36,174 nt of DNA from Betaproteobacteria bacterium (GTDB lineage Bacteria; Pseudomonadota; Gammaproteobacteria; Burkholderiales; Burkholderiaceae). Both the position numbers and the translations under genes were made by a program. Below the pieces are notes generated by a model. It saw only the letters and a program-made list of their open reading frames with translations, did no database searches and was not told the origin of the DNA. The stretch lies in contig RFXC01000014.1 in assembly GCA_009921765.1 (NCBI GenBank), positions 1-36,174 on the forward strand, given 5' to 3'. Positions 1-36,174 of the stretch are shown in pieces. Within the stretch, counting starts at the first letter, position 1, and the number at the start of each line of letters is the position of its first letter.

Positions 1-423
1 CACCGTGGCGCCTCCGAACGGATAGATCGACCACTTGACCTCCGGCAGGCCAAAGCGCGCATGGGGCGCCGCTACCCTGATATCGGTGGCGAGAAGCAGT
101 TCCACACCGCCGCCTGCACAATCGCCGTTGATTGCCGCAATGATCGGCTTTGAAAACGTCCGTGTCTTGAGGAGTGCGTCATTGACGATGCGGGCAGTTT
201 CCTCGGCTGCGCTCAGATCACCTCCGATATCGGCGCCAGAACAGAAGCCCTTTTCGCCCGCACCCGTGAGCACAATCGCACGACAGCCCGGATCGGAATC
301 GAGCCGCTCCCACAGTCGCCCGAGTTCGGCCAGATCTGCGCGCGACAGCGCATTTCGTTTGGCAGGGTTGTCGAGCGTTACCAGCGTGACCGAGGGGCGG
401 GGTTGACTGACATGAATGGGCAA
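1..423 (-). CDS. Enoyl-CoA hydratase/isomerase family protein (5' part, runs off the window)
   Basis: Crotonase-fold enzyme expected to hydrate or isomerise an enoyl-CoA thioester in the cytoplasm. The 141 visible codons cover the N-terminal core: VTLDNPAKRNAL, the acyl-CoA loop with oxyanion-hole segment EKGFCSGADI, the second oxyanion segment AAINGDCAGGGVEL, and FGLPEVKW. The Glu in GGGVEL and the Glu in GLPEV sit where the two catalytic glutamates of true hydratases lie, so hydratase activity is plausible. I chose the TTG at 423 because GAGGAG lies about 8 bases upstream and the protein then begins MPIHVSQPRPSV; no ATG fits this frame. The 3' end lies outside the window. It is divergent from the broken CoA-transferase at 580. 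The 156 bases between contain possible coding remnants on both strands that I cannot assign. Confidence 0.85.
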   Translation of the reverse strand, partial: MPIHVSQPRPSVTLVTLDNPAKRNALSRADLAELGRLWERLDSDPGCRAIVLTGAGEKGFCSGADIGGDLSAAEETARIVNDALLKTRTFSKPIIAAINGDCAGGGVELLLATDIRVAAPHARFGLPEVKWSIYPFGGATV

Positions 424-579
424 CGGGGTTCTCCTCGCTCAAGTGCGGCATTGGACACCGCCTGATGGCTGTTGATATTCTCAACGCCCATCATAAAGAG
501 ACCGGCGACTTGCCTGGCGAATGGCCGGGCCTTTTCGAACTCCATCCCCCTCCACGAATTGTCATTGACGGGTGAACCG

Positions 580-1622
580 ATGAGCCAAGGCATGAGCCAA
601 TGGCTGGCAGGCGTTCGTATCCTCGATCTGTCGCAATACATCCCGGGACCGCTAGCGAGCCTGCTGCTCGCCGACATGGGCGCTGATGTCCTGAAGATCG
701 AGCCTCCCTCGGGCGATCCCATGCAAACACTCGGACCGCGGAACCACGCGGGCGAAGGACTGTTTCATCAGACGCTCAACGCTGGCAAGCGTATTCTCCG
801 GATCGATCTCAAGCATCCAAAAGGACGCGAGGCGCTGCTTGCGCTTGCGCGCGAGGCCGACGTGCTGATCGAGGGCTTCAGGCCCGGCGTGATGGAGCGA
901 CTGGGGCTGGGCATTGGGTTGCTCAGGGCGCGTCGCTGCAGAAAGCCGGACATGACGCCAACTATCTTGCCGAGGCCGGCGTACTGGATCGCAATGGTCA
1001 TGGCGACCCGGTGTTTTTCGATCCGCCGGTTGCAGACGTATCAGGCAGCCTCTTTGCGGCGATCGCGATCCTGGGCGCGCTTCAGGGGCGCCACAGGACC
1101 GGACAGGGCTGCGCAATCGATCTGGGGCTTGGCGATGTCATCATGCCGCTTCAGATGCTGCAGGTGGCCGACTTCGGCGAGAACCGTGCGGTTCCTGAGC
1201 GACGAGCCACCTATCTGAACGGTGGTGCGGCGTATTACCAGGTGTATCGCACCCGCGATGATCGGCATGTGGTGGTCGGAGCGGTCGAGCCCAAGTTCTG
1301 GCGACGGTTCAGCGAAACAGCAGGCCACCCGGAGTGGGTGGCTCGGCAGGTCGAGCCCCTGCCGCAACACCGGTTGATCGCGGACGTGGCCGAGGTGATG
1401 GCCGCGCTGTCGTTCGATGAGTGCCTGGCTCGATTTTCTGACGATGAATGCTGCGTCTCGCCGGTGCTTGCGCTCGATGAGGCAATGGCCAGCCCTCGCC
1501 TCGCCAGTCGTCGACTGGTGGTTCGGGCACCTGACGGCAGCCTTCAGGCGCTATTCCCGGCCTGGGTGGATGGCGCCCCGCCCGCCGTCCGGCCAGCGGT
1601 GAAACAGGGCACAGCCGACTGA
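580..1622 (+). pseudogene. CaiB/BaiF family III CoA-transferase, frameshifted by an internal deletion
   Basis: Would move CoA between acyl-CoA and a free acid. The first frame gives a normal N-terminus (SQWLAGVRILDLSQYIPGPL, ADMGADVLKIEPPSGD, up to VMERLGLG) and then turns to nonsense near 912. The second frame resumes at about 918 with AQGASLQKAGHDANYLAEAG and continues through FFDPPVADVSGSLFAA to a stop at 1622. Family members have roughly 20 residues between LGLG and this point (a segment like NPxLVYCxISGFG); here only about 8 bases remain, so about 55 bases appear deleted and the frame is changed. The Asp of the GHD motif, the usual catalytic position, survives in the second frame. Start at the ATG at 580 (GGTGA upstream) or 592. 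It is either a true pseudogene or a sequence/assembly error. The intact paralogue is at 5310. Confidence 0.85.
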
Positions 1623-1650
1623 CGGCGACCAACGTCCCGCCACAGGCTGG

Positions 1651-2406
1651 TCAGGCGAGCGCGCCAGACAGCGTACGGGCCTGCACAAGCAGATCGTCGA
1701 TCAGGCCCCGCCGGGCCCGCGCGCTGTTCGACTCTCCCATTTCGGCTGCCACCAGCGCATGCGACAGCAGACCGCCGGCATTGAAGACCGGTACGGCTAC
1801 CAGCCTCACGCCTGCGATGTAATCGCCTTCGTCGAGGCTGTAGCCGCGCTCGCGCACTTCGGCAACCTGTCCGAGCCAACGCCGGTAGCCCGGCGCTTTC
1901 TGCCACCGCAGTTTTCGGAACCTGGCCTCCAGTTCACCTGGCGGCCACTGCGTAAACGCAGCCACCAGGCGCCCGGTGGCGCTGATGAGGGCGGGGAAGC
2001 GGCTGCCAACATCGACATGCAAACGGAACGGGGCTTCCGAGCGAGAGATCGCGAGCACCAGCATGTGCTCGAGTGCAACGATTTCAACGCCGATCGCAGT
2101 GACCTTCCAGCGCTGCGAGAGCCGATCAAGCGCAGGCTGAGCGAGCGCCGGGAACGGGTCGCGGGCAAGGGCAGCCCGGGCGAGAGTGGCCAGACCGTTA
2201 CCCAGGCTGTAGCGACGCGTGCTGGGGTCGATTCGCACCAACTGCTCGGCCACCAGCACACGAAGGATGTGCAAACAGGTGCTGGGGACGATGTCGAGCT
2301 GATCGGCGAGGGCCTTCACACCCAGCGGTTCGGCGCTCCGCCCAAGCGCACGCAGTATCGCAACCGCCCGGCTGACCGCAGGCACCGGACGAATGCGCTC
2401 AGCCAA
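1651..2406 (-). CDS. IclR-family transcriptional regulator
   Basis: DNA-binding regulator, probably of the divergent catabolic cluster. An N-terminal winged helix-turn-helix (AVSRAVAILRALGRS through LADQLDIVPSTCLHILRVLV) is followed by the IclR effector-binding domain (ISATGRLVAAF, AEVRERGYSLDEGDYIAGV, VAVPVFNAGG). The frame stays open back to 2535, with an ATG at 2508, but those starts overlap the divergent promoter. A good minus-strand promoter (-35 2488-2483, -10 2465-2460) puts the RNA start near 2453. The first in-frame start after that is TTG at 2406, giving 251 residues beginning MAERIRPVPAVSRAV, a normal length for the family; no clear Shine-Dalgarno precedes it. The 3' end faces the CoA-transferase remnant 28 bases away. 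Family is sure, start is not. Confidence 0.85.
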   Translation of the reverse strand: MAERIRPVPAVSRAVAILRALGRSAEPLGVKALADQLDIVPSTCLHILRVLVAEQLVRIDPSTRRYSLGNGLATLARAALARDPFPALAQPALDRLSQRWKVTAIGVEIVALEHMLVLAISRSEAPFRLHVDVGSRFPALISATGRLVAAFTQWPPGELEARFRKLRWQKAPGYRRWLGQVAEVRERGYSLDEGDYIAGVRLVAVPVFNAGGLLSHALVAAEMGESNSARARRGLIDDLLVQARTLSGALA

Positions 2407-2414
2407 TGTGGCGG

Positions 2415-2446
2415 GACCGGGCCGGACAGGCCGGGAAGACCCGGTC
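2415..2446. repeat. GC-rich inverted repeat in the IclR leader
   Basis: GACCGGG (2415-2421) pairs with CCCGGTC (2440-2446), and an inner CCGG/CCGG can extend the stem. If the IclR mRNA starts near 2453 and translation at 2406, the hairpin occupies the leader just before the start codon and could limit translation. If translation starts further upstream it is only part of the coding sequence. Confidence 0.4.
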
Positions 2447-2459
2447 GCGGCTTTTTGTC

Positions 2460-2488
2460 CATATACAAATGTTAACGCCAATTGACAA
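2460..2488 (-). promoter_or_regulatory. Candidate sigma70 promoter for the IclR gene
   Basis: On the minus strand TTGTCA (2488-2483) and TATATG (2465-2460) are separated by exactly 17 bases, a 5/6 and 4/6 match to the consensus boxes. The -35 shares bases with the -35 of the divergent promoter at 2482-2511, so the two polymerases should compete and one operator could control both. Confidence 0.55.
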
Positions 2489-2511
2489 ATCTTTGTGTGC
2501 CACGCCATAGT
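2482..2511 (+). promoter_or_regulatory. Candidate sigma70 promoter of the acyl-CoA ligase/selenoprotein cluster
   Basis: TTGACA (2482-2487, perfect -35) and CATAGT (2506-2511, 4/6 -10) are 18 bases apart. The predicted start of transcription is near 2518, upstream of the ligase at 2562. This is an AT-rich island in an otherwise GC-rich window, as expected for a real promoter. Confidence 0.6.
2485..2496. promoter_or_regulatory. Palindrome overlapping the divergent -35 boxes, candidate IclR operator
   Basis: ACAAA-TC-TTTGT is an inverted repeat with a 2-base centre lying on both -35 boxes. ACAAAT also occurs at 2465-2470 in direct orientation, 20 bp (about two helical turns) from the copy at 2485-2490. 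This suits repression by the adjacent regulator, but the actual IclR-family operator varies by member, so assignment is inferred from position only. Confidence 0.4.
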
Positions 2512-2561
2512 CCCGTATCCATTGATTCCTGTCACCCGTGCACGCGCGCCTACCCTCCTTC

Positions 2562-4169
2562 ATGCCGCTACTCACCGAACTCACCCGCTACGCCGACGCG
2601 CAGCAGCACTGCTCCAAAGATGCGCTGTGGGACCTGTTCGACGGCAACCGAGAGCGGCTCAACATCGCTCACGAGTGCATCGACCGACATGCTTGCGGCG
2701 ACCGCACGGCGGTGATCGTGGTTCGGCCTGGTCAGGCCGACGAACTTCTCAGCTTTCGCCAGATTTCGGCTGACTCTTCTCGCTTTGCGCATCTGCTTGC
2801 CGCGCGCGGTATCGGGCCTGGCGACCGGGTGGCGGTGATGCTGGAGCCAGGCCGCCTGTTTTATGCGGCAATTTTCGGCGCGATCAAGCTGGGCGCGATC
2901 GCAGTGCCGCTCTTTACGCTGTTCGGGCCCGATGGCGTGCGGCTGAGAGTGCTCGACTGCCAGCCGCGCGTGCTGGTTACCGTGCCCGAGAAGGCCCAGG
3001 CCGTAGCTGGCATCGCCGAGCTCGAGTGTCTCTACGACAGCGCCGCGCTCCAGGCCGAGCTTGCGCAATGGCCAGACGTATTTCAGACCGATACCCGGGC
3101 CAGCGATCTCGCGATCTTTCAATACACCTCGGGCACCACCCGGGAACTGCCCGAAGCCGTGCGCCACACGCACGCCGCGCTGGTCACGCTGATGCTGGCT
3201 GCGCTCTACGGTACGGGTATCCGTCCGGGCGACCGATACATGTGCCCGTCCTCGCCCGCCTGGGGTCATGGTCTGTGGCACGGAACGCTCGCGCCGCTCG
3301 CACTGGGGGTCACCATCGGCGTTTATGCCGGGAAGTTCGATGCAGCGCGACTACTGCAGGCGCTTGCCGAGCAGGGCTTCACCAACCTGTCGGCCGCGGC
3401 CACGCATTACCGCATGATGCGTAACAGCGGTGTCGCGTCACGCTATCGTTACCAGCTGCACAAGCTCTCCTTCACCGGCGAGCCGATTGATACCGAGACG
3501 CTCAGCTTTGCCGAATCCACCTTCGGCGCCCCGGTGTGCAGCATGTACGGCACCACGGAAATCGGCGTGGTATTGGTGAACTACCCTGGCGCCCCAGATT
3601 TTCCGGTTAAACCGGGCTCCCTGGGCAAGCCCGTGCCGGGAGGCCGGGTTGAGGTCCAGGATGCCAATGGCCAGCCCTGCGCCCCGGGCGTCACCGGAGA
3701 GCTGAAAGTCTGGCGTCGTGACCGCTGGGTACCCACCAAAGACCTGGGGCGTGTCGATGAAGACGGCTATTTCTGGCATGGCGGCCGCGCCGATGACGTG
3801 ATCATTTCAGCCGGCTGGACCATGAGCGCAGTCGAGATCGAAGACGCCATCCTCAAACACCCCGACGTTCAGGAGGCCGCCGCGATCGGCGTTCCAGACG
3901 CGCTCCGCGGCAGCATCGTGAAAGCGTTCGTCGTCTCCCGCCGGACCGGTGACAGCGCTTTCATCGAGGAAATCCAGACGCGGGTCCGCAACAACCTGAG
4001 CCAGCACGAATATCCCCGAAAGATCGTGTTTGTTGCGGAACTCCCCAAAAATCCGGCCGGGAAAATCAACCGAAAGATCCTTCGTGAACGCGAGGCGCTC
4101 GCCCATGCGGAGGCCTTGAGCAATGCCGATGCGCCGCGTCCCGCACCCCCCTCTTCTCCTGGAGTCTGA
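2562..4169 (+). CDS. AMP-dependent acyl-CoA synthetase/ligase
   Basis: Adenylate-forming enzyme expected to activate a carboxylic acid to its CoA thioester at the head of the pathway. ANL features: YTSGTT (about residues 188-193), SMYGTTEIGV (about 330), the hinge region KDLGRVDEDGYFWHGGRADDVI (about 390-415) and the C-terminal Lys in NPAGKINRK (about 500) that is essential for adenylation in the family. The P-loop is odd: the usual TSGTTGxPKG reads TSGTTRELPEA, losing the Gly and Lys. I believe a benzoate/acetate-ligase-like subfamily shares this. No Shine-Dalgarno is visible; I chose the ATG at 2562, but the GTG at 2538 in the same frame is possible. It is first of a tight cluster: the MaoC gene starts 4 bases after its stop. 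Substrate unknown. Confidence 0.88.
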   Translation: MPLLTELTRYADAQQHCSKDALWDLFDGNRERLNIAHECIDRHACGDRTAVIVVRPGQADELLSFRQISADSSRFAHLLAARGIGPGDRVAVMLEPGRLFYAAIFGAIKLGAIAVPLFTLFGPDGVRLRVLDCQPRVLVTVPEKAQAVAGIAELECLYDSAALQAELAQWPDVFQTDTRASDLAIFQYTSGTTRELPEAVRHTHAALVTLMLAALYGTGIRPGDRYMCPSSPAWGHGLWHGTLAPLALGVTIGVYAGKFDAARLLQALAEQGFTNLSAAATHYRMMRNSGVASRYRYQLHKLSFTGEPIDTETLSFAESTFGAPVCSMYGTTEIGVVLVNYPGAPDFPVKPGSLGKPVPGGRVEVQDANGQPCAPGVTGELKVWRRDRWVPTKDLGRVDEDGYFWHGGRADDVIISAGWTMSAVEIEDAILKHPDVQEAAAIGVPDALRGSIVKAFVVSRRTGDSAFIEEIQTRVRNNLSQHEYPRKIVFVAELPKNPAGKINRKILREREALAHAEALSNADAPRPAPPSSPGV

Positions 4170-4173
4170 AGAC

Positions 4174-5313
4174 ATGTCAACGTCACCGGAACGCTCGTTC
4201 CCGAAAATCACCGAAAGTGGCCTCGATGCGCTGCGCCGCCGAATTGGCGTCAAGATCGAAAACCAGGCTGAGCCCTGGTGCCACGAGGCCACCCGCGACA
4301 ACATCCGCCACTACGCACACGGCATCGGCGACGACAACCCGCTCTGGTGCGACCCCGACTACGCGGCCACCAGTCACTATGGCGGCATCGTCGCGCTGCC
4401 CAGCTTTCTTTTTTCCACCAACCGCATCATCTCCGGTTATGTGGGCGGCCTGCCCGGTATTCACGCGATGTGGTCAGGCTCCGACTGGAGCTGGCATCTG
4501 CCCGTGCGACGCAACGACGAGATCCGCACCGAGTCCTGGCTCAAGGACCTGGTGCTTCATGAAACGCGCTTCGCAGGCCGCGCGGTACAGCAGATCTATC
4601 ACGTGAATTTTTACAACCAGCAGGACGAGCTTGTCGCCGAGGCTGACAGCTGGTGCTTTCGCACTGAGCGCGACACGGCACGCGAGCAGGGCACCAAATA
4701 CCGCCACACGCGCGAACGTGCCCCCCATCGCTATACGGCCGACGAGATCGCGGAGGCATACAAGCTCTATCGCGACGAGCCGGTGCGGGGCGCAACGCCG
4801 CGTTTCTGGGAAGATGTCTCAGAGAACGAGGCGCTCCCGGTCATGCTGAAGGGCCCGATGACGGTGACCGGTTTCATTGCTTACGCGCAGGGCTGGGGTG
4901 GGCTTTACATCCGGGCGAACAAACTTGCCTGGAAGCTGATCGACGCCCATCCAGGCGTGGGTATCACCAATCGCTTCGGCATTCCCGATGTGCCCGAGCG
5001 GGTGCACTGGGAGGAAGACTTCGCCCTTGAGGTGGGCGCACCGGGCGCCTATGACTATGGGCCCGAGCGGGCGTCATGGCTCACGCATCACCTCACCAAC
5101 TGGATGGGAGACCGCGGCTTTCTGCGCAAGGCCTCCTGCAAGATCCGTCGCCACAACCCCCAGGGCGACCTCCTCTACATCCAGGGAAGGGTGACGCGCA
5201 AGTTCGTGGAAAACGGACGCCATCTGGTCGAAATCGAGCAGCAGGCCCACAATCAGGATCAGGAACTCTCGGTGCTTGGCACCGGCATCGTGGAACTGCC
5301 CTGCCGAACATGA
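4174..5313 (+). CDS. MaoC-like acyl-CoA dehydratase with FAS1-like N-terminal hotdog domain
   Basis: Double-hotdog protein of 379 residues, expected to hydrate or dehydrate an acyl-CoA intermediate. The N-terminal domain carries YAHGIGDDNPLWCDPDYA followed by SHYGGIVALPSF, the hydratase-like signature. The His usual in R-specific hydratases (NPIHxD) is Trp here, as in FAS1-like N-terminal domains where it is usually Tyr or similar. The C-terminal domain contains LTNWMGDRGFLRKASCKIRR and an acyl-dehydratase-type ending. The ATG at 4174 is preceded by GGAG at 4161-4164, only 4 bases after the ligase stop, so translation is likely coupled; the longer frame from 4123 would overlap the ligase and is rejected. 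It overlaps the next gene by ATGA. Confidence 0.85.
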   Translation: MSTSPERSFPKITESGLDALRRRIGVKIENQAEPWCHEATRDNIRHYAHGIGDDNPLWCDPDYAATSHYGGIVALPSFLFSTNRIISGYVGGLPGIHAMWSGSDWSWHLPVRRNDEIRTESWLKDLVLHETRFAGRAVQQIYHVNFYNQQDELVAEADSWCFRTERDTAREQGTKYRHTRERAPHRYTADEIAEAYKLYRDEPVRGATPRFWEDVSENEALPVMLKGPMTVTGFIAYAQGWGGLYIRANKLAWKLIDAHPGVGITNRFGIPDVPERVHWEEDFALEVGAPGAYDYGPERASWLTHHLTNWMGDRGFLRKASCKIRRHNPQGDLLYIQGRVTRKFVENGRHLVEIEQQAHNQDQELSVLGTGIVELPCRT

Positions 5314-6542
5314 CTGACTCCAACGCTCCCACCCGACCCGATCAGCCGCCGCGCGCGCTCGAGGGCCTGCGCGTCATCGATCTGTCGCGCGTGGTCGCAG
5401 GGCCACTCTGCACTCAAACGCTCGCCGATCACGGCGCGGACGTGATCAAGGTCGAGCCGCCCAGCGGCGATGAAACCCGTCATTTGGGTCCGCCCTTCAC
5501 GGCTATCGGATCAGCCGCTTATTTCGGCAACCTCAATCGCGGCAAGCGCGCGCTCTCGCTCGACCTCAACCGTCCCGACGCGCGCGAGGTTCTGCTGCGC
5601 CTGCTCGATGGCGCCGACGTACTGGTGGAAAATCTCCTGCCCGGCACCATGGAACGCTGGGGTCTGGGCTTCGAGCACGATCTTTCGCCACGTTTTCCCG
5701 GGCTTATCTACTGCTCGATCTCCGGGTTCGGTCGCGACGGCCCGCTGGGCGGACTACCCGGCTATGACGCCGTCCTGCAGGCCATGTGCGGGTTGATGAG
5801 CATCAATGGCGATCCTGCTGCGGGCCCCACTCGCGTGGGTGTTCCAATCGTCGATCTGGTGACGGGCCACATGGCGGTGAGCGGCATTCTGATGGCAGTG
5901 CTTGCACGTACGCGGACGGGGCGCGGCCAGCGGGTCGAAGCCACGCTCTTTGACAGCGCGCTCAGCATCCTGGTGCCGCAGGCCGTGAACTGGATGCACT
6001 CGGGCCGCACGCCAGGGCTCCTCGGAAGCGCGCATCCCAGTATCGCTGCCTACGACCGATATCGCTGCGCCGATGGCGAGATTTTTCTGGGTGTGGTCAA
6101 TGACGGACAGTTCCGCCGCTTCTGCGAGCACGTCGGGCTGAATCACCTGCTCACCGATCCGCGTTTCTCAAACAACGCGCAGCGCATGCAGCACCGACCA
6201 GCGCTCCGCGAAACCATCGAGAAGACGCTGTCTGTGCTGACACGCTACCCGCTCTGCGATGAACTCATGGCAGCGGGTGTGCCCATTGGTCCGGTCAATT
6301 CCATTCCCGAAGCGTTTGCGCTTGAACATACCCGCCACCGCAACATGGCCGTGACGGGTGAAGGCGACTATCGGAGCACTGGCATTCCCCTTAAGCTGTC
6401 CGCGACCCCTGGCGCCCCAGGCAAAGCACCGCCAGCATTTGGAGCCGATACCGACGCCATTCTCGCCGAGCATGGTTACGACGAAGCCGCGCGGGCCAGC
6501 CTGAGAGCGAGCGGAGCGGTACTCGAACGGTTGCCGCGCTGA
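5310..6542 (+). CDS. CaiB/BaiF family III CoA-transferase
   Basis: Intact 410-residue formyl-CoA-transferase-like enzyme that should exchange CoA between an acyl-CoA and a carboxylic acid. N-terminal motif LEGLRVIDLSRVVAGPL, ADHGADVIKVEPPSGDE, then NPxLVYC-like FPGLIYCSISGFG, and GYDAVLQAMCG with Asp153 in the position of the family's catalytic aspartate. GVPIVDLVTGHMAVSGIL and the C-terminal GVPIGPVNSIPEAF are typical. The ATG overlaps the MaoC stop (ATGA, 5310-5313); a longer frame from 5076 lies inside the upstream gene and is rejected. The length is normal. It is a full counterpart of the broken copy at 580, and the ligase and this enzyme give two alternative ways of activating an acid. 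Confidence 0.9.
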   Translation: MTDSNAPTRPDQPPRALEGLRVIDLSRVVAGPLCTQTLADHGADVIKVEPPSGDETRHLGPPFTAIGSAAYFGNLNRGKRALSLDLNRPDAREVLLRLLDGADVLVENLLPGTMERWGLGFEHDLSPRFPGLIYCSISGFGRDGPLGGLPGYDAVLQAMCGLMSINGDPAAGPTRVGVPIVDLVTGHMAVSGILMAVLARTRTGRGQRVEATLFDSALSILVPQAVNWMHSGRTPGLLGSAHPSIAAYDRYRCADGEIFLGVVNDGQFRRFCEHVGLNHLLTDPRFSNNAQRMQHRPALRETIEKTLSVLTRYPLCDELMAAGVPIGPVNSIPEAFALEHTRHRNMAVTGEGDYRSTGIPLKLSATPGAPGKAPPAFGADTDAILAEHGYDEAARASLRASGAVLERLPR

Positions 6543-6551
6543 CACCTTTCA

Positions 6552-6565
6552 GGCATCGTGATGCC
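6552..6565. repeat. Small hairpin upstream of the Bug binding-protein gene
   Basis: GGCATC-GT-GATGCC is a perfect inverted repeat in the 50-base gap between the CoA-transferase and the binding protein. As RNA it can fold as a 5-bp stem with a CGUG loop. No T-run follows. It could buffer mRNA or mark an operator; nothing in the sequence decides. Confidence 0.35.
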
Positions 6566-6592
6566 CACAACGATCAATCGGAGACACCCAGC

Positions 6593-7549
6593 ATGAAATG
6601 GCTCGCGCTGCTCGCCGTATCGGCAGCAACCTGCACTCCCTCCGTCCAGGCGCAGGACTACCCTGCCCGTCCGGTCCGGATCATCGTGGCTTATCAGGCG
6701 GGACAGGGGACCGACGTCGCCACCCGGTTTGTTGCCGAACAACTCAGCAAGGCCATTGGTCAGAGCTTCTTCATCGAGAACCGCGCTGGTGCAGGCGGAA
6801 ACGTCGGTACCGCCGAGGCTGCCCGCGCAGCACCCGATGGTTACACGCTCACCATGGGCACCTCGGGCACGCAGACGATGAATCCGTTTCTCTACGCGTC
6901 CACCGGTTACGACGCAGAGAAAGCGTTCGAGCCCATCATCCTGGTCAGCCGCTTCCCCATGGTGATCGCTGCGGGTCCGTCGGCCACCTTCAAGAGTGTG
7001 ACCGAAGCGCTGGATGCTGCCCGTGCCAATCCAAAATCAGCCGACATGGCCATGCCCAGCACCACCGCACGGCTGGTGGTCGAACTGCTGAAGGAGCGCA
7101 CGGGCATCGGCCTGTTCGGCGTTCCCTACAAGGGCTCGCCTGCGGCAGCCACCGACGTACTGGGTGGGCAGCTGCCGCTTCTGATTGACACCATCAGCGC
7201 GGCCAAGCCCGGGCTCGCGAGTGGCAAGCTCCGCGCGCTCGCTGTCACCTCGGCCAAGCCCTCCGCACTCCTTCCCGGGGTGCCCACGGTAGCCGAGCAG
7301 GGCGTTCCGGGATTTGACGTGTCTGCGTGGAATGCACTCTATGCGCCCAAGGGCACGCCGGCTGCCATCATCACGCGTCTCAATGCCGAAGTCGCAAAGG
7401 TGCTGGCGCAACCCGACACGCAGCAGCGGCTCCTTCAGCTGGGTCACGAACCCGTAGGGGGTACGCCCGCCGAGCTGGCAGCATTCGAAAAGACCGAGCG
7501 TGAAAAATGGGGGCCGATCATCCGCAAGGCAGGCCTCAAGGCAGACTGA
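6593..7549 (+). CDS. Bug/TctC-family periplasmic substrate-binding protein
   Basis: 318-residue periplasmic binding protein of the tripartite tricarboxylate transporter type, which usually binds carboxylates. The signal peptide (MKWLALLAVSAATC, small residues up to VQAQDYP) is followed by the family opening YPARPVRIIVAYQAGQGTD, ENRAGAGGNVGT, and PDGYTLTMG; the C-terminal TPAELAAFEKTEREKWGPII is also typical. GGAGAC stands before the ATG. No TctA/TctB membrane genes occur in the window, the common orphan situation in Burkholderiales. Its place between the CoA-transferase and the selenoprotein suggests it delivers the substrate of this cluster. Confidence 0.92.
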   Translation: MKWLALLAVSAATCTPSVQAQDYPARPVRIIVAYQAGQGTDVATRFVAEQLSKAIGQSFFIENRAGAGGNVGTAEAARAAPDGYTLTMGTSGTQTMNPFLYASTGYDAEKAFEPIILVSRFPMVIAAGPSATFKSVTEALDAARANPKSADMAMPSTTARLVVELLKERTGIGLFGVPYKGSPAAATDVLGGQLPLLIDTISAAKPGLASGKLRALAVTSAKPSALLPGVPTVAEQGVPGFDVSAWNALYAPKGTPAAIITRLNAEVAKVLAQPDTQQRLLQLGHEPVGGTPAELAAFEKTEREKWGPIIRKAGLKAD

Positions 7550-7565
7550 TTGAAAGGGAGCATTC

Positions 7566-9293
7566 ATGAACCATGTTGAGTCGGTCGTCTGGCCTCGAAG
7601 CGCCAGAACGATCACCTCGCGCCCGCTTGCGGCGCGGCTCGACTCACTGGAGGGTAAGCGTATCGCCTTCCTGTGGGACTACCTCTTCCGAGGCGACGAG
7701 ATCTGGGACCTGCTCAAGGCCGAACTCGCCAGCCGCTTCCCTGGTATCAGCTTTATCGACTGGGACCAGTTCGGATCCACTCACGGGGAGGACGAGCATC
7801 GCGTGCTCGCCGAGCTGCCGGCCAAGCTGAAGGCGCTTCAGGTCGACGCCGTCGTCTCCGGAATGGGTTGCTGAGGCAGCTGCACGCCCGCCGTGTTGCG
7901 GGTGAGCGCTGTGGCTGAGCAAGCCGGCATTCCGAGTTCATCGCTCTGCTGCGAGGGGTTCCTCGGGCAGGCCCGTACCACCGCGGAAGGGTTGGGGTAT
8001 TCCAGCCTGCCGCTCGCCAAGGTACCGGGCCATGTTGATGTGCAGCGACCCGACGAGTTGCGCGCGGGCGTGCTTGGCACGACCGTGAACGACCTCATCC
8101 GAAATCTCACCGAACCAGTGGTAACGGTTGCGCAGAGCCCGGATCCGGGCCCGCGAGAGATCGTATTCACTGGCACCTCTGATGAGATCAACCGCTTCTA
8201 TATCGAGAACGGTTGGAGCGACGGCCTGCCCATCGTCGCCCCCACCATGGCACGTATTCAGGCCTTTCTCGATTTTGTTGACCGTGACCCCGACGAGGTT
8301 CTCGGAACGCTGCTGCCCGACAACCGCCAGGCCACGATCTGGAACGTGGCGGTCAACGGCGTAATCGCCGGGTGCCGCCCCGAGTACATGCCGGTGCTGG
8401 TTGCGCTCGTCGAAGCGATGGCCGATTCGCACTACGGTGTTGAGCACAGCGGCAATACCCCTGGCGCCGAGACCCAGATCATCATCAACGGCCCAATCGC
8501 CCGGACGCTGGGTTTCAATACCGAACAAGGGGCGCTGCGCGACGGCTTTCAGCCCAACACAGCCATCGGACGGTTCTGGCGGCTTTATCTGCGCAATGTT
8601 GCGGGGTTCATGCTCCATCAAAACGACAAGGGCACGTTCGGTGGCACATGGAATGTGGTGCTCGCCGAAAACGAGGCGGTGCTCAGCCGAATCGGGTGGC
8701 ACAACGTCGCGCAAGACCTCGGCCAGCCAGCAGGGAGCAATGCGGTCACCATCTCGCGCTTCACTGGGCGCAACGTCATCGTCTCGGTCTTCGGCGACAG
8801 CCCCGACAAGGTGCTGCCCTATCTGGCCGATGCCATGGTGACCCATACCACCTGGGAAGTGATCTTCGTGGTGGGAATCGCAAACGGCACCTATCAGCCG
8901 CTACTGGTGCTGAGCCCGCTGATCGCCGAGATGCTGGCGCGCGCCGGAATGTCCAAGGCCGATCTCCGGCAGCAACTGTTCGAGCGCGCCCGAATGCCCG
9001 CGAGGCGGTTCGAGAACCTCATGACGAACTGGACCAATCTTGTGCCGGGCGGCAGGCGCGGTCTCTTCGAAATGACCCGTCTCGGCAAAGCGCCCAAGCT
9101 CTTCGGCGAGTCGCGCGACCCCGAACGGCTGGTACCCATCGTCTGCAAGCCTGAGGACATCATCATCGCCGTGTGCGGCGATCCGCTGCGCTCCAACTGC
9201 ATGTTCATGCCGCACAACGGCATGCTGGGCTTCACAACGGTCAAGCCGATCCGTCTGCCTGAACGCTGGGAACAGCGGGTCGGAGCCCTTTGA
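7566..9293 (+). CDS. UGSC-type selenoprotein, TGA at 7872-7874 read as selenocysteine
   Basis: 575 residues if the in-frame TGA is translated as selenocysteine 103. The region before the TGA (MNHVESVVWP to VVSGMGC) and after it (GSCTPAVLRVSAVAEQAGIP) share one frame and join into GMGC-U-GSCTPAV, the Sec-Gly-Ser-Cys motif for which a (seleno)protein family is named. Cys102, Cys106 and Cys128-129 provide possible redox partners. Residues 1-185 form an alpha/beta domain; residues about 206-575 form a second domain (GWSDGLPIVAP, NGVIAGCRPEYMP, CGDPLRSNCMFMPHNG) homologous to the next protein. A stem-loop follows the TGA and selB lies 9 kb downstream. AAGGGAG at 7554-7559 supports the ATG at 7566; the second half has no Shine-Dalgarno or natural start of its own. 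No signal peptide, so cytoplasmic. The reaction is unknown; a selenol-based reduction is my inference. Confidence 0.85.
7877..7911 (+). promoter_or_regulatory. Candidate bacterial SECIS element
   Basis: Directly after the TGA at 7872-7874 the RNA can form an outer 4-bp stem CAGC (7877-7880)/GCTG (7908-7911), an internal loop, and a 7-bp inner stem CGCCCGC (7885-7891)/GCGGGTG (7898-7904, one G-U pair) closed by the 6-base loop CGUGUU (7892-7897). The apical loop starts 17 bases after the TGA and has G as its second base, which agrees with the bacterial SECIS consensus as I recall it. It lies within the coding sequence, as bacterial SECIS elements do, and should be bound by the C-terminal winged helices of SelB. 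Confidence 0.7.
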
Positions 9294-9315
9294 GGGGCGA
9301 GGCCTCACGCGCGCC

Positions 9316-10518
9316 ATGAGCGACGTTCGCTCCCCGTCACACTGGCTGCTGATTCCAGTCGGCCAGCAGGCAGGCGGCGCCTGGATTGACGACACGGTGT
9401 CGGCGCGAATCGCGGAGAGCGAGGCCCGCGATTCGCTGCTCGCCCGCTCACCCCGGGTGGGCCAGTTCCCGCGACAGCGCGTCGAGGTGATCACTTCGGC
9501 CAACCCCGCGGCCGATGTCAACGAACTGTACGCAGAGCGCGGTTGGACCGATGGGCTCCCCATTGTTCCGCCCGAAATCGGTGCCGTGAAGCGGATGCTG
9601 CTTGGCAGTTCGCGATCGGCGACCACCGTGCTGGGTGAACTCGAGCCGCTACAGGGTCAGGCCACATTGGAAAAAGTTGCCGCCAACGCAGTGATGGCGG
9701 GCTGCCGCCCCGAGCATTTTTCGGTGGTGGTCGCAGCGGTGGAAGCCTTGCTCGACCCCGCTTTCAATCTGCGCGGCGTGCAGACCACCGACGAGAACGT
9801 CGCGCCGCTTCTGGTGGTGAGCGGACCGATTGTGAAGCGCCTGGGCATCAATAGCGGGTTCGGTCTTCTCGGGCCGGGTTGGCGGGCCAACGCGTCGATT
9901 GGTCGCGCGCTTCGGCTCATCATGCAGAACATCGGCGGCGGCTGGCCAGGCGCCGTGTCCTACGCGGGACTCGGCCAGGCTGCGCGGTATTCGCTCTGCA
10001 TCGCCGAAGATGAGTCAGCCAGCCCATGGCCATCCCTGCACGCCGATCTGGGGCTGGCACCCGGGGCCAGCGCAGTAACGCTGCTTCGCGCCGAAACCCT
10101 CGTCAACGTGACTGGCGGGCTGGAGGAAATCGCCAGCGCGATGGCAAGCGCGAGTTCGGCATTTTCCATTCGCTGGAACGGCATCTCCACGGTGATCATG
10201 TCGCCGGTGGTCGCCAGAATGCTCGCCGATCAGGGACTGGATAAGGCGGCCGTGCGCCAGATCCTTCACGAACGTGGGCGTTGGACCACCGAGCAGTGGC
10301 GCGGTTCGTGGCTTTATCGGACCGTTGGTGACGAGACAAGATGGCCTCAATGGGTGCAGGATGCTGCCTCGCGCGGCTCGATTCCGGTCACCGCGACCCC
10401 CGACGACCTCACTCTCATCGTCGCAGGCGGCGACGTACCGGTCCCTCAGCACGCATGGTGTCCGGCCTGGGGGTACCCGGCCTGTCGAATCACTCGAATC
10501 ATTGAGGAACAGCGATGA
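9316..10518 (+). CDS. Paralogue of the selenoprotein C-terminal domain, function unknown
   Basis: 400-residue protein whose residues about 66-400 match the C-terminal domain of the selenoprotein upstream: ADVNELYAERGWTDGLPIV against DEINRFYIENGWSDGLPIV, NAVMAGCRPEHF against NGVIAGCRPEYM, ASIGRALRLIMQNIGG against TAIGRFWRLYLRNVAG. A conserved Cys sits in AGCRPE in both. It lacks the Sec domain; the first 65 residues are unrecognised and have no Sec or Cys. No signal peptide or membrane segment is seen. It starts 22 bases after the selenoprotein and overlaps the reductase-like gene by ATGA, so all three should be made together. It may form a heteromeric complex with the selenoprotein. I know no biochemical function for this domain. 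Confidence 0.75.
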   Translation: MSDVRSPSHWLLIPVGQQAGGAWIDDTVSARIAESEARDSLLARSPRVGQFPRQRVEVITSANPAADVNELYAERGWTDGLPIVPPEIGAVKRMLLGSSRSATTVLGELEPLQGQATLEKVAANAVMAGCRPEHFSVVVAAVEALLDPAFNLRGVQTTDENVAPLLVVSGPIVKRLGINSGFGLLGPGWRANASIGRALRLIMQNIGGGWPGAVSYAGLGQAARYSLCIAEDESASPWPSLHADLGLAPGASAVTLLRAETLVNVTGGLEEIASAMASASSAFSIRWNGISTVIMSPVVARMLADQGLDKAAVRQILHERGRWTTEQWRGSWLYRTVGDETRWPQWVQDAASRGSIPVTATPDDLTLIVAGGDVPVPQHAWCPAWGYPACRITRIIEEQR

Positions 10519-11432
10519 GTGGCCCGGTTGATCTGGCAGTGGTGGGTAGCGGCGTGGCTGCCTATGTGGCAGCCCTCGAGGCTGCATCCGCCGGCATGCG
10601 GGTGTTGCATCTGGCGGGCACGGGCCTGCCGGGTGGTCTGGTGGCCAATATCGGCGCACTGGACGATTACCCCGGCTCGCCCAACCCGGTGTCTGGTGCC
10701 GAACTGATCGACGCGCTGGGCCGTCGGGGACTCGATTCAGGCATCGAGCGCGTCAGCCAGGATGCGCTGTCACTCGAACGTACCGCTACAGGCTTTGCGA
10801 TCGCAGGTACCCAGGATCGCTGGCAGGCGGCTCGGGTGATTGCCGCGACGGGTGCCGTGCTGAAACCGCTTACTGTTCCTGGTGCGGAACGCTTCGTGAA
10901 CCGCGGACTCCTACAGTGCGCCTGGTGCAACGCCGGGCTGTATCGCGGGCGGCGGGTGGTCGTGGTGGGCGGGGGCGATTCAGCCCTCCAGGAAGCCCTT
11001 CATCTCGCCCGTCACGCCGACTCGGTCGTGATGGTGGTGCGCGGCGACACGCTTCGTGCGCGCCAGCGCTTTGCCGCACGCGCAGCCGATGTCGAGTCGA
11101 TCGAGTTTCGCTGGGAGAGCGAACTGCTGTCGCTCGAGGGCGCTGATGGACTGGAAGGCGTCATGATCCGCGACCGCTACGCCGACGCGCCCGAGCGGAT
11201 CGACTGCGATGCGGTATTTGCCTACATCGGACTCTCGCCCTGCTCGGACTGGCTGGGCGCCCTGGTCGAGCGCGACCCGCAGGGCGCCGTGATCACCGAT
11301 AACGGGCTGCAGACGCGCACACCCCATCTGTACGCAGTGGGCGCGCTTCGGAGCGGCTATTCGGGGCGGCTCGCGGTTGCGATCGGCGAAGCGACGCTTG
11401 CAGCCCAACTCGCGACAGGCGCCACCGCCTGA
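10515..11432 (+). CDS. Divergent thioredoxin-reductase-like FAD/NAD(P)H oxidoreductase
   Basis: 305-residue two-dinucleotide-fold flavoprotein of the low-molecular-weight thioredoxin reductase type. FAD site GSGVAAYVAA (residues 11-20), a redox pair C135-A-W-C138 in QCAWCNAG, and an NAD(P)H site VVGGGDSALQEAL (about 150-162). Two usual features are altered: the Asp after the second Cys (CATCD in classical enzymes) is Asn139, and the C-terminal FAD motif, normally AAGD, reads AVGALRSG. The CXXC pair is kept, so dithiol reduction remains possible with changed acid-base chemistry. The ATG overlaps the preceding stop (ATGA). By position it is the natural electron donor for the selenoprotein/paralogue pair; this is inferred, not shown. 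Confidence 0.82.
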   Translation: MSGPVDLAVVGSGVAAYVAALEAASAGMRVLHLAGTGLPGGLVANIGALDDYPGSPNPVSGAELIDALGRRGLDSGIERVSQDALSLERTATGFAIAGTQDRWQAARVIAATGAVLKPLTVPGAERFVNRGLLQCAWCNAGLYRGRRVVVVGGGDSALQEALHLARHADSVVMVVRGDTLRARQRFAARAADVESIEFRWESELLSLEGADGLEGVMIRDRYADAPERIDCDAVFAYIGLSPCSDWLGALVERDPQGAVITDNGLQTRTPHLYAVGALRSGYSGRLAVAIGEATLAAQLATGATA

Positions 11433-11475
11433 ACCCAGGTATTCATCCGTTGACCTGATCAACCCAAGGACCACT

Positions 11476-12231
11476 ATGCGCGACTATCTCGCCTGGCGAA
11501 TGGCATTCGGCGTTGCAACGCCCTCGACCAACACCGTCGTTCAGCCCGAGTACGACGAGATGCGACCGGCAGGCGTGACCAATCACCTCGGCCGCATGGT
11601 GATTCACGAGCGACCGGTAAGCAGCTCTGAAGATTTCAATCAGCTGGTCGAAGACATCGATCGCGCGCTCGAACCGGCTGTGGCAAGCGTCATGGATGCG
11701 CGGCCCAATGCGTTTGTGCTCGGGATTTCGGCGCTTGCGGTGTGGGGCGGCAACCGGGAATGGGGCGAACACTTGAAAGCCAGGATCCGCAAGGTGGCCG
11801 GTCACGACATTCCGGTGGCGCTCGCCTCCGACGCGGTGGTCGCAGCGCTCAAGGCTCACGGCGTCAAACGCAAGATCGCAGTGATGGAACCCTACTATCC
11901 GTCGATTGAGCCACGACTGCAGGGTGTGCTGGGAAGCTTCGGCTACGACATCCTGCGCTTCAATCACATGCGAGGCAGCAATCCCGCTTCCTACTCCGTT
12001 CTCACCGCGCAGGACATGATCCGCGCCATGCGATCCATCGACGGCGACGATATCGAAGCCATTGTCCAGTTCGGCGCGAACCTCCCCATGGGCCGTCTGG
12101 CCGACGAGGCTGAGCGCTGGCTCGACAAACCCGTGATCAGCGTGAATGTAGCCACCTATTGGCACGCGCTGCGAACCAATGGGATCAACGACCGTATCCG
12201 GGGATTCACCCGGCTGCTATCCGAGTTCTGA
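11476..12231 (+). CDS. Maleate isomerase/arylmalonate decarboxylase-like protein lacking catalytic cysteines
   Basis: 251-residue member of the Asp/Glu racemase superfamily, branch of maleate isomerase and arylmalonate decarboxylase: FGVATPSTNTVVQPEYDEM at the N-terminus, an anion-binding segment at residues 81-90 (VLGISALAVW) and AIVQFGANLPM near 195-205, then KPVISVN. Maleate isomerase uses a Cys in each half and arylmalonate decarboxylase one in the second half; here both positions are Gly (about 83 and 200) and the whole protein has no Cys. It therefore cannot use the known Cys-based mechanism. AAGGA lies 5 bases before the ATG. It is last in the selenoprotein cluster and ends 14 bases from the convergent gene, so it probably acts on an intermediate of the same pathway. 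Confidence 0.8.
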   Translation: MRDYLAWRMAFGVATPSTNTVVQPEYDEMRPAGVTNHLGRMVIHERPVSSSEDFNQLVEDIDRALEPAVASVMDARPNAFVLGISALAVWGGNREWGEHLKARIRKVAGHDIPVALASDAVVAALKAHGVKRKIAVMEPYYPSIEPRLQGVLGSFGYDILRFNHMRGSNPASYSVLTAQDMIRAMRSIDGDDIEAIVQFGANLPMGRLADEAERWLDKPVISVNVATYWHALRTNGINDRIRGFTRLLSEF

Positions 12232-12245
12232 TTCGCAGGCCGTGC

Positions 12246-13160
12246 TCAGCCTGCCTGGCCCAGGCTGCGCTCCGCAGCCTCTGCAAATGAAAAATCAACA
12301 TAGGTTTCGGCGCGCATTGAGGCCCGGGTGGGCAGATCGCGAATCAAGCTGCTTACCTCGATAAGCGAGCGCACGGCCGCCACCGACGGGCGACCGTCAG
12401 GCGGAAAAATCGTGTCGCGCGTGTATTCATGCCAGGCCTGATCGGCATAGCGACGCTCGACACCGGTTTCGCGGCAGGCCACCGCCGCGACGGCGTCCGG
12501 ATCGCTGTAAAACAGACGATGCGCCCGGATGAAGGCCCGCATGAACCGTACCGCTGTGTCGGCATTTGCCTGCAGCCAGGATCGCCTGGCATCGAGCGAC
12601 GTGAACTGAAAATCCGGAAAGAGGTTGCGCGGACTGCCGAGATCGGCGAAACCAAGGTCGATCGCGATGTGGTTCAGGGGCGCGCCCTGCAGCCCAGCAT
12701 CGATTTCGCCTGACCGCAGACGCTCCCAGCGGGACAGAATCGGGCCGACTGCCACCAGCGTGTAGTCGCTGGGGTAGTGCAGCCCCGCATCGGCGAGCAG
12801 CCGCATGACGAGCGAGGAACTGCCAGCTCGAAGCGACGACACCCCGATCTTCGCGCCCCGCAGATCGCTCACCGCGCGCACGCCCGGTCGAGCAATCAGC
12901 GAAAACGGCAGACGGTTGACGTTGCCGCCGATGATCGTGAGATCGCCCCCCGATTCACGGTTGAGGAGCGTGTTTTCGGTGACATTGAGGGCGAGATCGA
13001 GCGCCCCACTCACCATCCCCTCCGTGACCTGATCAATCGCTTCGATCAGGTGCAACTCAAGCGATAGCCCTTCGCTGCCGAAGAATCCTGCCTCGATGCC
13101 CAACCACAGCGGCAGGTTGAAATAATTTCGCGAAACCGCGCCCACTCTGAGCAATGTCAT
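12246..13160 (-). CDS. NMT1/THI5 (SsuA/TauA-like) substrate-binding domain protein without signal peptide
   Basis: 304-residue periplasmic-binding-protein-like protein of the NMT1 type: LLRVGAVSRNYFNLPLWLGI, LEAIDQV region, DLALNVTENTLL, PGVRAVSDLRGAKIGVSSLR and a C-terminal helix-rich part. No signal peptide or lipobox is visible: the fold begins within the first ten residues. It may therefore be cytoplasmic, a sensor or an enzyme rather than a transporter subunit; no ABC permease or ATPase of this type lies beside it. The ATG at 13160 has GGGAG 5 bases upstream; TTG at 13163 is next to it but worse placed. It is convergent with the maleate-isomerase-like gene and divergent from the TRAP operon. 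Confidence 0.8.
   Translation of the reverse strand: MTLLRVGAVSRNYFNLPLWLGIEAGFFGSEGLSLELHLIEAIDQVTEGMVSGALDLALNVTENTLLNRESGGDLTIIGGNVNRLPFSLIARPGVRAVSDLRGAKIGVSSLRAGSSSLVMRLLADAGLHYPSDYTLVAVGPILSRWERLRSGEIDAGLQGAPLNHIAIDLGFADLGSPRNLFPDFQFTSLDARRSWLQANADTAVRFMRAFIRAHRLFYSDPDAVAAVACRETGVERRYADQAWHEYTRDTIFPPDGRPSVAAVRSLIEVSSLIRDLPTRASMRAETYVDFSFAEAAERSLGQAG
12247..12267. terminator. Hairpin at the junction of convergent genes, possible terminator
   Basis: CAGCCTG (12247-12253) and CAGGCTG (12261-12267) form a perfect 7-bp stem with a 7-base loop, at the very end of the minus-strand gene and 16 bases after the plus-strand stop at 12231. No T-run follows on either strand, so intrinsic termination is uncertain; it could still block readthrough or protect 3' ends. 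Confidence 0.35.
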
Positions 13161-13319
13161 CAATGCTCCCGTTCAGGTTGGTGGCTGCGCTCTCACCCCC
13201 AGGCTGCCGGCCTGCTGAACGCGTCGATCGATCAGGTGAGCACGCGCCGGCTGATGATAGAGGCAGAGCAGGTCCGGTCGCCAAGCCGCCGGGCGCTTTC
13301 CGGAAGATCGCTGCCACGC

Positions 13320-13348
13320 TTGTCAATCGCCCCAGGACTGCGGATACT
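13320..13348 (+). promoter_or_regulatory. Candidate promoter of the TRAP transporter operon
   Basis: TTGTCA (13320-13325) and GATACT (13343-13348) stand 17 bases apart, matching 5/6 and 4/6 of the sigma70 boxes. Transcription would start near 13355, about 59 bases before the DctP start. The 253-base space between the divergent genes otherwise shows no gene; no operator was recognised. Confidence 0.45.
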
Positions 13349-13413
13349 GGACATCGAGCGATCCACGCCCGTCACCAGAACGGCGGGCGCCATTCCAACA
13401 ACAGGAGACACGC

Positions 13414-14436
13414 ATGTTCGATCCGTCCCGCCGTACCCGGCTCGCGGCAGGCGCCGCACTCGCTGGCGCAATTCTGGCTGCAGGCCCCATACAGTCCGCG
13501 AGCGCGGCCGAGAAATGGGACATGTTCGTGTTCCCAGGTGCCACACACCCCATCAGTCTGCGCCTGAAAGAGTTCTCCGACGAGGTCAGAAAGCGCACCA
13601 ATGGCTACCTCACCATTACCGTGCGGCCGCAGGGCGAACTGCCCTTCAAAGCCACCGAAGTGGTGCGCGCAACCGGTCTGGGTCAGGTACAGATTGGCGA
13701 AGCCTACTCGGGCTTCATCTCGGGCGCCGTGCCTATCTCGTCGATCGGCAACCTGCCGTTTCTTGTGCGCAACTCCGAAGAGCTCGCCAAGATCTATCCC
13801 ATCATCAGCAAATATGCCGAGCCGGAATTCCGCAAGGCAGGCGTCAAGACGCTGTTCTACTTCGAGTGGCCCGATCAGAACCTCTGGGGCCGCGGACCGC
13901 AGGTGAAAAAGCTGGAAGATTTCGCCGGTCGAAAATTCCGCACCACCGACGTGAAGCAAACCGAAATGCTTCGCCAATTTGGCGCAGCGTCGGTATCGCT
14001 CACGCTGGCAGAAGTGCCCGCAGCAGTGGAGCGTGGCGTGGTCGAGGGTTTTCTCACCGCAGGCTTCAATGTGGTGGGCGCGAAGTGGTACGAGTTCGTG
14101 AAGTGGGGCTTTACCCCCGGCTTTCACGTCGGGGGACCCGACTACATGCTCATCAACCTGGCCGCCTACAACAAGCTACCGGCAGAGGTGCGCAAGGTCG
14201 TCGACGAGGTGGCTGCGGTCTGGGGGCCACGCATGACCCAGCAGAATCTCGCTGACGAGCAGAAAGACCGCGAAGTGCTGAAGACCAAGCATGGGGTGGA
14301 CATCTTCACACCCTCCGCTGCGGAAATCGACCGTATGACAGCCAAGATGATCCCCTACTGGGACTCATGGGCCCAGCAGAACGGTCCCAATGCCGTCGCA
14401 GCGCTCAAGGAAATCCGTCAGGTTCTGGGTCGCTGA
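13414..14436 (+). CDS. TRAP transporter substrate-binding protein (DctP family)
   Basis: 340-residue periplasmic binding protein of a TRAP transporter, which normally takes up organic acids driven by a sodium or proton gradient. Signal peptide with an RR-containing n-region (FDPSRRTRLAAGAAL) and cleavage near SASAAEKWDM. Typical body features are HPISLRLKEFSDEV, TVRPQGELPF, QIGEAYSGF, and KKLEDFAGRKFRTTD with the conserved Arg that usually holds the substrate carboxylate. AGGAG at 13403-13407 precedes the ATG. The two membrane subunits follow. The ligand cannot be predicted. Confidence 0.92.
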   Translation: MFDPSRRTRLAAGAALAGAILAAGPIQSASAAEKWDMFVFPGATHPISLRLKEFSDEVRKRTNGYLTITVRPQGELPFKATEVVRATGLGQVQIGEAYSGFISGAVPISSIGNLPFLVRNSEELAKIYPIISKYAEPEFRKAGVKTLFYFEWPDQNLWGRGPQVKKLEDFAGRKFRTTDVKQTEMLRQFGAASVSLTLAEVPAAVERGVVEGFLTAGFNVVGAKWYEFVKWGFTPGFHVGGPDYMLINLAAYNKLPAEVRKVVDEVAAVWGPRMTQQNLADEQKDREVLKTKHGVDIFTPSAAEIDRMTAKMIPYWDSWAQQNGPNAVAALKEIRQVLGR

Positions 14437-14459
14437 GACGCGCCTCACCGCCTGACCAA

Positions 14460-14487
14460 GGCCGGCGCCCGCAGCGGGGCGCTGGCC
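14460..14487 (+). repeat. Strong intergenic hairpin between DctP and DctQ genes
   Basis: GGCCGGCGCCC (14460-14470) pairs with GGGCGCTGGCC (14477-14487): 11 pairs including one G-U, with loop GCAGCG. No T-run follows, so a full terminator is unlikely. Such a structure after a binding-protein gene commonly protects the upstream mRNA and lowers expression of the permease genes, fitting the need for more DctP than membrane subunits. Confidence 0.55.
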
Positions 14488-14503
14488 GATTTCGGGATCA
14501 ACC

Positions 14504-15031
14504 ATGCAAACCCAATCGGCCCAACCTGACGCGGCCCCGACGCGCAGAAGATCGTGGATCGACAAGATCGTTGATTTCGGCGAAGTCCTGGCTTCGATCA
14601 GCGTGGTCCTGATCCTCATCCTGGTCTGCGCAGAAGTATTTTTCAGGCTCTTCAACCGCTCCACGATGGTGGCTGATGAACTGGGCGCGTATCTGAACGC
14701 TGCCATCGTCTTTCTCGGCATGTCTTACACGCTGCGCGAAGGCGGCTTCATCAGAATTGAAGCCCTCTACGAGCGGCTGAGCGGGGCAGCGCTCCGGGCT
14801 GTCGACATTCTGTGCGGGCTCATCAGCCTCGCATTTGCCGCGGTGATTGCCTGGTTCATATGGCTTCACATCGGCTACGCCTACTCAATGAATACGCGCT
14901 CCACCAGCATCCTGCAGACACCCGAATATGTTCCTCAGTCACTCATGCTGATCGGACTGGTGATATTGGTGCTTCAGTTGCTCGTACTTATTTTCCGCCC
15001 GCCCAAACGCGTGGCCAACGAGTTTCTCTGA
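14504..15031 (+). CDS. TRAP transporter small permease subunit (DctQ family)
   Basis: 175-residue inner-membrane protein with four hydrophobic segments: around residues 25-50 (VLASISVVLILILVCAEVFF), 65-82, 105-125 (CGLISLAFAAVIAWFIW) and 145-165 (LMLIGLVILVLQLLVLIF). The region VVADELGAYLNAAIVFLGMS and the REGGFIRIE loop match the DctQ family. The Shine-Dalgarno is weak. Its stop overlaps the DctM start by one base (TGATG at 15029-15033), so the two membrane subunits should be made together. Confidence 0.9.
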   Translation: MQTQSAQPDAAPTRRRSWIDKIVDFGEVLASISVVLILILVCAEVFFRLFNRSTMVADELGAYLNAAIVFLGMSYTLREGGFIRIEALYERLSGAALRAVDILCGLISLAFAAVIAWFIWLHIGYAYSMNTRSTSILQTPEYVPQSLMLIGLVILVLQLLVLIFRPPKRVANEFL

Positions 15032-16335
15032 TGGATACCGGCGCCCTGTCAATCCTGATGCTGGTCACCCTGTTCGGCTGCCTGTTGCTTGGGCAGTGGA
15101 CTGCATTCGCACTGGGCTCGGTGGGCGTTCTGGTGCTGGTGCTGAGCAAGGGCCTGATCGGTCTTACCTCGCTCAGTTCGGTCGTCTGGAACTCGGCCAA
15201 CAGCTACATCCTGATTTCCATCCCGATGTTCCTGCTGATGGGGGAAATCATCCTGCGCAGCGGCGTGAGTTCAAAGTTCTATGCGGGCGTGGTTGCCCTG
15301 CTCGGGCGTCTGCCTGGCGGGCTGTTGCACGCCAACATCGCGAGTTGCGCGGTGTTCTCGGCAGTCAGTGGATCCAGCGTAGCCACCGCGGCAAGCGTAG
15401 GCACTGTGGCCATTCCAGAGCTGCGCAAGGCAGGCTATAACGACCGGGCGCTGCTGGGCTCGCTTGCTGCCGGCGGCACGCTGGGCATTCTCATTCCCCC
15501 CAGCATCGTGCTGGTACTCTACGGCGCACTGGTCGACGAATCAATCACCCAGCTGTTTGTGGCCGCGGTCTTGCCCGGACTGGTGATGACCGGTTTTTTC
15601 ATCGTGTACATCGCTGTCCTTGTGATGGTGAATCCCTCGGTTGCGCCCCCCACGACGAACCGGATGCCCGCCGCCGAGCGCCGGCGGGCGGTACTGCATC
15701 TCATCCCCATCGTCGCGCTGCTGCTGGTGGTGCTGGGCGGGATTTACGGCGGGTTCACCACGCCGACCGAAGCCTCCGCGGTTGGCGCGCTGGGCGCCAT
15801 CATTCTGGCAGCCGCCTATCGCCGACTCACCTGGACCATGTTCAGGGAAGCGCTGACCGCAACAGTCAAAACAACCTGCATGGTCTCGCTGGTGATCATC
15901 GGGGCTCAGATTCTTTCCACCGCCCTCACCTTTTCAGGCGTGAGCCGCGAGGTGAGCGAATGGATGCTCGCGCTAGGTCTGTCGAAGTGGGCATTCTTTA
16001 CCGCTGTCATGTTCCTCTATCTGGTACTCGGCTGCTTTGTTGACGGCCTCTCCATGATGTACATGACGCTGCCAGTACTGCTGCCAGTCATCAAGTTCAT
16101 GGAGTTCGATCTGGTCTGGTTCGGCGTGGTGATGGTGGTCATTATCGAAGTCGGTCAGATCACGCCGCCAGTGGGTCTCAACCTCTTCACCATTCATGGC
16201 ATCTCGGGTGGAGCAAAGTTTTCCGATGTGTCGGCGGGCTCATTTCCTTATGTGCTCCTGATGCTCCTGATGATCGCCGTCCTCGCGGTGTGGCCGGAGC
16301 TTGCCCTGTGGCTGCCGCAAACCCTCAAGGATTAG
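15031..16335 (+). CDS. TRAP transporter large permease subunit (DctM family)
   Basis: 434-residue inner-membrane protein with about a dozen hydrophobic segments; it forms the transport channel. Diagnostic stretches: IPMFLLMGEIILRSGVSSKF, AVFSAVSGSSVATAASVGTV, SLAAGGTLGILIPPSIVLVLYG, GGFTTPTEASAVGALGA and QITPPVGLNLFTIHGI. The ATG at 15031 shares its A with the DctQ stop. A longer frame opening at 14812 is a shadow of DctQ. selB starts 46 bases downstream and may be cotranscribed. Confidence 0.93.
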   Translation: MDTGALSILMLVTLFGCLLLGQWTAFALGSVGVLVLVLSKGLIGLTSLSSVVWNSANSYILISIPMFLLMGEIILRSGVSSKFYAGVVALLGRLPGGLLHANIASCAVFSAVSGSSVATAASVGTVAIPELRKAGYNDRALLGSLAAGGTLGILIPPSIVLVLYGALVDESITQLFVAAVLPGLVMTGFFIVYIAVLVMVNPSVAPPTTNRMPAAERRRAVLHLIPIVALLLVVLGGIYGGFTTPTEASAVGALGAIILAAAYRRLTWTMFREALTATVKTTCMVSLVIIGAQILSTALTFSGVSREVSEWMLALGLSKWAFFTAVMFLYLVLGCFVDGLSMMYMTLPVLLPVIKFMEFDLVWFGVVMVVIIEVGQITPPVGLNLFTIHGISGGAKFSDVSAGSFPYVLLMLLMIAVLAVWPELALWLPQTLKD

Positions 16336-16381
16336 CGCAGCGCCTCTGTCGGCTTGAAGGACGGCAAGGGGTTCAAAAGCC

Positions 16382-18415
16382 ATGAGCCTGATCATTGCGG
16401 TGGCCGGTCATATCGATCACGGTAAAACAGCGCTGGTCCGCGCGCTGACCGGTATCGAAACGGACCGGCTGCCGGAAGAGCGCGAGCGAGGAATTTCCAT
16501 CGAAGCGGGGTTTGCTCATTGGCGTCGCGCCAAGACCGACGATCAGCCACGGGTGTCGTTCGTCGACGTTCCCGGCCACGAGCGGTACATCCGGAATATG
16601 CTGGCAGGCATTCAGGGGGCGCGCGCGGCGTTGCTCGTGATCGCCGCTGACGACGGCGTCATGCCGCAGACGCGTGAACACGCGGAGATCCTGAGTTTGA
16701 TGGGTGTCCGGAATTGGGTAGTCGCCCTCACCAAATCCGATCTTCTCGATGCGGCTCAACTCGCCCACCGTATGACCTCGGTCCAGACCTGGCTGGCCGG
16801 CGAAAAGATCAACGCCGAGGTGATCCCGGTCAGCGCACATACCGGAGCCGGGATCGCCCTCCTCAGCAGTCGAATTGAAGCCCTCGCGTTGATCGAGCAG
16901 CGCCTGACTGAACAGGACACCGAACGGGCGACTGAACACACCGCACGACTCTGCGTGGACAAAAGCTTTATCGCCTCGGGCGATGGTCTGGTGGTCACCG
17001 GCCTCCTGATCTCCGGCGTGCTGAGGGTCGGTGATACCGTGCGGGTGAGTCCATCGGGTCAAGCAGCCCGTGTGCGCGGACTTCAGGTGGCTGGTCAGGC
17101 GGTCGGTGAAGCGCGCTCAGGTTCACGATGCGCCATCAACCTGGCGGGCTCGGGGATCGACCGCCAGTCCGCCGGGCGAGGCGATTGGATCGTATCGAAC
17201 GAGTTGCATCATCCGGTCCGCGTCGTCGATGTCAAAGTACATGGGTCGAGCGCCGTTGTCGGCAAGCGCGCACCGTCGCCCTCAGGGTATGAACCGGTTC
17301 AAGGCGGTGGGGCCCATCAATCAACCCGCCTACCCGCCGACGTTCGGGTCTACGCAGGAACTGCCCGGTTCAATGCGCGAGTCTCCGCATTCTCGGCCCC
17401 CCCACAGGCGGACAGCCCTCAACCTGGGTGGGTTCGACTCCTGCTCTCACAGCCAGTGAGTGCCGTGGTGGGTGATCGATGGATCGTTCGGAGCAGCGAC
17501 GGATCGCATACGCTGGGCATGGCAGAGGTTGTCTGGCCCGTTGAGGCCACAGACGGACTGCGTCGCTCTGCCCAGGCGGAATGGTTGAAAGGTGTCAGCC
17601 TGGCATCGCCCGCGTCCTGGCTCGCCTCGGCACTGGCCCAATTGCCTGGCGGTATCGCACCGGAGCGGTTTGCAGCGGCCTGGGCCCTGACCGATGCGGC
17701 GGCAAACGACCGCTCACTGAGCGCTGGCGCGGTCTTGGTCAGGCAAACCCGGGGGAACATGCTTTTCGATCAGGCCCGACTCGACGGGGTTCGGGACATG
17801 CTGCTGACCGAGGTCGAGCGGTGGCAGAAGCAGAATCCGGAAAGCCTGGGGATCGAGTGGAGCGCATTGACGGGGACGCTCGAGCGGCGCGACCGCCGGC
17901 ACTATGCGGCTGTTGCACTGTCTGCGCTCCAGGCAGAGGGAGCATTGATTCGACACGGCGATCGGATCTTCACTCCAGACCATGTGCCCTTGGCGAGCGC
18001 CGCGGACCTCGCCTTCCGTTTGCGCGCCCTGCCCATGCTCGCCGAGCGACGCTCACGCTCAATACACGAACTGATTGAGCTGCTGGGCATGTCGTTGGTA
18101 GAGCTTCGCCTTGCCCTCGACCGCCTCGCCCTGCAGGGCTACGTTGTGGCGATCACGCCGCAACGCTACCTTGCGGTGCCTCAGATCGAAGCACTGGCCG
18201 CCACAGCCATTTCAATTGCCGCAACAGGCGAATTACGGGCCGGTGATTTCAGTCGCGCGACGGGTATCGGACGCAATTTGGGGATTGATGTGCTGGAATT
18301 TTTCGATCGGATCCGATTGACACGACGCCTGGGCGATCGACGAATCGTGATTGACGCTCAGGCCCTGGGCCGTGTGCTCCGGTCCGACACGCGCCCGACG
18401 GCTGAAGTCGCCTGA
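16382..18415 (+). CDS. selB: Selenocysteine-specific translation elongation factor SelB
   Basis: 677-residue GTPase that binds Sec-tRNA(Sec) and, through its C-terminal winged helices, the SECIS stem-loop, so that a UGA is read as selenocysteine. EF-Tu-like motifs: G1 GHIDHGKT (residues 9-16), switch I ERERGISIEAGF, G3 DVPGHERYIRNML (62-74) and G4 TKSD (117-120). C-terminal winged helices end with FSRATGIGRNLGIDVLEFFDR and TRRLGD, a SelB hallmark. It is slightly longer than usual (about 610-640), apparently through a loop near residues 295-320 rich in Pro, Ser and Gly. AAGG lies upstream of the ATG. No selA, selD or selC is in the window. The obvious client here is the selenoprotein at 7566. 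Confidence 0.95.
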   Translation: MSLIIAVAGHIDHGKTALVRALTGIETDRLPEERERGISIEAGFAHWRRAKTDDQPRVSFVDVPGHERYIRNMLAGIQGARAALLVIAADDGVMPQTREHAEILSLMGVRNWVVALTKSDLLDAAQLAHRMTSVQTWLAGEKINAEVIPVSAHTGAGIALLSSRIEALALIEQRLTEQDTERATEHTARLCVDKSFIASGDGLVVTGLLISGVLRVGDTVRVSPSGQAARVRGLQVAGQAVGEARSGSRCAINLAGSGIDRQSAGRGDWIVSNELHHPVRVVDVKVHGSSAVVGKRAPSPSGYEPVQGGGAHQSTRLPADVRVYAGTARFNARVSAFSAPPQADSPQPGWVRLLLSQPVSAVVGDRWIVRSSDGSHTLGMAEVVWPVEATDGLRRSAQAEWLKGVSLASPASWLASALAQLPGGIAPERFAAAWALTDAAANDRSLSAGAVLVRQTRGNMLFDQARLDGVRDMLLTEVERWQKQNPESLGIEWSALTGTLERRDRRHYAAVALSALQAEGALIRHGDRIFTPDHVPLASAADLAFRLRALPMLAERRSRSIHELIELLGMSLVELRLALDRLALQGYVVAITPQRYLAVPQIEALAATAISIAATGELRAGDFSRATGIGRNLGIDVLEFFDRIRLTRRLGDRRIVIDAQALGRVLRSDTRPTAEVA

Positions 18416-18417
18416 TC

Positions 18418-18573
18418 ATGAAGCGCCCAGGTACTGCCCGTCGTCCTCGAAATCCGGTTGCCCGCGCGGTGCGTACGCCCCTTTATCGACCGCGCACCGA
18501 GGAGGACAAGCGACGCAAGCTTCGCGAACAGCCTGCCCGGCCGCGTGGCCCGGTGGAGTCCGACGAGCACTGA
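18418..18573 (+). CDS. Small basic protein, possible ArfA-like ribosome rescue factor
   Basis: 51-residue Arg/Lys-rich ORF that starts 2 bases after the selB stop. The segment RNPVARAVRTPLYRPR followed by TEEDKRRK resembles the core of alternative ribosome rescue factor ArfA, which in E. coli has DPLFRQRVEKNKKGKGSY at the matching place; the Pro-Leu-aromatic-Arg-x-Arg pattern and following Glu and Lys agree. The KGKGSY element is not present and the acidic tail (PVESDEH) is unusual, so the match is only moderate. There is no strong Shine-Dalgarno; the gene may depend on coupling to selB. It could also be a chance ORF. Confidence 0.4.
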   Translation: MKRPGTARRPRNPVARAVRTPLYRPRTEEDKRRKLREQPARPRGPVESDEH

Positions 18574-18637
18574 CACCAAGGTCGCCCCACAAGCCTTACC
18601 ATTGTTTACCTTAACCCATCCCAGACCAGCCTGACCC

Positions 18638-19933
18638 ATGCAGACCCCTGTCCCCCCGCCACCGCCCGCACAGGCTGCGCCGTTCACCCGCCTTGGGCAC
18701 GCTGCCTCTCCTCGCCTCTGGCCTGAAGAGGGGTATCGGCGTGCGCCGTATTGGGTATATACCGACGCCGATATCTATGCGCTCGAGCAGCAACGCATCT
18801 TTCGCGGACGCGCCTGGCACTATGTCGGCCTGGAAGTCGAGGTGCCCGGGCCCGGCACCTTCAAAACCACCTTCATCGGCGACACACCTGTTGTGCTGGC
18901 CCGCGCGGAAGACGGCAGCCTCCATGTGGTGGTGAATCGCTGCGCCCACCGGGGCAATCTGATCTGCCGTGAGCCCTTTGGGAAAGCTTCCAGGCTCTAC
19001 TGTGTCTATCACGCCTGGAGCTATACACTTTCGGGCGACCTCAGCCACGCCGCCTTCAGCCAGGGGCTCCGTGGTGAAGGCGGTCTGCCTGCCGATTTCG
19101 ACAAGGCGAAGCATGGACTGCGCAAGCTTCGGGTCGACACCCTGTGCGGGCTGGTGTTTGCGAGCTTTCACGACGACCTCGAACCGCTTGCCGATTGGCT
19201 GGGCGAAGTCACGCCAGGCATTCGCCGTGTGCTGAACCGTCCGCTGAAGGTGCTGGGCTACGACACGCAACGCATCCACGCAAACTGGAAGACGTATCAC
19301 GAGAATCCGCGGGACTCCTACCACGCGAACATTCTGCACACCTTCTATGGCACGTTCGGTTTATCCCGGCAGTCGCAGGAATCGGCCATGACCCTTGATC
19401 GTTCAGGCCGCCACGTCTACTTCTACACCAAAGCCGGTACCGAGAAAAAATCGAGCGACTATGAGAACACCGCAAGCCAGTTGCGCTCGCACAATGAGCA
19501 GATGAAACTGGAAGATCCCTCCATGCTTCGCTGGCACGACGAGTTTGGCGACGGCATCAGCGTGCAGATCCTCAATGCCTATCCTTCGTTCGTACTGCAC
19601 CAGATCGCCAACAGCCTCGCCACCCGGCAACTGATTCCGCGCGGCGTTCGGCAGTGCGATCTGGTCTGGACTTACCTCGGCTTTGCCGACGACGACGAGG
19701 CGACCACGCGCGTCCGGCTCAATCAGACCAACCTGGCGGGCTCGGCAGGCCTGGTATCGGTGGAAGATGCTGCGGTCTGCGAGATGATGCAGCGGGCGTT
19801 TGCCGACGGCGAGGACGGCGCATCCTTCATCGAGATGGGCGGCAAGACACTCGAAAGCGGGGGCTCGAGCAAGCTCTCGGAACGCGCAATCCGGAATTTC
19901 TGGAACGTGTATCGACAGGACATGGGGCTTTGA
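18638..19933 (+). CDS. Rieske non-haem iron oxygenase, alpha (large) subunit
   Basis: 431-residue catalytic subunit of an aromatic-ring-hydroxylating-type oxygenase, which uses O2 and electrons from a reductase to hydroxylate its substrate. The Rieske [2Fe-2S] ligands are C102-A-H104 and C122-V-Y-H125 (NRCAHRG, YCVYHAW). The mononuclear iron site appears in ENPRDSYHANILH: Asp226 bridging, His229 and His234 as ligands. The start follows a Pro-rich segment and has no clear Shine-Dalgarno; the sequence just before it carries TTACC-type repeats (18596-18610). The small subunit starts 2 bases after the stop. No ferredoxin or reductase gene is in the window, so electrons must come from elsewhere. 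Substrate not deducible. Confidence 0.92.
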   Translation: MQTPVPPPPPAQAAPFTRLGHAASPRLWPEEGYRRAPYWVYTDADIYALEQQRIFRGRAWHYVGLEVEVPGPGTFKTTFIGDTPVVLARAEDGSLHVVVNRCAHRGNLICREPFGKASRLYCVYHAWSYTLSGDLSHAAFSQGLRGEGGLPADFDKAKHGLRKLRVDTLCGLVFASFHDDLEPLADWLGEVTPGIRRVLNRPLKVLGYDTQRIHANWKTYHENPRDSYHANILHTFYGTFGLSRQSQESAMTLDRSGRHVYFYTKAGTEKKSSDYENTASQLRSHNEQMKLEDPSMLRWHDEFGDGISVQILNAYPSFVLHQIANSLATRQLIPRGVRQCDLVWTYLGFADDDEATTRVRLNQTNLAGSAGLVSVEDAAVCEMMQRAFADGEDGASFIEMGGKTLESGGSSKLSERAIRNFWNVYRQDMGL

Positions 19934-19935
19934 AG

Positions 19936-20424
19936 ATGGACCTTGCCCTGCACAGTACGCACATCAACACGGTGTCATGGCTGATCGCTGATTGGGCACA
20001 TGCCATTGATGACGATCGCGTAGAGCGCATTGCTGAACTGATGCGCGAAGACGGTCGCTATACCGTCCGCTCGCGATTCAACGCCGATCGTGGCCTGCCG
20101 CTTGCCATCATCGATACTCACAGCGCCGCCCAGCTGCGTGACCGTATCCGGTCGATGCGCGTGGCCAACATCTACCAGCCCCAGCACTACCGACATGTAG
20201 TGTCAGCCATCCAGGTCGTTGGACGGACCGAAACTCGGCTCCTCCAGGTGCGATCCTCTTTTGCAGTGTTCCGCACGCTGGTCACCACTGGCGACACGAT
20301 CTTCTTTGCCGGTGGACGAAGCGATGATCTGATCGATGTCAACGGTCCCGAGCCACGCTTTGCGCATCGGCTGATGACCTTCGATTCGCGTGCGGTTGAA
20401 ACGCTGATGATCATTCCCATCTGA
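19936..20424 (+). CDS. Rieske oxygenase beta (small) subunit
   Basis: 162-residue SnoaL/NTF2-like structural subunit expected to assemble with the alpha subunit into an alpha3beta3 complex. Features: an N-terminal helix with WLIADWAHAIDDDRVERIAEL, then DGRYTVRSRFNADRG, LRDRIRSMRVANIYQPQHYRH in the place of the family's R-x-R...H segment, and strands such as RLLQVRSSFAVFRTL. ATG 2 bases after the alpha stop. It matches the usual length of about 160-180 residues. Confidence 0.88.
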   Translation: MDLALHSTHINTVSWLIADWAHAIDDDRVERIAELMREDGRYTVRSRFNADRGLPLAIIDTHSAAQLRDRIRSMRVANIYQPQHYRHVVSAIQVVGRTETRLLQVRSSFAVFRTLVTTGDTIFFAGGRSDDLIDVNGPEPRFAHRLMTFDSRAVETLMIIPI

Positions 20425-20445
20425 CCCCCGAGTCCGGAGAGGCCC

Positions 20446-21474
20446 ATGTTCCGCACGTCTGCTGATCCACTGTCCAATCGTCCTGCTGCAAAGCGCGTCC
20501 GGCTCGCCACGCTGTCAGGACTCGCATGGTGCGTATTCGCCCTGTTGCCCATGCTTGCCACCAGCGCCGCCAGCGCCCAAAGCTGGCCCACTCGGCCGAT
20601 ACGCCTGGTGGTTCCCAACCCGCCGGGGGGCGCCGCCGATGCGCTCCCCCGCATGCTTGCCGAAGCGCTGGTGTCGCGGCTGGGACAACCCGTGGTGGTC
20701 GAGAATCGCCCAGGCGCTGCCGGCAATATCGGCGCGGAGCATGTGTTCAAGTCCGAGCCCGACGGCAGCGTATTTCTTGCGGCGCCTCCGCCCTCGCTCA
20801 CGGTGAACCCCAGCCTGTACCCCAAGCTCAATCATGACCCCACCCGATTTGAGCCAGTCACAGTCATGGCCACCTCGTCCAATGCGCTCCTGGTCCATCC
20901 TTCGGTGCCCGCCACCACGCTGCGGGAGTTTCTAGACTATGTGAAAGCCAATCCCGATAAATTGAGTTACGCCTCTCAGGGAAATGGCTCCACAGCGCAC
21001 CTCACCGCAGAACTCTTCAAGCTCAGAACCGGCCTCAAGATCACCCATGTCCCCTACAAGGGCGACGCTCCCGCGGTAACCGACCTCCTGGCCGGTCATG
21101 TTCAGGTCATGTTTGGCAACGTGCTGGCGGGTCAGAACCATGTTCGCCAGGGCAAGCTCCGCATGCTTGCGGTCACCAGCGAATCGCGCTTGCCCGGTCT
21201 GGCGGACATCCCGGCGCTCGCAGAGCAGGTGCCGGGGGTGGTTGCGGTCACGTGGTTCGGCATCGTGGCCCCGCCCAATACGCCCGCCGCCATCACCGGC
21301 AAGCTGTCGCAGACCATTGCCGATATCCTGAGGACGCCCGAGATGGCCAAGCGCTTCGCCGACGCCGGCGCAAATCCGGTCGGCAATACGCCTGCCGAAA
21401 TGCGGGCGTGGATGAAAGATGACGCCGATCGCTGGGCCCAGGTGATTCGTGCCGCACAGATCAAGATCGATTGA
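20446..21474 (+). CDS. Bug/TctC-family periplasmic substrate-binding protein
   Basis: 342-residue binding protein with a long n-region before the signal core (LAWCVFALLPMLATSA, cleavage near ASAQSWP). Family motifs: WPTRPIRLVVPNPPGG, VVENRPGAAGNIGAE, HVPYKGDAPAVTDLLAGHV and a C-terminal EMRAWMKDDADRWAQVI. GGAGAGGCCC lies before the ATG. It follows the oxygenase beta gene by 21 bases, so it probably supplies the oxygenase substrate or a related acid. The 119 bases after it, facing the convergent FAH gene, contain nothing I recognise. Confidence 0.92.
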   Translation: MFRTSADPLSNRPAAKRVRLATLSGLAWCVFALLPMLATSAASAQSWPTRPIRLVVPNPPGGAADALPRMLAEALVSRLGQPVVVENRPGAAGNIGAEHVFKSEPDGSVFLAAPPPSLTVNPSLYPKLNHDPTRFEPVTVMATSSNALLVHPSVPATTLREFLDYVKANPDKLSYASQGNGSTAHLTAELFKLRTGLKITHVPYKGDAPAVTDLLAGHVQVMFGNVLAGQNHVRQGKLRMLAVTSESRLPGLADIPALAEQVPGVVAVTWFGIVAPPNTPAAITGKLSQTIADILRTPEMAKRFADAGANPVGNTPAEMRAWMKDDADRWAQVIRAAQIKID

Positions 21475-21593
21475 GGCCTAGCGCTGGCTGGCCGGCGACA
21501 ATCACGCGCGGCAGTGGCAATGAAGCAGGCATGACCCGGTCCTGTGAAGGCATAACATGCAGTGAAAGGGGATCAGAAAGCGTCAGCGAACGA

Positions 21594-22580
21594 TCAGGAA
21601 ATTCGGATCGGAAACGAAGGCGGCCGCGGCACATGCGGCGCCACGATGCGGTTGCGCAGCACACCGAGTCCACTGACTTCGAGTTCGATGACATCACCGT
21701 GCTTCATGAACCGTCCGAGTTCATTACCACAGCCGCCGCCCACCGTGCCCGATCCCAGCACCTCGCCCGGATACACGGTTTCCTCGAGCGACGCATAGGC
21801 GAGCAGCTTCGCAAACGGGTGATGCATGGTGCTCGAGTGTCCGCGCGACCACTCCTCGCCATTGACCCGCGCGATCATGGTCAGATTTTGGGGGTCGACC
21901 TCGTCAGCGGTGGCAATCCAGGGTCCGAGCGCATTGCCGGTATCAAAATCTTTGCCCTTGGAGGGCCCCAGTGATCCTGGCATCTCCGTGTACTGAACAT
22001 CGCGTGCGGAAAAATCATTGAAGATGCAATAACCGAAGACATGCTGGGGTGCGGTGTCCAGGGTCAGATTTTTCCCTTGCCGCCCCACCACCAGCGCCAC
22101 CTCCAGCTCATAGTCGACGGTGACCGAATAGGACGGCCAGTGAATCTCGGCCTCCGGTCCCACCACGCTGAAGCAATTGCTCTTGTAGTAGATGGGTCGC
22201 TCGTACCAGACCTTCGGGATCTGGATTTTCGCTGGATCCCGGGGTTCGGTTTCAATGCCGAACAGGTGGCGGTTGGCGCGCGACTGCCGGACATGCAGCT
22301 CGAAGCTGAGAAAGTCGCGAAACCGTCGCGGCACCGGAATGGGCGAAAGCAGCCGCACCTCGGGCATGGCAAGCGTCTGGCGCGCTGCTCGAATGAGACT
22401 TCGCGCCTGATCGAGCGCGGGCTCACCGCCATCGATCAAGCTCAGCATGTCGGCAAACAGGGGAGCCTGCGGTGTGGCCGCGGCCGCGGCGCTGAGGTCG
22501 ATCACCCGCTCGTTGTGGTCGCCCACCACCGCGCCCACCCGTCGCGCACCACCAGCGGTTTCAAAGGTCACCAGTTTCAT
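21594..22580 (-). CDS. Fumarylacetoacetate hydrolase (FAH) family protein
   Basis: 328-residue metal-dependent enzyme of the FAH fold, which cleaves C-C bonds or decarboxylates/isomerises 2-oxo acids in aromatic degradation. Metal ligands appear in VDYELEVALVVG (the ExE pair), with NDFSARDVQ, SKGKDFDTGNALGPWI, and GSGTVGGGCGNELGRF further on. Strong similarity to the two-domain bacterial FAH type with an N-terminal cap (RRFRDFLSFELH). ATG at 22580, starting just after the stop of the Bug gene (22583), so they form a two-gene unit. Likely substrate is a ring-cleavage product or its relative; unproven. Confidence 0.9.
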   Translation of the reverse strand: MKLVTFETAGGARRVGAVVGDHNERVIDLSAAAAATPQAPLFADMLSLIDGGEPALDQARSLIRAARQTLAMPEVRLLSPIPVPRRFRDFLSFELHVRQSRANRHLFGIETEPRDPAKIQIPKVWYERPIYYKSNCFSVVGPEAEIHWPSYSVTVDYELEVALVVGRQGKNLTLDTAPQHVFGYCIFNDFSARDVQYTEMPGSLGPSKGKDFDTGNALGPWIATADEVDPQNLTMIARVNGEEWSRGHSSTMHHPFAKLLAYASLEETVYPGEVLGSGTVGGGCGNELGRFMKHGDVIELEVSGLGVLRNRIVAPHVPRPPSFPIRIS

Positions 22581-22582
22581 GG

Positions 22583-23557
22583 TCAGTCGAGCTTGATGTT
22601 GGCTTTACGGATGGCGGCTCCCCAGCGGTCGAAGTCGGACTTGACCGTGGCGGCGAACTGCGACGGCGTATCTCCGATCGGCGTGAGGCCGATGTCGGTC
22701 AGGCGTTTGCGAACATCGGGCATCTCCAGCACCTTGGCGGTTTCGGCTGCCAGTCGCGACACCACCTCGGGCGGCGTACCTTCCGGCGCGAGCAGACCGT
22801 GCCAGGCATCGCCCGAATAGCCCGGAACGGTCTCGGCAATGGCCGGCACATTGGGAAGTGCAACAAGCCGCTGCGGGAGCGTGACGCCCAGGGGCTTTCC
22901 CTTTCCACTTGCCACGAGGGGTACCGCGGTAGTGGCGGGCACCATCGACAGATCCGATTCGCCTGTCACGACCGACAGCGCGCTGTCCCGATGCGGCACA
23001 TGCACCATCCGCATGCCCGTCGCATCGAGCAACATCTCCATCACAATGTGATTGCCCGCGCCGACTCCTGCTGAACCGAAGTTGAACTTGCCGGGCTGCG
23101 CCTTGGCCGCTGCGATCAGACCTGGAATGTCGTTGGCGGGGAAATCGGGCCGGGCGAGCAGCACATAGCCGAATCGCACGGTCATGGTGACCGGCACAAA
23201 GCTCTTGAGGCCGTCATAGGGCAGCTTGGAGTACAGATGCGGGTTGGCGCAAATCACCGAGTTGACCGGATACAGCAGCGTGTAGCCGTCGGGCGGCGCC
23301 TTGGCAACCAGATCTGCGCCAATGATGCCCGCAGCGCCCGTTCGATTCTCGATGATGACCGTTTGTCCAAGGCTGTCGGTGAGTTTGCCTGCAATGATGC
23401 GGGCCGTCACGTCGGGCGAACTGCCCGCAGGAAAGGGCACGACAAATCGGACCGTGCGCTGCGGCCAGGCCTGCGCGCGCGCAGGCGACGACCATCCGGT
23501 GATCCCGGCAGCAAGACCGAACAGGCCGGCGCTCAGTGCGCGACGAGAGGGTTTCAT
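22583..23557 (-). CDS. Bug/TctC-family periplasmic substrate-binding protein
   Basis: 324-residue binding protein, third of its type here. Signal peptide KPSRRALSAGLFGLAAG with cleavage near ARAQAWPQ; then VRFVVPFPAGSSPDVTAR, IIENRTGAAGIIGADLV, PDGYTLLYP, and a C-terminal QFAATVKSDFDRWGAAIRKANI. GGAG (23567-23564) is 6 bases before the ATG at 23557; the TTG at 23563 is less likely. It leads the FAH gene by 2 bases, so the pair probably imports and processes the same kind of organic acid. It is divergent from guanine deaminase. Confidence 0.92.
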   Translation of the reverse strand: MKPSRRALSAGLFGLAAGITGWSSPARAQAWPQRTVRFVVPFPAGSSPDVTARIIAGKLTDSLGQTVIIENRTGAAGIIGADLVAKAPPDGYTLLYPVNSVICANPHLYSKLPYDGLKSFVPVTMTVRFGYVLLARPDFPANDIPGLIAAAKAQPGKFNFGSAGVGAGNHIVMEMLLDATGMRMVHVPHRDSALSVVTGESDLSMVPATTAVPLVASGKGKPLGVTLPQRLVALPNVPAIAETVPGYSGDAWHGLLAPEGTPPEVVSRLAAETAKVLEMPDVRKRLTDIGLTPIGDTPSQFAATVKSDFDRWGAAIRKANIKLD

Positions 23558-23735
23558 CGACAACTCCGGCTCATGAAGTTGCGACGATGGTACCCGCGGG
23601 ATACCCTGGCCGCCCGACTTCGTTTCGAACCGCGTTCCGCCCCGCGTAGCACCAGTGGAAAACCCATTTGATTGATCGACAGGGTAGGCGCACGGCTTCC
23701 TCCGGATTGCTTCTCGGCGCAGTCTACCGAGAACT

Positions 23736-23762
23736 GATCACGCCGATCGAGTAGCCGTGATC
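23736..23762. promoter_or_regulatory. Inverted repeat in the divergent region before guanine deaminase
   Basis: GATCACG (23736-23742) and CGTGATC (23756-23762) are a perfect 7-base inverted repeat around a 13-base spacer that itself contains CGATCG. It lies in the 255-base region between divergent genes, about 50 bases before the deaminase start, a fitting place for an operator. No regulator gene is adjacent and no good promoter boxes were seen. Confidence 0.4.
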
Positions 23763-23812
23763 CGAACCTATGAATCGCACCATCCGCGGCGGTCGGACCG
23801 ATAATTGCAGGA

Positions 23813-25099
23813 ATGACAACCTTCTCATCAACCTCCCGGACACGCTGGCGCGGCAACGTCCTGCAGCTCGACACGCCGCACCAGGCAAGAATCCTCAACG
23901 ACCAGGTCATCGAGGTGAACGCGCAGGGCACCGTGCATGCTGTCCGCGCTCCGCTCCCTGGCGAACAGGTGGAGCATGACCACCGGGGCAGGCTGATCGC
24001 ACCAGGTTTTATCGACAGCCATGTTCACTTCCCGCAACTGGATGTGATCGGCTCGCCCGCCGAAGGGCTGCTGCCCTGGCTGGAAAATCACACGTTTCCC
24101 GAGGAGGCTCGCTTCGCCGATCGTGATCATGCTGGCGAAGTCGCGCGCGTGTTTCTGGGCGAACTGCTGCGGCACGGCGTCACCACAGCCGCCGTGTACT
24201 GCACCGCTCATCCCGAATCGGTTGATGCGTTCATGCAGGCAAGCGATGAACGGGACCTGGCGATGATCGCTGGCAAAGTGCTTCAGGACAGGCACTCGCC
24301 GCCGGCCTTGCGTGACGATACCGAACGATCGCTCCTCGACTCGGCGGCATTGATCCGCCGCTGGCACGGCCGTGGGCGGCTGCGCTACGCGATCACACCT
24401 CGGTTTGCGCCCACCTCTACCGAACGGCAGCTCGCAGGCGCAGGCGAACTCGCGAGGGCCTTTCCGGACGTCACCGTGCAATCGCATGTCGCCGAGAATC
24501 TCGACGAAATAGCCTGGGTGGGCAGGCTCTTTCCCAACGATCGGAGTTATCTCTCGGTCTATGACCGCTTCGGTCTGGTCCGACCGCACTCGCTCTGGGG
24601 GCACTGCATTCATCTCGACCCGGATGACCGGGCCCTGCTTCGCGAACGTGAGGCAGTGGCCGCCGTATGCCCCACCTCCAACATGTTCCTGGGTAGCGGA
24701 CTATTCAACTTTGCGGCCGCAAATCATCCCTGGTCACTTGCGAGTGACATTGGCGGCGGTTCCTCGCTCTCGCCCTTCCGGACCATGATGACCGCGTTCG
24801 AGGTGGCCCGACTGGGTGGGCATTACCTCTCGCCCTCCGTGCTCTGGTGGCATTCGAGCACGGGCAGTGCCGAGGCACTGGGCCTGGGTGATCGGTTGGG
24901 TCGCATACAGCCTGGCTACGACGCCGATTGGATTGTGATCGACCCGCAGGCCAAGCCGCTTCTGGCTCGCCGTTGGGCCCAAGCGGAAACCGACGACGCC
25001 AAACTGTTCGCGCTGATCGTGCTGGGCGACGATCGCAATATCGCGGAGACGGTGGTGAGGGGGCAGGGGGTGGTCTTTCCCCTCGAACCGGGCGCCTGA
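23813..25099 (+). CDS. guaD: Guanine deaminase
   Basis: 428-residue zinc amidohydrolase that converts guanine to xanthine and ammonia in purine degradation. The metal motif GFIDSHVHFPQ (His70, His72, Gln75) with the Phe-Pro-Gln specific to guanine deaminases, then GVTTAAVYCT, QSHVAEN, the zinc-ligand region GHCIHL, CPTSNMFLGSGLF and SDIGGGSSLSPFRTM. The length is usual. GCAGGA immediately precedes the ATG. The last codons form one arm of a hairpin shared with the convergent gene. There is no xanthine or urate gene nearby, so the gene stands alone in the window. Confidence 0.93.
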   Translation: MTTFSSTSRTRWRGNVLQLDTPHQARILNDQVIEVNAQGTVHAVRAPLPGEQVEHDHRGRLIAPGFIDSHVHFPQLDVIGSPAEGLLPWLENHTFPEEARFADRDHAGEVARVFLGELLRHGVTTAAVYCTAHPESVDAFMQASDERDLAMIAGKVLQDRHSPPALRDDTERSLLDSAALIRRWHGRGRLRYAITPRFAPTSTERQLAGAGELARAFPDVTVQSHVAENLDEIAWVGRLFPNDRSYLSVYDRFGLVRPHSLWGHCIHLDPDDRALLREREAVAAVCPTSNMFLGSGLFNFAAANHPWSLASDIGGGSSLSPFRTMMTAFEVARLGGHYLSPSVLWWHSSTGSAEALGLGDRLGRIQPGYDADWIVIDPQAKPLLARRWAQAETDDAKLFALIVLGDDRNIAETVVRGQGVVFPLEPGA

Positions 25100-25111
25100 T
25101 ACGTCAGGCGC
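25092..25111. terminator. Perfect hairpin built from two convergent stop codons
   Basis: GCGCCTGA (25092-25099) and TCAGGCGC (25104-25111) pair fully around the tetraloop TACG, a UNCG-type loop in RNA. The plus-strand TGA of guanine deaminase and the minus-strand TGA of the LOG-like gene are part of the stem, so one symmetrical structure ends both transcripts. No T-run follows, so it may act as a bidirectional terminator or 3' protector. Confidence 0.55.
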
Positions 25112-25676
25112 AGGCAATCAACTCATCGAGCAACGCCGCGAGCAGGCTCGCCTCGTCGGCAAATGGTCGATAGCCCGGCACCTCGGGCGCCCCGTGAATT
25201 GCGAGGACAGGCTTTCCCCACTGGAGCGCAAGCGCCATCTCAGACGTGGTGCCCAATCCTCCCCCAATGGCCACCATGATCCGCGCTGCCCGAGCAATCA
25301 GCGCGTTTCGGATAATGCCCAGCCCGGTGGGAACGGCAACCGTGAGATAGGGGTTGGCGAGCTGGGTGTCTTCTTCCGGCAGCAATCCCACCACGATTCC
25401 GCCGCACTCCGATACGCCTTGCGAGACCGCCGCCATGACACCGTTCTTGCCGCCGCACAACACCGGCACGCCCAGTGCCCCCAGCAACTGTCCTACCCGG
25501 CGCGCGCAGACAAGCTGGGCGTCGCTTGCTTCGCGAGGCCCCACCACCGAGACCGGCTGACGCACAGCGTCCGGCCCCGACTGCCTGGCCAAAATGCTGG
25601 CAGCACGCTCATGGAGCGTTGTATCGGTCAGTAATGCGCGCAGCGCCTCTGGCAGCGGAAAAGCGTTTGAATTCAT
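25104..25676 (-). CDS. LOG-like/TIGR00725-type nucleotide-binding protein
   Basis: 190-residue Rossmann-type protein of the SLOG superfamily. VSVVGPREASDAQL opens the fold, VLCGGKNGVMAAVSQGV follows, and GGGLGTTSEMALALQWGKPVLAI carries the GGGxGTxxE nucleotide-binding signature of LOG proteins. Real LOG enzymes release cytokinin bases from their ribotides with a PGGxGTxxE motif; here the first residue is not Pro, so activity is uncertain. The ATG at 25676 has no strong Shine-Dalgarno. It comes 11 bases after an ABC permease gene as the last gene of that operon. A role in nucleotide sensing or hydrolysis is possible; nothing ties it to transport. Confidence 0.75.
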   Translation of the reverse strand: MNSNAFPLPEALRALLTDTTLHERAASILARQSGPDAVRQPVSVVGPREASDAQLVCARRVGQLLGALGVPVLCGGKNGVMAAVSQGVSECGGIVVGLLPEEDTQLANPYLTVAVPTGLGIIRNALIARAARIMVAIGGGLGTTSEMALALQWGKPVLAIHGAPEVPGYRPFADEASLLAALLDELIACA

Positions 25677-25687
25677 GTCGGTATCTT

Positions 25688-26530
25688 TCAGTGAGTGACC
25701 AGCAGACGGTCCCGGCCGCGCGTGGCCCATTCACCCGCCGCAAGCACCAGCACACACATGCCGAGAAGCAGGAGCGACAGCGCGGCCGCCATCGGGAAAT
25801 CACCGCTGCCATCGGAAATTTTCAAGTAGATGAGCAAAGGCAGAATGTTGATCTGAGTTCCCGCTAGCGCCAACGCGGTTCCATAGGTGCCCATTGCCAC
25901 CGCAGCGATCAGACACCAGATCGCTGCAAAGGAAGGCGCGAGTTCCCGAAAATCGGTGTCCAGCCATGCCCGCCAAGGCGGCGCCCCCAGCGTGAGCGCT
26001 GCGTCATAAGGTCGGCGATCGAGGTTCGCAAACAGCGGCACCATGATGAGGGCCACCCGCGGAATCAGGTAATAGCCATAGGCAAAAGCAAGTCCGCCGG
26101 TTGAGTAGATCCATTTCCCCACCACTGCCGGATCGGCGCCCAACATGGCGATCAGTTGCGTGATGAACCCGGCACGGCCGAAGGCGAGAATGAACCCGTA
26201 GGCGATCACCAGCCCGGAAAACGTGAGCGGCACGCCCAGCAGCACCAGCATGAGCTGTCGTCTGCCTTCGGATAGTCGTGCCACCGCGCGCGCAAGCGGC
26301 GCACCTGCAAGAAGCGACAGCGTGGCCGTACCCGCGCCCAGCAGAATCGTGTTCCAGGCTGCTGCCCCGAGCAGCGCATCGTCGCGAAGGCTCACCGATA
26401 GCGCATCGGATTCGATCGCCACTTCAACCAGCAACGAACCCAGCGGTAGCAGCAGGAACAGCATCAGCCACGCATAGGCAGGCAGCGCGCCCAGTCGCCT
26501 GACCGCGCCGCTGCCGAATGCCGAAGCCAT
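25688..26530 (-). CDS. ABC transporter permease (PotB/PhnU-like)
   Basis: 280-residue inner-membrane subunit with about six hydrophobic segments: LPAYAWLMLFLLLPLGSLL near the N-terminus, TILLGAGTATLSLLAGAPLA, LMLVLLGVPLTFSGLVIAYG, LAFAYGYYLIPRVALIMVPL, and the C-terminal MAAALSLLLLGMCVLVLAAG. The EAA-like coupling loop reads RRPYDAALTLGAPPWRAWLD, with the ALxLGAxxxxA pattern that contacts the ATPase. It lies after the binding-protein gene and, with the permease at 28788, gives the two-permease channel typical of polyamine, phosphonate and iron type importers. Confidence 0.88.
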   Translation of the reverse strand: MASAFGSGAVRRLGALPAYAWLMLFLLLPLGSLLVEVAIESDALSVSLRDDALLGAAAWNTILLGAGTATLSLLAGAPLARAVARLSEGRRQLMLVLLGVPLTFSGLVIAYGFILAFGRAGFITQLIAMLGADPAVVGKWIYSTGGLAFAYGYYLIPRVALIMVPLFANLDRRPYDAALTLGAPPWRAWLDTDFRELAPSFAAIWCLIAAVAMGTYGTALALAGTQINILPLLIYLKISDGSGDFPMAAALSLLLLGMCVLVLAAGEWATRGRDRLLVTH

Positions 26531-26572
26531 GATGACTGCCTGCCGCCGATCTGCCAGTCTGTCTGCGCGCGA

Positions 26573-27661
26573 CTATTTCGCGAGGGCAGCGGCCGCCCAG
26601 TCGCGGTCGATCTCTGCCTTGCGCGCCGAGGCCTTGATGACATCAAGCGGTCGCAACTGCGGCGCATCGGGCATCTTGCTCCGAACATCGGCCGGCAACT
26701 GCACGCCCGGCACCGACGGACGCACAAAGCCCTGGGCAAACAGCGTCTGCCCCATTTCGCTCATGGTGAAGTTGAGCCACAGCCGAGCCGAGTTGGGATT
26801 GGGTGCTCCCTTGACCAGGCTGATCGCATAGGGGGCTGATGCGCTCGCCTCCTTCGGAATGATGACCGCGCAGGCATCGCCCATGCCGTCAACGAACTTG
26901 GCCTTGAGGCCGTCGTTTTCGTAGCTGATCCAGATCGGGATTTCGCCCTTCAGGAATTTGGCATAGGGCGTGGTGCCCTCCACCCGCTGCACGTTGCCGG
27001 CGGCGTGGAGCTTGCCAAAGAAATCGGTGCCGGGTTTGGTGTTGTCGATACTGCCGCCATTGCCATAGGCCGCTGCAATCACGCCCACCTGACCAACACC
27101 GGTTGAACGCGGATCGAGATAGGTCACGCTGTTCTTGTACTCGGGCTTGAGCAGGTCGGCCCAGCCCTGCGGAATATTCTTCACCAGCTTGGTGTTCACC
27201 AGGAAAGCGATGTTGAGTGTGTGGATGGTGAACCAGCGGCCCTCGGGCTCGCGAAACACGTCGGGGAGCTTGTCGAAGTTGATCGGTTTGAAGGGTGCCA
27301 CCACGTCTTTCCTGGCGGCGTCCACTGCCGAGGCAGCGAAGTAGTAAGCCGTGTCGGCCTGCGGACGCCGGCGCGCCTTCTCAAGCGCCACAACAGTAGC
27401 CGCAGAGCCCAGATCGTTATAGGTCATTTCCACTTCGGGGTAGCGCTTCTTGAATTCGCGAAACAGCACCTTCCAGTTGGCCCATTCGGGGCCCGTATCG
27501 AAGGACACGACCAGACCTTCTTTCGCGGCCTCGGCATAAAGCGCCTTTTCGCCCGGGTACAGCTCGGGGCCTTCAAATGCCTGAGCACCGGTGGCCGACA
27601 GCGCAGCCATGGCGCCCAACAGCACACGACGCTTGGCGTTGATTGGATGATCAGCATTCAT
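26573..27661 (-). CDS. ABC transporter extracellular substrate-binding protein (type 2)
   Basis: 362-residue periplasmic protein of the iron/polyamine/aminoethylphosphonate binding class. Signal peptide NAKRRVLLGAMAALSATGAQA with cleavage before FEGPEL. Core features: LYAEAAKEGLVVSFDTG, FKKRYPEVEMTYNDLGS, PQGWADLLKPEYKNSVTYLD, and EIPIWISYENDGLKAK. AAAGGAG lies just before the ATG at 27661. A longer frame to 27874 would run into the ATPase gene and is a shadow. Tyr-rich iron motifs are not clear, so the ligand is open. Confidence 0.9.
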   Translation of the reverse strand: MNADHPINAKRRVLLGAMAALSATGAQAFEGPELYPGEKALYAEAAKEGLVVSFDTGPEWANWKVLFREFKKRYPEVEMTYNDLGSAATVVALEKARRRPQADTAYYFAASAVDAARKDVVAPFKPINFDKLPDVFREPEGRWFTIHTLNIAFLVNTKLVKNIPQGWADLLKPEYKNSVTYLDPRSTGVGQVGVIAAAYGNGGSIDNTKPGTDFFGKLHAAGNVQRVEGTTPYAKFLKGEIPIWISYENDGLKAKFVDGMGDACAVIIPKEASASAPYAISLVKGAPNPNSARLWLNFTMSEMGQTLFAQGFVRPSVPGVQLPADVRSKMPDAPQLRPLDVIKASARKAEIDRDWAAAALAK

Positions 27662-27702
27662 GGGGAACTCCTTTGGAATCAATGGCAGGGTTGAGTGATG
27701 AA

Positions 27703-28791
27703 TCAAGGCGCCGGCGCCTCGCGATCGAGGACGACCAGCGCATCGGGAGAAAGCGAAACCGCTACGGACGCCACCGCAGCCCCTTCGCAGAGGAGCGTGG
27801 GCAGAGGCTCGGCGGCCAGTTCCGATTGCGCCGCGACCGCCGACTGCGCGGCGGACGCCGGCAGAAAATCCCATCGGCAGGTGGCGCCCAAAAACCGCAC
27901 CCGCCCGGCTACTCCCGCGATCCGGTTGGGGGTGTCAGGCGGGGGGTCAGGGTGGATCGATTCCGGACGGACCAGCACACAAATCTCGGCGCCTGCTGGA
28001 CGACGCCCGGTATCAGCATGCAACACGCCCAGCACGGTCCGCACCCGGCCCGGTTCGAGCACCGTGCCAGCAAGCAGATTGGCATGCCCGACAAAGCGGG
28101 CCACCATCAGGTTGGCCGGACGCGCATAGAGCCCACGCGGCGTGTCGATCTGCTGGAGCCTGCCCTGGTGCAGGACGGCCACCCGGTCGGCCATCATCAG
28201 CGCTTCCTGCTGATCATGGGTGACAAAGAGCGTGGCTGCGCCGCTTGCGCGCTGAATATCGCGGATCTCGTCGCACAGCTGCGCGCGAATATGCGCATCG
28301 AGCGCAGCAAGCGGCTCATCCAGCAACAGCACCGATGGACGAAAAGCGAGCGCACGGGCAAGCGCAACCCGCTGCTGCTGGCCGCCCGAGAGTTGCGACG
28401 GACGGCGCGCCTCGAGCCCATTCAGTCCCACCGACTCAATCATCGCCTGGGCCTTGCGACGGCGCTCACCAGCGGCTACGCCCCGCATGCGAAGTCCGTA
28501 GGCCACGTTCTCCAGCACCGACAGGTGCGGGAAGAGCGCATAGCTCTGGAACACCATGCCGACGCTTCGTTCCCAGGGCGGCACCGTGGCAACATCGCGA
28601 TCATCGATCAAGAGTCGGCCCGATTGCACCGGCAGAAGCCCTGCCACCAGCCTCAGCATGGTGGATTTGCCGCAACCGCTTGCGCCGATCACGGCAAGCA
28701 GTTCACCACGCGCCACCTCAAGCGATACGCCGAGCAGCCCCTGCGCCGTTCCGGGGTAACGGTACTCGAGTTGTTCCAGCTGAATGCTCAT
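27703..28791 (-). CDS. ABC transporter ATP-binding protein (PotA/FbpC/PhnT-like)
   Basis: 362-residue cytoplasmic ATPase of an importer. Walker A GASGCGKST (residues 36-44), Q-loop in MVFQSYALFPHLSV, signature LSGGQQQRVALARAL, Walker B VLLLDEPLAALD, and switch His in FVTHDQQEAL. A C-terminal TOBE-like regulatory domain (about 240-350: FVGHANLLAG, CVLVRPESI) fits the polyamine/iron family. The ATG at 28791 overlaps the stop of the preceding permease by ATGA. The frame remains open upstream to 29637 but that extension is antisense shadow inside the permease. Confidence 0.93.
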   Translation of the reverse strand: MSIQLEQLEYRYPGTAQGLLGVSLEVARGELLAVIGASGCGKSTMLRLVAGLLPVQSGRLLIDDRDVATVPPWERSVGMVFQSYALFPHLSVLENVAYGLRMRGVAAGERRRKAQAMIESVGLNGLEARRPSQLSGGQQQRVALARALAFRPSVLLLDEPLAALDAHIRAQLCDEIRDIQRASGAATLFVTHDQQEALMMADRVAVLHQGRLQQIDTPRGLYARPANLMVARFVGHANLLAGTVLEPGRVRTVLGVLHADTGRRPAGAEICVLVRPESIHPDPPPDTPNRIAGVAGRVRFLGATCRWDFLPASAAQSAVAAQSELAAEPLPTLLCEGAAVASVAVSLSPDALVVLDREAPAP

Positions 28792-29546
28792 TGCACCGCA
28801 CCGGTTCGCCGCGCCGAGAGGCCGGCTGCGCACAAGGCAAGCCCCAGGAGCACCACGGTGGCCGCGCACGCATAGCCGGTTGCGCCGTAGAACGCCTGCA
28901 GCAGCACCACCGGATAGGTGCGGTGCTTGAAACTTGCGATGAGGTTGGAGACCTGAAACTCGCCGATGGAAAGCGCCGCCACCATCACCAGGCCTGCCAC
29001 CAGGCTGTGCCGCATCGCTGGCAGGGCGACGGTGATGAACTGCCGCCATGGCGAGGCACCGAGCGTGGCCGCACAGGCCTCGAGCTCGGCCAGACCGAGA
29101 TGGCGCAGGTCGGCGACCAGCGCTTGCGTGAGATAGGGGAGCGTGAGCACCACATGCGCCGCAATCAGGAGCGGCAGGGTACCCAGCCACGGCGTGGCAT
29201 CGCTTGAAAACACCAGCACATAACCAAAGCCCAGGGTCAGTGCCGGCACCGCCACCGGTAACGAGGCAATCAGACGGCCCGCGAAGGCCCCACCCCGCGA
29301 GGCGCGGTGATAGAGCGAATAGGCAAGCGGCGTGGCAAGAAGGGCCGTGGCCGCACAGGTGCCGAGCGCCACATAGAGGCTGGTCCAGAAGGCTCGGCGG
29401 AACGAACCATCGGCAAGGAGTTCCTGGAACCAGCGCAGGGTAAAGCCCGTGGGCAGGAGCGAATTGGTCCAGGACTGCCCGAACGAACCGATCGCGACCA
29501 GCAGGATCGGCAGGAGCAGATAGGTGAGGTAGAGCGGGATAACCAT
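28788..29546 (-). CDS. ABC transporter permease (PotC/PhnV-like), first gene of the operon
   Basis: 252-residue inner-membrane subunit with six hydrophobic segments, beginning YLTYLLLPILLVAIGSF and ending YACAATVVLLGLALCAAGL. The coupling loop has ELEACAATLGASPWRQFITV. The protein is short at the N-terminus: an in-frame TAA lies just upstream, so ATG at 29546 is the only ATG start. The nearest good Shine-Dalgarno (AGGAGG, about 29574-29569) is over 20 bases away, an unusual gap. It is the head of the operon 29546 to 25104 and divergent from the alpha/beta hydrolase; the 188 bases between hold no clear promoter boxes. Confidence 0.87.
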   Translation of the reverse strand: MVIPLYLTYLLLPILLVAIGSFGQSWTNSLLPTGFTLRWFQELLADGSFRRAFWTSLYVALGTCAATALLATPLAYSLYHRASRGGAFAGRLIASLPVAVPALTLGFGYVLVFSSDATPWLGTLPLLIAAHVVLTLPYLTQALVADLRHLGLAELEACAATLGASPWRQFITVALPAMRHSLVAGLVMVAALSIGEFQVSNLIASFKHRTYPVVLLQAFYGATGYACAATVVLLGLALCAAGLSARRTGAVQ

Positions 29547-29734
29547 GGCGTCGCGCCGATTGTAGGTGCCTCCTGATTAAAACGCGATGACGGTTTCGGA
29601 AGGTGCGCTGTTCTTTACAAGGGCACCAGATCTGCATACCCTCTCAGGTTATGGCGACTCGTTCGCGGCTTTGTCAGCCCCCCTCAGCGCCGCCACGCAA
29701 ACATAAGAACAAGACCTGAACCGGAGACCCCTAC

Positions 29735-30511
29735 GTGAGTTTTGTCGAGAGTTTTGTCGAGATTGACGGCTGCCGAACGCGACTGCTGCGCGGCGGTCAA
29801 GGCACCCCGCTCCTTTACCTGCATGGCGCAAACGGCGTCGCCGGTATCCAGCCTTTCATGCTGAAGCTTGCCGAACGTTACGATGTCTGGATTCCCGAGC
29901 ACCCGGGATTCGGGCAGTCCGACGAGCCGGATTGGCTCGAGAATATCCACGATCTCGCTTATTTCTATCTCGACTTCATGCGCGAGCACCAGCTCACCGG
30001 CGCGCATGTGCTCGGAAGCTCGCTCGGCGGCTGGCTCGCGCTTGAAATGGCGGTGCGCGACACCTCTCGCATCAAGACGCTTTCAATGATCGGTCCGGCG
30101 GGCATTCGTACGCCGGGCGTGGTGCCGGGCGATGTCTTCCTCTGGAGCCCCGAGCAGCTGGTTCGGAACACCTTTCACGACCAAAGCATCGCCGAGCGCA
30201 TGCTGTCTGTGCCGCCCACCCCCGAGCAGCAGGAAGTGCTTCTGAAAAACCGGTTCACCTTCGCGAGGCTCGCCTGGGAGCCTCGCCTGCACGATCCCAA
30301 ACTGCACAAGTGGGTGAAACGAATTAATGTCCCCACCCAGATCATTTGGGGCGAGCAGGATCAGATCCTGCCAGTGGGCGCCACACAGGCCTTCCGCGAG
30401 GCCATGCCTCAGGCGAGCATCACCGTCATTCCGCAGTGCGGCCACTTGCCCCAGTCCGAGCGGCCCGACGAATTCTGCGACATTCTTTTCAAATTCCTGG
30501 CAGGGAAGTAA
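29735..30511 (+). CDS. Alpha/beta hydrolase
   Basis: 258-residue cytoplasmic hydrolase of the meta-cleavage product hydrolase/esterase type. Oxyanion region LYLHGANGVAG, nucleophile Ser in LGSSLGGW (about residue 91), acid in IWGEQDQILP and His in QCGHLPQ form a complete catalytic triad. The GTG at 29735 has GGAG 8 bases upstream. The first codons contain a perfect 12-base tandem duplication giving SFVESFVE. It starts an operon with a luciferase-like monooxygenase 4 bases downstream and a Liv transporter, and probably hydrolyses an ester, lactone or ring-cleavage product imported by it. Confidence 0.9.
   Translation: MSFVESFVEIDGCRTRLLRGGQGTPLLYLHGANGVAGIQPFMLKLAERYDVWIPEHPGFGQSDEPDWLENIHDLAYFYLDFMREHQLTGAHVLGSSLGGWLALEMAVRDTSRIKTLSMIGPAGIRTPGVVPGDVFLWSPEQLVRNTFHDQSIAERMLSVPPTPEQQEVLLKNRFTFARLAWEPRLHDPKLHKWVKRINVPTQIIWGEQDQILPVGATQAFREAMPQASITVIPQCGHLPQSERPDEFCDILFKFLAGK
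29737..29760 (+). repeat. 12-base tandem duplication at a protein N-terminus
   Basis: GAGTTTTGTCGA occurs twice in a row (29737-29748 and 29749-29760). It adds four residues to the start of the alpha/beta hydrolase without changing frame, so it looks like a slippage or recombination duplication, probably harmless. Confidence 0.75.
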
Positions 30512-30515
30512 CGCC

Positions 30516-31685
30516 ATGCAAGTCATTCTTTTCCATCTCATGCCGTATGCCGATCTCGATCTGCAAAAATCGAGCGCCTATGACACCGTCTGGATGAAGC
30601 TGCCCAATGCGCTCTTCGATCCGGTAAAGGGGCATCAGCTCTACAACCGCTTCCTCGACGAACTGGAATACGGCGAAACGCTGGGCTGGGATGGTGTGGC
30701 GGTCAATGAACACCACCAGACCGCCTACGGCATCATGCCCTCGCCGATCGTGACCGCCAGCGCGCTGGCCCGGCGCACCACGCGCGCCAAGATCGCCATC
30801 CTGGGGAGCGCATTGCCGCTGCGCGAACACCCGCTCACCATCGCCGAAGAACACGCGATGATCGATGTGATCACGGGCGGTCGCCTGATCAGCGGCTTTG
30901 TTCGCGGGATTGGCGCTGAGTACCACACCTTCGGGGTGAACCCCACCTTCTCTCACGACCGGTTCCACGAGGCGCATGACCTGATCGTGCGCGCCTGGAC
31001 CGATCCCGGGCCCTTCTCTTTCCAGGGCAAGCACTACAACGTGAGCTATGTAAACCTTTGGCCCCGTCCCTTTCAGCGACCCCATCCGCCCATCTGGATT
31101 CCCTCGCAGGGCAGCAAGGAAACTATCGACTGGGCCTCGCACCCCGACAGGCGCTACACCTATCTGCAAACATTCAGCCCCGCCGCGGCGGTCGCGAAAT
31201 ACCTGAATCTCTATCGCGACACCGCGCGCAAATCGGGCTATGAGCCCGGCGACCACCAGCTCGGCTGGGCGGTACCCGTGTACGTGGGTGACACCGATGA
31301 GTCCGCCCGCCGCGAGGCCAAGCCCCACTTCGAGATCTTCAGAAACCGCTTTCTCAAGATGCCCTTCGAGATGCTGCTGCCCCCGGGTTATACCTCGCGC
31401 GAATCGATGCGCGGCATTGCCGCGGCCAAGGGGTCGCTCTCGGGCGACATCACGCTGGAGAAGGCGGTGGAGCTTGGAATGTTCCTCTGCGGCAGCGCAA
31501 GCACGGTGCGCGAAACGCTGGAGTCATACTGGCGTGACATGCGCTTCGGCAATCTGCTCACCATGTGTCAGTTCGGTACGCTGCCCGCCGATATGACCCG
31601 CGCCAACATGGAGCGCTTTGCGCGCGACGTGCTTCCCGCCGTTCAAAAGCTCGGCGCTGAGACCGAGGCGTTGGCGGCAGCTTAA
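30516..31685 (+). CDS. LLM-class (luciferase-like) flavin-dependent monooxygenase
   Basis: 389-residue oxygenase of the bacterial luciferase-like family, which uses reduced FMN and O2. Features: LGWDGVAVNEHHQTAYG and PSPIVTASALARRTTRAKI in the barrel start, EEHAMIDVITGGRLISGFVRG, RFHEAHDLIVRAWTD, and PPIWIPSQGSKETIDWA. The ATG at 30516 (CAGGGAAG upstream) starts 4 bases after the hydrolase stop; the longer frame from 30327 is shadow. No flavin reductase is adjacent. With the hydrolase it suggests oxidation followed by hydrolysis of an imported compound. Confidence 0.9.
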   Translation: MQVILFHLMPYADLDLQKSSAYDTVWMKLPNALFDPVKGHQLYNRFLDELEYGETLGWDGVAVNEHHQTAYGIMPSPIVTASALARRTTRAKIAILGSALPLREHPLTIAEEHAMIDVITGGRLISGFVRGIGAEYHTFGVNPTFSHDRFHEAHDLIVRAWTDPGPFSFQGKHYNVSYVNLWPRPFQRPHPPIWIPSQGSKETIDWASHPDRRYTYLQTFSPAAAVAKYLNLYRDTARKSGYEPGDHQLGWAVPVYVGDTDESARREAKPHFEIFRNRFLKMPFEMLLPPGYTSRESMRGIAAAKGSLSGDITLEKAVELGMFLCGSASTVRETLESYWRDMRFGNLLTMCQFGTLPADMTRANMERFARDVLPAVQKLGAETEALAAA

Positions 31686-31715
31686 GCCGCTCCCAAGCCC
31701 CGCCCTGAGCCGCAG

Positions 31716-32597
31716 ATGCTTCTCGGGCAGATCACCAACGGGCTCGTGATCGGCGCGATGTACGCGCTGATCGCAATCGGTTTCACGCTGGTGATCGGGG
31801 TGCTCGACAAGCTCAACTTCGCGCACCCCGAGGTCTTCATGTTCGGGGGTATCGTCGGCTTTGTTTGCGCGGCCCACACCTCCGTCTGGTGGGCGTTTCC
31901 GCTCGCCTTCATGGTCGGGGGGCTCATGGGACTCGTCACCGAGTTCGTCAGCTTTCGCCGCTTTCAGAGCGATGATGCCAAGACCACCGCGGCACTCTCG
32001 TCGCTCTCACTCGGACTGGTCTTGGTGGACATCACCCATAAGGTCTGGGGCTCGGAGCCCGTCGATCTAGGGCTGACTTCAGGTATTTTCAAAGAGGGCT
32101 TCACCGTCGCCGGGGTGCGGTTTCTGTGGATTCAGCTCATCATTCTCGCGGTGACCTTTGCGCTGATGCTGGCGCTTCACCTCGCGGTATCGCGCACCTC
32201 GGCAGGCAGACGGATCCGGGCGGTCGCCGAATCCTCGACCAACGCCGCGCTCCTCGGCATCGACGTCAGAAGAGTCACCCAGACGGTGTTCTTCGTGTCC
32301 TCTGCGCTCGCTGCGGTGGCGGGTCTGCTCCTCGCGCTGCGCACGGGCGTGGCCAATCCGGAACTCGGCCTCACTTTTGGACTGAAAGCCGTAGCGATCA
32401 TGGCAATCGGTGGCATGGGTGATTTGCGCGGCGCAGTCATTGCCGGCCTCCTGATCGGCGTCCTGGAGGCCCTCACCTTTCAGTTCGGTCTCGGGCGTCT
32501 CGGTGAGATGACCGTCTGGGTAGCGATGCTGGTTGTGCTGCTCTGGCGGCGAGGCGGACTTTTCAGCGGCATGCATGCCGGGGAGCAGCGGGTGTGA
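31716..32597 (+). CDS. livH: Branched-chain amino acid type ABC transporter permease (LivH)
   Basis: 293-residue inner-membrane subunit. GQITNGLVIGAMYALIAIGF, LNFAHPEVFMFGGIVGF, RAVAESSTNAALLGIDVRRV and GLKAVAIMAIGGMGDLRGAVI are LivH hallmarks. It has about eight hydrophobic segments. It follows the monooxygenase by 30 bases and overlaps livM (GTGTGA at 32594). In catabolic settings Liv-type systems often carry aromatic or other acids rather than amino acids. Confidence 0.92.
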   Translation: MLLGQITNGLVIGAMYALIAIGFTLVIGVLDKLNFAHPEVFMFGGIVGFVCAAHTSVWWAFPLAFMVGGLMGLVTEFVSFRRFQSDDAKTTAALSSLSLGLVLVDITHKVWGSEPVDLGLTSGIFKEGFTVAGVRFLWIQLIILAVTFALMLALHLAVSRTSAGRRIRAVAESSTNAALLGIDVRRVTQTVFFVSSALAAVAGLLLALRTGVANPELGLTFGLKAVAIMAIGGMGDLRGAVIAGLLIGVLEALTFQFGLGRLGEMTVWVAMLVVLLWRRGGLFSGMHAGEQRV

Positions 32598-33421
32598 TCA
32601 CCGATCAGCTGTTCTTCACCGGCATCAACCTGATTCTTGCCTGGAGCGTCTACGTGGTGCTGCTCGCTGGCAATCTGTCGTTCGCGCAGGGCGCGTTCAT
32701 GGCGATCGGCTGCTATGCATCCGGTCTTCTGACGGTGAAACTCGGGGTTCCCCTGATCCCTGCTGCGATCGGGGGGGCGGTGCTGAGCGCCTTGCTCGCC
32801 ATGCTGATCGGTTGGCCTGCGCTCAGGGTTCGCGGCATCTACCTGATCATGGTCACGATCGGCGTGACTTTCTGCGTGCGCGTCGGCCTCGAGAATTTCA
32901 AGCTGGTCGGCGGCGTGCAGGGATTTGGCGGCATGAGCGGTGCCGATCTCACTACCGTCCTGGCAGCGGTATTGGTGATCGGCGTCGGGCTCTGGTGCCT
33001 GTCGGTCAGCCCGCTTCAGCGCGTGCTCGATGCCGTTCGCGAAGACGACCGGGTGGCGGAATCGCTGGGAATCAACGCGGCTTGGGTCAAGCTCGCCGCA
33101 TTTTCCATCGGCGCAGCCATTGCGGCAATCGGTGGCGCGCTCTACGGCCATTTCATGAATTTCGTTCGACCCGACAACTTCGACATCCTGGTTTCGATCT
33201 ACGTCGTGCTCTACGTGATTCTGGGCGGTGTCAACAACATGTTCGGACCGGTTCTGGGTGCGGCGATCATGACGCTGCTGCCGGAGTACTTCCGCGTGCT
33301 CGCGGAGTGGCGGCCCACCATTTTCGGACTGGTGATTGTGATCATGCTGCTGTTCAGACCCGAGGGGTTGCTGTCTTTCCGGGTGATCACGGCCCGACTC
33401 GGTCGAGGCCGGGACACATGA
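32594..33421 (+). CDS. livM: Branched-chain amino acid type ABC transporter permease (LivM)
   Basis: 275-residue partner permease with about eight membrane segments. LAWSVYVVLLAGNLSFAQGA, IGWPALRVRGIYLIMVTIG, AVREDDRVAESLGINAAWVK and YVVLYVILGGVNNMFGPVLG are typical of LivM. The GTG start overlaps the livH stop, and its stop overlaps livG by ATGA, so all four transporter genes are translationally linked. Confidence 0.92.
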   Translation: MITDQLFFTGINLILAWSVYVVLLAGNLSFAQGAFMAIGCYASGLLTVKLGVPLIPAAIGGAVLSALLAMLIGWPALRVRGIYLIMVTIGVTFCVRVGLENFKLVGGVQGFGGMSGADLTTVLAAVLVIGVGLWCLSVSPLQRVLDAVREDDRVAESLGINAAWVKLAAFSIGAAIAAIGGALYGHFMNFVRPDNFDILVSIYVVLYVILGGVNNMFGPVLGAAIMTLLPEYFRVLAEWRPTIFGLVIVIMLLFRPEGLLSFRVITARLGRGRDT

Positions 33422-34199
33422 GCGCGGTGCTGGAGGTCAGGGCGCTGCGAAAACATTTCGGTGGCGTCAAGGCCATCGACGGCATTGACCTCGATCTTTT
33501 TCAGGGCGAGATCCTGGGGATCATCGGGCCCAATGGCGCGGGGAAAACTGCGCTCATCAACACCATCACCGGTTTTTATCGCGCAACTGAAGGATCGATC
33601 CGTTTTTGCGGCACCGAGATCACCCACCTCCCGCTGCATCGAATCGGCCGCCTGGGCATCGCCCGCACCTTTCAGAACATCCGTCTGTTCAGGCGGATGA
33701 CCGTGCTCGAAAACGTAATGGTGGCCAACAAGACCTTTTCGGTGAAGCCGCTCCGCTCGGTGCTCGCCACCCTCATTCCCGGTGCTGGGCGACGCGCAGC
33801 CATCGACGAAGCGATGGAATTCGTCGACCTGATGGGGCTCTCCGCAAAGGCCGATCACCGTGCCGACAGCCTTGCCTATGGCGAAGCGAGGCGACTGGAG
33901 ATTGCGCGCGCACTCGCAGGACGCCCCCTGATGCTGTTGCTCGACGAGCCGGCAGCCGGTATGAACGAGACCGAGACCGCACAGCTGGTCGAGGACATTC
34001 GGATCGCGCGGCCACGGGTACAGGCGATCGCGTTGATCGAGCATGACATGAGCCTGATTCGTGCGCTGTCCGACCGGATCATCGCGCTCGACTATGGTCG
34101 AAAGATCGCCGATGGACCGCCCGAGTCTGTTCTGTCGCACCCCGATGTGCGTCGCGCCTACCTGGGTGACGATGGCGCGGTGGCTTCTGGAGTGGTGAG

Positions 34200-34203
<4 letters not shown>
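33418..34203 (+). CDS. livG: Branched-chain amino acid type ABC transporter ATPase (LivG)
   Basis: 261-residue ATPase. Walker A GPNGAGKT, ARTFQNIRLFRRMTVLENVM, Walker B LMLLLDEPAAGM, and switch LIEHDMSLIRALSDRI are all present. The signature reads LAYGEARRLEIARAL instead of the usual LSYGQQRRLEIARAL; the Ser to Ala change at the second position is a mild oddity but such variants occur. ATG overlaps the livM stop, and the stop overlaps the livF TTG start. Confidence 0.92.
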
Positions 34204-34931
<728 letters not shown>

Positions 34932-34977
34932 CCCGCACCAGAGCCCGCACCATCACATTCACACAAGGAGACACATG

Positions 34978-36165
34978 ATGCAGACCCGGAAACAGTTTTT
35001 AGCCACTGCCGCGGCCGCAGCGAGCGCGCTCGCGACCGCATCCTGGACGCCCCTCGCCCGCGCTCAGTCCAAGCCACCGATCAAGATCGGTCATATCGCC
35101 ATCATGACCGGACCTGCGTCCTCCTACGGCAAGCTGCAGGAGGTCGTGATGAAGATCGCGGTTGAGGATATCAATGCCAAGGGCGGCATTAACGGCAGTC
35201 AGGTCGTGCTGCAGACAGAAGACAGTCAGCTCGATCCGGGCCAGGCGGTGCTTCTGTTTCGAAAGCTCATGAACGAAGGCGCATTCGGGGTGATCGGCCC
35301 GATGACCGGCACACAGTGGGAAACCGTGAGCCCAATCGCCAATCAACTCAAGATGCCCGCCATCACGGTGAATGCGAGCAAACCCGGCATCACCGTGCGC
35401 CCCTGGACCCTGCGGTTGGGTCCCGCCGATGACACGGCCATTCCCCAGGGTTTCGCGGCGTTCCAAAAGAAGTACCCCGATGTGAAGCGGATTGCCATCG
35501 TGGCCGATGTCCGGGAAGCTTCAGGCAAGGCTGGCGCAGAGATCTTCGAAGCGCTTGCGCGCAAGAACGGACTGCAGGTGGCCGAGGTGATCGAATTTTC
35601 CACGCGCGCAACCGATCTGTCTCCGGTAGCCATCAAGGTGAAGGCGCTTAATCCTGATGCGGTATTCGCCGTGGCGCTGACGCCTTCGGGGATTCTTCTC
35701 GCCAAGGAATTCGCCGCACAAGGTTATCGAAAACCCGTGCTCGCGAATTCCATCATCTGGCCGGGCTCCTTCGTGAACAACGTGGGCGAAGCGGGTGCGA
35801 ACTGGCACACGATTGGCTTTTCCACCAACGATGAAAGCAATGGCGACAACGCGCTCTACAAGACCGTCGTGCAGCGCTATGTGGATCGCATCAAAGACCC
35901 GGCGCTCGGCGTGCCAGCCAACATGGCCAACAACAACATTGCCTATGACGCGATGTTGCTGCTGGTAGACATCCTGCGCCGCAACGGCGTGGACGGCAGC
36001 ACGCCGCCGGCCAAGGCGCGCGAGATCATCATGAAGGAGTTCACGCAGCTGAAGACCTTCCGCGGCCTCAACACCTACCAGATGCGGGAAACCGGCGACG
36101 GCGACGTTCCGCACCGGATACTCACACCGGATGTGCCGCGTAAGGTTTGGAAGTTTGCCGACTGA
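34978..36165 (+). CDS. Branched-chain amino acid type ABC transporter substrate-binding protein
   Basis: 395-residue periplasmic binding protein (peripla_BP_6/LivK type). Twin-like signal peptide TRKQFLATAAAAASALATAS with cleavage near ARAQSKPP. The body starts IKIGHIAIMTGPASSYGKL and has INAKGGINGSQVVL, FGVIGPMTGTQWETVSPI, IAIVADVREASGKAG and NNNIAYDAMLLLVDIL. AAGGAG (34965-34970) is 7 bases before this ATG and 4 bases before an adjacent ATG at 34975. It completes a five-part Liv-type system with livHMGF. Aromatic- or urea-type ligands are possible; the sequence does not decide. Confidence 0.92.
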   Translation: MQTRKQFLATAAAAASALATASWTPLARAQSKPPIKIGHIAIMTGPASSYGKLQEVVMKIAVEDINAKGGINGSQVVLQTEDSQLDPGQAVLLFRKLMNEGAFGVIGPMTGTQWETVSPIANQLKMPAITVNASKPGITVRPWTLRLGPADDTAIPQGFAAFQKKYPDVKRIAIVADVREASGKAGAEIFEALARKNGLQVAEVIEFSTRATDLSPVAIKVKALNPDAVFAVALTPSGILLAKEFAAQGYRKPVLANSIIWPGSFVNNVGEAGANWHTIGFSTNDESNGDNALYKTVVQRYVDRIKDPALGVPANMANNNIAYDAMLLLVDILRRNGVDGSTPPAKAREIIMKEFTQLKTFRGLNTYQMRETGDGDVPHRILTPDVPRKVWKFAD

Positions 36166-36174
36166 GTTTGCTCA

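What the first reader, a model, noticed from the sequence alone, without database searches (positions are those of the whole stretch)
7566..9293. Selenoprotein hidden by an in-frame TGA (UGSC motif)
Seen: two ORFs in the same frame are separated only by TGA at 7872-7874, giving GMGC-U-GSCTPAV with the Sec at residue 103. The second ORF begins inside a continuous domain and has no start signal of its own. The 5' half has a good Shine-Dalgarno. Known: UGSC names a (seleno)protein family, and selB is in the same window. A routine annotation would call a 102-residue fragment plus a truncated protein, or a pseudogene.
Basis: partly seen in the sequence, partly recalled or inferred. Interest (0 to 1): 0.93.

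Follow-up and report, generated by a model that had tools for sequence, protein, structure and literature searches.

The report
UGSC selenoprotein with its own SelB
A bacterial enzyme gene that looks broken by a stop codon is in fact, by all the sequence evidence, read through with the rare amino acid selenocysteine as in its relatives, and the gene cluster around it carries a second, unusual copy of the factor that delivers that amino acid.

Summary
ORF 7566-9293 is one 575-residue gene with TGA as codon 103 (7872-7874). TGA is kept in 6 of 6 related loci; Cys stands there in 11 of 11 spanning homologues. Selection is strong on both sides (dN/dS 0.03-0.08), a SECIS-like hairpin follows, and near relatives carry selA, selC and selD. 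It belongs to the known UGSC family (PF24696), in a long form that databases mostly list about 100 residues short.

(2) The window's selB is not the housekeeping one: of five genus members searched, four have at least two diverged SelBs and three have three; the third sits 75 bases behind another TGA gene. (3) One genome holds nine TGA-UGSC genes.

Substrate and chemistry are inferred. The protein is a new member of a known family; the linked extra SelB is the unusual part.

The parts
7566..9293 (+). UGSC selenoprotein gene, 575 residues, Sec at residue 103
7872..7874 (+). in-frame TGA read as selenocysteine (C-U-G-S-C)
   Evidence: TGA in 6/6 loci, Cys in 11/11 spanning homologues
7555..7560 (+). 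Shine-Dalgarno-like AGGGAG before the ATG
   Evidence: sequence
7881..7907 (+). SECIS-like apical hairpin; loop CGUGUU at 7892-7897, 19 nt after the U of the UGA, overlaps the GTG that ORF calling takes as a start (the longer fold pairs 7869-7921)
7566..8150 (+). N-terminal UGSC domain (PF24696 on residues 7-169; my cut at residue 195), predicted alternating beta/alpha fold with the Sec between strand 95-101 and helix 106-119
8160..9290 (+). C-terminal domain (residues 199-575), AlphaFold pLDDT 90, no PDB match at E<=0.001
9316..10518 (+). stand-alone paralogue of the C-terminal domain (30% over 368 alignment columns)
   Evidence: fused to a UGSC protein in database protein P0053 (55% over 397)
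10515..11432 (+). thioredoxin-reductase-like flavoprotein, candidate electron donor
   Evidence: Pyr_redox_2 113.9 bits; TIGR01292 212 bits, below its cut-off 343; near UGSC genes in L001-L004, L006, L082, L083
6593..7549 (+). TctC-type periplasmic solute receptor
   Evidence: PF03401 202 bits
11377..12231 (+). arylmalonate-decarboxylase-like protein
   Evidence: PF17645 45 bits, cut-off 25.9
12246..13163 (-). NMT1-like solute-binding protein
   Evidence: PF09084 63 bits
16382..18415 (+). second, diverged SelB (677 aa)
   Evidence: TIGR00475 288.6 bits over 242; tree; alignment

Best explanation
Shown by sequence: the gene encodes one two-domain protein whose codon 103 is a conserved UGA where homologues have Cys; it belongs to the UGSC family and is strongly selected on both sides of the UGA. 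Inferred: SelB recognises the hairpin just after the UGA and delivers Sec-tRNA; the Sec, with Cys106 (U-x-x-C), sits at the start of a helix in a Rossmann-like domain related to the Sec region of proline/glycine reductase B subunits and acts as a nucleophile on a small carboxylate-type substrate taken up by the neighbouring TctC system; the oxidised Sec/Cys pair is reduced again by the thioredoxin-reductase-like protein two genes downstream. The C-terminal domain and its stand-alone paralogue (9316-10518) form the rest of the enzyme. In this genus the cluster has also acquired its own SelB, beside the housekeeping selA-selB-selC locus elsewhere in the genome.
For: Sec: TGA in 6/6 loci; TGA-bearing UGSC matches in 11 of 61 genomes (four of the 11 appear to be the same contigs as L001, L002, L003, L005); Cys in 11/11 spanning homologues; dN/dS 0.03-0.08 on both sides. 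Hairpins: 22 of 24 TGA places folded have a loop with GU 19-22 nt after the UGA, on at least four different stem types; in 20 of 24 at most 71 of 2000 synonymous versions fold as well. Machinery: all 11 TGA-UGSC genomes have selA over its cut-off (27 of 61 do, Fisher p 3e-5) and a tRNA-Sec of 61 bits or more (28 of 61, p 5e-5; the 61-bit line is mine, set at the gap), without correction for kinship; selD in 10 of 10 tested. Reductase-B kinship: of 19 UGSC proteins, 10 list PrdB, 7 GrdH, 5 TIGR01918, 4 GrdB, 4 GrdF at E<=10, best E 1.7e-6, 3.2e-5, 1.5e-5, 2.3e-5 and 5.4e-4. Cluster: UGSC, C-domain paralogue and TrxR-like gene keep their order in L001, L002, L003, L004, L006; UGSC and paralogue are one protein in P0053.
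Against: No protein data; the own assembly is not held. Hairpin: for the window 23 of 2000 synonymous versions fold as well and 6 of 557 control windows had a lower z; four G042 paralogues fail or are weak (L086 310, L085 584, L089 1782, L090 1970 of 2000). Reductase-B kinship: the window protein itself lists GrdH and TIGR01918 only at E 0.19-0.27 and far under cut-off, and 0 of 19 list Pfam GRDB at E<=10. TrxR-like gene: in only 2 of 12 UGSC stretches of G042 and G048. G196 has a TGA-UGSC match but no SelB at E<=1e-60, with at most 3 candidates scored. TctC genes are so common (386 and 417 first-look candidates in G042 and G048) that adjacency says little. No pyruvoyl-type partner (PF09338) among the six other window proteins scanned at E<=1e-3.
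Confidence: 0.9

Rival explanations
1. The TGA is a true stop: a pseudogene, or two genes (102-aa fragment and a 466-aa protein from GTG 7893).
For: Databases list the short form: 107 of the 120 listed hits are 443-471 aa long.
Against: The same TGA recurs across orders, Cys stands there otherwise, selection runs through the region before the GTG, and the GTG lies in a hairpin loop without a visible ribosome-binding site.
Confidence: 0.02
2. The UGA is read as cysteine, not Sec, by a selB*/selC* tRNA-Cys system like that reported for Desulfobacterales, with the window's extra SelB as the factor.
For: A second SelB is in the cluster, and a second selB next to selC* tRNA-Cys is in print (PMC7609411, passages). 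Cys is the other residue at this place.
Against: No tRNA found in the window (11000-21000 also) nor in the stretches with the third SelB; one tRNA-Sec match of 61 bits or more in each of the five genus members in the listed rows; two genomes with the same UGSC core have one SelB over the cut-off.
Confidence: 0.04
3. The protein is a thioredoxin-fold thiol oxidoreductase, as suggested in 2008, with a redox-repair rather than catabolic role.
For: UxxC motif; PMC2398784 calls a Trx-like fold likely (passages).
Against: The model (pLDDT 88) alternates strand and helix; the structural rows are mixed alpha/beta such as SDR, LacI-type, FtsZ and GTPase entries, Z to 11.1, which does not exclude other folds; sequence kinship is to PrdB/GrdB.
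Confidence: 0.12
4. The extra SelB is only a dosage copy: it serves the same SECIS elements as the housekeeping SelB and is kept to raise Sec insertion when the cluster is induced.
For: GTPase motifs and C-terminal region are intact; UGSC genes elsewhere go with one SelB; the apical loop CGUGUU is the same with and without the extra SelB (L004, L006, L011, L012).
Against: It shares 32-33% identity with the housekeeping SelBs of the genus on a long stem of 1.84, so it is not a recent duplicate.
Confidence: 0.45

Closest known systems
UGSC-containing selenoprotein family (PF24696; NCBIfam NF041046; PMC2398784)
   Same: UxxC motif, Sec or Cys at the same place, Pfam domain over cut-off; a fusion of UGSC with a conserved extra domain was already noted in 2008
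   Different: long two-domain form scoring under the NCBIfam cut-off; C-domain also present as a separate downstream gene; diverged SelB in the cluster. Whether the 2008 extra domain is this C-domain was not tested.
Glycine/sarcosine/betaine/D-proline reductase component B (GrdB, GrdF, GrdH, PrdB)
   Same: Sec region related by profile; Sec followed by x-x-Cys; a thioredoxin-reductase-like gene nearby
   Different: window protein far under the curated cut-offs; no pyruvoyl proprotein partner seen in the six other window proteins scanned
selB* beside selC* tRNA-Cys in Syntrophobacterales/Desulfobacterales (PMC7609411, passages)
   Same: a second selB in a genome
   Different: no tRNA gene found near it here; linked to TGA-bearing genes instead

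Membership tests
UGSC family | Pfam PF24696 over gathering score | tested here: met
   95 of 25 bits, residues 7-169
UGSC family | NCBIfam NF041046 equivalog cut-off | tested here: not met
   47.1 of 125 bits; four homologues scanned score 13.3-56.1
UGSC family | Sec/Cys-x-x-Cys motif at a conserved place | tested here: met
   positions 103 and 106 invariant in 19 chosen sequences
Bacterial selenoprotein | in-frame UGA with Cys homologues and conservation on both sides | tested here: met
Bacterial selenoprotein | SECIS hairpin after the UGA | tested here: met
   window: loop CGUGUU 19 nt after the UGA, 23 of 2000 synonymous versions fold as well; 22 of 24 TGA places have a GU-bearing loop 19-22 nt after the UGA, L089 and L090 do not. 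No Rfam hit. Binding not tested.
Bacterial selenoprotein | selA, selB, selC, selD in the genome | tested here: inconclusive
   present in the four congeners that carry the gene; the window's own assembly is not held
Bacterial selenoprotein | Se in the protein | not testable with these tools
   needs 75Se or mass spectrometry
GrdB/PrdB reductase B subunits | curated model cut-off | tested here: not met
   window protein: GrdH 10.6 of 775, TIGR01918 10.1 of 65.45 bits; Pfam GRDB listed for 0 of 19
GrdB/PrdB reductase B subunits | sequence kinship around the Sec | tested here: met
   10 of 19 UGSC proteins list PrdB at E<=10, best E 1.7e-6; hhalign to three PrdB-like proteins E 5e-4 but probability 30; window protein alone E 0.19
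GrdB/PrdB reductase B subunits | pyruvoyl-forming partner subunit (PF09338) | tested here: inconclusive
   none in six other window proteins at E<=1e-3; weak hits in 2 of 19 UGSC proteins, best E 0.072
Thioredoxin fold | Trx-like fold | tested here: inconclusive
   model reads as alternating beta/alpha, listed rows mixed alpha/beta; absence from that list is no exclusion
SelB | TIGR00475 cut-off and intact G-domain motifs | tested here: met
   288.6 of 242.25 bits; GHIDHGKT, DVPGHE, TKSD present
selB*/selC* system | tRNA gene next to the second selB | tested here: not met
   no tRNA found in the window or in L078, L079, L080

The most novel reading that the evidence does not exclude
These bacteria run several Sec-insertion channels side by side: one SelA and one tRNA-Sec feed up to three deeply diverged SelBs, each travelling in a cassette with its own selenoprotein gene (UGSC cluster; CMD/AhpD-like TGA gene; housekeeping selABC) and tuned to that gene's SECIS, so that recoding factor and recoded gene are inherited together.
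Probability: 0.25. Interest if true: 0.82.

Novelty: new variant of a known kind. Interest (0 to 1): 0.52.

Why it matters
The UGSC family was listed in 2008 as one of the major aquatic selenoprotein families, and a 2026 review says the functions of nearly all such computed families remain largely uncharacterised (PMC2398784, PMC13188914; passages read). A link to proline/glycine-reductase B subunits, with a TrxR-like neighbour in the closer relatives, gives a first testable chemistry. If the extra SelBs are specific, nature already holds separable SelB-SECIS pairs, useful for understanding and for engineering Sec insertion. Annotation matters too: 107 of 120 listed database hits are about 100 residues short, and the three of these that I saw aligned (P0002, P0007, P0014) begin after the Sec.

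Tried and rejected

Searches behind 'not seen in print': (listings; passages of ten papers read). They show no paper in the held open library that ties UGSC to PrdB/GrdB or reports selenoprotein-linked extra SelBs in Burkholderiales; subscription papers are not covered.

Unanswered: whether the CMD/AhpD-like TGA gene occurs without the third SelB; this search did not complete.

Full report
WHAT IS THERE. The frame from ATG 7566 to TGA 9291-9293 is interrupted only by TGA 7872-7874. Read through, it gives 575 residues with GMGC-U-GSCTPAV. Pfam UGSC (PF24696) scores 95 bits against a cut-off of 25 on residues 7-169 of the read-through protein. NCBIfam's UGSC model scores 47 of 125, and neither half alone hits it at E<=1e-3. 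The 466-aa database form alone is also marked with PF24696.

IS IT SELENOCYSTEINE. One scan of genome contigs gave six distinct loci, and all six have TGA at codon 103 of the aligned frame; L006 is otherwise damaged. A database search listed 120 of 3311 hits; 107 of the 120 are 443-471 aa long. Among 17 sequences aligned, 11 homologues span the site and all 11 have Cys; P0002, P0007, P0014 and P0053 start with MLR after the site, and P0081 starts later still. In a chosen set of 19 (10 of the 15 TGA places and 9 of the 11 Cys proteins) residues 101, 103, 104 and 106 are invariant with Sec written as Cys. dN/dS against G001, G002 and G003 is 0.052-0.075 before the TGA and 0.029-0.067 after it.

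SECIS. The 27 bases from codon +3 after the UGA fold to -14.2 kcal/mol with loop CGUGUU; 23 of 2000 synonymous versions fold as well, and 6 of 557 in-frame windows of the same gene have a lower z. I folded 24 TGA places in all: 15 that passed a motif and open-length filter and nine read afterwards. In 22 the loop lies 19-22 nt after the UGA and holds GU, on different stems: one type in ten loci (the window, L001-L006, L011, L012, L084), one in L022 and L086, one in L034, L087, L088 and L091, one in the five split genes L030, L031, L032, L035 and L036 (its stem begins like the former), and L085 alone. Synonymous versions fold as well in at most 71 of 2000 for 20 of the 24. The exceptions are L086 (310), L085 (584), L089 (1782) and L090 (1970), all from G042; the last two show no such hairpin. 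I take this as moderate support.

MACHINERY. The window's own assembly is not held; G001 is nearest (21% of words). In 61 relatives, 14 have a match to the protein and 11 have a TGA-bearing UGSC match; in each of the 11 I have read at least one TGA in a U-G-x-C context (for four of them through the matching genome contigs locus). selA is over cut-off in 27 of 61 including all 11. tRNA-Sec is at 61 bits or more in 28 of 61 including all 11; all 61 ring at E<=0.001 and 43 pass the gathering score, since lesser matches reach 50 bits (other long-arm tRNAs, I take it), so the 61-bit line is mine, set at the gap. Fisher p 3e-5 and 5e-5, without correction for kinship. selD is over cut-off in 10 of 10. 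In 369 genomes of the class, 6 have UGSC, with at most 9 candidates scored per genome; 14 of the 15 matched places hold one TGA. Of the 5 genomes with a TGA form, 4 have SelB at E<=1e-60 against 18 of 369 overall, with at most 3 candidates scored per genome; G196 does not, which I cannot explain.

THE SELB. The SelB in the window (288.6 bits) is not the selABC gene. In 19 genomes searched, G001, G002, G003 and G005 each have a housekeeping SelB (beside selA and selC; read in L075 and L076) and a SelB of the window type (in G005 as two contig-end pieces below the cut-off, one of them 66% identical to the window's over 298 aa). G002, G003 and G005 have a third over the cut-off. G004 has no UGSC match and no extra SelB. 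The other 14 genomes show one SelB over the cut-off in the listed rows. In a 25-row tree the window type (100/100, stem 1.84) and the third type (100/100, stem 1.55) are separate from the housekeeping branch. All keep the GTPase motifs, and dN/dS is 0.18-0.25. Of 120 listed relatives 17 are at 66% or more; the next that covers most of the protein is at 39%. The third SelB starts 75 bases after a gene with in-frame TGA...ALHQCAY-U-TTAHSYM..., in 3 of 3 genomes (CMD family PF02627, 26.8 bits, cut-off 23). So each extra SelB stands beside or near a TGA gene. Against a strict pairing: two genomes with the same UGSC core, those of L004 and L006, have one SelB over the cut-off, and G042 and G048 with many UGSC genes have one each.

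NEIGHBOURS. UGSC, C-domain paralogue and TrxR-like gene are in the same order in L001, L002, L003, L004 and L006, and a database protein, P0053, joins a UGSC protein to a relative of the paralogue (55% over 397). Of 12 UGSC stretches of G042 and G048 only two, L082 and L083, have the TrxR-like gene, both next to UGSC, so it is not a partner of every paralogue. The CoA-ligase, MaoC-like, IclR, CaiB, TRAP and Rieske labels in that script are my reading of the sequences; I did not scan them. In five other relatives the C-domain and the UGSC domain are adjacent separate genes with a U-GSC TGA. G042 has 10 TGA-bearing places; I read nine and all nine have TGA in a UGSC/UGTC/UGRC context.

MECHANISM. 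Shown: conserved read-through frame, family, Cys/TGA exchange, extra SelB. Inferred: Sec insertion by SelB; Sec as nucleophile in a reductive reaction like that of PrdB/GrdB; recycling by the TrxR-like protein; carboxylate substrate from the TctC neighbour.

KNOWN OR NEW. UGSC selenoproteins, also fused to a conserved extra domain, have been in print since 2008 (PMC2398784, passages). A table row in PMC5029168 gives 26 and 33 for UGSC, presumably organisms and genes (passage). UGSC-motif selenoproteins in organisms whose tRNA-Sec has anticodon CUA are mentioned in PMC5330540 (passage). A second selB linked to a tRNA-Cys is in print (PMC7609411, passages). I found nothing on selenoprotein-linked extra SelBs of this kind, nor on the PrdB/GrdB kinship. 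The protein itself is thus a new member; the cluster with its own SelB is a new variant.

Noticed in passing
L079:754-1899 (+), and the same place in L078 and L080: CMD/AhpD-like gene with in-frame TGA (CAY-U-TTAH) 75 bases before a third, diverged SelB; conserved in 3 of 3 genomes.
   Followed up: partly
L098:1393-2625, L099:1432-2646, L100:1306-2619, L102: PrdB-like genes with in-frame TGA in V-U-PNCTCAV in the same genomes; a further TGA of this kind (M-U-PVC) in L101 of G152.
   Followed up: partly
G042 (L012, L084-L091), G392: Nine TGA-UGSC paralogues read in G042; nine TGA-bearing UGSC matches in G392, not read and a lower bound since only 9 candidates were scored.
   Followed up: partly
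window 472-1622: A CaiB-like CoA-transferase (my label) is split over two frames here, while L003 has one 400-aa ORF: an indel or assembly error.
   Followed up: no
G196:C55:599-1075: TGA-bearing UGSC match in a 97% complete genome without SelB at E<=1e-60, at most 3 candidates scored.
   Followed up: no
L052, L053: SelD matches of G042 and G048 contain one in-frame TGA themselves; Sec-containing SelD is known (recalled).
   Followed up: no
L030, L031, L032, L035, L036: UGSC domain as a separate gene next to a C-domain gene, with TGA in a U-GSC context.
   Followed up: partly
L085, L089, L090 (G042): TGA-UGSC paralogues without a convincing hairpin after the TGA: another SECIS shape, or none.
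   Followed up: no
L003 / G001: Record title says Bordetella parapertussis, yet it groups in one genus with MAGs titled Burkholderiales or Betaproteobacteria; the label looks doubtful.
   Followed up: no
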